Assembly (NCBI GenBank): GCA_963978895.1
Contig: OZ022240.1
Span: 18,939,983 to 19,003,982 of the forward strand
Direction of reading: 5' to 3'
Source: Erpobdella octoculata
Taxonomy: Eukaryota > Annelida > Clitellata > Hirudinida > Erpobdellidae
DNA: 64,000 bases
Shown here: positions 1-64,000 of the stretch, piece after piece
How positions within the stretch are numbered: position 1 is the first letter of the stretch
Layout of the letters: every line of letters starts with the position of its first letter
The notes under the pieces: model-generated
What the model saw: only the letters and a program-made list of their open reading frames with translations
Told to the model about the DNA's origin: nothing
The model's database searches: none
Position numbers and translations under genes: made by a program

Positions 1-774
1 GTCATCATTATCATGCCGCGTCACCGGGGTCAAATCTGGGAGTACTTTGAGGAAGAGACGGTCACACAGAAAGTGAATGACAAGGATGTAGAAGAAAATC
101 TTGCCAGATGCAAAGACTGCGGGAAACAGTATCATTTTAATTTAATCTTAGTAATCTAGTAATCTCAATCTCAGTAATCTGCAATCTATCTCCATTGGTT
201 TTTCCACTTTCACTATTGAATTGCCTAAAAATGTTGTTCTTTTGGTGTGCTATAAGGTTTTCTACTTTTCAATTACTTGAAAAAATAATTTTATTTTTTT
301 TTTCATCGGCAAGTAAAATCATTTAATTAAATTGATAAACTACCGCATAATGCGTACTAAATAAAGTAAATAAATACTTACTATCGGCGGTAGCGTTTTA
401 TTTAGAGTCTAAATTTAGACAAATAGATGTTTCGAAACTAAACAAATGAAACTTATTTCAAGTTGTAAAAAAAAATTAAATTTGGTAAATTTTTATAAAT
501 TTTTTAATATTTATATATTTTTTTCAATGAATTCTTTTAATGTAGTTATTACTATTGTCTGTTGCGTATAGTTCATCATTCTATGTTATCTCGTTTCATT
601 CTAGACAAAATTTCCACTTCAGTCGAGATCCCGATATCGTATCGTATCGTATCGATATCGTATCGTTATTGTTCGAGGCGTCTCGTATCGTATCGTTTAA
701 TTCGAGGCAAATTTCAGAAATCGTATCGTATCGTATCGTATCGTTCCAAAAAAATAACGGGACGCAGAAGCTTA
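1..774 (+). mobile_element. Non-autonomous hAT element, right-hand part
   Basis: This stretch is nearly identical to the right two thirds of the complete hAT element at 17385-18943, so it is a second copy whose left part lies outside the window. It ends at 774 with the same terminal repeat (CGGGACGCAGAAGCTTA). Near the end are runs of the 5-bp unit ATCGT (about 635-745). The copies differ by scattered substitutions and a few indels. The bases after 774 (gtgtttgt) would be the target duplication, but the left flank is not visible. Short reading frames here are repeat artefacts. Confidence 0.8.
13..159 (+). pseudogene. BED-type zinc finger fragment of hAT transposase
   Basis: A 48-codon frame starts at ATG 13 and ends at TAG 157-159. 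It begins MPRHRGQIWEYFEEE and contains CKDCGKQY, the first half of a BED-type zinc finger: the aromatic IW.YF signature followed by the C..C pair. The His pair that completes a BED finger is missing because the frame stops soon after. BED fingers form the DNA-binding N-terminus of many hAT transposases, which act in the nucleus on the element's ends. The same frame is kept in the second copy at 18277. It is probably the remains of a first exon and not a working protein. Confidence 0.6.
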
Positions 775-1442
775 GTGTTTGTATATCGTAAATAATTATC
801 AAAGTTGGACCTATCTCTAACAATTGTAAAAAAGACTTTGCTGTAAGTGTAGGGAATCAACACTGCATCAAAACCACTAGTATGGTAAAGTTCCACGAGT
901 TCGTTGATTGTATTTTGGCACAAAAAATATTAGTGCACGGTGCCCCCTAGTCATAGTCACAGAAGCGTGACAAAACACAAAATCTGCGTCCCCTACATAA
1001 TCTCTTTTGTGTTTTTCTCCCAAAAAACCTGATAACTGGAGGGCGGGGATAGTTGGAGCCACCCTTCATAAATTTTTCGCGAAACTCTTTTCATTTTTCC
1101 TCCCAAAAAAACCTGATGATCCGGGGGATAGTCGGAACCATGGAAATTGCTAGGTACTGCAAAAATAATAAGGAAAAAAACTGTTGCTTACTGAAAATGC
1201 GCCCTCCAGCTCTGCGCCCGGAGACAACTGTCCCCACTGCCCCTCTCACTACGCCTCTGCATAGTCATCAGCTATTTTTAGCTAAGCAGCTTAACCTTAC
1301 TACCCTTCAAAAACCTGTAGATTGTAATATTTTACAAATAAACTCAGAGATGCATATTCAATCAAATTCCGATAAGTGCCACTTACCGGATGTGACACTG
1401 TTTCAGTGAGTTATTGAGTGTTACTTGGAGCATTTCAAATTG
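775..1442. other. Intergenic stretch, no gene seen
   Basis: No supported gene. A near-duplicate segment occurs at about 1018-1060 and 1098-1142: both contain cccaaaaaacctgat followed by a G-rich stretch and 'gggatagt.ggaacca', so a short imperfect tandem duplication is present. The 118-codon frame at 1053-1409 has low-complexity composition and no recognisable domain. Confidence 0.4.
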
Positions 1443-3420
1443 TCAACCAATCACATCATCGCATTCACCCCCACATTTGCATAACGAAGTGCATTTCAGA
1501 AATGACTTTCGACACTTGCAACGTCCAGCTGTACAGCTTTTGATACAATTGCAACGCAACAGTTTGTAGCAACTTTTTGCTGCTTCTGATATTGTCATCC
1601 AGACTTGTGTCCATCTTGAATCTTCCAAAGCCCAGCCCCAATCAGAATGAGGGAACATACTGGGTTGCAGAACAAGGGTTTCATTCCAACAGTGCACAGC
1701 TTGATGGAATGCTCGTTTCACGTGCTGTTTCAATGCGTCTTTTGTTGGAGGAATATTTTCCATGGAACGGCTTTTTTAGACAGATGTTTGAGTGCTTGTT
1801 CTGTCATACAACAAAATGATGAAGCGCTCGATTATATCTAAATTCTCATCAGTGATTCGATCTGGTGTGCTCATCATTGTGATTATCGCATCCGTCAGAT
1901 TTGGAAAAACTGACCAAGTGTCGTACGCGGATTTTTTTTCTCGACCACACATTGATGAAACAGTGTCACATCCGGTAAGTGCATGGAACATCGGAAGTGC
2001 TATTGATCTTCTCAATCCCGCAGTGTTTGCCAAATCATGGATTGAGATATAGCGAAAGAGTTTGCCGACTCCGACCACAATCCACAATGTTTCGACATTC
2101 AGCTGATGAAACATGGACACAGCAATAACTAGAACATCTGTGTCAACAGTTCGTAACAATATACAGATAACGTTCTCACCAAAGGTCGCCACGATCTGTT
2201 TTCAAGGTACTTCCATCTCTGTTAGTACAACTGCAAGATAAATGAACAACTCTGTTTTGTTGTCATCCAACCTCAAGAAATCTTTCAATTTGGTGGGAAG
2301 CTAGTCTCTCCTAAAATTCGTAGTCATATGATCCCGGTTCCTCGTTTGATTCTGGTTTCAGTTTTTAGACTGTCGGCACGATGCACGTCAAATACAACAT
2401 CAACACGATCTGCTTTTTCGAGGTACCTCAAGATGAAGGGCTCGAATGCAATTGTTTTACTAATTTCTGGATTGATCATCTGAACTGCTGCTGCTCCATC
2501 AATGATTACACAGCTGACATTTGGTTGATTGTTAATTTTTGTGTTGTATTCTTCGTCCAAACAAGTGATCAGATCTGATTTCGTACATTGTCTCATCTGG
2601 CCCGCCTGACAAAAAACTCATCAATATCTCCTTCCCTCGTTTGACTGGCAATATACAAACGGGAGAAAAGAGAACAGTCATTCTTTATAGCATTAAGATG
2701 CTGTTTTTATTTCGAAATACTGAGTTTTTGCGACATATTTCCAAACAGAGCCAACTTGTTGCATTGAATCGGAGCTTGAATTGAAATAATATTTGAATTA
2801 AATCTATCCCCTACATAATCAGTATACTGTTTCCTTCCAATCGATTTGATTTTCTGGACAGTAAACCACTTCGACAGTCACAATTATTTGAGACTTCAAC
2901 GACACCAGTTGATTGATTTCATCTAAGAATGGATTGCGAAGGTCTGAAAATACTTCAATCAATTTCTTTTTATAGGAGAAGAAATCTCAGCAACTTCTGC
3001 TTCATCAAAGCTGATGTGTTTTTTCTCTTGTGCTCTGTGTAGTTTCGTGGCATTGAATTTATCTCTGCAACATTTGTGCCAGCGTGCCTTGTTCTTATTC
3101 AGAGTTTCAGGTATACCGCTGCCGTCATCCAGTAAACTCAAGTCAATATTATTTGGCAAACTCTCGATCTCTGAAAATCCCATCAAATCATGTGCTAATG
3201 TATCATATCCAGCTCCAGCCGCAGGCAGCTTGCTCTCAACCGGACAAACTAAACGTATCTTCGAACTGTTTTCTTGGCATAACACACACATAAACCAGTC
3301 AATTTTTGGTGCCGGAGATTCGCATCCACTATTAATTACCAGGCAACGTTTCGACATGTGTGAAGTAGTTAGCCTTGAGGCTGGCAATGCTAATAAAAAA
3401 AAATAAAAAATTGCGTGCAC
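1443..3420 (-). pseudogene. Decayed copy of a large invertebrate TGCDTVS-motif protein
   Basis: Three minus-strand blocks lie in protein order. The N-terminal block (3420-2959) has WFMCVLCQE, AGAGYDTLAHDL and ARWHKCCRDKFNATKL. The middle block (2596-2324) has CVIIDGAAAVQMI and a DSLKTETRIKRG stretch. The C-terminal block (2192-1443) has LLRTVDTDVLVIAVSMF, PMFHALTGCDTVSSMCGR and RFIILLYDRTST, then a cysteine-rich tail (CNCIKSCTAGRCKCRK). I recognise these as landmarks of an uncharacterised protein family, usually over 1,000 residues, common and often multicopy in cnidarian and other invertebrate genomes. The TVDTDV...TGCDT part resembles a PIN/FEN-type fold, which is inference. Several hundred residues are missing between the first two blocks, and frameshifts separate the others, so this copy is dead. 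Function unknown; multicopy behaviour suggests a mobile origin. Confidence 0.7.
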
Positions 3421-4044
3421 TGGGCTGTGCTATACATTGTTGGATGGGTTTTAAAAAATGAAATCGAATAGTATGTTTGGGTTTTCTTCGGTTCAACAAA
3501 TAAAAAAGTTATAAGCCAAAAACGACGATTTTCCGACTAAAATTGCATAAAATCAGCCTTGGCTCTTCTTTGAGAAATTCGAACTTTTTTTAACTGCTGC
3601 ACTGGGAATATCCGAGGCACTTGTTTTTAGATAATTCAATATCAAATACAACAATATAACTATCGCTTCTAAAAGTTAATAAATAAAAAAGTTATCGAAT
3701 AAAACATCTGACCGTATACCAAGTTCTCCGAGCAAACCGAAACGTAAACAAACGCTGCGATTGGACAATCGAGTCTAGCTTACTGTTCATATTCGATCGC
3801 ATATTTTTAGTACTAAATCAATTTATTTATTCTGGCACTTTAGCAAAAAGTGTTATTTTTTAACTATTTTACCAATATTTTCAGAAATCAAATTCTTTAC
3901 AGCAGTTTGAAGGGTTGCAATGTTTATACAACATCTAAGCGGCTTAGCTATTTTGGAGAAAAGTGCATAAGACTGCAGAAAATTTTGAGATAAAGTACTC
4001 ACGTCCACACCCCTCTCCCGGTCACTAGCTATTTTGGGAGGAAA
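3421..4044. repeat. Dispersed repeat with two partial relatives in the window
   Basis: No gene seen. The segment 3421-3480 (gggctgtgctatacattg onward) recurs at about 28166-28225. The segment 3540-3690 (aaattgcataa... gctcttctttgag ... cacttgtttttagataatt) recurs at about 33195-33345. The arrangement suggests one repeat family whose other copy has been split, or two adjacent repeats. Confidence 0.5.
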
Positions 4045-4049
4045 AAGTG

Positions 4050-4875
4050 TGTGACGGGATTCTGCTCGGGTATTGATGCCTGACGACGAAACAACTGACT
4101 CGAGACTAACAAGGTTTAAAATTTTATTAAGATAACACAAACGACAATTAACACACTAGTCGGACAGAGCTTCACCTCTCAAAATCGCAAGAAGCAAGAG
4201 AACCCTAATTCCAATCGCAAATTTCCTTATATAGCCTAGCACACGTGTGGATTTTAATTGACAAAATCCACCAATCCGAATACAGCCTTAATTCCACATG
4301 ACCGTTTGACTAACCCCACGTGACCGTTTGACTAGCCCCACGTGACCGTTTAACACACAAAAGTTTACAAAGGCAATATACATCAAAATCACCGCAACGA
4401 AGTAATAATATTAAACTAAACTCCTTTTCCAAACAGATAATTCGTTTTGTAATTTGATATACTAAAAGGTTTTACATTAGCAGCGATACAAATGGCTAGA
4501 AATTAGTCAAAAGGAGTTATGATAATCACATCGCAGAACGAAAGCGCTTACGTCAGCACTCAACAAATTTACAAGAAAGTGTGCTTAAAATAAGTTAAAT
4601 TTCACGCTACAACTTATTTAATACTCATCCGAAATCGATAATATTAGGTACAAATAAAGGACTACACAATATCTATACAACGTACTAAAAATTATTATCG
4701 AAACTTGATAGGAAAGACGCTAGAATTCGAAGCACACCGAAATCGAGCAAGTTTGATTAATAAGCGAACCGACGCTACCCGTCTAGTCGGCGTTTTTCAT
4801 CGCGCTCTCCGCCTAGTCCGCGCAATAAAGTTATTCATTACAAAATTACAATCGACGATGGAGACAACCGTGACA
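4050..4875 (-). repeat. 3' LTR of the chimeric retrotransposon
   Basis: 826 bp, matching 9459-10308 throughout, with a deletion of about 25 bp near 4503-4530 relative to the other LTR. On the minus strand it starts TGTCACGG and ends CCCGTCACA. It carries a TATA box (minus CTATATAAGG, 4225-4234), a 22-bp tandem repeat containing CACATG/CACGTG (4295, 4317, 4339) and an AATAAA poly(A) signal (4123-4128, minus). Confidence 0.92.
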
Positions 4876-4877
4876 TA

Positions 4878-4888
4878 CCTCCCTTCTC
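4878..4888 (-). other. Polypurine tract of the chimeric element
   Basis: On the minus strand this reads GAGAAGGGAGG and lies two bases before the 3' LTR, where the plus-strand primer of LTR elements sits. Just upstream in the element (4894-4916) is a perfect 8-bp hairpin, CGATAACG with a 7-base loop. Confidence 0.85.
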
Positions 4889-4929
4889 AAAGACGATAAC
4901 GGATTCTTCGTTATCGGCTCACCTTGTCT

Positions 4930-5530
4930 TCATCGTCCGTCCTGGTATCCAGATGAATCGAGACACTGAGGTGGTTGTATTAAAGATGCAGTCGCATTAT
5001 GCATCGGTAGGCTAGAATGGTCAACAGTCACATCCATCTGATTACTGATGGCAACTGATAAATTTGATGCACCATCATAACTCGGTGTGAATGAACGTTG
5101 ACAAGATTCAACAGGCGTACCATTAATCTTAGCAGGAAAGTCAGGAGCATCATTTCCGACAAAAGAATTTGACGATGATGATGATATGGGTAGCGGAGGA
5201 TGCAGAGCAGTAGGATGAACCCGGTTGTCACTAGGTGGAAGAGGAAGAAAAGGAAGAAAAGGAGGCGGGATGCTCGGATTAAACGAAACAGGTGGAAAGT
5301 CTTTCATCGTACCCAACATTGGAGGAGGAGGATTGTGATGACTGATGACAGGGAATGACCATCCAGTGATCCTGAACTTGGATGTCCCATGGAAGGTAAC
5401 ATGACTGATGAACTGTTTGTCATTTGAATTTGACTGACCATACTGGAAGAGCTAGGGATGTTGTTGATTGGGGGTAACGGAGGTGGTGGGATCGATGGCA
5501 GGGGCGGTAGTAGTGGCTGAGGGGTATGAG
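4930..5530 (-). pseudogene. Frameshifted proline-rich tail of the captured SCAF-like gene
   Basis: Downstream of the long fusion frame the proline-rich coding sequence continues in other frames. A frame with PPLPSIPPPPLPP and a Ser-rich stretch runs about 5525-5350. After a second shift, 5319-4930 encodes SIPPPFLPFLPLPPSDN and a Ser/Thr-rich end. A proline-rich C-terminus after the RRM fits SCAF4/SCAF8-type proteins. Two frameshifts mean the captured gene no longer encodes an intact C-terminus, so this part has not been kept under coding selection since capture. Confidence 0.7.
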
Positions 5531-8164
5531 ACTTGGATTCATGGTGGTCTCATTGGATGGTGCATTTTCAGCTCCTTGAGACTTCTTTTTCTTTTTTGGT
5601 TTCCTCACTTTCAAAAGCTCACTATCAAAATCATGAGGTAAAGAGTCTTCATCAGCGATGCTTCCTTCGAGAAGAGTCGGAAGATCTTGAGATAAGAGCT
5701 GGTTCCATGGAACGTAGGTCACTCCGAGATCAACATCATACTTTTCATAAAATAATGAATACTTCACACCGACTCCAACTGCCCATGCAACCTTGAGATT
5801 ATTGCCTTGTATGGTAATTTTCTTCAGATGACCAAGTGCTTTGTGGGCATTTTTCCTTGTTTGAAAACAGATATAAGCACATCCTCTAGGAAGAACCAAA
5901 TTAATAGTGATCTCCCTGTATCCTTTCAGCTCTCCTTTCAATTCTTCTTCGGATGTCAACTTGTTCAAGTGACCAATCCACAGGGTCGTGCTGCAAATGC
6001 TTATCATCTCCGGTTTAATGGGAGGCATGCCTTCTTTTTCTTTGCTAGATTTTGCATCTTGACCAATAAACTCTACAGATGATCCCCTTGAACTGGATCT
6101 GCTTGTATGTTTTTCTTTTGCTTTCAAAGATGGCAGCTTTTTCTCCAGAAACCTTGACACGTCAACTGATTTCTTCTGCATGTCAATGAAAATGACATCA
6201 TCGTCATCCTCATCATCCATATTATCTTCATTAGTACCATACCCAACAGTGAATTCAGTCTTTCTTTTCTTTCTACTCGGAGGATTCGATGGCAAAACAT
6301 TCCTGCTTCTACCTCCTTTCGAATGACCCGAATATTCGACCAATGATTCACCCGTATCGTGACCTACTTGATGATTACTACTTCTCGACTGCTTCTCAAA
6401 AGCGTCAGAATTTTTCGACTCCCCTTTGGAAATCAGACCGGAATGTTCTCTACCGACTGAACTTGTCGAAGAGTACCTTTCTCTGTGTTTTTTCTTATGT
6501 CTAGATTTTTCACGTAAATCATCATCAGTAGCAGGAGAAGGATAGTATTTCTCGCTTTTCTTTTGTTTCGCTGACTTTTCAATAGATCTGCTTTTGTGCT
6601 TTGACTTTCTGCTTCTGTGCCCAACGTTGTCATAAACTTCTTTCCCTTCATCAGCATCACTCTCAACATTTTTTTCATGGTAATACTCATCATCGTGATC
6701 ACTGTAGTTGTGACTTCTCGATTTTGTGTGGCTCTTACGACTCCTTGACTCGCCGCCATCGCCGATCCTTTTCCTCTTGCGTCCGCTACGACGAGAATGC
6801 GAATCATCGACATCTGAGTATTCACTTCTCCTTTCGATTTCTTCATCTTCAACATCCGACTCATTGCACGCATCATCCTCTCCATCATCCTCCTCATCAC
6901 CATCATCAGGTTCCCTCATCAACGTTCTCGTGCCACGCTGCTTATCACTGGTTTGTTCACTGACGACACCACCTGCTCCTTCATCATAATTAGAGTAACT
7001 TTTTGAAGACCTACGAGATGATTCACCTTCGGGGGTCGAAGGAGTCATGGAAACGGGTTCGACATCACTCTCGTACTCCGAACGTCCTCGTTTACCAGGA
7101 GTGCTTTTTTTTCCATCGCCAACAACAGCCCTTTTAGAATGGCTGTGCTTCCTTGACCAATTATTCTGTTTATTGTGCGTAGTTTCATCCTCATGTCCAT
7201 CTTCTTCTCCTTCTTCTTGACGCATGAACGTTATTCTCTTGTCAAGCGAGGACATTTGCTGCGATTCTTCCCTCTTGTTCTCAACTTTATTTGAAATTAC
7301 TGTTGATTCGCTTGAGAGAACATTGTAGGTCTTCATACTGGCAAGAAGTTCCACTACCGAAGGTGTTAAGATAACCATTTCATTCAAGTCCGGCACCACA
7401 GCAAACCATACCTTGACCATAGGACTAATGTTTACTAAACGGTTTTCGTCTTCATCACCCGGCTTTATTTTCAAACATACCACGTCTACCACTGTTGATT
7501 CACCCTTGAACCCTGATATAGCAATTTGTTTTTGTACTGGCACATCTAATGGTTCGACGAGATTGGTGTGGACGCAGCAGATTTCCGCTCCTCCATCAAT
7601 AAGTGCTGATTGCGGTTCCAGACCCTCTATTTTCACTTGGACAAAAGATCTTTTGAAAATTTCGTTCGCCTTGACGCAATGTTCTTGTTTATCATTCGAT
7701 GGTTCGATTACGTTTCTATTTGCTTGACTAATAACTGAACATGATGATATCTTGGCAGCATTTCTGTTTGGACAATTCTTTGCCAAATGTCCTCGACCTT
7801 GGCAGGTGAAACAGAGACCCCTTTTCATTGCTTCATATTTTGCCTTGTCCAATGTTTGACGAATCGGCCTGTGATCGATTGCTCTCTCCATCATTTGTCG
7901 AACCGGTCGGTTATCGTTTCTTGGGTAACTGTACTCTGTTCTTGGTTTGGGTTCTTTTCTTGTAAATTCATCTCTTTCGTGAGAGGCCGTAAAGTTGTCG
8001 GCTGATTTGGCAAGCCGATCAAAACTCAACCATCCTTCCTGTTCTTGAGATAGAATGTAGTTCAAACACCCACGTGGTAATAATTCCTTCATACGATCAG
8101 CAACCAATAAGTTTACCAGTTTGTCGAATTCATTCTTTATGTTCCGGCTTTGGAGATAATACAT
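5420..8164 (-). CDS. Gag zinc knuckle and protease fused in frame to SCAF4/8-like RRM protein
   Basis: A 914-codon open frame with two origins. Residues 1 to about 280 are retroelement: end of capsid, zinc knuckle CFTCQGRGHLAKNC (about residue 120), and aspartic protease with active-site LIDGGAEIC (about residue 190). From about residue 300 the sequence is acidic and Arg/Ser/Lys-rich (RRSGRKRKR, RSRKSKHKSRS). An RRM then starts at STTLWIGHL (about residue 726) with PRGCAYICF as the RNP-type strand, followed by DVDLGVTYVPW. That last motif and the STTLW.G / PRGCAY pair are hallmarks of SCAF4/SCAF8, which bind the RNA polymerase II C-terminal domain and control transcript termination. The CTD-interaction domain found at the N-terminus of SCAF proteins is absent. 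No introns interrupt it, as expected for a spliced-mRNA copy. The true gag start lies upstream; the ATG at 8164 only marks the frame after the TAG at 8168-8170. A working product is doubtful. Confidence 0.85.
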   Translation of the reverse strand: MYYLQSRNIKNEFDKLVNLLVADRMKELLPRGCLNYILSQEQEGWLSFDRLAKSADNFTASHERDEFTRKEPKPRTEYSYPRNDNRPVRQMMERAIDHRPIRQTLDKAKYEAMKRGLCFTCQGRGHLAKNCPNRNAAKISSCSVISQANRNVIEPSNDKQEHCVKANEIFKRSFVQVKIEGLEPQSALIDGGAEICCVHTNLVEPLDVPVQKQIAISGFKGESTVVDVVCLKIKPGDEDENRLVNISPMVKVWFAVVPDLNEMVILTPSVVELLASMKTYNVLSSESTVISNKVENKREESQQMSSLDKRITFMRQEEGEEDGHEDETTHNKQNNWSRKHSHSKRAVVGDGKKSTPGKRGRSEYESDVEPVSMTPSTPEGESSRRSSKSYSNYDEGAGGVVSEQTSDKQRGTRTLMREPDDGDEEDDGEDDACNESDVEDEEIERRSEYSDVDDSHSRRSGRKRKRIGDGGESRSRKSHTKSRSHNYSDHDDEYYHEKNVESDADEGKEVYDNVGHRSRKSKHKSRSIEKSAKQKKSEKYYPSPATDDDLREKSRHKKKHRERYSSTSSVGREHSGLISKGESKNSDAFEKQSRSSNHQVGHDTGESLVEYSGHSKGGRSRNVLPSNPPSRKKRKTEFTVGYGTNEDNMDDEDDDDVIFIDMQKKSVDVSRFLEKKLPSLKAKEKHTSRSSSRGSSVEFIGQDAKSSKEKEGMPPIKPEMISICSTTLWIGHLNKLTSEEELKGELKGYREITINLVLPRGCAYICFQTRKNAHKALGHLKKITIQGNNLKVAWAVGVGVKYSLFYEKYDVDLGVTYVPWNQLLSQDLPTLLEGSIADEDSLPHDFDSELLKVRKPKKKKKSQGAENAPSNETTMNPSLIPLSHYYRPCHRSHHLRYPQSTTSLALPVWSVKFK

Positions 8165-8167
8165 TAA

Positions 8168-9106
8168 CTAATTTCTTAGCTTTGAAGCAAATAGTTGATA
8201 AGTTTCATTAGCTTGTTTCTTTATAGTGTAGAAATGTTCACGCAGCTTTATCGGACTTATTCTAAATTCATCTAACAAAAATTGTTTTACGGTTTCATAA
8301 TCATCCAAATCTTCATATGACAATCTCGAAATCAAAGACTTTGCCTTTTCATTAAGACACATTTGGAGAAGTTTTATTTTTTTATCAGTATCAACTTCAT
8401 ATATAACAAAACAATTTTCTAAATGTTCGAAGAAACTCGGAATCTCACTCGGATCATCAGGCAATTTCCTCATTACATTTTTCATTGCATCAACATACAT
8501 CTTAATTTTGAATACTAACGAGTCCTTTTCCGCAGCTCTAGTTTCATCTCTCTTTTGTCGAAGCAGTACATTCTCTTCTTGTAATTCTAACTCTTTTTCG
8601 CGGAAATGTCTATCTTCTTCAGTCTTCTGTTGCCATCTTGATAGTTCTAATTCTCTAATTCTCAGTTCATGTTCTTTAAATTTTAACTCTTCATCATCTT
8701 TCCTTCGTTGTCTTTCGAGTTCTTCTTCGTCTTTCTTTCGTAGTCTTTCGAGTTCTACTTCGTCTTTCTTTCGTAGTCTTTCGAGTTCTTCTTCTTTGAG
8801 TTTTAGTTCTTCTTCGTCTTTCCTTTGCAAACGAAGTAATTCTTGTTCTCTTATCTTCAGCTCTTGTGAAATCCTCCATTGTTCAAACTTTGATGCTTCT
8901 GTCATAAATTCTTCGGTTGGAGTGACACTACGCGATTCTGCTTCAATTTTTCCTTTTGATAACATTTCGGCCCATAAATTTAATAATTGTGGTCTTGTCA
9001 GGTTTTCTACTTCTTCAGATTTTCCTGCTGCCTTGAGTTTGATAATCAGACGTTCAGTCGGAATTCTTTTTATTTCAGCTTGTTTCTCTGCATCAAATTT
9101 GTCCAT
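8168..9106 (-). CDS. Gag protein (coiled coil and capsid region), ended by an in-frame TAG
   Basis: 312 codons starting MDKFDAEKQAEI. Residues about 12-50 (IPTERLIIKLKAAG... LTRPQLLNLWAEML) resemble a small helical SAP-like fold. Residues about 75-185 form a charged coiled coil with an 11-residue repeat (ERLRKKDEVEL, ERLRKKDEEEL, ERQRRKDDEEL). Residues about 205-312 (SFFEHLENCFVIYEVD ... LLDEFRISPIKLREHFY) match the capsid-like region of Ty3/Gypsy gag, which would form the particle shell. The frame ends at TAG 8170-8168 inside the capsid region, and the next frame continues in phase two codons later, so gag and protease were once one frame. The position, before the zinc knuckle, looks more like a nonsense mutation than a programmed readthrough site. 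Confidence 0.85.
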   Translation of the reverse strand: MDKFDAEKQAEIKRIPTERLIIKLKAAGKSEEVENLTRPQLLNLWAEMLSKGKIEAESRSVTPTEEFMTEASKFEQWRISQELKIREQELLRLQRKDEEELKLKEEELERLRKKDEVELERLRKKDEEELERQRRKDDEELKFKEHELRIRELELSRWQQKTEEDRHFREKELELQEENVLLRQKRDETRAAEKDSLVFKIKMYVDAMKNVMRKLPDDPSEIPSFFEHLENCFVIYEVDTDKKIKLLQMCLNEKAKSLISRLSYEDLDDYETVKQFLLDEFRISPIKLREHFYTIKKQANETYQLFASKLRN

Positions 9107-9144
9107 GTTGACGTAACTAGTCGTGTCTAACTTTAACGTTTATT

Positions 9145-9400
9145 TGAAATGTTCGATTCGTTCTTAATATTCAGTTCGTCGAATAAAATGTTCGGTTCGT
9201 CGAATAAAATGTTCGGTTCGTCGAATAAAATGTTCGGTTCGTCGAATAAAATGTTCGGTTCGTTCGATAAAATAATCGGTTCGTTAAATATCGTTCACTA
9301 TAATATTCGGTTCGTCGAATATTGTTCACTAAAATATTCGGTTCGTCAAATATTGTTCACTAAAATATTCGGTTCGGTGAATATCGTTCACTAAAATCAA
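9145..9400. repeat. 21-bp tandem repeats in the retrotransposon leader
   Basis: Between the primer site and gag, the unit ttcggttcgtcgaataaaatg is repeated about four times exactly (9170-9262). More diverged copies (gttcactaaaatattcggttcg) follow up to about 9400. It belongs to the 5' leader of the minus-strand element and may act in packaging or dimerisation (inference). The small plus-strand frame across it is an artefact. Confidence 0.8.
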
Positions 9401-9438
9401 CACGATTCGCAACAGTTTTGAACAAAAACGATGACCCG

Positions 9439-9456
9439 ATCCCACTTCTGACACCA
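9439..9456 (-). other. tRNA primer binding site
   Basis: The minus strand reads TGGTGTCAGAAGTGGGAT, starting two bases after the 5' LTR end at 9459. Its complement ends CCA and looks like the acceptor and T-arm 3' end of a leucine tRNA as I remember it. This fixes the minus-strand orientation. Confidence 0.8.
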
Positions 9457-9458
9457 AA

Positions 9459-10308
9459 TGTGATGGGATTCTGCTCGGGTATTGATGCCTGACGACGAAA
9501 CAACTGACTCGAGACTAACGAGGTTTAAAATTTTATTAAGATAACGCAAACAACAATTAATACACTAGTCGGACAGAGCTTCACCTCTCAAAATCGCACG
9601 AAGCAAGAGAACTCCAATTCCAATCGCGAAATTTCCTTATATAGCCTAGCACACGTGTGAATTTTAATTTACAAAAACCACCAATCCGAATGCAGCCTTA
9701 ATTCCACGTGACCGTTTGACTAACCCCACGTGACCGTTTGACTAGCCCCACGTGACCGTTTGACACACAAAAGTTTACAAAGGCAATATACATCAAAATC
9801 ACCGCAACGAAGTAATAATATTAAACTAAACTCCTTTTCCAAACAGATAATTCGTTTTATAATTTGATGTACTAAAAAGTTTTACATTAGCAACGATACA
9901 AATGGCTAGAAACGACACTTAGTCAAAAGGAGTTATGATAATTACTTAAAGAGCCAATCACAACGCAGAACGAAAGCGCTTACGTCAGCACTCAACAAAT
10001 TTACAAGAAAGTGTGCTTAAAATAAGTTACATTTCACGCTACAACTTATTTAATACTCATCCGAAATCGATAATATTAGGTATAAATAAAGGACTACACA
10101 ATATCTATACAACGTACTAAAAATTATTATCGAAAACTTAATAGGAAAGACGCTAGAATTAAAAGCACACCAAAAAAGGACAAGTTTGATTAATAAGCGA
10201 ACCGACGCTACCTCTCTAGTCGGCGTTTTTCATCGCGCTCGTCGCCTAGTCCGCGCAATAAAGTTATTCATTACAAAATTACAATCGACGATGGAGACAA
10301 CCGTGACA
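9459..10308 (-). repeat. 5' LTR of the chimeric retrotransposon
   Basis: 850 bp, same ends as the 3' LTR. On the minus strand it should hold the promoter: E-box repeats, then the TATA box, then the AATAAA signal (9532-9537). It keeps about 25 bp that the other LTR has lost. Confidence 0.92.
9635..9754 (-). promoter_or_regulatory. LTR promoter: triple CACGTG repeat and TATA box
   Basis: Three CACGTG boxes lie at 9705, 9727 and 9749 in a 22-bp tandem repeat whose units read ccacgtgaccgtttgacta. On the minus strand they are about 60-115 bp upstream of CTATATAAGG (9635-9644). CACGTG is the classic site for basic helix-loop-helix factors. The arrangement is what an upstream activator plus TATA promoter looks like; function is inferred. 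Confidence 0.6.
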
Positions 10309-10313
10309 AAGTG

Positions 10314-11339
10314 TATCAGATTTACGGCTGAAATTCGGCTTGAGCCGTATTTGAAACTTAAATTTGTCAGCCGTAATCGAGCCATAAGAAATTCGGCCAG
10401 CCGTAATTTTGCTCCAGCCAGCCGACATCCTGAAAAAAATTCGCGCCCGGGTCTATTTATGATTTATTTAAATTTGTATATTTTTAAATTTTAGAATTGT
10501 TTATTTTTTACATTATTGCTAACTGGCTAAGGTTTTCATTAGATTCGCTAGATTGCCATATAGCGTAAAAAACTAAATACTAATTAATTTTAATTTAATG
10601 GGTGCCTTGCAACTACCTAGTTAATAGTAAACTGGTACAACTTCACTAGAAGCACTTCAGTTGCTGCAGATAATGCATATTATTTGTTGTGACAGCCTGT
10701 GCAACCACGGAAAAACGGATGTAAAACTGAACAAGTAAAGGAAAAACGAGTTTTTCAACAGAAACTTTGATTTCAAATACACTCGATTTAGAAATACGAA
10801 GGATGTTCAAATTAAGTTTGTTTTTTTTCAATCGAATCATGTATTTTCATCGAATATAAAGCTATGCCAAAAGTTTCAGCTTTCTTGCTAGTCAAAAAGC
10901 TGGTTAAATTTTACTTGCAATATTTGCGTACAGAGAAAGACACACACACATACACAAACACACAAACAGAGATTGTAATCTAAATAAAAGTTTGTAAAAA
11001 AAAGAAGTGACAATCTGAGACAGAATGTAATGTGTGACAATATGTAACACAGAAGTTGTCTTTTTGCTTACAAACACCAGCTATAGTCACATTGACCACC
11101 ACTTTTGGTTTAAGATCATCACAGGCAAAATGGCACCACAATCTAAAAATCAACCATTATCCATTGCCAAAATGGACAAAATAAATATAATTTCTGGAAT
11201 TGGTTTAAGATCTTCATAGGCAAAATGGCACCACAATCTAAAAATCAACCAATATCCATTGCCCTAAAAATATGAGCATCATCAATTAGGATAGTGAAGA
11301 CATTCCGTATGGTTCCTAGGGATTACAAATCTAGGCCTT
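10314..11339. other. Intergenic stretch with a short tandem duplication
   Basis: No gene seen. A CA-rich microsatellite-like patch lies at 10935-10970. A unit of about 70 bp (ggtttaagatc.tca..ggcaaaatggcaccac) occurs twice, at about 11108 and 11203. Confidence 0.4.
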
Positions 11340-11407
11340 TTTCGGATACAGAGACAAACATTAGAAAAACCTCTAAAAACCCCGGGCAATGCCGGGTATC
11401 CTGCTAG
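11340..11407 (+). mobile_element. Helitron 3' end (solo fragment)
   Basis: Contains gagacaaacattagaaaaac, then the hairpin cccgggcaatgccggg, then CTAG at 11404-11407 followed by T. A short GC hairpin some ten bases before a CTRR end, inserted next to T, is the diagnostic 3' end of Helitron rolling-circle transposons. The rest of the element is missing or diverged. Confidence 0.75.
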
Positions 11408-11439
11408 TTATTATTATATTTTATTTAACATGGTCTCTA

Positions 11440-11658
11440 AATACATAAATGAGCGGAAACGGAAAAGCAACTGAGAGCGAGCGGGAAAGGGAAAGCGACC
11501 GGGAGAGGGAAGGTGACCGGGAGAGGGAAAGCAACCGGGAGCGGGAGAGCAAGCGGGGACGGGAAAGCGACCGGGAGCGGAGAGCAAGCGGGGAAGGAAA
11601 CGGGAGCAAGAGAGGCAAGAATTAGAAAAACCCCGGGAAACGGCGGGTACCCCGCTAG
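11440..11658 (+). mobile_element. Helitron 3' fragment with 18-bp minisatellite
   Basis: Copies of a roughly 18-bp unit (gggaaagcgaccgggag) lead into the same terminal hairpin and end CTAG at 11655-11658, followed by T. The minus-strand frames through it (proline/serine/leucine-rich) are translations of the minisatellite, not genes. Confidence 0.75.
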
Positions 11659-12793
11659 TTGTCCTATAAATAACTTCATACTTCAACAATAGGAATCGTT
11701 AGCGAGCTAATTTGGCATCGTTTACACACAGGCACAATGTTTATAAGCCATTTTAATAAAAGGTATGTTATGTCATATGGAGGTTGAATCACTTATTAAG
11801 TGTTTATTAACTTTCAGCTGAACAAGAGTTTTCCTATTGCCATGCATATAAGAACAGTGGTTTCTATGGGATCTGTTATTGCAATATAGGATATGTTGTT
11901 AGTAGTGGTGGTAGAAGTTGTGAAGGTAGGTCTATAATTAATTTTATACAGTTTGATATATTATTTGTGTTTGAATATCCAAATATTCAGTTTGGAAGGA
12001 GAGTATAATGATTATCATGTTTTTTTTTTGGTATTTTTTAAGATTAATTCTTCTGCGACCCAATTTTAGGCCACCAAAAACAGCCTATACAAATTACTTC
12101 TGCGGCCCAATTTCTTGCCACCCAAAACAAGCCATAAAATTTAATTCTGCAGCCCAATTTAAAAAAACTAAAATTTTATCAATGTAATTTTTATTGCATA
12201 TAGTAGTTTTATGTAAATTTATATCTTGTGATATTAAACACAGCCTTCTAAATACCTAATATGTGAAGCATGTGAGGATTGAAAATTTAAGAAACTTTCA
12301 AATCAATATAAACAAATTTTTTATTTAAAATTTGAAAATTAATGTCGCTTTTATAAATTTAAAATTAATTAACTTTACTTTATAAAATTATTAGTTTAAA
12401 ATTTTTTTAAAGTTTTAATTGATTTTATTCTACAATATAATGTTGTCCAATCTATCTGTTAAATTGGTCCGCAGCAAAAAATGAACCCACCCACTTATTT
12501 CAACTCGATTGTGAGGATTGAAAATAAAAGCTATTTCCTAATCAATGTGGAATAAACAAATATTTTATAATAAATTTTTAAAATTAAAATTAATTATCGT
12601 TTTCTTTAAAGAAAGCAAACATTAATGGTTTGTTTTTCTACATAAAAGTCCCTCCTAAGTCTGGTCTTCGTTCTTCTTCTCTTAATCATGCTCGCATCTT
12701 CACTATTAAGCATTCTGTTTTTTCGCGTCTAAAACTTTGAGGTTTTGTCGATTTTGTGTTTAAACATTGATTAATTAATAGTCTAAACAAGAT
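11659..12793. other. AT-rich stretch with triplicated motif and a LINE scrap
   Basis: No gene. Three copies of a roughly 50-bp motif (ttctgcggcccaattt ... gccacccaaaacagcc) lie at 12050-12165. At 12645-12740 the sequence (ccctcctaagtctggtctt...) matches the LINE 3' remnant at 40213 onward, so a short piece of that LINE type is present just before the next LINE. Confidence 0.45.
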
Positions 12794-13513
12794 ATGTCGA
12801 AAGCTATAACTCTCGAAAGTCTAGAAGTAGTTCTCACCCGTATCGTCGACAGAATGAGCGACAATATGACGCGCTTACTGGAGACCATGAATAAAAACTA
12901 TGAGGCTCTTCTTGATAGAATAGACAAAACAACAACTGACTCGTTAAAAGAAATGTCGACCAAACTCGAGGACATTTCTATAAGATTAGGTGCTTTGGAG
13001 TCTGGGGCTGAGTCTTCTAAATTAGTGACTGACGAGCGAAATCTATTAGGCAATCCAACTAGTATTGCCGAAGTACTGACTACCACTCTCTGGAGGTTGG
13101 AACAAGAAAAAGATGACAAAAAGCTAAGAGCAAATAACATTGTCATTTCTGGTTTGAAATATGATGAGAAAAAGTCAGATGCAGATTGTGTGGTAGACCT
13201 CTGTAAAAACAACCTTGCTGTGGTGCCCAGGATTGTCGGGACAAGGCGGTTAGGAAAAGACCTTAGAAATCCCAGAGCAAAAATATGTGTTACTCTAGAA
13301 AACCCTGCGGCAGCTGAAGAACTGCTGATGTCGTCTCGGATTTTGCGCTCGTCCAAGAATGAGGATGTACGAAAAATCTTTATGAACAGAGACCTGACCA
13401 AACAACAGGCTGAACTCAACTACAAAAAGAGATGCGAAAGAAGAAAAGTTACTGATGGTCATCCTCCTGCCCCGGCTGGGTTAAGTGGCGAAGGTCAACT
13501 TTTTCGGAAGTAA
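12794..13513 (+). CDS. LINE ORF1 protein
   Basis: 239 codons. The N-terminal half (about residues 1-80: VVLTRIVDRMSDNMTRLLE... TKLEDISIRLGALE) is a predicted coiled coil. Residues about 95-200 (EKDDKKLRANNIVISGL ... PRIVGTRRLGKDLRNPRAK ... ENPAAAEELLMSSRILR) match the RNA-binding ORF1 type of CR1/Jockey-group LINEs. ORF1p coats the LINE RNA and acts as a chaperone. The frame is open. It overlaps the endonuclease frame starting around 13485 in another phase, the usual ORF1/ORF2 arrangement. Confidence 0.75.
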   Translation: MSKAITLESLEVVLTRIVDRMSDNMTRLLETMNKNYEALLDRIDKTTTDSLKEMSTKLEDISIRLGALESGAESSKLVTDERNLLGNPTSIAEVLTTTLWRLEQEKDDKKLRANNIVISGLKYDEKKSDADCVVDLCKNNLAVVPRIVGTRRLGKDLRNPRAKICVTLENPAAAEELLMSSRILRSSKNEDVRKIFMNRDLTKQQAELNYKKRCERRKVTDGHPPAPAGLSGEGQLFRK

Positions 13514-16304
13514 CGGTAGCACCCTAGCTTTCACAAACCTCAAAAGTATATCTAACAAGATTGAAGATTTTCGTTTTTTTCTAGAAGACTGCAGACCAGA
13601 TATGTTTTGTATTACTGAAACTTGGCTATTAGAAGAGATTCCAAGTAGTTTATTTCTGACTAAAAATTATGATTCAGTTCGATACGATAGAAAAACTCGA
13701 GGAGGGGGTGTAGCGATGGTGGTAAAAACAAGAATTCCTCACAGAACCGTATTAGTACCTGATAGCTTCCGGCATATTGAACTTGTTTGTGTAGATATTG
13801 AATTAAACCATGAATCATACGGAATTGTCACATACTATCGTCCTGGAGGTTTTGGTGCTGAGGCGGAGATCTATATGGTGGACAGTATTAATTGTTTTAA
13901 AGCATTATATTCTTCGATACGTACAATGTGCCCGGTTGGAGACTTTAATTTGCCGGAGTTGGATTGGACCTGTTACTCTTATCCAAACAACAGAGTCTAC
14001 GGAGTGTTCATGGAATTTGTAAATGAATTTGGACTTCAACAGTTTATTCAAGAGCCGACCCGAGGAAACAACATTCTAGATTTGGTGCTCTCTGGGGACT
14101 CAATGTTGTGGAGTTTAGATGCCAGATCGCTACCAGTGACCACAATGTAATGATTCTCCATTTAGATGATACAGATCCAAGAGACAAAAGAGATGTTCGA
14201 AACTCATATATGTTTGATAAAGCAAACTTTGCCACAATAAACAACTTTCTGAAACTTGTGAAATGGGACGACATCTTCCAATATTGTTTCGACGTAGAAA
14301 ACTGCTGGAATGCCCTTCAGCAGTGTATGAGTTATGTGACACAAACCTTCGTTCCAGTTCGTACTGTATTGAGCTCACGAGGACGACTAAGAAAAATCTC
14401 CAATAGAATAAAACGTCTATATAAATCCAAATTATTCTTCTGGAAAATCTGGAAGCATACTAAAGAGAATAAAGATAAAATCAAATACATGGAGTTTTCA
14501 AAATTATGTACTAAAGCAGTAAAAAGAGAACAATATGACATTGAGAAGGGTCTTGTTTTATCTGGTAACGTTGGTGCTTTCTACAAATATATTCACAACA
14601 AACTCTCCTTGAATTCTAAAATTACTGGGATCGAAACAAGTGATGGCACGATTGTTACAGATCCGGCTAAAATGTCAAATGTCTTCAACGACTATTTTGC
14701 AACCGTTTTTACAAAAGACAATGGAAGTAATCCACCTCTGGTACAACGGTCTCCCAATCTCCTGGAAGAAGTTACGTTCACTCCTGATGTTGTTTTTTAA
14801 ACCCTGAGAAGTCTTCGAATGACAAAATCTTGTGACCCAGATGGTATACTGAATATATTGCTTAAACGCTGCGCCCAAAACTTGACTATTCCACTCTGTC
14901 ATATTTTTGAAATGTCTCTCAAAACACGAAGATTGCCCGAAATATGGAGAACTGCATACATCACACCAATTCACAAAAAAGGACCTACAAGTGTTGTCTC
15001 AAACTACAGACCAATCTCTCTCACGTGTACATGCTGCCGCGTTATGGAAAAGATTGTTAGCAAAAGCATCTTAGCCCACCTCTCTACTCATTGTCTTATT
15101 TCTCCACATCAGCACAGTTTCCTGAGACAGAGATCAACTTGTACGAACCTTCTGGAGTGTGTACATGACTGGATTATGGGGTTACTGGATGGTGGTCGAG
15201 TGGACATTGTTTATTTTGATTTTCAAAAGGCTTTCGACTCGATCTCCCACCCAAAGTTGAAGACTAAACTCATTAGCTACGGAATATCAGGTGATTTGTT
15301 GGCATGGATCTTGGATTTTTTGAGTGCTCGAAAACAGCTTGTTCGAATTGGTGAGTGCTTATCTGCTCCGAGAGATGTTACCAGTGGCGTCCCTCAAGGA
15401 AGTGTCCTGGGCTCCATACTCTTTCTAATTTTTATTAACGATATTACTGATGGTGATGCTTTCGGATCGGTCTCTGTCAAGATGTTTGCAGACGACATAA
15501 AAATTTACTCAGCAACTCAGCCCACATCTTCTTCGGCTCCAGAAATACAGAGAGCAGAAATACTGGAGTGAAACATGGCAACTGAATCTGGCACTATCAA
15601 AGTGTTTTGTATGTCCCATTCACAGGCGAAGAAACGACAAGGGCTTCGAAATACCTAGATATCTAATTGGGACATACGAGCTTAAACCGACCGAGCAAGC
15701 ATGGGATCTGGGTGTACTAATTGATAACAACCTTGATTTCAAAAAACACATTGAGAACATTATCCACTCTGCGACGGGGAAACTTAGATTAATAAAACTA
15801 TGCCTCCTGTCTAAAGATCCGTATCTGATGAAAAAAGCATTCACTACATACGTGCGACCATTGCTCGAATACTGCTCTCCAGTTTGGAGCCCTAGGCACA
15901 AGTACCTAATCGACGGCCTGGACAAGGTTCAGAAAAGATTCACCCGAATGGTTCCAAATATCAGCCATCTACCATACTCGACCCGTCTCAGCTTTTTAGG
16001 ATTGAAAACTCTAGAAGAGCGCAGACTTATCGCAGATCTTTGTTTCTGTTACAGATCTTTAAATGGAATGGTGGATTCTAGCCTGGTTGGACAATTTAAA
16101 CGAGCAAATTATGAAAAAACAAGGGGCCATAGCTATAAACTGATGCCAGGTCAATTTAGAACTGACGATGCCAGGTTTTTCATATTTGGCCGTGTGGTCT
16201 CAGCATGGAATTCTTTGCCTCAGGATGTTGTTGGATCATCAAACTACAGTCGGTTCAGAAGCTTGATAAATCAGATGGATTTATCTAAGTTTTCAAGACT
16301 TTGA
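13485..16304 (+). pseudogene. LINE ORF2 (endonuclease and reverse transcriptase), frameshifted
   Basis: Four plus-strand blocks together make a nearly complete ORF2. Block 13485-14150 is an AP-like endonuclease (ITETWL, GDFNLPELDW). The SDHN motif follows in the next frame at about 14130 (block 14108-14800). Block 14819-15571 is the reverse transcriptase: KGPTSVVSNYRPISLT, FDFQKAFDSISHPKL, SGVPQGSVLG and FADDIKIY. Block 15828-16304 is the C-terminal domain (TYVRPLLEYCSPVWSPRHK ... SAWNSLPQDVV). The layout fits the CR1/Jockey group. Frameshifts near 14130, 14800 and 15575-15830 inactivate it. A diverged relative lies at 57134-58598. Confidence 0.85.
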
Positions 16305-16530
16305 ATTTTTCATGAAGCATTAGCAGATCTGGATGTCACATGAACCGATTTTTGGAAGTATTTAGAGAGATTTTGAAGATTGCGGTGGAAGTTTCAAACT
16401 TCAAGGCATTATCTATAAGCGTTAAGAACAACAATTTGTCAGGTTTAACCGATCCATAAATGCAAAATTTAAATAGTTACAAGAATTAATATCTTATTCA
16501 ATATGTTATTTATTTTATTATTATTATTAT
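16305..16530 (+). other. LINE 3' UTR and (TTA)n tail
   Basis: No coding sequence. The stretch ends in ttattttattattattattattt (16506-16530). The tail could belong to this LINE or to the minus-strand RTE element whose coding end abuts it at 16531. Confidence 0.5.
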
Positions 16531-17384
16531 TTAGTCCGTAGCCGGCGCTTGTGGAGGAGGATGTCCTCGAAGCCAATACGCTGATGTCGGTGCCACGGGA
16601 CCACGAACGTCTTCCACGACAATCTTCCATTTTCCTCGATCGGCTGCAACCCTTCTCTCCCCATCGGCAGTCAGTCGCTTCCTCTTGAAGTCCCCATCAA
16701 TCATTTTCAACCATGTTTTCTTTGGCGCCGAACGTTGGATGCGCCAGCCAGGCGGTCGCTCCCGCCAAAGTAAACTATTGGGAAGCCGTTTACCATCCAT
16801 TCGGCAGACGTGCCCGAACCACCATAGTCGCAGTTTTTGGATGTGTTCATCGATCAGTGGTTGTCGATCACACCGTTCACGGATCGTCTCGTTTCGAATG
16901 CGGTCGCGGATGGAGACTCCCAGTATTCGCCGCAGGCATTGCATTTGGAATACTTCAAGTCTATTCACATCGGATTTAAACAATGTCCATGTCTCCGAGC
17001 CATATAGGAGGATCGGAAGAATCAATGTTCGGTAAAGACGAATTTTTGTGTTGATTGTAATGTTCGTTCTCTTCCAAACGCACCATCTGAGCGCTGCAAA
17101 TGCCGCAGTTGCCTGGCCAATGTGGCTGTGGACGTCGGCCGACGACGACGTCTTCTTTTCCTGCACGATCGATCCAAGGTATTTAAATTTCGTCACTTGC
17201 TCGATCTGGACATCATTTAGGTGGACACGAGCTGCTGACCCGTCCGTTGTTAATACCTTGGTCTTCTCGGCGTTGATCTTTAGGCCGTATGACTTGGCAA
17301 TATCGCCGATGTTGTTTAGGCAATCTGTAGCTTCCACGTCGGTGTCGGCGAATACGGCGCTATTGTCCGCGAACATCAGATCAG

Positions 17385-18943
17385 TAAGCATCTGCGTCCC
17401 GATATCGTTATCTCGAGTTCAATCGAGATTTCAAAACGATACGGGAGATCCCGTATCACCATTGAAACGATACAGCCTGCGGAAGAAGTCTCGTATCTAT
17501 ATAATTAGCGATACTTAACATTTCATTCCCGATTAAAATCCCGAAAAATATCGAGATTTTTAACAAATATTTTCCAATAAATAACGAAAGTCATACATAT
17601 TTAATTAACGATTGTCACAAATGTGAATATTTGCAATTGATTCATCAACATTGAATAATTAATCTACCTATTGACAGAAGTTTATAACTATTATCATCCC
17701 CACTTTAAATTCGGTTTTCCAGACAGCCTGTAGCCCCATTATTTACTATTTTTAGTCTGGGAACCGGCAGCAAAAAAGCCACGCTCCTCTTAGGCTGCTA
17801 GTCGAGCTCTGCATACTACTGATACTACAAGCCCTACAAGACAATCGTACTCGCTGACATCGATGACTATTATTATTAATGAGAATAATGAGTAATGTAA
17901 TAGTAATGATCATTCTATGTTTATGTTTTGGTTTAGTCTATTTCATAAACTTATTTTTTCAAATTTGTTACATAGAATTGGAATGATTATTTTAGTGTTT
18001 CGATATCCGTAATTGACCGTAATAGTAGCTCATCTAAGATATATCTTTATAATCTCGATGATATTCTTGGTTGTGTGTGAGTATGTGTGTGCCACCTGTA
18101 GTGTGCACGACAGTGCCGTAGCCCGTATCGTATGCAGCTGGAATTCGAAACTTTCTCAGCTTCTTTCTTGCTATTGCTAACCGCATTCGCCATCGCCTAT
18201 AAATAAACACGCTGGGTTTTTTTTCACTTTCTTAATTCTTGCATAGAGGCACTTTCTCGTGTTTGTCATCATTATCATGCCGCGTCACCGGGGTGAAATC
18301 TGGGAGTACTTTGAGGAAGAGACGGTCACGCAGAAAGTCAATGACAAGGATGTAGAAGTAAATCTTGCCAGATGCAAAGACTGCGGGAAACAGTATCATT
18401 TTAATTTAATCTTAGTAATCTAGTAATCTCAATCTCAGTAATCTGCAATCTATTTCTATCTCCATTGGTTTTTCCACTTTCACTATTGAATTGCCTAAAA
18501 TTGTCGTTCTTTTGGTGTGCTAGAAGGTTTTCTACTTTTCAATTACTTAAAAAAATAATTTTAATTTTTTTTTCATCGGCAAGTAAAATCATTTAATTAA
18601 ATTGATAAACTACCGCATAATGCGTACTAAATAAAGTAAATAAATACTTACTATCGGCGGTAGTGTTTTATTTAGAATCTAAATTTAGAAAAATATATGT
18701 ACCGAAACTAAACAAATTAAACTTATTTCAAGTTGTAAAAAAAATTAAAATTGGTAAATTTTTATACATTTTTTAATATTTATTAATTTTTTTCAATGAA
18801 TTTCCACTTCAGTCGAGATTCCGATATCGTATCGTATCGTTATTGTTCGAGGCGTCTCGTATCGTATCGTTTAATTCGAGGCAAATTTCAGAAATCGTAT
18901 CGTATCGTATCGTTCCAAAAAAATAACGGGACGCAGAAGCTTA
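17385..18943 (+). mobile_element. Complete non-autonomous hAT element
   Basis: 1,559 bp between 17-bp terminal inverted repeats, TAAGC(A/T)TCTGCGTCCCG with one mismatch. It is flanked by perfect 8-bp target duplications CAGATCAG (17377-17384 and 18944-18951). Eight-base duplications and TA-starting termini fit the hAT superfamily. It sits inside the reverse transcriptase of an RTE LINE. The interior holds ATCGT runs near the right end and a short BED-finger frame, but no catalytic domain, so it depends on a transposase made elsewhere. Confidence 0.9.
18277..18423 (+). pseudogene. BED-type zinc finger fragment of hAT transposase
   Basis: 48 codons from ATG 18277 to TAG 18421, with MPRHRGEIWEYFEEE and CKDCGKQY. 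Same frame as at position 13, with two amino-acid differences. It is the only recognisable transposase remnant in this element and lacks the second half of the finger. Confidence 0.6.
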
Positions 18944-20361
18944 CAGATCAGTGATAAAGTTGTTTTTGTCGTATTGAACACCACGCCTTCCTTTGAATGA
19001 TTTCCTCATGATCGCATCGATCACGACGTTAAATAACAGTGTAGAGGCGACGTCTTCCTGCCGGACACCGGTTTGAATGGTAAACTCGTCGGATAGGTCG
19101 TTTCGAATTCGGATGCAGCTGGTCGAACCACTATACGACGCTTGTAACAAACAGATGACTTTCGGTGGTATATTTTCTCTTTCCAATGCCGTCCACAATG
19201 ATGGCCAATGGATGCAGTCGAAAGCCGATTTGAAGTCGATGAAGACAACAACAGTCCACCGGCCACATCGAACCCTCTCTTCCACAAGTTGGCGTAGTGC
19301 GAAGATTTGATCGATGCATCCACGATTCGGTCGAAATCCGGCCTGTTCCTCAAGGCACGATTGTTTACAATGTTTTTGTAGTCGTGACTGAATGATCTTC
19401 GTAAATACTTTCCCAACGATTGAAAGGAGACTAATGCCGCGGTAGTTTTTGCATTCTCGACTGTCTCCTTTCTTCAAAATGGGAACGACGATCGCTTTCT
19501 TCCACGCTGATGGTACGTACTCCGTGTCCCAAATGCATGTCAATAGGACGTGTAGACGTTGCAATAGAATGTCACCACCAGCTTTGATCATCTCGGCTGT
19601 AATTTGATCGATGCCCGGCACTTTTCCGTTCTTGAGAGATTTGACGGCCGCTTTCACTTCGGCGATTGTTGGTACGTCGACGGGAAATGGGATCTGCGGT
19701 TGATCGATTTGTGGCGGGTCCGCGGCTGGTCCTGCAGGCGGATCGTGGTTGTATAGTTTGTGGAAAAATTCCCGCCACCTCTGTAATCGATCGGAGGACG
19801 AACTAACAAACTTCGATATTCATGTCGTGATGCGGCTTCTTCCATTTCGGCTACAACATCGTTCCAATATGCCTCTCGCTCGATCTTCATTTTCCGCCTA
19901 ACCTCTTGATTAAGTTGCCGGTATTGTTCGAAATCGACGTGCTTGATTCTTTTCCGCTCAGCTACCAAATCCAGACACTCATCCGAAATCCATGGCTGCG
20001 TTCGTTGACTGATCGGCGGACATAACGGCGCCACACATTTGATGACGGATTTGGTTATTTGTTTTTCTTCATCGTTGACATCGTCCAATGTATTGAGGAT
20101 CGCAAACTTGTTCGATAAAGCAAGCTGGAATTATCAGGGCCACGCATTGCTCGAACGTCGTTGAGCGTCGATCGAAAACGCTTGTTGATCAGAACGTAGT
20201 CGAGCATGGCCGAATCTTTCCCCGACGGGTTTCTCCACGTGAGCCGATGATTCTTCGGGTGTTGGAAGAGGCTGTTGCCAATGACGAGGTTGTTTACTGA
20301 CGCAAACGACAACAGTCGCTGCCCATTGTTGTTGATTTTTCCGTGGCCGAATCGTCCAAGC

Positions 20362-20990
20362 ATCATGCAGAACTGGTGTGATGTGCTCGTATCTACTGAC
20401 GGAATAGATGAGCCTTGCCGCTCCGTTGATGACGGCTTGGAGCCGAGAGATCTGGCGCCGAGGCAGTCCAGCAAAGGCAGCATTGCAGTAGTCTATGTGC
20501 GAGATTACAAAAGACTGGACCAGTAGACGCCTAACAGCTAGAGGCAACAATCTCATAACCGATCGAAGCGGACGGAAACAGGTTCACACAACCTTTGTGA
20601 CGCGCGGGACCAGTGTAAGATTGGTGTTGAGTAGAAGGCCAAGGTTGCGTACAATGCCAGCTGGCTGTATAAGGTCACCACAGATGTCGAGTGCAGAGTT
20701 GTCTAGTTGATTCATCCTTCGACAGGAAGAAAACCAGATTATTTCAATTTTAGATGGATTTAATTATTGCCAATTAGACGCACGTTGCTGACGGCAGATG
20801 GTTGACAGAAACCATATATCTGTGACTTGTAGACGTACAGATGATGGAGAAGATCGTATTTCTGTATGATCTTGGCAATGTTGGCAGTGTGCAGTATAAA
20901 GAGGATGGGGCCAATGACGGAGCCCTGCGGAACCTCACAAGTATGTGATGTGGTGGTGGAGACACAAACTCTGCTACCAATTCAAACAAT
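20362..20990 (-). pseudogene. CR1/L2-type LINE reverse transcriptase fragment
   Basis: Minus-strand sequence from about 20955 gives VPQGSVIGPILFILHTAN, then LLHHLY..SQIYGF where the Y.DD motif has decayed. Further down come IIWFSSCRRMNQLDNSALD and SFVISHIDYCNAAFAGLP, ending at ITPVLHD at 20362 where the RTE piece begins. These are reverse transcriptase and C-terminal motifs of the CR1/L2 group. Frames are broken. Confidence 0.75.
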
Positions 20991-21106
20991 TGTTAGTTGC
21001 ATTCAGGAAACCAATATTAAAAATATAGTTTCAGAAATACGTTGTTGTTTGGATTTTGCAGCAGTTGTTAGCTGTTGATAATGCATTAGCCATTTAACTG
21101 CATAAC

Positions 21107-21365
21107 TGTTATATATATATGTTTGTTTAAATATATATATATATGGGCGTATATATATATGTATATATGTATATATATATATATATATATGTGTATATAT
21201 ATATGTATATATATAGATCAGTTTTTATTCTATTTCCTTCTTTATTATATCATAAGCAAACAAATTTATATTAAGAATAGATAATCAGAAAGATCTAGTA
21301 AGTGTTAGCAGCCACTTAAGTAGATTATATTATTACCATTTAATTAGAATAATAAAGATATAACA
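21107..21365 (+). repeat. 5' LTR of the Gypsy element
   Basis: Starts TGTTATATATAT and ends TATAACA. The first half is an AT/GT microsatellite, the second unique sequence (gatcagtttttattctattt ... aataaagatataaca, with an AATAAA signal at about 21351). The ttgacgacgaggatg just after it occupies the primer-site position but does not start with the usual TGG. Confidence 0.9.
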
Positions 21366-21377
21366 TTGACGACGAGG

Positions 21378-24300
21378 ATGTCAAAGGACCAAGATTCAAA
21401 CATAGCACAATTGCTTAAGTTTCTAATTGAAAAAGAGGCTCGAGAAAAAGAAGAAAAACTTGAGAGGGAAGCTCGAGAAAAAGAAGAGAAACTTGAGAGG
21501 GAAGCTCGAGAAAAAGAAGAGAAACTTGAGAGGGAAGCTCGAGAAAAAGAAGAAAAGAGAATTGAAAAAGAAGAAACTGAAAAAAAATTTCTTCAGCTAA
21601 TCTCAATGATACAGGACAATAATTCCGTCAAAGTAAGACCAGACCTCTACAAACGAATTGAGCAATTTGTTTACGATCCAGATCAAGGCCTTACATTCAC
21701 TGATTGGATTGGGCGATTTGAAGAAGCTGTTCAGTCAGTCGGAGGCGAATCAATGAGCGATAAAGAAAAAAGAGCAACTCTGACCGGGAAGCTTCAACAA
21801 AACGAATACACACTACTTAAGGGTAGTATATTGCCGAGAACAATCGAGAATCTAAACTATGAAGAGACAAAAGGTTGGTTAGAAAAACTGTTTGGCAATA
21901 AAAAAAGCATTCATCAAAGACGGTTTGATTTTGAAAACGTCCAAATAAGGGACTCAGAGACTTTCAGGGCATTCGGTACAAGGGTGAACAGGCTGTGCAA
22001 CGAAGCACAATGGGAAAATTTTACAAAAGAAGCCAGTATGTGCTTACATTTTATATGGGGATTGAAGGATCCGAAATATTTAAACATTAAGCACAAATTA
22101 CTGCTCAGGGTAGAACAAGAGTGCTCACTGGAAGAACTTATTGAAGAATGTGAAAAGATAAAACTGTTACATACAGAAAAAATGATGATTTCAGAAACCT
22201 TAGTTAATAAGGTTAATCACAATACAGAGAAATCACCCAAAAAATCTTCCAGCCAAGAAATCCGGGGTTCATCCGTAAACAAAAATGTTTGTTTTCGCTG
22301 TGGAAAACCGGGACATTTTGCTGCCAACTGCAGAACTGATGATAGAAGTCCCAAAAGATTTTTCAGTAGAAAGAGAAGTCCAAGTTTAAGGAGGAGTCCA
22401 AGTCCGTCGTATAGGCGACACGAAATACGGCAAGTCAGAACAATTCCCAGCAAGCGAACAGTTATAGCAGCCAATAGAAGATACACCACTGTGAAATTTG
22501 GTGATGTCGAAATTAGGATGCAACTGGACTCCGGAGCCGATGTCACAATCATCAGTACAAAAACTTGGGTGAAGATTGGTTCACCACGGCTAGATAAGGC
22601 AACAACAAAAATTGGTGCTGCAAACGGTACTGAAATTCAAGTACTAGGTGAATTTCAAACCAAATTTTCGTGCGCAGGATTCACAGGCAATGGACGCTGT
22701 TTTGTGGCCAAAAATACGACACAGCTTCTAGGAATTGAATGGATGGATCAACTTCCACCAATGATAAAAGCGTTTGATGCAATCTGTTGTTCTGTTGCAG
22801 AAAAGCCTTCGCAGGAAGAAACCAGTTTAGCTGTTCGTTTACAAACAGAGTTTCCAAATGTTTTCAAGGAAGAATTGGGCCATTGCAGTAAAAAGAAGGC
22901 AAGATTGCTCCTTAAGTCAGAGTCTCAGCCAAAATTTTGCAGACCACGAAAAATACCTTTTGCTTACGAAGAAATAACCATTAGGGAACTTGAAAGACTG
23001 GTCAATGTAGGAGTTCTTAAAAGAGTTGAATACAGTCACTGGGCGGCACCGATTGTGGTTGTTCCAAAGAAAAGCGGAACGGTGCGCATCTGTGCTGATT
23101 TTAAAACAGGCCTTAACGACGCGCTTGAGATGCACCAACATCCACTTCCAACACCGGATGAAATTTTTTCAAAATTAAACCAAGGAGCTTGGTTTACTCA
23201 AGTAGATTTTGCTGATGCATATCTACAGTTGGAAATGGATGAATCGTCAAAAGAGCTCGTTACGATCAACACTCCTAAAGGTCTATATCAGTACCAGAGA
23301 CTTCCCTTTGGAGTAAAAAGTGCACCAGGTATTTTCCAGGAAACAATGGATAATTTAACTTCAGGGTTAAAAGGTTGTGCAGCTTACCTGGACGATGTAA
23401 TTGTGACCGGCACAACATTGGAAGAACACAATATGAATGTTCTTGAACTATTCAAACGGATTTCAGATTTTGGTTTTAGAGTCAAGATGGACAAGTGCTC
23501 TTTTGCCAAGAAAGAGATTAAATTTCTAGGTCATATTATCAGCAAAGAAGGCCGAAAACCAGACCCAGAAAAGATAACAGCAATTGTAGAAATGCCCCCA
23601 CCAAAAGACAGGAAACAGTTAAAATCGTTTTTGGGTATGGTTAGTTACTATTCTGTTTTTGTACCAAAGATGAGACAAATGAGAGGCCCACTAGATGAAT
23701 TGGAAAAAAATGAGAAATTTGAATGGTTAAGAGTACACCAGGAATCTTTCACAAACCTTAAGAAGGTGTTACAATCAAATTTATTGCTCACGCATTATGA
23801 TCCCAAAAGAGACATCGTAATAGCTGCTGATGCATGTGAATACGGAATTGGAGCAGTGATTTCACACCGATTTCGTAATGGAACAGAAAAAGCAGTCGCT
23901 CATGCAGGCCGGGCGCTGACCCAAGCAGAAAAGAATTACGGCCAAATAGAAAAAGAAGCTTTAGCCCTAGTTTTTGCAGTAAGGAAATTCCATAGATTTG
24001 TTTACGGAAGGCGGTTTACGCTTTTGACCGATCACAAGCCTCTCTTGTCAGTATTTGGTTCAAAAAAAGGAATATCTGCACACGCTGCAAACAGACTACA
24101 GAGATGGGAGCTGATACTTTTAGCTTATGATTTTGAGATCGAATATCGTCGAACAGCAAATTTTGGTCAAGCTGATGCCTTATCAAGACTCATTGATTCC
24201 AAAAAAACAACAGGAAATGAGGATTTGATAATAGCAGGTGTAAACGAAGACATCACAATGATACAAGAGGATACGATGAGACAATTACCTGTTAGTAAGA

Positions 24301-25751
24301 AAGATATTCAAATTATGACAGAAGAAGACTCTGAACTCAGAGAGTTAAGTGAGATCATTAAAAAAGGATTTTGGCCAAAAGTTAAACCTGGATCAAACTG
24401 GAATGCATTCCAAAGTAAAGCAACTGATTTGACTTTACATGATGGCGTTCTATTTATGGGTGTAAGAGCAGTAATTCCAAAAAAACTGCAACAGCGTATA
24501 TTGAGGATGCTACATCAGGGCCATCCAGGAATTACGAGAATGAAAATGCTGGCCAGACAGTCGGTGTATTGGCATGGAATCGATAGAGATATTGAAAGTA
24601 TGGTGAAAACCTGTGATGCATGTCAAAAAGCAGCTAAAATGCCTATAAAAAACACGTTGTCACCATGGCCTGAACCATCACAGGCCTGGGAGAGAATTCA
24701 CATTGATTTTGCGGGACCAATGGAGAATTCAATGTTTCTGGTTGTTGTGGACGCATATTCAAAATGGCCAGAAATAATACAAATGAGTACGGCTACCTCA
24801 ACAACGACAATTCGCGAGCTGAACAGAATGTTTGCTCGGTATGGATTTCCCAAGACATTGGTATCAGATAACGGAACACAATTTACTTCTATGGAATTTG
24901 AAAGATTTTGTCAGTCAAAATTTATCAGTCATATCCGAATACCTCCTTTTCATCCACAAAGTAATGGTCAAGCAGAAAGATTTGTTGATACTTTCAAAAG
25001 AACCATACAAAAGCTAAAAGGTGAAGGAATTACCGAGGAATTAGTGCAAAAGTTTTTGTTGTGTTATAGATCTACACCATGCCCATCTAGTCCACATCAA
25101 AAATCTCCCGCAGAAAATTTTTTGGGGAGACAAATTAGAACACCACTATCAGACTTACAACTAAGTACTAAAAAAGACAAAAAGCATTCAGAAAAAAAGT
25201 CTTGCATGAAGAGACAGTTCGACGAAAGGAATGGGGCAAGACCGAGAGTTTTTAAAGAACAAGATGCGGTGTACGCTAGAGATTATAAAAATCCAAACCA
25301 TCCCAGATGGATACCAGGGAAGATTTTAAAAAGAATTGGAAAAACGGTTTACGAAGTCGAGATTGACAGAAGGATTACAAAAAGGCATACAAATCAATTA
25401 AGACCAAGGAATTTAGATTGGGCACTTAAAGAAATGTTTCAGACTTTCGACATGCCAGTGCCCCTTCAAGATAAAAGTGATAAAGAGAAAGCCCCGGTAA
25501 GAATTGTGTTCCCAGAAGAGGAAGAGATGTTGGAACCAGACATAAACGCAACCCCTCGGCTTACGGAGAATGAGGATGGAGAGAATAGACAAGGAGACCA
25601 TGTTCCGAGCCATATAGATAATGAAGCCAATCCGGAGGAATTGTCACACATTCCAACAGGAATAGAACCAGAGGCAAGACCTAAACGTTATTGCAACCCT
25701 CCAAAACGGATAGTACTGGACCCCAGTAGAAAATCATATAATTTTCTATAA
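21378..25751 (+). CDS. Gag-pol polyprotein of a Ty3/Gypsy retrotransposon
   Basis: A single intact frame of about 1,457 codons. I chose ATG 21378 because the frame extends upstream only four codons to a TTG inside the primer-site region. Order: coiled coil with an 11-residue repeat (LEREAREKEEK, about residues 15-75), capsid-like gag, zinc knuckle CFRCGKPGHFAANC (about 305), aspartic protease LDSGADVTII (about 382), reverse transcriptase with VDFADAYLQLEM and YLDDVIVTG (about 669), RNase H (AADACEYGIGAVIS about 815, TDHKPLL about 884), integrase HHCC finger (HQGHPG...CDACQ, about 1045-1080) and catalytic core D-D-E (HIDFAGP, VSDNGTQFT, NGQAERF). The tail has a WIPGKILKRIG stretch like the GPY/F module. 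The order is that of Ty3/Gypsy. All catalytic motifs are present and no stop or frameshift is seen. No envelope frame follows. Confidence 0.95.
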   Translation: MSKDQDSNIAQLLKFLIEKEAREKEEKLEREAREKEEKLEREAREKEEKLEREAREKEEKRIEKEETEKKFLQLISMIQDNNSVKVRPDLYKRIEQFVYDPDQGLTFTDWIGRFEEAVQSVGGESMSDKEKRATLTGKLQQNEYTLLKGSILPRTIENLNYEETKGWLEKLFGNKKSIHQRRFDFENVQIRDSETFRAFGTRVNRLCNEAQWENFTKEASMCLHFIWGLKDPKYLNIKHKLLLRVEQECSLEELIEECEKIKLLHTEKMMISETLVNKVNHNTEKSPKKSSSQEIRGSSVNKNVCFRCGKPGHFAANCRTDDRSPKRFFSRKRSPSLRRSPSPSYRRHEIRQVRTIPSKRTVIAANRRYTTVKFGDVEIRMQLDSGADVTIISTKTWVKIGSPRLDKATTKIGAANGTEIQVLGEFQTKFSCAGFTGNGRCFVAKNTTQLLGIEWMDQLPPMIKAFDAICCSVAEKPSQEETSLAVRLQTEFPNVFKEELGHCSKKKARLLLKSESQPKFCRPRKIPFAYEEITIRELERLVNVGVLKRVEYSHWAAPIVVVPKKSGTVRICADFKTGLNDALEMHQHPLPTPDEIFSKLNQGAWFTQVDFADAYLQLEMDESSKELVTINTPKGLYQYQRLPFGVKSAPGIFQETMDNLTSGLKGCAAYLDDVIVTGTTLEEHNMNVLELFKRISDFGFRVKMDKCSFAKKEIKFLGHIISKEGRKPDPEKITAIVEMPPPKDRKQLKSFLGMVSYYSVFVPKMRQMRGPLDELEKNEKFEWLRVHQESFTNLKKVLQSNLLLTHYDPKRDIVIAADACEYGIGAVISHRFRNGTEKAVAHAGRALTQAEKNYGQIEKEALALVFAVRKFHRFVYGRRFTLLTDHKPLLSVFGSKKGISAHAANRLQRWELILLAYDFEIEYRRTANFGQADALSRLIDSKKTTGNEDLIIAGVNEDITMIQEDTMRQLPVSKKDIQIMTEEDSELRELSEIIKKGFWPKVKPGSNWNAFQSKATDLTLHDGVLFMGVRAVIPKKLQQRILRMLHQGHPGITRMKMLARQSVYWHGIDRDIESMVKTCDACQKAAKMPIKNTLSPWPEPSQAWERIHIDFAGPMENSMFLVVVDAYSKWPEIIQMSTATSTTTIRELNRMFARYGFPKTLVSDNGTQFTSMEFERFCQSKFISHIRIPPFHPQSNGQAERFVDTFKRTIQKLKGEGITEELVQKFLLCYRSTPCPSSPHQKSPAENFLGRQIRTPLSDLQLSTKKDKKHSEKKSCMKRQFDERNGARPRVFKEQDAVYARDYKNPNHPRWIPGKILKRIGKTVYEVEIDRRITKRHTNQLRPRNLDWALKEMFQTFDMPVPLQDKSDKEKAPVRIVFPEEEEMLEPDINATPRLTENEDGENRQGDHVPSHIDNEANPEELSHIPTGIEPEARPKRYCNPPKRIVLDPSRKSYNFL

Positions 25752-25762
25752 AGAGGGGGAGG
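25751..25762 (+). other. Polypurine tract of the Gypsy element
   Basis: Reads aaagagggggagg directly before TGTT of the 3' LTR at 25763, overlapping the end of the stop codon. Confidence 0.85.
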
Positions 25763-25817
25763 TGTTATATATATATGTTTGTTTAAATATATATATATGG
25801 GCGTATATATATATGTA

Positions 25818-25875
<58 letters not shown>

Positions 25876-25880
<5 letters not shown>

Positions 25881-27098
25881 GAATGTTTGTATGTTAATGT
25901 CCTTTATGCATTGCTACACCATTCATCCGATCGTAATGAAATTTTTACACAACCTTGAGAGTCAAGGGGAATCAAAAATAAAATTTTTTTTTTTTAAATC
26001 CATCACAAAATGTGCGGAGCGGAGCGGGTGAGCGAGCGGGAACTATATATATATGTATGTGCGTATGTATGTGTGTATGTATGTATGTGTATGTGCATGT
26101 ATGTGTGTCTGTGTGTTTGTTTATGTATGTACTAGCGGAGATACCCGGCGTTGCCCAGGTTTTTTAGAGGTTTTTCTAATGTTTGTCTCTTTCTCTCCCG
26201 TTTCCTTTCCCACCTGCTTTCCCACTCCTGTTCGCTTTCCCGTTTTTGGTCGTTTTCCCGCTGCCAGTTGCTTTCCCGCTCCCGGTCGCTTTCCCGCTCC
26301 CGGTCGCTTTCCCGCTCCCGGTCGCTTTCCCGCTCCCGGTCGCTTTCCCGCTCCCGGTTGCTTTCCCGCTCCCGGTCGTTTTCCCGTTCCCGGTCGCTGT
26401 CCCGTTCCCGCTCACGTTTGCTCTCCCATTCCCGCTTACGCTTGCTTTTCCGTTCACGCTCGCTGTCCGTTCCGGGTCGCTTTCCCGTTTCTATAATAGA
26501 CAAACTAACCCACAAACATTCATATATATATATATATAGTCTTAGCAAATCTATTTTACGTTTTATAGGCTAACAGAAGTTATGAAAAAATGTAAAAGAG
26601 AAAATGAGCGTGAACGGGAACGGTAACGGGAGAGCAACCGTGACCGGGAATGAGAGAGCAAGCATGACCGGGAACGGGAGAGCAAGCGTGAGCGGGAACG
26701 GGAAAGCGACCGGGAACGGGAAAGCGACCGAGAACGGGAAAGCGACCGGGAACGGGAAAGCGACCGGGAACGGGAAAGCTACCGGGAACGGGAAAGCGAC
26801 CGGGAACGCGGAAAGCGACCGGGAACGCGGAAAGCGACCGGGAACGCGGAAAGCGACCGGGAACGCGGAAAGCGACTGGAATCGGGAGAGCAAGCTTGGA
26901 AGGAAACGCGAGCAAGAGAGAAAATCGATAACAAAACTTCTGAGCGGGAAAGCGACCGGGAGCTGGAAAACGACCGAGAGCGGAAAAGCGACCGGGAACG
27001 CTACGAAAACGGGAAAGTGGAGAAGGGAACGGGAGCGAGAGAGACAAACATTAGAAAAACCTCTAAAAACCCCGGGCAACGCCGGGTAACCCCGCTAG
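25876..27098 (+). mobile_element. Composite Helitron with a nested inverted Helitron
   Basis: Starts in an AT run with ataaatgaatgtttgtatg, a body (tgtcctttatgcattgctac ...) and a run of gcgaccgggaacgggaaa minisatellite units (26700-26880). It ends with the hairpin cccgggcaacgccggg and CTAG at 27095-27098, next to T. Inside, 26132-26539 is the same kind of element in the opposite direction (CTAG end at 26132-26135), with minisatellite units on the other strand. No helicase or Rep coding sequence, so non-autonomous. The same composite recurs at 49498-50621. Confidence 0.8.
26132..26539 (-). mobile_element. Inner Helitron, opposite orientation
   Basis: The minus-strand 3' end is ctag at 26132 with hairpin acccggcgttgcccagg next to it. 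About eight tandem units of gctttcccgctcccggtc follow, and the minus-strand 5' end lies near 26539 in a tatata run before gaatgtttgtggg. The proline/serine/arginine-rich frames on both strands are minisatellite artefacts. Confidence 0.7.
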
Positions 27099-27299
27099 TA
27101 TATATATATATATATATATGTGTATATATATATGTATATATATAGATCAGTTTTTATTCTATTTCCTTCTTTATTATATCATAAGCAAACAAATTTATAT
27201 TAAGAATAGATAATCAGAAAGATCTAGTATGTGTTAGCAGCCACTTAAGTAGATTATATTATTACCATTTAATTAGAATAATAAAGATATAACAATAAC

Positions 27300-27646
27300 A
27301 TAATCACATTTGACCTCAATTAAATTTTCACATTTAAAACACACTTTGTCTGCAGAATAAGTGAATATCTGGTTACAACAACAATGGCATAACTGTGAGA
27401 AAAGAAATAAGGCGGATGCCTTGTGATATCAATCAGCAAGGGACACATTTGTTGTCATGCTCAGAAAAATCGTAGGAAAATAGTCCAATTTGACGGCATC
27501 TGAAATTATTATCAGTCAAAATTTCAGGATGTCCAGTATTTGCCAGTTAATAAGATCCTTGGTGATGATTGGTCGTTTATGAACTTGAATGATGTGCAAT
27601 TGAACTTTCTATATTTTTGTGTCAGTGTAATATTTGTTTATTGTAG
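27300..27646. other. Probable intron or upstream region of host gene 1
   Basis: No repeat or gene recognised. It ends in a good 3' splice site, tttgtttattgtag, at 27646. Confidence 0.4.
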
Positions 27647-28738
27647 CTGCTGAGACTTTTTATTCTTGGAATGTAATTCAAAAAAAGAAAATAGTAAATA
27701 TGCCATGCACTGAAATCATGATTAAAAATGGCCTGGGTTACTGCTACTGTAATGACACCTGCAATGTCATGGAACAATGCAATGGTTCATCAGTAGAAAA
27801 CTGTTTTGAAAATTTTAGAAATTCTTGCAACTGTGAGTATTCTTTTTATTTATTAGATTTTTTAAAAATAGTTTTTGAACTCTGAAGTTTTTATTTTTGA
27901 TGCATTTATTTTTAGTTCAGATAAGGGTCTTATCTAAATGGATAAATATAAATGGATATCTTAGATGAAAATGAAAATATTATGAATGTGAGCCTTTCAA
28001 GCAGCAATGGTTTTGTACTTTCAAGGCCTTAAGCCCAGTACACACTGATCAGGTTTTGCTGGTACTAGTCATTTGGCACCAGAATTTTGAGTTTGTGTCA
28101 CGAAAAACGTGTGTGGAGTTAGCAATTTTGCTGGCCGTGCAAATAAAAAAAATTTGTTTGTGTCCTCGGGCTGTGCTATACATTGTTGGATGGGGTTATA
28201 AAAATGGAATCTAATGGTACAATTTATTTAAGCTTCAGCTTTGAATGTATGATGGGAAGATTGTGTTTTTTTCAAGAGATTTGTGCACAAACAAGCAAGC
28301 AAAACCAGTGGCAAAGTTAATAAATGAGATTTGAATATATTCGTTCACATTTTGAGTATTTGGGTCATATTTTTACTATTTGCATTTTTTAACACTTAAC
28401 TTCTTAATTTTTTTTACTTAACAATAGTTTGTCTAGAACCAAGTCTGAAAATACAGATGAATGATTCATGGGGCGATCCTGTGTATTTATTTGGAAATAA
28501 TGACAAATTTGAAATTTATTTACTGGGTACCTACTCAGAAGATGTATTTGAGAGACGTTTTATTAATTATTTGATCAATGACGACAGATTTTATGAATTC
28601 ACGAATGGGTCAATATCTGTGATAAAAAGTACACACAATGTTTCTTCTATCCAAATAACTGTGGTACTGTTAAATTCTACGACAGACGATACTGTTAGTG
28701 TTTTCAACATTACCGAATTATTTTGCTCATATTATTGA
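27647..28738 (+). CDS. Host gene 1, last two exons (cysteine-rich, unknown)
   Basis: Exon 27647-27832 follows the acceptor ttattgtag and ends at donor ct|gtgagt. It encodes MPCTEIMIKNGLGYCYCNDT then CNVMEQCNGSSVENC, with eight closely spaced cysteines and an N-glycosylation motif. Exon 28428-28738 follows acceptor aacaatag and joins in phase 1 without a stop (...NSCNFCLEPSLKIQ...). It encodes a roughly 100-residue segment with several N-x-S/T motifs and ends FCSYY at TGA/TAA near 28738. A possible AATAAA signal lies at about 28803. The cysteines and sequons suggest an extracellular or secreted protein. I do not recognise the family, and the upstream exons are not identified. Confidence 0.5.
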
Positions 28739-29137
28739 TATAATATTCTTAAAATAATTTTAAATGGGTGATAATTACCATTTTATCGATGATCAACTAC
28801 ACAATAAAAAATGAATTCATGAGGTAAGTGTAAACGTGACGAATATACTTTCTAGCGATTTGTTACGTTAAAGCTTTACGTTATTTATAACACAATATTT
28901 CCTCGAATTATAATTCCGGCTTAGTACTTCTTTTGCGCTGACTCAATCTAATTATATCTCACGTTTCAGAAATCTCTTGATTCTGACAACTCTTGATTCT
29001 ATTAGATAACTTTTATCAACTTGGTTAACTACAGAGTCTATTCTCTAAAACTCTCAATCTAGATTTCACGAACCGACTTATTCTGCTTCCCTAACTTCAC
29101 TGAACTAACCCCTGAGGTTACAAAATAGGAAAAGGCT

Positions 29138-29142
<5 letters not shown>
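28739..29142. other. 3' flank of host gene 1
   Basis: AT-rich, with an AATAAA at about 28803. Nothing else recognised. Confidence 0.4.

Positions 29143-29227
<85 letters not shown>
29143..29227. repeat. (AT)n microsatellite
   Basis: About 85 bp of pure AT dinucleotide directly beside the outer inverted-repeat element that begins at 29228. Confidence 0.95.
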
Positions 29228-29230
<3 letters not shown>

Positions 29231-29235
29231 GCTTG

Positions 29236-31543
29236 CAGTGATATTTTAGTAACGAAAACTAAAACTAATACGAACAAGTAAATTAAAAACGAATTTTTAA
29301 AACCAATGCTCTTATATGTAATTAAAACACAAATTTTGCAATCAATTTTTTCTTATATTACTCTTTTATTTTATATTAAAGTCGAAATATCTTAATTATA
29401 TCGAAATATCGAAATTAATTAAAATTAACTAAATTAATTGACTTATTGTAAAACTAATAATTGAATATTGCATTGTCTTCTATTTTGAGCATGTATGCAA
29501 AATTTGAAAAAAATCTATCATCAGGAAGTGACTCAAAAATTGATTGCAAGATTTGAAACAGACAGAGAAACAGACAGACAGAGAAACAGAGACGACGAGT
29601 TAATAAAAGCATTGGTAAAAAAGATTGACCATAGTTAACTAAAACTATAACGAAACGAAAATTGAATTTTACAACTAAAACTAGAATGATTTGTTCTAGA
29701 ACTAACTAAAACGAAAATAAATAAATTCAAATATTTAGTTACTTTTTCGTTATTTAAAAAAAGTTTGTAATTAAAATTTATAATTATCATAGACATCGAT
29801 GTATTAAGAAACATAAACAAAATCAATTTCATTTCTTCGGTTTCTCAATATCGGCCCGAAATGTCTAAGAACGTTCTTTTAATCTCCGTATTTGACAGAA
29901 GTTGGTGTGTTGTTTTTGTAAACGATATTAATATGGCAAGTTTAGTTAAACAGTTTTCTGGTCGCAAGCGGGGCAGCAATGTGTGGACTTATTTTAAATT
30001 TGAAGAAACAGAAAACAAAAGTCAATGTCTTGTGGCTTTAGCGAATGGTTCAAAATGAATGCGATGAAAGTGAGGAAACAGTTTTTGATGAATGTGAAAT
30101 AATTTCTAATAGCAGTATTCTCAGCGATGATGCAAACGACGAAAGTGAAGATGAAGATAACGATCCATCTGACATCCAGCAAATTGACCTTGCTGACATA
30201 AGGAACATTTTATCGTATCAGAGGCTTATGTGCATTGCCCATACAATTCAACTGATAAAGCCTATAGTCATTATAGCAATCTTTCAATAAAGTTTGCCAG
30301 GTTATAAACAAAATTAAAAAATCAAGCATGTCAGTTGGAAAGTTGAAAAATAAAACAGGTAAGATTCTACTATCCGACAACAGCACACGTTGGAATAGTA
30401 CTTACCGAATGATTCAGCGACTTATTTTAGTAAAAGAAGCAGTAAATAATATTTTAGCTGACCTGAAGTTAGATACACTTCTTGTAAGTGAATGGGTCAG
30501 ATTGGAAGAACTACATGATTTACTAAAACCATTTGCTGAACAGACGGACAAACTCCAGAGTGACAGTAGGTCACTGTCTTATGTCATTTCTGCATTGTTG
30601 GAGCTTGAGTATCATCTCCAAAGTTGTAATGCTCCAAAAGCCATGCTGGAGGACATCAACTCACGTTTCAGGTGCTTGCGTGACCCATCCTGCAATGATT
30701 TTATGGCACTTCCAGCTGCAAGTTGCTTGCTTGATCCATCTGTTGCTTCTGTTATTGTTACGGCTGACATGTCACATTTGTGTGAAGCAGCTCAAGAATT
30801 TATTCTTAATGAGGTAGGTATTCAATTAATTGTGATTTATGATTTCAAATTTGTTTGAATTGTCTTGATTTATTTTGTTAATAATTTATTTTGTTAATTG
30901 AAACATATTTTATGTGTATAGGTTAAACTCCAACCCTATCTACAAAAGCAGCCATCAAGTCAACTGCAATTGTCGACAGTCCACTCAACGATGAAAGATT
31001 TTCCCCTGCTTTCAGCAAAACTGGCTGGACAGTCAACAAGGCAAGTGGCTCTTGATGTGGATGGTGTTCTGTTAAAAAACCATCTCACTCAATATATTAA
31101 AGAAATCAGCTCATCCCCATATGACTACAGCCTCTCCTCAATTGAGTTCTGGTGCCAGAAACAGCAATTGAATACTTCAGTCCTTCCTGTGCGCTTTTAT
31201 GGAGCGACTTTTTCCAGTTTGTGGGATTTTGACAGCTGGCAGATGCAACAGGATGGAGAAATCATTAAATATGCGTGCTTGGTTGAAAGTAAACCAAGAT
31301 CTACTTGTTGACATGGACAATTAATGTTTATTATATTGAAATAAAAATATATGAGCAAAAATTTCAATCGTGTCGGAATAAACTAATAATAACTAAACTA
31401 AACTAGAATGATAGCACTGAAACTATATAGAAACTAAAATAATTGCATTTAGGAAAACTAAAACTAAATAAAATAAAAAAAGGCTTTCGTCAAAACTAAC
31501 TAAAACTAAAACTAAAATGATTTTCATAACTAAAATATCACTG
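29236..31543 (+). mobile_element. hAT element with transposase remains
   Basis: 2,308 bp with inverted ends CAGTGATATTTTAGT and a perfect 8-bp duplication CAGGCTTG (29228-29235 and 31544-31551), both hAT hallmarks. The duplicated 8 bp are the very first bases of another inverted-repeat element (31544-32389), so this hAT landed exactly at that element's left tip. Confidence 0.9.
29931..31314 (+). pseudogene. hAT transposase, decayed
   Basis: Starts with a BED-type finger region (GRKRGSNVWTYFKFEETENK, about 29956-30015). An acidic stretch (SEDEDNDPSDIQ) follows, then the hAT core (SDNSTRWNSTYRMIQRLI at about 30376, ALPAASCLLDPS). A possible intron at 30813-30921 (gag|gtaggt ... tgtatag|gtt) precedes QPYLQKQ and SIEFWCQKQQ, where the dimerisation domain should be. 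Frames shift several times and key catalytic regions are missing, so it is inactive. Confidence 0.7.
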
Positions 31544-32389
31544 CAGGCTTGCGGAGCCGCCATTTTTTTCCGCGGCTCGGCTCCGGCTCCCGAAAATTTG
31601 ACGGCTCCGGCTCCCTATAAAGGGGGTGTCACACGAGACAAACTTGCGCAAACTTTTCACCGAAACATTTTTAACTGTTTATGCTTACACTTTATTAGTT
31701 TATCTACTCTACTTATATGACAATTGTTAAATATTAAAACGGACCATTTTGTTTTTAGTTGATTTTAAATGTTTACGAAAGGGTACGTTTTGTTTTTTGG
31801 CGCAGCAAAAATTTAATTTTAAATACTTGATAAAATTATTTCACGGAGTTAAAATATTTTTACTATAAAGTTAACAAAATAATATGCAATTTAAAAAATT
31901 GTAATTATTTTATAAGAATATAAACACTCATCAAACGAAAGCAAATCTTGAAGCGCATCTCGAGTGTGTATTTGGAACATAATTGTATTAATTTTTAATG
32001 CAGTTTTAAAAATTTTGAATAAAATAAAAAAGTCCAAAAATAACAATGTAACCAAAAACAGAGTTTGGCAGGTAAACAAACTAAAACGAAACGAAAACAA
32101 TTCATTAAAGATTTCTTGTGGTGTGGTGATGTGCGCGCACACTATCATTTGATTGAAGGCTGTTGCTGTTGTGACGTTTGTAAAATATTTAAACATTTCA
32201 AATTTGAGGGAGATAAACAATAAAACAATTTTAGAATTTCAAAGCTTTTCATCTTGAAAAAAATTCTGCTCATATAAACAAATTTTGAGAGCCGGAGCCG
32301 CCAGATATTTTCGGCTCTGGGTCCGGCTCTGGCTCCGGCTCCCACAAAAATTAGCAGCTCCTCGGCTCCGGCTCGGCTCCGCAAGCCTG
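31544..32389. mobile_element. Non-autonomous inverted-repeat element (GC-rich ends)
   Basis: 846 bp with perfect 16-bp terminal repeats CAGGCTTGCGGAGCCG. Subterminal ggctccggctc units occur at both ends (31570-31615 and 32290-32380). It is flanked by AT repeats, so the target duplication cannot be proven. Termini starting CAG suggest hAT-type. The interior is AT-rich with no coding sequence. Confidence 0.8.
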
Positions 32390-32580
32390 ATATATGTATA
32401 TATATATATATATATATTTCAAATAATTAGGAACAAGATGTTCTTTCAGACACGCTTTATTAAAGACTATGGCCTATTTCTTATTACAAACTTTTTCTAT
32501 CAGACGTGAAACTTTTCGAAAATCAGAAATACCAAGACACTTTTGAACGAACTGGTATATATTTTTATTAATGTTTTGGT

Positions 32581-32630
32581 CATGAGCTGACCTGCAGGTT
32601 TCGGCTTTATTAGCCATCATCAGAACTCAT
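32581..32630 (-). ncRNA. Hammerhead-like ribozyme motif
   Basis: On the minus strand: a 7-bp stem I (ATGAGTT with AGCTCAT, one G-U), core CTGATGA, stem II GGC-loop-GCC, GAAA, a minimal stem III (CC-TGCA-GG), and GTC before the predicted cut between 32589 and 32588. Such short-stem-III hammerheads are known in the terminal repeats of Penelope-like retroelements and in retrozymes. One extra U lies between CTGATGA and stem II, a departure from the canonical core. No reverse transcriptase is nearby. Confidence 0.6.
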
Positions 32631-32733
32631 AAAACCAATTTACAGCTACAACGAAAATATATAAAGTGGTGTGGCGAGACATATCAGATATGTTTACACA
32701 TCAATCGAGGTCAAAGTACAAAGAAGAGTAAAA

Positions 32734-32738
<5 letters not shown>

Positions 32739-32830
<92 letters not shown>

Positions 32831-32867
32831 GCATATATATATAAAAACGAACATATATATAAAATAC

Positions 32868-32938
<71 letters not shown>

Positions 32939-33062
32939 TACATATATATAAACAACAGATATATATGTATATATACAAACACATATATATACACATATAC
33001 ATACAAAATACAGATTTATATATACATATATATATATAAACAAACGCATATATACATATACA
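32739..33062. repeat. Long (AT)n / (AC,AT) microsatellite cluster
   Basis: Pure AT at 32739-32830 and 32870-32930, with imperfect ATAC/ATAA runs up to 33062. The tyrosine/isoleucine-rich frames across it are artefacts. Confidence 0.95.
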
Positions 33063-33194
33063 TATACACAAATTAACATAATAAGAGATAATAAAATAAG
33101 CTATTTACACAATTATACGTAAGATGAGCCATCTTCATCTTACAGTAAGCTATATGAATTAATTTGAATAATAAAAGGTTATTATTAAATGCAT

Positions 33195-33345
33195 GTGATG
33201 AAAATTGCATAAGCTCTTCTTTGATAGATTTTTACTTTTTTTCAAACTGCTGCACCCGAAATTTCTGAGACACTTGTTTTTAGATAATTTAATTGCAAAT
33301 CCAGCAATGTAACTCTTGCTTCTATAACTTAATAAATACATACAA
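33195..33345. repeat. Dispersed repeat, relative of 3540-3690
   Basis: Shares aaattgcataa, gctcttctttga, aactgctgca, cacttgtttttagataatt and the tail taataaat with 3540-3690. No coding sequence. Confidence 0.55.
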
Positions 33346-33439
33346 ATGTCACAAAAATGGCAGAAATAAAGAATATACTAATTAGAATAATATGTATGAT
33401 TGATGACGAGGTGCTGCATCAGGCCCTCTGTGCAACAAA

Positions 33440-33900
33440 GCAGAATAAGTTGATCTTTAAAAACATTCATCGAGCACATGCTCTCTGCTTCCTGTGTCAA
33501 GGAGCTCCAGCTGAAAGTTACTCGATTTGTGAAAGTGTTTTTGCTCTTCCCATTCTTTAATCTTTTGTGGTAGAAGAAAACAGCTGTGACCTCTCAGACA
33601 ATAGGATCCTTTAGTTTGCCATGTGCATTGTTTTTTGCAATACAAAAAAATCTACTTCATCCACACGAGCCAGTATTTTGTATTGTTGGATCAGATCGCC
33701 TCTAACCCTAAGTTTTTCAAGCATGGTACTTTCAAGCTTTTGTAGTTTTTCTAAGTATGGTAAATGTTTGATAGTCTTAATTGTTTTTGTATCTCTGTGC
33801 TGGACTGCCTCATCTATGTCATTTTGGATTCTGATACAGTCTTCCACCGATTTGATAACGCCAATGATTTTACTATCATCTGCAAAAAGTTTCATGTGCT
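33440..33900 (-). pseudogene. LINE fragment (end of reverse transcriptase and C-terminus)
   Basis: Minus strand begins MKLFADDSKIIGVIKSVEDC, the FADD catalytic motif of a LINE reverse transcriptase. After an internal deletion come EKLRVRGDLIQQYKIL and, in another frame, a KIKEWEEQKHFHKSSNFQLE C-terminus like those following CR1/Jockey reverse transcriptases. Truncated and shifted. Confidence 0.65.
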
Positions 33901-34094
33901 ATTTATACATAAGATTTTTTTAAAGTTTTAATTTTGTTGTTTGAAAAGATTTTTTTATATTTTATGTTTGTGCCATAGAGTGCATCAGGTTAAGCTATTC
34001 AGGGGAATGAAAATGATAATAGTTTGCTGGATCCTGTTTTTATAGATGAAAATATAGGTTAACTACAAGTTAAAATAAACGGAGCAGGCCATTT

Positions 34095-34143
34095 GTCGTT
34101 GCCAACTAGTCGCTGCCCAACTAGTCGCCGCCCAACTAGTCGC
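34095..34143. repeat. Short tandem repeat, about 15-bp unit
   Basis: Three consecutive copies of gcccaactagtcgc(t/c) with small variation. Nothing else recognised between 33905 and 34600. Confidence 0.7.
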
Positions 34144-34602
34144 CAGGTTGAAAAAAGTGTTTCTTTGAGAATTAGAACGACATTGTTGGAATGTATTTAT
34201 GTAAACATTTATATAATTGTATTTAATTTGTTTTTGTTGTAAAAAGGATAATTATTATTTTAATTAAAAATTTTTTCACAAATTTTGCAAACTATAATAG
34301 AATGTATTGTCATAAAAATCAAAACTATCATTAAAATTTCGGCTCGATTGGATAATGGAAAGTTAGTTAATTTTTACATTTAAGGTTTGCAAACATTAAA
34401 GCAAGCAAGTCTAGTGGTGAAATAAATATAAGGAATTTAAAAACATCAAATACAAAATAAATAAATGTTTACATATACAAATTTAAAAAATTGTAATAAA
34501 TGAAAAATTGACAAATCCAGAAATATAAGGGATATGTGAAAAAAACTTGCTTACTTATTCATTATTTTAAATTTGTTACATTACTTTATTTTATATAACT
34601 AT

Positions 34603-35015
34603 TAGCGGGGTACCCGGCGTTGCCTGGGTTTTTGAGGTTTTTCTAATATTTGTCTCTGGCTCCCGTTTCCTTCCCCGCTTGCTCTACCGCTCCCGGTTGC
34701 TTTCCCGCTCCCGTTCGCTTTTCCGCTCCCGGTTGCTTTCCCGCTCCCGTTCGCCTTTTCGCTCCCAGTGGCTTTCCCGCTCCCGTTTGCTTTTCCGCCC
34801 CCGGTTGCTTTCCCGCTCCCGTTCGCTTTCGTTCGCTTTTCCGCTCCCGTTGGCTTTTCCGCTCCCGGTTGCTTTCCCGATCACGGACTCTTTCCTGCTC
34901 TTGCTTGCTTTCCCGTTTTCTGTCGCTTTTCCTTTCCCTCTTGCTCTTTCGCTTTCAGTTGCTTTTCATTTACCGCTTGCTTTCCCGTTCCCGTTTCCGC
35001 TCATTTTCTAATTCC
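34603..35015 (-). mobile_element. Helitron 3' part, minus strand
   Basis: Starts with the inverted 3' end (ttagcggggtacccggcg, the complementary CTAG being changed to CTAA). The terminal hairpin sequence and about 15 diverged 18-bp minisatellite units (gctttcccgctcccgttc) follow. The 5' end is replaced by a microsatellite. Confidence 0.7.
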
Positions 35016-35025
35016 GGTATATAAT

Positions 35026-35205
<180 letters not shown>

Positions 35206-35561
35206 GGGAAGGATTGATATTGATTTTTTTTTCGTAATTTTGTACATTAAACTTTTAATAAGAAAACCAAAATAATTATAAAGTCTCCAAACAAATACCG
35301 AGATTTTTAAAAATATTTTCCAATAAATAACGAAAGTCATACATATTTAATTAACGATTGTCACAATTTATTAGGCAAAACAATGTTTGCTGGGTCGGCT
35401 AGTATACAATATTTGGGTATCAAATTCTCGCATAAACACGCTCTATTAAATGCTACGGCCCATTTTCAACAACACCATTTCTTTACTACTGCTTCAAACC
35501 GTCTAAATTTTCTTCCCGAATTAACTACACAGTCAACAGTACACAAAACTTTATTGTCACA

Positions 35562-35607
35562 AGGGGTTGACCGGCCGGTTTCGGCTTTATCCATCTTCAG
35601 AACCCCT
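35562..35607 (-). ncRNA. Second hammerhead-like ribozyme motif
   Basis: Minus strand: stem I of seven perfect pairs (AGGGGTT with AACCCCT), core CTGAAGA (position 7 of the core is variable in hammerheads), short stem II (GG-loop-CC), GAAA, stem III CC-GGCC-GG, and GTC with a predicted cut between 35569 and 35568. Stem I and the stem III loop differ in sequence from the motif at 32581, yet pairing is kept, which is covariation. The flanking 35418-35560 also resembles 32445-32575, so both belong to one repeat family. Confidence 0.6.
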
Positions 35608-36055
35608 ATAATAATGCAAAGAACCCCTATAATAATACACGTCAAAGCATCACGCATGCCCGCTATGTTAAATCTGGCATCGGTCATTTACCACCAGGGG
35701 CCACGCTTCAAAGACACTTAAAGCAATCAACAAGTTTGTAGAAGACATGGTTGTAATATACAACAGTTTTATTCTTCACATACAGTAAATAAAACAACTG
35801 GACATGAAATAACGTCAAGATCTTAAGATCAAACGAGCAAAAGACAATTGAATAAAAAGTTTAGAAAAAACTGCCTTCAACTGTTTGTACAAACTGTAGG
35901 TTTATACACACTCAAACAGCCAGATACCACACACCTCAAAACATCACTAACACCCGGTCTACCACTTCTGCCAAACTTCAAAGACACTCACACGCTCGCT
36001 TTAGCGAGGTCAGGAAAGGTTCCACGTTTCAAAGAGACACTTACGTTCGTCGATA

Positions 36056-36247
36056 AATCAACCAGACTCAGATTTCATGCATACTTTAAATAAAAACTAA
36101 ATACATTGGAAATCATTTAATTGATATAAAAACCTTTTTTTTTAATAAAAGTTGCGGTAGCGAATAGCGCCGAGAACAGCTAAAAAAATGTAGCGACGCT
36201 GCCATCAACGATCTTGTCAGCCAATAGTACCGCTCTTAACAACCCTG
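36056..36247 (-). mobile_element. Inverted-repeat element fragment (CAGGGTTGTTAAGAG end)
   Basis: Shares agactcagatttcatgcata, gtagcg-rich and gatcttgtcagcca segments with 47236-47467. Both end at the minus-strand terminus CAGGGTTGTTAAGAGCGG, typical of hAT-like non-autonomous elements. The other terminus and target duplication were not found. Confidence 0.5.
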
Positions 36248-36394
36248 GTTGCTATCACTATTTTTTTAAGTACTGATATGTTTAAAATTTATTTTATCAA
36301 AGGTGAAGAACTGTCTTTTAAAAATACATCAAATTACTTTACGCTGAAAATATCATGGGTATATATTGATAAAGGTTGTTGAGGAGTGGCTTCA

Positions 36395-36545
36395 AAATTT
36401 GATGAATAGTCCTCTTGATGAATAGACTTTAGATGAACAGTCCTTACAACGAACCGTCCTCTTGATGAATAGTCCTTTGATGAATAATCTCTTGATGAAT
36501 AGTCGCTTGATGAATAGTCCCTTGATGAATCGTCCTTTGATGAAA
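36395..36545. repeat. Tandem repeat, unit about 18-24 bp
   Basis: Imperfect copies of gatgaatagtccttt(gat) repeated about eight times. The minus-strand frame through it (FIKGLFIKRLFIK) is an artefact. Confidence 0.75.
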
Positions 36546-36659
36546 AGTCTGCATACCATATAGATTACCTTTTGTGGTCGTACATAGGCACTTTTGGCCT
36601 GGAAAGGGATTTTTGGCCCCCCTGATCCTTGGGATGGGAATATGGAGTCCAAACCTTTC

Positions 36660-36800
36660 TTATATTTTTTTCCTGTATGAGAACTACATCCTTGCTTTGT
36701 TAGCAATGAGCAGCAGTTGTCTTTCAAAATGACTATCAGTCAAACGATTTGTTCTTGGAGTCAAAATTTCACCAGCCAGGCTAAACAACTGTTCAACAGG
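36660..36800 (-). pseudogene. hAT transposase C-terminal fragment
   Basis: Minus-strand frame reads [20 protein letters not shown] followed by [17 protein letters not shown]. This is the conserved dimerisation tail of hAT transposases (P.ER.FS.AG..., then a leucine/isoleucine-rich helix). Nothing upstream of it is preserved in order. Confidence 0.7.
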
Positions 36801-37204
36801 AGCACTTTATGTAAGAGAATAATATAGATATAAGATATAATATCTTTTGAACAATTTTTGGTACCCGAGCTAAATTTGAATTTTGTTACGCAGTAACCTT
36901 TAACCTATTAGCACCTGAGATCTTGAATTTTTTTAATTGGTTATGTTATGGGGGCTTAGTGCTCTAAATAAGATATTTCAGTTTTAAAAATTGAAAAAAG
37001 TGCATCGTTTTTTTATCTTTTTTTGATTTTGAACGCGTTCTTATTTTTGCGATGCTAGGTACGGAGGGGGAGGTCTCTTCTCATCAGCTGAAAATGCACT
37101 ATGATGACATTATTTGTTGTAAAACACAAAAATGCACAATTAGCTTTTGTTAATAATTAAATAAGAATATGTAATAAGCCAAAGATCAAATACATTTTTA
37201 GTTT
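36801..37204. other. AT-rich stretch, nothing recognised
   Basis: No gene or clear repeat seen between the hAT tail and the piggyBac fragment. Confidence 0.35.
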
Positions 37205-37715
37205 ATTAGTTATTTTCTGACAGCCACTCTGTCCGTTGTTAGACAATTTTCATTGTCTGTTTAATAAATAAATTGCATTATTTCTTCGAATTGAACATGA
37301 GTCATTGCTTTCCTAATGGCAACATTATGTACGTCATGTGCTGGTTCCCATTAACATCGTCGTCTCGGGAGAGGTGTGTAACCGCTAGTGAACAGAATTG
37401 CAAAAAACAGCTTTATTGCCTTCACTCAGTTCCAAAGAATATTCGCCTTTTTGAACAGCATATAATTTTGTTTGCATTTCAATCAATCACACGATATCTT
37501 TGTCAAAGAACAACTGAAACATTGCAACAGGAGTCAAGTCAAGTTTGTCGTAACAGATGACAAAAGTTTCAGGTCATCGTAGTCACCTCCATTGTCTTCA
37601 TCACTGCTATCTCCATCACTACAGTTTCTGTCGACAGGAGGTGCAATGTAGATATTAGTTTGAGCTGCTTGCTGAAGTAAATCATTCCCAGATTCCAAAG
37701 TGGTTAAACTTCATG
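37205..37715 (-). pseudogene. piggyBac transposase fragment
   Basis: On the minus strand: an acidic region (CSDGDSSDEDNGGDYDD), then TPVAMFQLFFDKDIV with an in-frame stop, LIEMQTKLYAVQKG, GYTPLPRRRC (stop) WEPAHDVHNVAIRKAM, and TDNENCLTTDRVAV. These match the N-terminal part of the piggyBac transposase core (F.LFFD..V, T..YA.QK, G....PR...YW). At least three stops or frameshifts. The catalytic aspartates further on are not present. Confidence 0.65.
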
Positions 37716-37981
37716 TGGTTTGAATCGACGTTGGGATATTGAAGCCAATCTGTAATATAAATTATATTAAAAACTATTAACTGTAATTTATAATGTGTAT
37801 ATTGATAAAGTATAAGTTGAAAAATAAAATTGTATGACCAATAAAATTATAAGCTGTTAATAAAACAATTATAACCAGTCTTTTGAGCAAATTAAATTAA
37901 ATCCCCCGCTAGTAAATAGTAAAATTTGCTAAAACCGTAAATTTAGAACAAAAACGAAAACAACCATTTCTTTATTAGATA

Positions 37982-38360
37982 CTAGCGGGGTAGCCTGCGT
38001 TGCCCGGTATTTTTAGCGTTTTTTTTTAATGTTTGTCTCTCTCGCTCCCGTTTCCTTCCCCGCTTGCTCTCCCGCTCTCAGTCGCTTTCCCGCTCCTGGT
38101 TGCTTTCCTGATCACGGTCGCTTTCCCGCTCTTGGTCGCTTTACCTTTCCCGCTCGCTTTTCCGTTCTCAGTTGCTTTTTTGTTCCCTCTTGCTTTCCCG
38201 TTCTTGCTCATTTTCTAATTCCCACTCATTTTGTGACCGATTTCAATTTTTTCTTCACTATAATTGTCTCCCATTGCCTCTCAAGCTTGTGTAAAAATTG
38301 CATTACGATTGGATGAATGGTGTAGCAATGCATAAAGGACATCTGGATATACATACATGC
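37982..38360 (-). mobile_element. Non-autonomous Helitron, nearly complete
   Basis: Minus-strand element. The 3' end is CTAG at 37982-37985 with a degraded hairpin (cctgcgttgcccggt). About eight minisatellite units (gctttcccgctc...) follow, then the family's 5' body (gcattacgattggatgaatg, ggtgtagcaatgcataaagg, as plus-strand sequence) up to the AT microsatellite at 38371. About 380 bp, without the nested inverted copy, so it shows the simple ancestral structure. Confidence 0.75.
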
Positions 38361-38364
38361 ATAA

Positions 38365-38973
<609 letters not shown>

Positions 38974-39750
38974 AATTTCTTCACAATTCATCCTTAAAAG
39001 TGATGCTTTAATGTTGAATTACTCTTTTGTGGAAGGACCTAATACTTACTTGAGTGAGATGATGCATTTATATTTGTTGTGTTTTTTATTTAATTTTACT
39101 TTGTTAAATTTACTCACAATCTCAGCGAGTGACTGATTATAATTATAATTCTTATTCTTTTTTCTAGCAACTCTGTGAATATTCATTGCATTTGAATTTT
39201 ATTTGTGTAGATGTGGGTTATGGAGAAGTATCTATTACCATTACAACATCTGCAAGCAACAAAGTCAAGATAGAATGGTCTTGTACAAGAAGTCTTTCGA
39301 AAGATTTTAGAGTAGTGAGAGGTGTGTTGTTAAAAGAGTTAACATTATTGCTGTTTGTTTTTTATACTGTATTCAGAAGTTCAAAAACTGTACAATTATT
39401 GCAAATAGTTATAGTTTTTGTCTTTATGTTAATAAATTTTGTAACTATTAACAGATCAACAGCGTTGTCTTAGAAATAGTTTTTTCAGCCCAGGAAATGG
39501 ATTGACTATCAAGTTGACTGAGTCAGAAATGAGATTTGAAGAACAAGCAGGATATGTGGAATATTATTTGTATGCAGAGCCATATTATGGAGGGTTTATT
39601 TTTCCTGAGATAATTAAAAGAGTTGTAGTGAAAAAGCAGTTTCAGAAGCGTTTTCAGATAATTTGCCATTACAATTGTGGTCCTGAATTGAGGAATTTCG
39701 ACTCTTTTCATGTTTCGGTAAAAAAGATTCATTATAACAGTAAAATATAA
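38974..39750 (+). CDS. Host gene 2, last three exons (unknown)
   Basis: Exon 38974-39053 (SSQFILKSDALMLNYSFVEG) ends at donor tga|gtgaga. Exon 39211-39321 (VGYGEVSITITTSASNKVKI) ends at g|gtgtgt. Exon 39455-39750 starts after attaacag and ends at TAA 39748-39750. Both junctions are phase 1 and join without stops. The last exon encodes RCLRNSFFSPGNGLTIKLTE and a Tyr-rich middle (YVEYYLYAEPYYGGF), ending KKIHYNSKI. AATAAA follows at about 39812. Alternating beta-type residues and cysteines suggest an extracellular beta domain; this is inference and I do not recognise the family. Whether host gene 1 exons belong to the same gene is unclear, since their last exon carries its own stop and poly(A) signal. 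Confidence 0.5.
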
Positions 39751-39898
39751 ACGTACAATTATGGTTATTCGGGTTGATAATATTAGGTCAACGATAAAAA
39801 CTAGTTTTAAATAAAACGCCTACAATTATATGATGCATGCTGGCCTGCTAACTGCTAAAATGACAAACCAAAACTATAAATCCCAGTTCCCACATGCC

Positions 39899-41011
39899 CA
39901 GAGGCGTGGATTGGGGGGAGCTGAGGGGGCCATACCCACACCAAGATTTTTCCACCAAATAGAAAAAATATCTTTTCTAGCTCACCCATGAATATTTAGA
40001 TTAATTGATAAAAACAGTTTTTATCATACTTTTTGAATTATATCTACTTATAATCTACTGCTACTGCTAGTTTCTCGCACTTCTTACTTTTCTCATATCT
40101 CTCCATCTCCTGTTCTTCTTCACTGGCTTCCTCTTAAATATAGGGTGATTTTTAAAATTTGCTTACTAATGTTTAAAATTAAAAATTGCTCTTCTCCACT
40201 CTAACGAACTTAATAAAAATCCCTCCTAAGTCTGGTCTTTGATCTTCCTCTCTTAGCCACTTTCGTATCTTTTCTGTTGAGCATTCTTTTGCTAAACGCT
40301 CTTTTTCTTACTCTGGTCCCTTTCTCTGGAACTCTCTTCCTACTTCTCTTACTAAATCTACTTCTCTCACTGTTTTCCGTCGTGGACTTAAAACTTATCT
40401 GTTTAATAAGTTCTTGTCCAAGCGCTATTGAACGCCAAGGAAATAGCGCTATAGAAATTTAATGGATTGATTGATTGATTGCTTGCTTTCGGTCCATCCG
40501 ATCGAACTCGTATGAAATTTAGACTCGTGTATCTGTCCTAGCTTGATGAACAATAAGCATATTCTTATCCTACACAGTTGCTTGAGCTCTCTCACCAAGA
40601 TTTTTCCAATTCATTTTAAATTATTTTTATTAGCTCACACACGATTGAGTATTTAGATTAGTTGATGAAAGCAGTATTTATCATACTTGTTGATTAATAT
40701 CCAATTTGTTAAATCTCTGCTATTATTTTCCATTCTTTTATTAGTACCTTAAGTCTATTTGATCTTGATGATTCAGTGGACAATTTTGTAAAAATGAAAG
40801 AACGTCGATACCCTTTGTTACGTTCATAATTTAAACGCTTTTTGTCTGCATTCAATATTAAATAAAAGTTAACTTTTTTTAAACATTTTTTTAAACTAAA
40901 ATAAATGAAAATACCAGATACGTAATTGGTATGGTAATTTTTTTAAAGATTCTCTGGGTTAAAGTTAAAAAATCTTCGCCCCCTCAACATTTTGCTGAAT
41001 CCACGTCTCTG
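39899..41011. mobile_element. Non-autonomous hAT element with nested LINE end
   Basis: Ends CAGAGGCGTGGATT and (inverted) CAGAGACGTGGATT, with a perfect 8-bp duplication CACATGCC (39891-39898 and 41012-41019). The two halves also share caccaagatttttccaa and tatttagattaattgat, a longer subterminal direct-repeat pattern. A LINE 3' end (about 40060-40490) lies inside. No transposase. Confidence 0.88.
40060..40490 (+). pseudogene. CR1/L2-type LINE 3' end
   Basis: Plus-strand frames give LHWLPLKYRVIFKICLLMF and SYSGPFLWNSLPTSLTKS then FRRGLKTYLFNKF. This is the conserved C-terminus of CR1/L2/Rex-type ORF2, followed by the typical gaaatagcgctatagaaatt 3' end and a (TTGA)n tail at 40465-40485. Severely 5'-truncated. 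Confidence 0.75.
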
Positions 41012-41029
41012 CACATGCCCATTAATGTC

Positions 41030-41475
41030 TTCACAAATCAACAAATTTTCATCGATATCTGTATCAGACATAAACATTAACCATAATAGCAAGAAATTCC
41101 CCTTTCTCCTCCATCAGCCGTCCCATTTGCAGAGCATATACAAATATATAGGCAACAGGTTCAGCACCAGCTTACCCATAATTACACGAAGCAATAAACA
41201 TTTCTCACTCACACGCTTGACCTCCAACATATTCTCCACCCACCTATCTGCTACCAGCATTCCCATACCATGAATATCCTTCTCAGAACCCATCCAGAAA
41301 AACTTATATTTAAGTTTTCTGTCACCTTCACTTTTCAGCCAGTCTGCTGAAGACAACAAAAATCTAGACATCGTCTTGCTGCCATATCAGCGACCTCACC
41401 ATCTCTTTCCCTCATCTTTCCAACATTCAAAGAACCAATTTTCAACCAAAAACCTGAACCATCTAAATTCTTTTT
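41030..41475 (-). pseudogene. Endonuclease fragment of a second RTE-like LINE
   Basis: Minus strand: GSLNVGKMREREMVRSLI then KSEGDRKLKYKFFWMGSEK, GMGMLVADRWVENMLEVKRV and LLLRVIMGKLVLN. This is the start of an RTE-type apurinic endonuclease, different in sequence from the RTE copies at 16531 and 43745. Broken by a stop and a shift, with no reverse transcriptase attached. Confidence 0.6.
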
Positions 41476-41944
41476 CAAGCCCATAGCTAATTTTTTTTTT
41501 GTCTATGCCCACAAAAGGATGCGCAGACCTTGTTTAACCGGCTGACGTCCGGGCCAGCATGAAATTCTTTGTTTTGTTACCCACTGGAGCAAATTTTTAC
41601 CCGGATGCACTTTCTGTAAACGTCGCATAGGAGGATACATGGTGGCTGGTGGTCTTATTATATTGGCTCAAAACACAAAGCTAACGAAAGTTATGTGCCA
41701 CTGCCATGATTAAATATTTTAGATGTCGAAAACCATGTTGCTAGACTCTTGTTTTTTTTTTATGTTTGCAATTGTTTATTTATGTGCATGTGCTTGTTTG
41801 GATACAATGCCTTACAATTTCTAATCAATCTTTGGCCCTGTTATTTTACGTGGGCGTCATTCCGGAGTGATTAGGTATTTGATTGGGTGAGTGAGTGAGG
41901 CTGGGAGATTATATAAATAGATTTTATTTTGAATCTGTTCCTAG
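41476..41944. other. Intronic or intergenic stretch, nothing recognised
   Basis: No repeat or gene recognised. It ends in acceptor gaatctgttcctag. Confidence 0.35.
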
Positions 41945-42095
41945 GTCAAGTGTGACACATATTGTCACTTGTATGACTATACGTGGGTGTATTTAAATCG
42001 TTATGGACTTAGAAACTTACCTGGAAAAGAGTTCATGGAGGATAAAGATTTCTTAGATGATTTTGATGAAGGAGAATTAAACTTCACAGTAGTTG
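41945..42095 (+). CDS. Host gene 3, exon 1 of those visible
   Basis: After acceptor ttcctag the frame reads VKCDTYCHLYDYTWVYLNRY then GLRNLPGKEFMEDKDFL and DDFDEGELNFTVV. It ends at donor g|gtaaaa with one base left over (phase 1). The next good exon in the same strand, at 59949, needs exactly two bases and joins without a stop. The link across 17.8 kb is inference; one in three random exons would also fit. Confidence 0.45.
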
Positions 42096-42173
42096 GTAAA
42101 AAAATACTTTTTTTGAAAGGGAATGATTTGATCAATGTACTATAAATGCTCTTAACTAAGTTGTGTTCTATAA

Positions 42174-42176
<3 letters not shown>

Positions 42177-42242
<66 letters not shown>

Positions 42243-42460
42243 CATATATATGTATTCGGTAATACACGCTCTGTTAAAAATACATTTGTTATCGCCGTTT
42301 AACACTTTTTTACAAGGACTTTCCAGCTTTCGTTTTTTTACGTAAATATTACCGAAAATCTTATACCTCCCTCCCTCCCTAAATATATATATATATATTT
42401 ATTTATATATATATATATATATTATATATATACATATATATATATATTTATATATATATA
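42177..42460. repeat. (AT)n microsatellites
   Basis: Pure AT at 42177-42235 and imperfect AT/TTTA runs at 42382-42460, with ccctccctccct at 42368-42379. Confidence 0.9.
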
Positions 42461-42532
42461 TTAGGGAGTAACCAATTTCAATTTTTTTTCGATTTTTGGT
42501 TCAAAAATTTGCCGATTCCGGTTTCGGTCAGA

Positions 42533-42790
42533 TTAATCGGCTTTTTCTATTGAGAAAATTTTTACATCAACGAAAAATGTTTGCCGATTCTTCTGAAAAC
42601 TATTTTGGTGGGTCCCGAGGACGGTTTTTGCTTTTTTGGCAGCTTTCAATTTCTCTTCTGCTCTTCGTTTCTTGTCGTTTTCACAGATTCCAGAATATTT
42701 AGAAAAATTGTCTGGGTGTCTTGTTCTCAGATGTGTAATCAATCCACTCGTACCGAAAGTGCACAAATCGCTAACTCATCCATTTAGTTT
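42533..42790 (-). pseudogene. BED finger fragment of a hAT-type transposase
   Basis: Minus-strand frame MCTFGTSGLITHLRTRHPDN followed by a Lys-rich stretch. The pattern TSGL..HL...H is the second half of a BED-type zinc finger. Nothing of the catalytic core is present. Confidence 0.5.
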
Positions 42791-43338
42791 TTCATTGTAA
42801 ATTAACAGTTGGCCCTCGATTTGTCAATCGCATTGATTTAAAAAAATTCCCAAATTTTGCTTCTTTGCGCTATTATTAACTATTTCGAATTAATTCAATA
42901 ATAATATTTAATTTAATTATAGTAGTGTACGTAGACAAGTAGACAAATTTTATATCACAGAATTGGATACACAAGTGTTTGTTTTGCTTATTTTACAGCA
43001 GGGGCCGTATTCATCAACCGATGTTTAATTAGCGAAATGTTAAGCCCTTTACGCATAAAAACGATTTCCTGGTTTAATAACCCACGCTTCCTAATACTAA
43101 TAAACTTCAAAAAACAAAATTTATGCATAATGCATCTTCCTGTGCATGTAATTCTAGTATTCTCGACATTTGACTGTGCAACGTTTCATTGTCATCAATA
43201 GAATATTCAAATTTAGTTCATCGCCGTCATCTTTGTTTTCTTCCAAGCTACAATGAAACGTTTTCTTTTCACAATCCAACTCGGCTTTTTTATCGGGTCA
43301 ACTTTGTATCGTCCAAATCATCGCCATCGTCCCTCAAA

Positions 43339-43674
43339 TCAGCGTCTTCTTTTTTTTGTCAAGTTAGCTTCAACGTATTTCTCCATTGGAGTTTCGTCCG
43401 TTTTTAAATCCTCGGTTGCTTCATCCGAGTCAGATTCGACACTAAAATCTGACCCTGAATATTCGGTGCTGTTGTCTGTTATGGAGGCTTCCATTTCAGA
43501 ACCGTCGCTGTATGGGTAAAAGCCATCGCTGTTATTGCCATTATTATAATCATCATCGTCACTTTCATCCTCATCGTTTTGCATTTCGTTTTCAATATTA
43601 TTTTCATCTTCTTTAGATTTGTTGTCGACGTCCAAACCGACTGTATCATTGTCACCATTCGAGATTAAACTCAC
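43339..43674 (-). CDS. Acidic protein fragment, unknown
   Basis: 111 codons starting MSLISNGDNDTVGLDVDN, extremely rich in Asp, Glu, Asn and Ser (DEDESDDDDYNNGNNSDG), ending KYVEANLTKKRRR. No domain recognised. Acidic N-termini of this kind occur in piggyBac transposases and in unrelated nuclear proteins, so it could be a transposase exon, a host exon or chance. Confidence 0.3.
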   Translation of the reverse strand: MSLISNGDNDTVGLDVDNKSKEDENNIENEMQNDEDESDDDDYNNGNNSDGFYPYSDGSEMEASITDNSTEYSGSDFSVESDSDEATEDLKTDETPMEKYVEANLTKKRRR

Positions 43675-43744
43675 TGTATCTAGTCACAGTTGTCTTTACG
43701 AGCAATTTTGCGTTTTTTTTTTAATATTGTGAAATTGAGTTCCA

Positions 43745-45116
43745 TTGCCGCTTGACTTGACTACTACTCAATTATTCATGAGCAATGCACACACGAGTTG
43801 TCAGGCCATGAGTCAACGAACTACTTTCACACGTGATGCTCTTCTCGAATTCCGACAAGCAGCCCCTCCCATTCATCGTCAACTGCGCAAAATCTTGTTT
43901 TCCTTGCAACTATGGCTACCAATATGTAAACGGTGGTCACCTCGCCGCAGTGATCACAACTGGGAAACCAGTAAAACCAGGCAAGAAACCAAGGACCTAA
44001 AACGAACGAATCTATCGATAAATGCTACCACAACTGGGGCAGCCGATGTGTCAGCATTGGGGACCCATGGTGTGGACAAAAAATGGACTACTGGCCGAAC
44101 GACTAAATTTATCAAACCAAAGAATGAAATACGAATTGCCGCGTGGAACGTACGAACGGGTCATCACGTCGGCCAAAAGGAGATTATCACCACCGAAATT
44201 ATCAATTACAAAATATCGATCGCCGCCATATCGGAACTACGACTCACGGGATCCGGGACGATGATGATTAGTCCGCCGACGACCGACGAGACTATTACGC
44301 TCTTCTACTCCGGTGGTGACAAGCGAGAGGCGGGTGTTGGATTTATGGTCGGCCAGCGGGCTGCCCACAGTGTCGTCACCTTCCAACCAATTTCTGAACG
44401 TCTGGCAGTCCTTTCCATCGATGGCACAATCAAGACACACATCCTATCCGTCTACGCGCCGACCGAAACAAGCTCAGATGCAGCAAAAGACGCTTTCTAC
44501 GCCGATCTACAAGCTGCGACTGATTCTATACCGCAAACCGAAGTTACCATATTAGCAGGCGACAACCGTAGTGGCTGGGAAGAAACGCTTGGACGATTCG
44601 GCCACTGAAAAATCAACGACAATGGGCAGCGACTGTTGTCGTTTGCGTCAGTAAACAACCTCGTCATTGGCAACAGCCTCTTCCAACACCCGAAGAAGCA
44701 TCGGCTCACGGGGAGAAACCCGTCGGAGAAAGATTCGGCCATGCTCGACTACGTTCTGATCAATAAGCGTTTTCGATCGACGCTCAACGACGTTCGAGCA
44801 ATGCGTGGCCCTGATTGCGGATCTGATCATTACCTCGTGCGGGCCAAAATACAAGTTCGACTCCAAAAAGCAAAGAAGAAGACGCCGGCGGCTGTAAAGA
44901 GAAACTGGACGTGCCTACGCGATCCGGTAGTTCGACACAAATTCAGCTTGCTTTATCGAACAAGTTTGCGATCCTCAATACATTGGACGATGTCAACGAT
45001 GAAGAAAAAGAAATAACCAAATCCGTCATCGAATGTGCGGCGCCGTTATGTCCACCGATCCGTCGACGAACGCAACCATGGATTTCGGATGAGTGTCTGG
45101 ATTTGGTAGCTGAGCG

Positions 45117-45119
<3 letters not shown>
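43745..45119 (+). pseudogene. RTE-clade LINE, 5' part, second copy
   Basis: Plus strand. A 5' region (FTRDALLEFRQAAPPIHRQL), then the endonuclease from IRIAAWNVRTGHHVG through ISELRLTGSG, the VYAPTE motif and LAGD at about 44560. The next frame continues LLSFASVNNLVIGNSLFQHP, DYVLINKRFRSTLNDVRAM, GSDHYLV and finally PWISDECLDLVAE, where an AT microsatellite replaces the rest at 45120. It is very similar to the minus-strand copy at 18944-20361 and supplies the part missing there. Frameshifts at about 44565 and 44900. Confidence 0.85.
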
Positions 45120-45715
<596 letters not shown>

Positions 45716-46722
45716 CCTCCTCACAATGCTAAATCTAGCTGTATCTTATGCGTTTTTGATTTATTAGAATCTCATGTTGCAACCATCATTTTTTTTATAG
45801 ATTGACTAGAGTGGTTTACAAAATTCCATAAGGCTTTAAGTAACTGAATTATTATTTTGAAGTTCTGAAATTATTTAAGATATAATCTGCATTCTAAAAT
45901 ACAATTTCGATGATTTTCTTCGAGAGTAACTACTTTATTTGCCTTGATAGCCTGTAAACAACTAAACTCAAATCTATTACATGTTTTTGAGTGCTTCGGC
46001 TGGTTTTTTAGTTTAAGTAAGTTTAAGTAAAACAGTTTAAGAAGATTTATAGTTCAATTTTATTTTTAACTTAGTTTAACTCAATTGTAATAAAGTAGAG
46101 CATCGAATAATTTTGAAAACGTGAGTCTTTTGCATTTTTGTATATTTTTTTAAATGCATTTTGACTTTCTAAACATGAATAGCAAATTATCATCGGCGAC
46201 AGACACATGTCTGGTGGACAACTTTGTTTTGTAAACATCGCTTTCACCAAAGCGTGTTTTATTAAGTGCTCACCAGGCATCAACCAATGATCAACCATAA
46301 AAATCACGGTGGATCAAACTGGTGAATAAAAAAACACGCCCGTACAGAACAGTGCCGTTGCGTCAATGAGATTATGTATGCTCATTAGTTTCGGGTGCTG
46401 GAAGTGATTCTACTATTCTACACATTTCTTGGCCAACATACAAAATTACAATAATTGTTTCCAAATGATGGTACAACGCATATTGTGCATGAAAATTGCG
46501 ATCTTCTCCCTGGAAACCTGTAACAAACTCATAACCGATCCACTTTATCATTGACCAGGATCGCCCAAAAGAAAGAAATTAATGAAAGAACATTATCTCA
46601 CAGAAGGTAACTATACAAACTAACGATAAATTACCAACCACTCAAGAAGTATTTTGCCAAAGATTAAGCAAACATAGGACAAACAAATTTAATTACAGTC
46701 ACAATTATACCCAAACTAAATT
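45716..46722. other. No gene recognised
   Basis: AT-rich DNA without recognised coding sequence or repeats, probably intronic to host gene 3 (inference). Confidence 0.35.
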
Positions 46723-47690
46723 CAATCTACACCTTTTCTGGATCAATTTAAAAGAATTACGAATCAATTTAAAAGAAATGCGAATCAATTTAAAAGAAAT
46801 ACAAATCAATTTAAAAGAAATACGAACCAATTTAAAAGAAATACGAATCAATTTAAAAGAAATACGAATCAATTTAAATGAAATACGAATTAATTTAAAA
46901 GAAATACGAATCAATTTAAAAGAAATAAAAATAATTTTAAAATGAAAGCATAAAAATTTATTTTAACAAAAATATATACGAATATTTATATTTTCTTTAA
47001 TACACGCTCCGTTGAGTATTACCGCTTATTTGGCGTTAATTAATTTTTGTGCCAAATTCTCAACGTGGCGAAACGCGGGAGAAAAACAACAGTTGTCAGA
47101 TTTGTCAGTCATTTTATTTCAGAGACTGACTGCAGATTCGGAAAATCAATCTTCAGAGCCGAAAAATAAAACAACTTAGAACAGAAATCGACGACAGAAC
47201 AGAAATAAAAAAAACTGACGCAAGCGAATGATCAACCAACCAGACTCAGATTTCATGCATACTTCAAATAAAAACTTAATTGATATAAAAAACATATTTT
47301 GTTTTTGAACAAAAGTAGCGGTAGCGAGAAGCGCTGAGAACAGCTAAAAAATGTAGCGGCTCTACCATCAATGATCTTGTCAGCCAGTAGCGCCGCTACC
47401 GCTACCTTAAAAATAGCGCCGCTACAACAATAGCGGTAGCGCGGCGTTACCGCTCTTAACAACCCTGCTCATACCTTCTGGATTGTTGATTCATATATAT
47501 TGTTTCATAGTTCTTGTTATGTAAAACCTTATTGTAAAGTTGAGGTAGTTCAAAAGCATCTGGTACAAGAAAGTACTTTTAAATTGATTCGTATTTCTTT
47601 TAAATTGATTCGTATTTTTTTAAATTGATTCGCATTTCTTTTAAATTGATTCGTAATTCTTTTAAATTGATCCAGAAAAGGTGTAGACAG
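46723..47690. mobile_element. Foldback element with 21-bp tandem repeats in both arms
   Basis: The left arm (46723-46925) begins tctacaccttttctggatca and continues with about nine copies of a 21-bp unit (atcaatttaaaagaaatacg). The right arm (47576-47690) is its inverse with about five copies, ending ggtgtaga. The arms enclose about 650 bp, including the GC-rich inverted-repeat fragment 47236-47467. It separates the Gypsy remains on its right from the DNA to its left. No target duplication found. The KLIRISF peptide frame is an artefact. Confidence 0.7.
47236..47467 (-). mobile_element. Inverted-repeat element fragment, copy of 36056-36247
   Basis: Shares the minus-strand end CAGGGTTGTTAAGAGCGG and the tagcggtagcg-rich interior, with additional gcgccgctac units at 47385-47450 that the first copy lacks. 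Confidence 0.5.
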
Positions 47691-47694
47691 GAAA

Positions 47695-48890
47695 TCAGCC
47701 ACTACTTTCTGTTGACCTGACCTATATTTGAATGTTAGAATAAATTCTTGGATAGCAAGTGCCCACCCAGTCTAGAACCTCGAGCCCAAATTGGCAAAAT
47801 ATGCAAAAAGACCGTGGTCTGAAAACACCACAACTTCTGACAACAACAAACAGCTATTGCACTAGCATCTGTTGCTAGCCCAAACCCCGTACTATAATCA
47901 GTCGTGCTTAACGCTATAGCGTTTGAAGGATTATAAGGTTTTTGCAATGCAATTTGGTGTTTATCTACCAAGCTAGACAAATTAATGACAATAATAAATA
48001 AATAAACATAACCAATGAATGGTTCTGTGAAAGAAACCGCGCTCAGCAAAGCATTGCTGGCCGACTCCAGACCATAGAGGATTGTACGTAACTCGAGCAA
48101 ATCTTTCTCGTAAGAAAGTGCAGTAACACAGGCTGATTTAGGATTTATGGAAATTTGCCAATATATTTTGCGTGCATCGAAACAGCTTAGGAATTGTGCT
48201 CTGCTCACCTTCTATAGCATATTCAGGATATCGGGGACTGGAAAGCAGCCTCCCTTAGGTCCCTTTGAAACACAACCCATTGGGCTTACCGTGGGAATCC
48301 CCACTGTTATGATGGCGCACTGGTGATTCATACTATAAAAATAGTCCCTGACAGTATGATCACCTACAATTTTAGTAAATCTCTTAGCTATTTCGAGATT
48401 TTGTTTTTGTTTTCTTAAGTAGTCAGGTGGTTTTGTACCTAAATGAAAAGGCATTTCTTTTGTATTATTCCAAGAATCTCTTCAAATTGCAAGTGGATTT
48501 TGAGGTAATGAACCGCGAACCAAACTAATTATTCGAGGAACTGAACATACAATAAAGATATGGATAAGTCGGTCGCATACAGACTTAGCACCTAACAAAT
48601 TCAATGGATATGCCATTGGCCACTTAGAAAACAACTCATCAACAACAACAAGGGCATGATTATACTTGGATCGGACAGTCACACTATCACCCACTGGAAT
48701 TATAGGCCCTACACAATCCATAGCCAAGGGATTGAACGGCAATTCATCTCCTTTTAGATTAGGAGTCACGGGAACTGGATCCTCCCCTCTGACTGGCGCC
48801 CTTAATTGGTACACTGGGCACGACTCACAACAGGCCTGTTCAAATTTACAGCTTATCGCATCACCTACTAACTATTACCTACGCTAGGAA
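47695..48890 (-). pseudogene. Gypsy-type pol remains in the order integrase, RT, RNase H
   Basis: Reading the minus strand: integrase core at 48814-48482 (PVRGEDPVPVTPN, LAMDCVGPIIPVGD, ALVVVDELFSKWP), integrase tail at 48454 onward (PFHLGTKPPDYLRKQ), then reverse transcriptase beginning SPMGCVSKGPKGGCFPVPDI, an in-frame TAG, and SRAQFLSCFDARKIYWQIS, ELRTILYGLESASNAL. After a deletion, RNase H follows (GLATDASAIAV, then in another frame FKYRSGQQKVVADFLS at about 47700). Integrase ahead of RT is the reverse of the usual Gypsy order and is known for the Gmr1-like group. Stops, shifts and deletions make it inactive. The 3' part is cut by the foldback element. Confidence 0.7.
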
Positions 48891-48894
48891 CTAT

Positions 48895-49160
48895 AATATA
48901 CATAGGGCTAGACATGCACGCTGCGTTTAACACGGGCGTGACACCCACTTTCAAGGTAAGATTCAAATTATTATAAATAACAATAAAATAAATAAAAAAT
49001 TTCTGTAACTATTTCAGATCCAAGGACAAATATATCACTTATTAGGAGCGCTGTTACCACTACCAGATGCGGATCATCAATTTTTACAAATTTATTTTAG
49101 GGAAATTTGGATGCAGAAGTTGAACAGTGTTGTGCTCGCAATCCAACTATGAAGCGAACA
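48895..49160 (+). pseudogene. Helitron replication protein fragment with an intron
   Basis: Plus strand: GVTPTFK, then a short intron 48956-49018 (aag|gtaaga ... tatttcag|atc), then IQGQIYHLLGALLPLPDADH followed by QFLQIYF. This is the Helitron-like N-terminal motif (F..RVQGQ.YH..G.LLP...FLQIYF). A frameshift follows before NLDAEVEQCCARNPTMKRTI. Only this small part of the Rep/helicase protein remains. It shows that autonomous Helitrons lived in this genome. Confidence 0.7.
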
Positions 49161-49191
49161 ATATTGATATATGCCACCTGCTAAATTTTTT

Positions 49192-49263
49192 ATTTAAGTG
49201 TACCAAATTTCAACGAAATCTATTGGGCGGTTTTCGAGTTTTAGCAAGACTTCGCACAGCTAT
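49192..49263 (-). repeat. Dispersed repeat end, inverse of 45597
   Basis: gtgtaccaaatttcaacgaa ... gttttagcaagacttcgcac agct, directly before an AT run. Minus-strand copy of 45597-45665. Confidence 0.6.
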
Positions 49264-49310
49264 ATATATTATTTTATATATATATGAGAAAATATAAGAA
49301 CCTTTCCTTA

Positions 49311-50850
49311 CTGCAAGACAAAAAACCATACCGAATACACACTTTTACAAACCTTACTTGATCGAGAGGAATAATTTCTCCCCTCCTCCTTATACCAGGC
49401 TTGGGACTGGCATGGTTGACTCAATGCGGAGAAAATTTAAGAACCTTTCCTTACTACCAAATACACACTTATACAAACCCCAGTGTAAACTTATTTATCT
49501 ATATATATAAAAATGAATGTTTGTATATATGTATATATGTATATATATTCATGTCCTTTATGCATTGCTACACCATTCATCCGATCGTAATGAAATTTTC
49601 ACACAACCTTGAGAGTCAAGGGGAATCAAAAATAAAAAAATTTTTTTTGAAATCCGTCACAAAATGAGCGGAGCGGGTGAGCGAGCGGGAAATATATATA
49701 TATGTATGTGCGTATGTATGTGTGTATGTATGTATGTGTATGTGCATGTATGTGTGTCTGTGTGTGTGTTTATGTATGTACTAGCGGAGATACCCGGCGT
49801 TGCCCAGGTTTTTTAGAGGTTTTTCTAATGTTTGTCTCTTTCTCTCCCGTTTCCTTTCCCACCTGCTTTCCCACTCCTGTTCGCTTTCCCGTTTTCGGTC
49901 GTTTTCCCGCTGCCGGTCGCTTTCCCGCTCCCGGTCGCTTTCCCGCTCCCGGTCGCTTTCCCGCTCCCGGTCGTTTTCCCGTTCCCGGTCGCTGTCCCGT
50001 TCCCGCTCACGTTTGCTCTCCCATTCCCGCTCACGCTTGCTTTTCCGTTCCCGCTCGCTGTCCGTTCCGGGTCGCTTTCCCGTTTCTATAATAGACAAAC
50101 TAACCCACAAACATTCTTATATATATATAGTCTTAGCAAATCTATTTTACGTTTTATAGGCTAACAGAAGTTATGAAAGAATGTAAAAGAGAAAATGAGC
50201 GTGAACGGGAACGGGAGAGCAACCGTGACCGGGAATGGGAGAGCAAGCATGACCGGGAACGGGAGAGCAAGCGGGAACGGGAAAGCGACCGGGAACGGGA
50301 AAGCGACCGGGAACATGAAAGCGACCGGGAACGGGAAAGCGACCGGGAACAGGAAAGCGAACGGGAACGCGGAAAGCGACCGGGAACGCGGAAAGCGACT
50401 GGAATCGGGAGAGCAAGCTTGGAAGGAAACGCGAGCAAGAGAGAAAATCGATAACAAAACTTCTGAGCGGGAAAGCGACCGGGAGCTGGAAAACGACCGA
50501 GAGCGGAAAAGCGACCGGGAACGCTACGAAAACGGGAAAGTGGAGAAGGGAACGGGAGCGAAAGAGACAAGCATTAGAAAAATCTCTAAAAACCCTGGGC
50601 AACGCCGGGTAACCCCGCTAGTTTGTCTATAAAATACGAAAATTTTTATTAACCTTTTGCGTGTCTATAAAACGAATAAATAAGTACTCTTTAACTCCGC
50701 CGTGAGTCACTCATGCCAGTTACAAGCCTGGTCAAAGGAGGAGATCTCTGCCTTAAGTCACCCATGCCAGTCCCAAGCCTGGTATAAGGAGGAGGGGTGG
50801 AAATTATTCCTCTCGATCGAGTAAGCTTTGTATAAGTGTTGCTCTCCCGC
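49311..50850. repeat. Long inverted repeat flanking the second composite Helitron
   Basis: Left arm about 49338-49415 and right arm about 50770-50848 are inverse copies (ccatgccagtcccaagcctg gtataaggaggagggg ... attattcctctcgatc), about 90 percent identical by eye over some 75 bp. A second, weaker copy of the arm unit (catgccagttacaagcctgg) lies at 50713. The Helitron sits in the loop. Confidence 0.65.
49498..50621 (+). mobile_element. Composite Helitron, second copy, both ends defined
   Basis: 1,124 bp between A (49497) and T (50622), as expected for Helitron insertion. It starts TCTATATATATAAAAATGAA and ends with hairpin (gggcaacgccgggt) plus CTAG 50618-50621. It contains the inner inverted Helitron (49780 to about 50130) exactly as in the copy at 25876-27098, with fewer minisatellite units in both arms. 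No coding sequence. The shared internal nesting means the composite either moves as a unit or was copied as a unit. Confidence 0.85.
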
Positions 50851-51340
50851 TACCTACCGGTCGCTTGAAAAGTACAACAAATATCTTAGATTGCTTTATT
50901 GCGATCTGAGACACTTCTTGATTCTGTGTCTTGTATTTAATGATCTAAATAGTTGTATCATACGGTGGTCATCACCAGGCTTGACCTACAGAGTCTCTGT
51001 GCAGAGACACACATCTAAGTAAATGTATTCTACCTTTTCTTGCTGCAAAAAAAACCTTTTATATTTAAACTTTTGAATTTACACATAAATGATTTTTTGT
51101 ATGTCTGGACTTTTTAACAAACTTGCATTCTTCATCTTTTTTCTTTACCATTTCTGAACTTGGTACAGTTTTTAAACCTTTTTGTGATGGTGATGCAGTT
51201 GCAAGGTAAAACTAAACGCTCCGATTAGCAACTTTGACATCACGGTAATTTTGTAACTAGATTTAGGTGAAAGCGAAAAAGTCATTCTCTCTAATATACT
51301 CTGTCACTATTTCCAAAAGTTATATTAACAAACTAGTAAA
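50851..51340. other. No gene recognised
   Basis: AT-rich, nothing recognised. Confidence 0.3.
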
Positions 51341-51495
51341 TCCGACCCTGGTTTAAAAAAATCATAAACTGGAACCTGAAAAATCAAGAATCTGAATCTA
51401 AAATCAAGAATCTGAATCTAAAATCAAGAATCTGAATCTAAAATCAAGAATCTGAACCTGAAAGTCATATGTTGAACCCGTAACAACCCTAGTAA
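51340..51495. repeat. Small repeat with 20-bp tandem units
   Basis: Four copies of aatcaagaatctgaatcta between 51380 and 51462. The right end reads gtaacaacccta, similar to the CAGGGTTGTTA termini of hAT-like elements, so it may be a small non-autonomous element. Confidence 0.5.
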
Positions 51496-52024
51496 ACACA
51501 AACGGGTTATTATAGATTTGAAACAGAAATCTTGCAAAAAAGAAAGTAGATGCCTAGAAGTCTATAATATCCAAAAGAGCGTGTTTGAAGAAATATAGTT
51601 ATATATTTAAGTTTTTATATATTTCTGCCAAAAATGATATTTGTATTTTATCATTGTAAAAGTTATTTAAGATAAAAATTTATTAAATTTGTAGTGCACG
51701 AAAAAACATCAAAGAACAGTTACTCTTTGAGTTATTTTGTAAACAAGACCTCTATTTTTTCAAAACAATGTTCAGTCTCACCTCAGTCTGGCAGAGGCTT
51801 AGAAACTCAGTTCGTTCTAGCTTGTGGTTTTACATCTAATCGATTCTACAAAGTTTACTCTGGTCTTTGTGGCACCCGAAAAGAGAGTTTGTATTGCATT
51901 ATTATTATTAGGGCTGTGCCGGTATTTTTTTGCCGGTACCTGTGTTTCCGGAACAAAAACCGGTACCGGTATAATGTTGAAAGCCTGAAAATGGCTAGAA
52001 ATAGTGTTTGAAAGTGTGTTAGTG

Positions 52025-52235
52025 GTACTCGTACTCGAGTTAGTTTTTCAAGTACTCGTACCCAAAGCCCTCAGTACTGAGTTGCAGAGATGTAGTACTT
52101 GATACTCGTACTCGAGTAAAACTATCGAGTACGAGTACGTATACGAGTACATGAAAACGTACTCGTATACGTACTCGTACTCGATACCATGGTACTTGTA
52201 CTCGCACCATAAGTACTAGCAACATCTCCGAGTGT
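52025..52235. repeat. Palindromic (TACTCG)n element
   Basis: Dense gtactcgtactcg and its complement cgagtacgagtac, arranged as two inverse arms around about 52125, with near-matching ends cagagatgta and (inverted) ggagatgttg. Probably a small foldback or hAT-like element. Confidence 0.55.
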
Positions 52236-52440
52236 TGCTGTCCACAGTCGGTCACATTAACTATTGTGAGGAGTGCCGCGGCGTGTACGTAATGGCTGCT
52301 AAATGCAAGAGTTTTTTAGCTGGCGGACTGTTTATAAATTTACAAGTTTTTTACTATGGTGATACTATGAATTATCTTATCACTCCGTTTTTTGGAGAGT
52401 TTTAGTGAATTTATGGACTGCTTGACACTTACTTAGATTC

Positions 52441-55400
52441 ATGCCTATATGTTATGAAAGAAGTGAACTGCTCGAATTTAAACAGAGCCTAACTGCCTGT
52501 TTTTGCATTCAACGGGAAGTACGTAAAAGATTGTTTTCCTTGCAAATCTGGAGACCTCAGCATCTCCGGCCAGTCGTCACTGACTTTCCACAAACTTCAA
52601 CTTCTGCGTCTCGTTCAGGTCGTTGTTCGTCCCGTCGAATTGGAGAGCGCTCCCACAACAAGCAGATACCGGTGGCACCAAAGGTAAAGTTTGGATGCCT
52701 CAACATCCGTTCGCTTGGCAACAAATTAGAACCAATAAATGATGTCGCCTCTCAACTCGGTGTTGATGTCCTGGCCCTTACGGAAACCTAGCATGATGAG
52801 GGTTCTACTGCCTTGTGCGGTTTACAAATGATGGGATTCTCGGTTGTCGATCGCCCACGTCCTCGTTCACCATCTCGGCAATCGGACCTAAATACCAATC
52901 ACGGTGGCCTGGCAGTCGTCGCCAGGGCGCCATTAAAACTATATTCATTGGATGACAGCTACATCTCAACCACATTTGAACATCTCGTCTGTCGACGGGC
53001 ACACCCATAATCACGGGGGTCTACTTGACATAGTGCTAGAAAGAAAACATGAGAATCATAAAACTATGGTTGCAAAGTTCAACACAGGTTTCTCCGACCA
53101 CCAGCTTCTCTGCTGGAAGGTCGCATTCCCTTGTAAAAGTTCGTCGCCTACCTTTCTTCGCGTGCGCCAATGGAGGAGACTCGATGTTGAACGGATGGCA
53201 CAGCTCATTGAATCTTCGTTTCTCTGTCGTCCTACTGAGTGGACAGCAGTAGACCTCGACGAGATGGCGGCACGGTTTACGGAAAGTTCGCCCCCGGGAA
53301 AGTTCGCCCCTGGGAAATTTTGCCCCCGGTTTTTTCCCATGGGAAAGTTCGCCCCCGTTTTTTCAACCCCGGTTTTTCGCCCCCGTTTTTTCACCCTCAA
53401 TTTTTTGCTCACACTTTTTGGATTTCAGTTTTTTGGCCCTGGAAAAATTTTCTTTCGGTTTTTGCCCCCGGATTTTTACCCCGATTTTTTGCCCGGTTTT
53501 CATTCCTGGTTTTTTATCTGAAAAAATTTCTCACCATCTTATAATTTTTTGCACGTTCTCATGAGACGTTAGTTCCTGGCGTTTTCGACTTTTTCCCTCC
53601 TACAACCTTTTATCCTTGGGAAAATAATAACACCTGAAAAATATTGCCAGCAGTGTTCCATCCAGACCATTTGACTTTGAGAGGAAATTTAAAATTAGTG
53701 GAGGGCAGGAGCATCATTTCAGCATAAAGCTGAGAAGGCAAATATTTTAAAACCCACACATTAAAACATTTCCTGGACATTTTTTCCTCTCATAATAGCA
53801 GATGACGGGTAAAGTGGGAGCAGTTGTAGATGCTTCTCTACATTCTTATACACTTTTCATGGGGTAAATACTAAATACTGGAAAAAGAAAGTAAGGGAGA
53901 AAAAACTGAAGGTGCAAAGGTGAGAACAAGTTTTCCCAGTAACAAACGTTGAGTGCAAAAAGTCTGGGGCAAGACTCGAAGTAGCAGATTTTCCCAAAAA
54001 CAAAAGCTAACCTTCTCGGAATTGAGTTTTTGGTAAAAAATCAGAAGCAAACCCTGGAGACTAACTTTTACAGAGGCGAAAAACCGGGAGCAAACTTTCT
54101 CAAAAGCAAACCACTGAGGACAAAAATGAGCAGTAAAAAACGGGGGGCAAAAAACCAGGGACGAAAAATCAAAGGTACAAAACTGGGAGCAAATTTTACC
54201 AGAGGTGAAAAACTAAGAGCTAAAACCGGGGGCGAACTTTCCCAGGGGCGAAAAGCACGGGGCCAATTTTCCCGGGGCGAAATTTCTCCCGGGGATGAAA
54301 ATACGGGGGCGAAGAGACTTTCCGCATCCCGGCTGCACAGTATTACACAACTCTCACGGATACTCTCGACACTTCTTCCGGCCTTTACCACTCGTCCTCA
54401 CAGACATTCGCGGTCATGGTTTGACGCAGAATGCTGGCGATTGAGACAACGCCTCTTCAGGGAAAGAAGAAAAAGTCAAGATTACAAAAACATTACCCAC
54501 TTGAAAATTGAAACAAGAAAATATCTCAGACTCCTGCATGCAAAACGTAAATACTTCTATAACCTTCGCCTTTCGGAGGAAAGTAATCCTGCAGTCCGCT
54601 GGAGGATGATCAGAGAGGTGGCTGGCCCTGCGAGGAGTCGGGTGTCTGCAGCACCGTCATCCAAAGCCTATTCATAATTTCTTTCTGAAAAGCTTCAGAG
54701 CATTCGACAATCGACAGCAAATGCACCCCCGCCTGTCTACTCATCTCTAAACCAGGGGTCGAATTTTGTCAATTTCACCCTACCACTTTTGATGAAGTAG
54801 CGAAACTGATCTGCGCTTTGCCAAACAAGCAATGCAGCCTGGATCCTATCCCAACATGGTTCCTTAAAAGGCTACTCCCGGTGTTAGCGTCCTACTTGGT
54901 CAGTCTTTTTAACTGCTCACTTGCTACTGGCCACGTATCTTCATGTTTCAAGCTTGCTTGTTTACTCCCAGTCCTAAAAAGGCCAACTCTCGATCCACAC
55001 TTGCCGTCGTCATATAGACCAATCTCAAACTTGTTGTGGGTCGAATGTTCGGGAGCAAAACCGGGGGCTATCTAAACTTCTTGAGTGACTCGTTATGAGG
55101 CGTTTTCAAGCCTATCTCGACAAGAACTTTTTCCTTCCGACAACGCAGTCTGCCTATCGTCGATACCACTCCACTGAAACGGCAATGCTCAGAGTGGTTG
55201 CCGATATCCGTCGGGCCATTGATTCAGGCGATGTCGTCGTACTCCTTCTTCTCGACATGTCGACTGCTTTCGACACTGTCGACCACGATCTCCTACTAAC
55301 CAGGCTGGATGTTTCTTTCGGCATCCGTCAGACTGTACATGGTTGGATTCGATCCTACCTGACAGGCAGGACACAAATGCTCATCACGCCTGACGGCTCG

Positions 55401-56180
55401 GCGGTGACTGGCGATGATATCCTTTCTGGAGTTCCGCAGGGCTCTGTTCTCGGTCCGCTGCTGTTCTTGCTTTATATTGCTGAGGTGGAGGGTCTTGTCG
55501 TTCAATGTGGTTTGGCTAGCCTCCAATATGCGGATGATATTCAATTATATGGACATTGCAAGCCAAAGGATATTTCATCTCTTTTCCTGATGATAGAAGG
55601 CTGTTTTTCCAGTATTGCTGACTGGACGACGTCAAATAGGCTACTACTAAACTCGGGAAAGACTGAGCTGATGTGGCTTGGATCGGACCGTGCGCTGCGT
55701 TCAGTGCCACCCGCATCGCTGCGGCTTGCTGGTGCGGAAATTCGCCCGTCAAAGATAGTCAAAAGTCTCTGTGTTTACCTTGACCCAACCTTGTCTATGG
55801 GTTCGCACGTCAACAGGACATCTGCCCGCTGCTATGCGGTTATGCGGGTTCTCAGGCAAATTAGACCTTTTGTTCCGCGAGAAATACAGTTCAAAGAAGA
55901 TCATCTCTCTCTGATCAGCTGATCTTCCTACTCTCATCATCCCCAGATCCCGTCTCACAAAGTTCGGGGACCGATCCTTCCATGTTGCTGGACCAGTCAT
56001 TTGAAACGCTCTTCCACCGGGAGTCAGAGCATTCGACCTACAACAACTTTTCCACATCCCTGAGAACTCACCTCACTCACCTATCCTTTAATACGACAAT
56101 TTAAACATTTACCATTTGTGCGACTGTTTTTGCTTGCTGACTTGGTTGAGTGCTTTTTATAATCTTTTGTCTGATTTTAA
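52441..56180 (+). pseudogene. CR1/L2-type LINE, nearly complete but broken
   Basis: Endonuclease starts about 52441 (ELLEFKQSL; VKFGCLNIRSLGNKLEPIND; ALTET) and shifts frame around 52790. It continues to GFSDHQLLCWKVAF near 53090 and breaks at 53280. After the insertion come HSRSWFDAECWRLRQRLF (54410), SLDPIPTWFLKRLLP (54830) and SSYRPISNL (55010). Reverse transcriptase proper is 55095-55922 with LLLLDMSTAFDTVDHDLLL, SGVPQGSVLGPLLFLLY, QYADDIQLY and SNRLLLNSGKTELMW. The C-terminus (AGPVIWNALPPGVRAFDL) follows in another frame to about 56180. The motifs fit CR1/L2. At least five shifts plus two insertions make it inactive. Confidence 0.85.
53281..54324. mobile_element. Foldback element with GTTCGCCCC repeats
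   Basis: Splits the LINE endonuclease linker. The left arm (53281-53545) consists of diverged units ggaaagttcgcccccg and ggttttttcgccccc. The right arm (about 54000-54324) carries the inverse units (ggggcgaaaaaccgggagc, gggggcgaactttccc). Outer ends GGAAAGT / ACTTTCC. About 450 bp of unique AT-rich DNA lies between. No target duplication was found. Confidence 0.7.
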
Positions 56181-56450
56181 AGTTTTTTAAAAATTGGAAA
56201 ATAAATAATTAGTGCTATGCTATTGCTAAGAGCCGTTGTCCGTATTTGAAGTGTAGAAAACAATGGGCATACAGGTAAATTGCACTGCCCATCTTGCTGC
56301 TGTATGTTTTTCGCTCTTTTGATTATTATGTGTGGTGTGCTGAAAGCCGATTGTTCAATACCGGTTCCGGCACCCTTCGTACCGGCGGAACCGGTATTTG
56401 CCGGTATTGCCAAAAACCGGCCGGTATACCGGCATACCGGCACAGCTCTA

Positions 56451-57133
56451 ATTGTTATTATTATAATCAAATTGTGATTACAGATTGTCTTGAGTGCAAA
56501 CAATTTAATTAAAATGCCCTTTTCACATTAATATGTTCAGACACGCAAACATAAAAGAATTTATGGAAAAAAAAATTTTTTGAAAGCCAAAATGTAGAAT
56601 TTTCAGCTTTTGAAAATTTCACCCGATTTAACGTTTTTCGAATAATAAGCCGAATTAAAAGCCGGAATTTTCAGTGACCAAACTTCATAGGATGAAAATT
56701 TAGATAATTTTTGACAAGTATCTGAATTTAGTTCTGTAGCTCAACATCTAACAGTGTACTGAATTAAAATGTTAACTAAGGTGATTTCATTGCTTTGCTG
56801 TAATAACTTTTAAACTAATTGAAAGTTAGTGTTCACATTTTATATTTTTTAATGCAGCTTCTCCTGAACAAGTATTTAAAGTTTGAATTTTGTAGTTGAA
56901 TGACTAGTAAATTAAAGCTTTTTTGTTTAAGGTATAAATTATAAATGTTAATAAAAAAAAAATTTTTCAGAGTGTTAAGCTATCCATCAAATTAAATAAT
57001 TTGTACTAAAAATGATAGATCAATTTTATCTATTTAAAGAGATATTAGAAGAAATTCCTGTAAAAATTTATTTGAAAATTTAAAAATTGTAGCGCACAAA
57101 TGTCTCACATTCTAAGAATATAAAAATAGAAAA
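56451..57133. other. No gene recognised
   Basis: AT-rich. A small palindromic region at 56570-56670 (gaaaatttcacccgattt; aagccgaattaaaagccgg) may be repeat debris. Confidence 0.3.
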
Positions 57134-58598
57134 TTAAAAGAAAAAATATTCCAATAAAATTATGAAAAATTTATAATTAATTAAGATTTTGGAGGGAACA
57201 CACATCTGTCTATTTATAAACATTATGTTAATAATGGCTTCTGATTTGTTATAACTGAACTGATTTGGTTCTCTTTTTCTCGGATACTTGCTCAACTCGA
57301 CAGCGACCCGTTCCTGGTCTGTTCCAGCCTCGTCCAGCCTGTCGGTGTGTAGCCTGACTGAAACTTGTTCGAAAGCTGGGTTGTCTGTAATATCGTTAAT
57401 GTATATAAAAAAAAAGTATTGGTCCCAGGACGCTACCCTGTGGAACACCGCTAGTAACTTCTCTTGGGCCAGAGTGATGACCCTTAATGCGAACAAACTG
57501 TGTGCGGGCACTCAGAAAATCGATAATCCACGCCAACAAATCACCAGATATTCCATATCCTTTCAGTTTTGTCATCAGCTTTGTGTGTGAAACAGAATCA
57601 AATGCTTTCTGAAAATCAAAATAAATTATGTTAGTACGTTCACAATTCTCTAGAGACGATGACCAATCATACACGCATTCAAGCAGGTTTGTACAGGTAG
57701 ATTTGTGCCTTAGAAATCCATGCTGGTGATGGGAAATGAGGTTGTGCGTGGACAAGTAAGTCAAAATGTCCTTGGTGATTACCTTTTCCATGACACGACA
57801 ACAGGTACTTGTAAGTGAGATTGGCCTATAGTTAGAAGGGCAACTTGTCGGGCCCTTTTTATGAATTGGAGAGATGCAAGCAATTTTCCAATTTGTTGGC
57901 AACCTGCGCATCTTAAGAGACACATCAAAAATTTCCAAGATGTTTTGTAGAGATCAAATTTTGTTCTGTGTAAGACTGGGTCATTTTTACAGCTGCTGCA
58001 CATAACTTTGTGAATTTTTTATATCTGTCTTTGTCTATCTGTTACTGGGTAAATCGGTATTTCTTCCAAAAATTTAGTTTAGCCTTATACAGTTGGCGAA
58101 GCGCTTTTGATGTTCTGCCTGGTAATTTCGGAGAGTTGTGTCGCATAGCGGACAGGGACAAAAGTTTCTATAGCAATACTTAGATAATGATTGAAAACAT
58201 TCCAGCAGCTCTCCACGTCAAAGCAATAATGAAAGGGAGAATAGCCCATTTAATATTGAGTAGAAAGTGTTTATTTCCTGAAAATCTGCTTTCTTGAAAC
58301 AGTAGAAACTATATGGTGTTTTTTCATGAAGAATTGGGATTGAGTCATTTATTTCAAACGTAATCAGATTGTGGTCGCTAGTAGCAATTGGGCATGAGAT
58401 ATCCATCCTTGCAAGAAGCCCTGGGTCATTTGAGAAAATCAAATCCAGAATATTACTGCCACGGATAGGTTGCTGCACAAATTGATGAAGCCCAAGATCG
58501 TTAAAAAAGTTCATGAATGATGTGTAGATTTCTCCATTGGAATGAGAGTGCTGTAGCCAGTTGATGCCGGGCAGATTAAAATTGCCCATCAAACACAA
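57134..58598 (-). pseudogene. LINE remnant related to the 13.5-16.3 kb LINE
   Basis: Minus strand: endonuclease end (GNFNLPGINWLQHSHSNGE, QQPIRGSNILDLIFSNDP, TSDHNLITFEI) at 58598-58218. After a gap, reverse transcriptase 57938-57396 (KKGPTSCPSNYRPISLT, FDFQKAFDSVSHTKL, SGVPQGSVLG) and then YINDITDNPAFEQVSVRLHT, where the catalytic FADD block is deleted. Both parts match the plus-strand LINE at 13485-16304 motif for motif. Inactive. Confidence 0.8.
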
Positions 58599-59948
58599 TA
58601 TCTATAACCTACTATCGCCCAACGCTTTAATCTTCCAAAAGAAACGTTTAGTTCAAAAAATGCTAATATGTACACATTATTAATATTTTTATCATTTTAG
58701 TACATTAGTATACGAGCGTTGTTTTAAACAAAAATATTTTTAATACTTAATATTATTTAATCCTGCCATTAAATCAAGCCTTGCAAAAAACTGGAGATAA
58801 TTCTGGTTTGAACTTAACTCAAACATCCAAGTCCTGGTTCAAAAAATTCTTTAACATCTTTATAAATTTTTTGACCACAGTTGAAAACTTTGACATCAAT
58901 TTAATTTTATTTAATTTGAAGAACTTGTTTATGTAAAGCTGCTGTTACATCAATTTTGTTCAAAACGGTTTTCAAATTGTTAATGTATGTCTATGTTTAG
59001 TTGTATATTTAGCTATTCATTGCAATCTTATGAGGAAAATGAGTATGCCAAAAAATATTTAGAAATATCGTAATAAAATGAAATTTACACATGTTATAGC
59101 TATGTATTTCCAATTATTAACAGAAGAAGAAGTTAATTTGTGCTGCCATTATTTTTAATGTTATTCAAAATATATCTCATGGTCCATTTTCTGCATTTAT
59201 ATCAATACTGTGTAACTTCAAACACCGAGTAAATTTATGAATGACCTTCTACATTAATTAAAGTTATATATGTTATAGAAGAATAGCAAATTCAATTTAA
59301 AAAAACTAAGTTCTCTATCAAACTCAGATGTTGTGGAAAATATTCTTTACGTGACTTACTTTGATACAAAAATCAAGAAAAATGAACTATTGTTAATTAT
59401 TTATATACTTTCCAAATATTCTTTACGAGATTTTTTTATGCATATGTAATTTAATTATATATTCCAAAAAACATGCAAGTAATAAAAAGATTGGAATCAG
59501 GTTGTAAAAAAAGTATAAACTATATAACTATTTTTAATTGTTTTGCTTGTTACAAGTGTATCACAATAACAGAATAATTGACTCAAATCAATAGAAAGGT
59601 CTTATTGAACAATTTATTGCTGAGTAACTCAGTAAATATTTTATTAAGTTACTAGAGATAGTCCGTCAAAAATGACGGAATTTTTTAGATCCCATTATAT
59701 ATTATTCTAGGCATTGTACAATTGTGTAATAACTTTTATTACTCCCTTGTACGCACTTATTTTATTAACTGCTGACTGCTGACCACAGCGGCCACCGCGT
59801 TATGCGAAATTGTTAACATACATACCGACATTGGAAATTATGTATGTAGATTCTCACTTGCTAACATTTCAGCAATCTGGTTGAATTTGTATAGTGAAGC
59901 ATATAATGTTAACAAATTTGATATGGCAATGCTGGTTAAATATTTCAG
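58599..59948. other. Intron end of host gene 3
   Basis: Very AT-rich, no repeats or frames recognised. It ends with branch/acceptor-like gttaaatatttcag at 59948. Confidence 0.4.
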
Positions 59949-62900
59949 TCATTCTTCTGAGATATTTTGGCCCACTGAATCAGCAAGTTAAAGGGCTGGT
60001 GTTCAGTATTGGTGACCCGCATGACCATTACTACAGATGTCTTTATATTTATGAAAATTCTCCCTTTGATCGTGGCTTAGAATTAGTAAAGTTCCAGGTG
60101 AGTCAAGCTCATTTTAACCTTCTAATTTATTGGTTTTAATAAGTATTATTTTCAATCTGCATTTTTGTTTATGTTATTATAAATTGTAGCAATGTTTTGT
60201 AGCTTTTTCAAGGCTTTGGCTACATTGTCATAGACGATTGCATAGATTTCTTAGTTAATTAAATCAAGTAGGCCTAGGTTGCTTTCACTTTATTCTTTAT
60301 TCTTCTGTTCAGCTGTTTAAAAATACTAGGTTATAAATTTGCATTTGCATTTTTCACTAGAATATCTGAACTTGATTAATTTTTTTTAATAAGTTGGGTG
60401 TTTCCAGAACTTCTACTATGTGTTTTTAAGGTTACAAAGGGCATTGCTTATGTACCTAACTTTCAACACTTGGGCTTGAAGAAAACAAATACATTAGTAG
60501 TTCTTAATAATATTGGTAATGCTATAGAGTTCTTCAATGACAATCCTGCCACTGATGATCTTGATATGAGATTCAGAGCAAGAGTAAATATTTTTTTGTT
60601 TGTTTCTTTGTAAAGTAATGTTTTATGTAAATTATCAATCATTTATACATTTTTATGAAATGTGTCAAAAACAATTAAAATATATAATTCTAACTTTTTG
60701 AGAGACTGAACAACTAAGTTGACTAACTTCAAACTTGTGTTCATTAGAGTCATTCAAGGCTAACTGATCAGTTATAGCTGATGCCATCTTAAAGGCCTAT
60801 TTACAGTAATGCATATTTAATAATTTAATAAAACAAACAGAAGCATAGTTTTAGCAAAATCAGGGGCTTCTATCCATGTACCGGTTGCAGCAGCTTTGCC
60901 TGGCAAAAAAGGGGGTAAAGAAAAAAAGGGGGAGAGGTAAGAAAAGATTAAAAAATCCAACTTCCATATATTTTCATGCATATGAATTACAGTTGAAGGA
61001 AAAACTGAAAAACGTGAGGCTTTTCAATATTAACCCAAGATTCTTTAATTAACATTTGATGATAGTTTTATCTCATCTTATCCGGGATGACTAATTTGAT
61101 ACGTTTTGCAATGTGACTACCTACATTTGTGGATGGAACTAACTTTTCACGGACACCTTTGGATGCTGATACGAAAGTGAACCTGACAGGACTTTCTTTT
61201 TTATTTTGTTTTTCTTATCATTTATTTAAAACACAATATTCTGTGAAAAAACAAAGTAAAGTGGCTGTGTTCAATCAAATTAGTTGAGCAGAATAATGTA
61301 CAGTGGCAAAATCATTAAGAGATTAACTACCTTCTCAGCGCCGCTAAAAAAAACAAAAAGGTCAAGGACTTTATTTCAACGAAACCTTGAGGGCAAAATG
61401 TTTAAAGGCACATATTCCATAATTCTATCTAAATAATAATAAACTTTTTTCTACTAAAATAGCTGACGACCAACAGGAGAGGTAGTCTTATGTATTGTAC
61501 AAAGGTGCTTATTTATTTATCTATATATATATAAAAACATGAAAGCCAATGCATGATTGCTGAACCTCTACAATTGGTATTAGGAACTGATAAATTTGAA
61601 AACAGTCTCTCACGGGCTAATAGGTGCCCTTATGACCTGAGTGAAGTTATATTTTAGCAACACTCTTTTACTTAGCTCAGTGGTTTTTTTATTAACTTTA
61701 GTCATTATCATAATTGGTAATAGAATAATTATAATTGTTTTGCAAAGTTTTATTTAATTATTTATAATGTGTCAAAATATCAAACGCGTCACTATTTACA
61801 AATAAGACACATAATTTGGTGACTCTGGTCCGCTTACTACGACTGAGCTCAATTATGAGCAATGCCAAAGGCTGTAATAATTTATTTAGTTGAGTGCAAC
61901 TGTCATTAAATCACTTAACTTGAAGGATCAGATGAATTGTGGAAAAATATGACTCCCTGTTAATGAATGAATGAAAAAATTGACTTAAAATTGTATTTGT
62001 TGATAGTCGATATTTTTATTAATAGCGTGTCTGTGTGGCTTTTGGTTTTGTTTCAATGTTGTGATAATGATCAATTGACCCATCTTTATTTTATTTATCT
62101 TTTCATCATGCCAATATGTTTTGTGAGTAATAATTTGCTTCATTTTCTTCCATACCACTGAGGTTTTGTTTATTTTTATTGTTTTTCTTTTTTGTTGTTG
62201 TAAAAGTGAAGTTTTTTGTATTTGAGTTCAATAACATTATTTTATAACTGAAGATTATTATGTTTTTTAAATCACATGTAAACATATTTATTTATGAACT
62301 GTTTTAATTGGTTAATAGTGCAGAGAGTTGTTATTGGAGCATATACTTAACAACTGGGAAGGAAATCAGAATGAACTCATGCAAAAAGAAATGATTAAAC
62401 TCGTTCACATAACATTATCAAATCCTTGGGAGGTTGATCCAGAATTTGTAGTTAGATTTCTACCTTTCCATGAACTCGTAGATGCAGCACAAATGTGGAG
62501 TCTAAACGGTAGCTATCCAGAAAAGAGCGAAATGTTAAAGTATTTAATTTTATTTTCAGCATAATTTTGATTGTTAAATAATTTTTAAAATGAAATTTTA
62601 TACTATAACCATTAAATGTTCAAAATATTTTTTTTAAACTTTGATAAAGTAGCACGGGGCTACCATAGCTGCTCCAGGAACACCTTGTACATATAGAAAG
62701 TTAGGACAGTGTCATTCATGATGTTACGACAGATTAGAGCCGTTGCAGCATACCTTCTTGCGTTCGCAACCAAAACACTTGTTACCACTTTCGTTATTTC
62801 CAAGCTCAAGTATTGCAACTCAGCTTTAGTCGGGCTACCCAAAACTCTAACACATCTGCTACAATCAATGTAGTCGCCAGGCTTGTTAGGAAAAGGTACA

Positions 62901-63943
62901 AACACGATCACATTACTCATATCCTTAAGGATCTCCACGGGTTAAGAATCGAACACAGGATCGAGTTCAAATTGGCACTACTGGTTTTTAAGTGTCTCAG
63001 AAAGATGGCTCCTCCGTACCTTGCATAAAATATTCTACGCCTCCATGATATGCCCGAATCGAAAACAACTCAGATCTTCCTCTTCGTCACTTCTCCTCGG
63101 TAACGGCCAGGTGACTTAAAGGTGCCGGAGATAGATTGTTTGCGGTCAATGGGCCTAGAATCTGGAACCAACTCTCGCCAGAGGTCACCTCCACAGTCAC
63201 AATCCAAGGCTTAAGAAAGACTCTAAAGACGTACTTGTTTGGTGGCCTTGAGGTTCATTGATGGACTTAAGCCACCCCTAGAAAGATCTACCAACATTCA
63301 TTCATTCATTTATTCATTCATTCATTCATTCATTCATTCATTCATTCATTCATTCATACTTGCTAATTGCACCTTTTGTCCAATATCTGAAATGTGTCAA
63401 ATTTTAAGAAATCTAGCCATAAAACTGATTCGTGTTTCAACTAATGCAAGAAACATAGAATTCTTAGCTATATTCTAAGCAATCATAAGTCAAGTACATT
63501 CACCCTTTTTGAGATAATTTGGAGGATTTCGCAACTATTTTTGGTTCTTTTTGTCCTACTTAGAGTAATTTTCATTAGAAAACTAAATAAAATCTTACCA
63601 AAAGAACAAAGAAATTACTATTTGTGCCAAGTTATTTAACTAGCCATGGCGTTACACAATGGTAATCCCTAAGCTGATTTATTGTTTATTTAATGATGAA
63701 AAGAGGTTTAGGATGGAATTAATTTGAGTATTTCTGATTGATACAAAATAGGAATGGAGAAACCTGTAGAGATAAAGTTAGTTAAGAAAAGGTCTGAGGT
63801 AGTGCAATGAAGCAAGATGATTTGTTTGTTTTATGTCACTCTGATGTATACTTATAAAATTAAATTTCAGATACTTAACAGAGATCTTGTCTTTTGTTTT
63901 GTATTCTGGATACATCAGTTACAATGATAGTAGCGATGAAAGG
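59949..63943 (+). CDS. Host gene 3, four consecutive exons (unknown family)
   Basis: Exons: 59949-60097 (VKGLVFSIGDPHDHYYRCLY), 60431-60583 (VTKGIAYVPNFQHLGLKKTN), 62319-62539 (CRELLLEHILNNWEGNQNEL ... HELVDAAQMWSLNG) and 63871-63943 (YLTEILSFVLYSGYISYNDS). Each has a good acceptor (tttcag, tttttaag, gttaatag, aatttcag) and donor (cag|gtgagt, aga|gtaaat, aaa|gtattt, agg|gtatga). Phases 0, 0 and 2 all match and no stop arises at the joins. The spliced protein segment is about 200 residues, soluble, mixed alpha/beta, with no signal or membrane stretch. I do not recognise it. The gene continues beyond the window. Confidence 0.65.
60584..62318. other. Intron of host gene 3
   Basis: At 61520 the sequence A|TCTATATATATATAAAAAC resembles a Helitron 5' end, but no matching 3' end was found. 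Otherwise nothing recognised. The 64-codon frame at 61967 is unsupported. Confidence 0.45.
62645..63356 (+). pseudogene. CR1/L2-type LINE 3' end with (TTCA)n tail
   Basis: Plus-strand frames: LVTTFVISKLKYCNSALVGL (62780), then HDHITHILKDLHGLRIEHRI and FKCLRKMAPPYLA, then LEPTLARGHLHS-like C-terminal remains. These are the C-terminal motifs of CR1/L2 ORF2 (..HLDYCNSL..GLP, HITP.L..LHWLP, AP.YL). It ends in about fifteen copies of ATTC/TTCA at 63293-63356. It lies in the intron between the last two exons of host gene 3. Confidence 0.8.
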
Positions 63944-64000
63944 GTATGATCTTTGTTTGTTTGCATAATTGATATTATTTGGTTGGTACTATTCGTTGTT

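What the first reader, a model, noticed from the sequence alone, without database searches (positions are those of the whole stretch)
4045..10313. An LTR retrotransposon that has captured a host RNA-processing gene (SCAF4/SCAF8-like)
Seen: intact LTRs, 5-bp duplications, primer site and polypurine tract enclose gag and protease. An intronless region then encodes an RS-like stretch, an RRM with STTLWIG / PRGCAYICF, and DVDLGVTYVPW. Known: that last combination marks SCAF4/SCAF8, host factors of transcription termination; LTR elements normally carry RT, RNase H and integrase there. Inference: a cellular mRNA was joined into the element during reverse transcription, replacing most of pol, and the chimera was then mobilised in trans. 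That is the same logic as gene-transducing retroviruses, in an invertebrate Gypsy-like element. Because complete LTRs and a target duplication flank the chimera, the fusion existed before this insertion.
Basis: partly seen in the sequence, partly recalled or inferred. Interest (0 to 1): 0.93.

Follow-up and report, generated by a model that had tools for sequence, protein, structure and literature searches.

The report
Retrotransposon carrying a captured SCAF gene
A jumping gene in this genome swapped most of its own enzyme genes for a spliced copy of a host RNA-processing gene, and close relatives did the same with two, probably three, other host genes, so one parasite family seems to pick up host messages repeatedly and spread them.

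Summary
Window 4045-10313 is a minus-strand LTR retrotransposon insertion (AAGTG duplication, PBS, PPT, gag, protease-like region). Its 3' half is a spliced SCAF4/SCAF8 cDNA. The only parent gene found lies on contig C5; 11 of 11 introns are exactly absent, and upstream parent exons match SCAF8/SCAF4 CTD-binding domains. The junctions carry 8 and 7 nt of element/host identity. A second locus (C7) shares the 5' junction and 28 differences from the parent, so the chimera predates both insertions.

It is not a one-off. Of 40 loci matching the protease region, 23 carry host-gene cargo: alpha-spectrin (16), SCAF (2), two other long-ORF genes (2 and 3). Fourteen carry integrase; three are undetermined. 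One pol-bearing copy shows the order gag-PR-IN-RT-RH. Three of three assessable captures continue the gag-PR frame.

Most likely mechanism: template switching between co-packaged element and host RNAs, then mobilisation in trans by pol-bearing relatives. This is inferred, not assayed. Cargo shows no clear amino-acid selection. Precedents exist (LTR-mediated retrocopies, Bs1, crocodilian ERVs), so this is a variant of a known kind; the recurrence and copy numbers are notable.

The parts
4045..4049 (.). target-site duplication AAGTG (left)
   Evidence: read
4050..4875 (-). 3' LTR (826 bp)
4878..4888 (-). polypurine tract (sense GAGAAGGGAGG) beside the 3' LTR
   Evidence: read; same letters in L037
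4876..4972 (-). residual element 3' tail (end of the RNase H region of pol-bearing relative L037)
   Evidence: match to L034/L037
4966..4972 (-). 3' junction: 7-nt identity between host mRNA and element L037 (sense ACCTCAG)
4966..7282 (-). captured SCAF4/8-like cDNA: 12 exon pieces, 11 introns absent, starts downstream of the CTD-binding domain
5792..5983 (-). RRM within the captured part
   Evidence: Pfam RRM_1, E 1.2e-05
7275..7282 (-). 5' junction: 8-nt identity between element L037 and host mRNA (GAGAACGA; reads GAGAACAA in the window); imperfect against relative L034
7283..8167 (-). end of gag (zinc knuckle 7766-7816) and protease-like region (about 7454-7651), open into the captured part
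8168..9139 (-). gag frame (323 aa), separated from the next frame by a nonsense codon absent from relative L034
9440..9456 (-). primer binding site (TGGTGTCAGAAGTGGGA), 2 nt from the 5' LTR; tRNA not identified here
   Evidence: read
9459..10308 (-). 5' LTR (850 bp)
10309..10313 (.). target-site duplication AAGTG (right)

Best explanation
A Ty3/Gypsy-type LTR retrotransposon whose pol-bearing form is ordered gag-PR-IN-RT-RH co-packaged a spliced SCAF4/8 mRNA. While copying minus-strand DNA, its reverse transcriptase switched from the element RNA's RNase H tail to the host mRNA at a 7-nt match, copied about 2.3 kb of it, and switched back to the element RNA at the end of protease at an 8-nt match. 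The product keeps LTRs, PBS, gag-PR and PPT, loses IN, RT and RH, and continues the gag-PR reading frame into the host protein. Chimeric copies were then transcribed, packaged and integrated with enzymes supplied by pol-bearing relatives. The family did this at least three times, probably four; the alpha-spectrin chimera multiplied most. SHOWN: structures, splicing (SCAF, spectrin), junctions, shared junctions at separate loci, pol-bearing relatives. INFERRED: template switching as the route, co-packaging, enzymes in trans.
For: Eleven of 11 SCAF introns exactly removed. Parent identified by CTD-binding-domain exons matching SCAF8/SCAF4 chains, E 1.6e-22 and 4e-19. Five of seven distinct junctions over three cargos carry 7-8 nt identity between host and relative L037 (chance of 7 or more at one random junction 3.8e-4). 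Second SCAF locus shares the 5' junction, 28 differences from the parent and a 3-bp deletion. Alpha-spectrin: 11 of 11 introns GT-AG and absent; the same 5' junction in 10 of 13 fetched loci (the other 3 have a deletion across it) and the same 3' junction in 3 of 3 loci that hold it. TSDs: AAGTG at the window, ATTAT at spectrin chimera L034/L044. Of 40 PR-bearing loci, 23 carry host cargo, 14 integrase, 3 undetermined (my tally over). One pol-bearing copy, L037, has H2C2 and rve, then RVT_1 and RT_RNaseH downstream of PR.
Against: Two of seven junctions have little identity: spectrin 5' 2 nt, second-copy SCAF 3' 0 nt with 5 nt nearby. The 8-nt SCAF 5' match holds against L037; against L034 it is imperfect, and the true donor copy is unknown. 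The second SCAF copy has a different 3' junction, so a further recombination must be assumed. Its outer LTR ends were not reached, so its target duplication is untested; no clear duplication was seen at L037. Cargos 3 and 4 come from long-ORF parents, so splicing cannot show their RNA origin, and cargo 4 is only about 77% like its presumed parent. A gag/PR tree does not sort copies by cargo; most supports are low. RT was examined in one relative only, and it is broken by frameshifts. No expression or activity data.
Confidence: 0.9

Rival explanations
1. Read-through route, as in classical retroviral transduction: an element inserted in or near the SCAF gene, a joint transcript was spliced, and only the 3' junction formed by template switching.
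For: Would also give an intron-free host part; two SCAF copies share a 5' junction but differ at the 3' one.
Against: The 5' junction lies inside a parent exon at an 8-nt element/host identity, not at a splice site. The acidic-cargo 5' junction also has 8 nt.
Confidence: 0.06
2. LINE-made processed pseudogene: a SCAF retrocopy was inserted by a LINE into a resident element and spread with it.
For: LINEs insert repeatedly into these LTRs.
Against: The SCAF cargo shows no poly(A) or duplication at its edges, is cut at both ends inside the transcript, replaces rather than interrupts pol, and the SCAF, spectrin and acidic cargos sit at or shortly after the same end of PR.
Confidence: 0.02
3. The two SCAF copies are independent captures that chose the same 5' switch point.
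For: Their 3' junctions differ.
Against: 28 sites and one 3-bp deletion are shared against the parent, although parent-lineage changes are mixed in; the same 8-nt switch point twice is unlikely.
Confidence: 0.04
4. Assembly artefact joining an LTR element to a cDNA.
For: None found; reads were not available.
Against: Host cargo follows PR at 23 of 40 loci on many contigs (tally over); two chimeras were checked and have target duplications.
Confidence: 0.01

Closest known systems
LTR-mediated retroposition in metazoans (Tan et al. 2016, Genome Research; paper not held, known here through passages of PMC5408686, and PMC9674220)
   Same: Spliced host mRNA joined to an LTR element by template switching at microsimilarity
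   Different: Here one family shows three, probably four cargos, one at 16 PR-bearing loci, with gag-PR continued in frame into the host protein
Gene capture by crocodilian endogenous retroviruses (PMC4299795 passages)
   Same: Host mRNA (KIT-ligand, nectin3) carried in multi-copy elements
   Different: Those are vertebrate ERVs (nectin3 at the expense of env) with purifying selection reported on the captured ORFs; here pol is replaced and no clear selection on the cargo was seen
Maize Bs1 (passages in PMC13317346)
   Same: LTR element with pieces of several host genes
   Different: Bs1 combined three genes in one element; here each element examined carries one gene and different elements carry different genes
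Defective acute-transforming retroviruses with gag-onc fusions (recalled, no call)
   Same: Gag fused to a host protein, pol lost, helper needed
   Different: No infectivity or phenotype known; cargo looks neutral
Gmr1-like Gypsy elements (PMC8220671 passages)
   Same: Integrase upstream of RT in relative L037
   Different: Clade membership by RT phylogeny not tested

Membership tests
LTR retrotransposon | Paired LTRs with 5-bp target duplication, PBS and PPT | tested here: met
   PBS and PPT by reading, tRNA not identified
LTR retrotransposon | gag with zinc knuckle | tested here: met
   zf-CCHC 21.2 bits, cut-off 20.8
LTR retrotransposon | Aspartic protease | tested here: inconclusive
   Asp_protease_2 E 0.004 and RVP E 0.027, below cut-offs
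LTR retrotransposon (autonomous) | RT, RNase H and integrase in the element | tested here: not met
   No match in the three window frames scanned; present in relative L037
Gmr1-like Gypsy clade | Integrase upstream of RT | tested here: met
   L037: H2C2 and rve, then RVT_1, then RT_RNaseH; one copy, a relative and not the window element
Gmr1-like Gypsy clade | RT/IN phylogenetic placement | not tested
   No reference set used
LTR-mediated retrocopy | Intron-free copy of a host mRNA inside an LTR element | tested here: met
   SCAF 11 of 11 introns, spectrin 11 of 11
LTR-mediated retrocopy | Microsimilarity at switch points | tested here: met
   5 of 7 junctions with 7-8 nt; 2 of 7 with 0-2 nt
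SCAF4/SCAF8 | N-terminal CTD-interacting domain and RRM | tested here: inconclusive
   Parent exons match the CTD-interacting domain and the RRM exons align to the window's RRM; the captured part has the RRM but begins downstream of the CTD-interacting domain
Gag-onc type defective retrovirus | In-frame gag fusion replacing pol | tested here: met
   SCAF, spectrin and acidic cargos in frame; fourth cargo too decayed to judge
Gag-onc type defective retrovirus | Packaging and spread with a helper | not testable with these tools
   Integrase-bearing relatives exist; activity unknown

The most novel reading that the evidence does not exclude
This Gypsy family is a habitual host-mRNA transducer. 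Its Gag-PR-host fusions are kept open and outnumber pol-bearing copies because the fusion helps the defective element (for example by avoiding RNA surveillance of a long untranslated tail, or by adding a scaffold to Gag particles), making it an LTR-retrotransposon counterpart of gag-onc retroviruses without infection.
Probability: 0.18. Interest if true: 0.88.

Novelty: new variant of a known kind. Interest (0 to 1): 0.73.

Why it matters
Host-gene capture by LTR elements is mostly described case by case. Here one genome holds a natural series from one family: three, probably four cargos, two of them with introns that prove an RNA step, readable switch points, shared and re-recombined junctions, and a cargo lineage (alpha-spectrin) at 16 PR-bearing loci against 14 integrase-bearing ones. 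That makes it directly testable how often template switching captures genes, whether in-frame fusion is selected, and how defective chimeras live off pol-bearing relatives: the step before retroviral gene transduction.

Tried and rejected
Rejected: a one-off event (other cargos); a LINE-made pseudogene (no poly(A) or duplication seen at the SCAF cargo edges); assembly join (many loci); two independent SCAF captures (28 shared sites); a splice-site 5' junction (it lies within an exon).

Led nowhere or negative. Selection on cargo: SCAF window-only changes 7 synonymous/24 nonsynonymous, second-copy-only 15/25 plus 1 stop, shared 16/12 (parent-lineage changes are mixed into the shared class and no outgroup was available). 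Spectrin: singletons 36/116/6 stops, shared by some copies 19/41/0 (P 0.16), in all copies 7/2/0 (12 of 17 spectrin loci: L011 left out as too short, four not fetched). Control, gag/PR of 13 spectrin copies: singletons 24/33/5 (P 0.051), minor allele in two or more 14/15/0 (P 0.018); over 23 copies 23/21/1 (P 0.0006). So gag/PR is constrained and cargo is not clearly so. The absence of stops among 60 shared cargo changes (about 3 expected) is weak. I first took the break of many 5' LTRs near the transcription start for RNA-derived copies; two searches showed LINE insertions. I first took L034 for a pol-bearing parent; it carries spectrin. Two notebook entries are superseded: entry 1 says the second SCAF copy spans both junctions (only the 5' one is shared), and entry 3 says L037 lacks RT (it has RT pieces). 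The PBS tRNA search and the COX1 search for the organism did not complete. Tan et al. and Jin & Bennetzen are not held. Searches for print reports of SCAF or spectrin capture by an LTR element showed none on point (listings only).

Full report
1. The element. The window element lies on the minus strand. LTRs at 4050-4875 and 9459-10308 differ at 33 of 826 aligned sites (K2P 0.041). The duplication AAGTG flanks it (4045-4049, 10309-10313). A PBS (9440-9456) and a PPT (4878-4888) are in place (read). Gag is open over 323 aa, then a nonsense codon, then a 915-aa frame with zinc knuckle, protease-like stretch and RRM. Relative L034 reads through that gag position in one frame, so the stop is not family-wide.

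2. The captured part. Window 4966-7282 matches one gene on contig C5 (minus, 9320986-9328943) in 12 exon pieces. All 11 introns (82-3972 bp) are GT-AG in sense and exactly missing from the window. Differences are 64 in 2317 aligned bases. About 8 kb upstream of the captured start, parent exons match the CTD-interacting domains of SCAF8/RBM16 and SCAF4 in the PDB (E 1.6e-22, 4e-19), so the parent is SCAF4/8. The captured segment starts after that domain: it holds the charged/RS-like region, the RRM and what follows. A whole-genome DNA search (8 of 8 candidates scored) found the SCAF sequence in three places only, apart from five short weak matches of 66 bases or less: the window, contig C7 and the parent.

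3. Junctions. At 7275-7282 host and relative L037 share 8 nt; at 4966-4972 they share 7 nt. Against relative L034 the 5' match is imperfect; the actual donor copy is unknown. The host frame continues the gag-PR frame. Relative to the parent the window copy has one 3-bp, one 4-bp and one 1-bp deletion, and with the nonsense codon in gag it is no longer intact.

4. The second SCAF copy (C7:16998215-17003235; L031). It has the same 5' junction and lacks gag between window-equivalents 7857 and 9415. Its 3' side differs: host sequence ends at window-equivalent 5174 and joins the element further upstream in the RNase H tail. 28 sites and a 3-bp deletion are shared with the window copy against the parent; 31 changes are window-only and 41 second-copy-only in 2066 compared sites. 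The simplest history is one capture, then recombination of a chimera with a pol-bearing relative for the second copy. LINE-like sequence interrupts its LTRs; its outer ends were not reached, so its target duplication is untested. Window flanks 1501-4049 and 10309-12800 share only three short stretches (143, 78 and 40 bp, 74-93%) with the fetched surroundings of this copy, so it does not look like a duplication of the window site.

5. The family. A search with the protease region gave 41 matches (40 of 44 candidates scored), 40 loci because two rows belong to one locus. What follows PR, compiled by me (40 of 92 candidates scored), 108 and 118: SCAF 2, alpha-spectrin 16, an acidic protein 2, a fourth charged protein 3, integrase 14, undetermined 3. 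Among the 25 loci of at least 94% identity over at least 581 of 624 bases, 18 carry host cargo (2 SCAF, 15 spectrin, 1 acidic) and 7 integrase. A further spectrin fragment without PR lies at C5:32778241.

6. Alpha-spectrin. L034's 1331-aa frame is gag-PR fused to spectrin repeats (Pfam Spectrin E 5.8e-103; that it is the alpha chain is my reading of the sequence, from no call). The parent is on C10 in 12 exon pieces; 11 of 11 introns are GT-AG and absent from the copies. The 5' junction is the same in 10 of 13 fetched loci; the other three (L010, L013, L014) share an in-frame deletion across it. The 3' junction is the same in 3 of 3 loci whose fetched stretch holds it (L027, L034, L040). So one capture probably multiplied. 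L034/L044 has its own duplication ATTAT and LTR K2P 0.014. The tool reports open frames above 1100 aa for 7 of the 13 fetched spectrin loci, two of them with a stop inside the matched gag-PR stretch; only L034's frame was read in full.

7. Cargos 3 and 4. L039 (C11) and L047 (C1:33.48 Mb) carry a piece of a long-ORF gene at C7:383 kb (93-96% identity), with 8-nt and 7-nt matches at L039's junctions. L023 (C5:12.9 Mb), L049 (C1:20.9 Mb) and C11:11.45 Mb (not fetched) carry a piece related (about 77%) to a long-ORF gene at C11:116 kb: an older event, or a relative of the true parent. These parents show no clear intron in the captured part, so the RNA step is inferred by analogy.

8. Pol-bearing relatives. 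L037 encodes integrase (H2C2, rve) soon after PR, then RT (RVT_1) and RNase H, the order described for Gmr1-like elements (PMC8220671 passages). I examined RT in this one copy of 14, and it is split over frames. Eight integrase-bearing copies are at least 95% identical over what matched. In the window, spectrin and acidic chimeras the cargo therefore stands in place of IN-RT-RH and leaves LTR, PBS, gag-PR and PPT.

9. How it probably works. Copying from the 3' end, RT left the element RNA in the RNase H tail for a co-packaged host mRNA and returned to element RNA at or shortly after PR. Five of seven junctions fall on 7-8 nt identities (one random junction reaches 7 nt with probability 3.8e-4); two have 0-2 nt. 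Chimeras keep what is needed in cis and need RT and integrase in trans. That step is inferred.

10. Is the cargo used? Changes private to single copies look neutral. Changes shared by some spectrin copies are not significantly constrained (19 synonymous, 41 nonsynonymous, P 0.16), whereas gag/PR in such copies is (14/15, P 0.018). No stop occurs among the 60 shared cargo changes, and three of three assessable captures are in frame, which hints at pressure to keep the frame open but proves nothing. A gag/PR tree of 30 copies does not group by cargo, with mostly low supports: recombination or poor resolution.

11. Novelty. Template-switch capture by LTR elements is known: LTR-mediated retroposition (via PMC5408686), Bs1 (via PMC13317346), crocodilian ERVs (PMC4299795), Masc retrocopies in a moth (PMC9674220); I read passages only. 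What is unusual is one family with three, probably four cargos, and chimeras outnumbering integrase-bearing copies (23 to 14). The listings of my paper searches did not show such a case in an animal LTR retrotransposon, but most subscription papers are not held.

Noticed in passing
LTR position equivalent to window 9610-9625, in L034/L044, L025/L043, L006/L041, L012/L042, L004, L019, L031: A poly(A)- or CAA-rich LINE-like tail is joined at the same spot, near the presumed transcription start of the 5' LTR, in 7 loci of this family, against 11 loci read through it (window included); the other fetched loci do not decide. Five were followed outwards: in four the LTR resumes with 8-15 bp overlap, in L031 it does not within the 6 kb more that was fetched. 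It looks like a LINE that targets this LTR; the stretch beside L025 (L043) encodes RT and RNase H.
   Followed up: partly
window 21348-25751 (+): 1467-aa open frame of another Gypsy element with the usual order protease-RT-RNase H-integrase, unlike the captured-gene family.
   Followed up: no
window 12782-19819 and 55089-55922: Broken retrotransposon frames with RT matches and a weak, below-cut-off endonuclease match.
   Followed up: no
C7:9.29, 9.34 and 9.38 Mb (L029, L028; the first not fetched): Diverged pol-bearing copies close together; the two fetched are nearly identical, so probably segmental duplications rather than separate insertions.
   Followed up: no
window 9166-9290: 21-bp tandem repeats (TTCGGTTCGTCGAATAAAATG) between gag and PBS, in the 5' leader of the element.
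   Followed up: no
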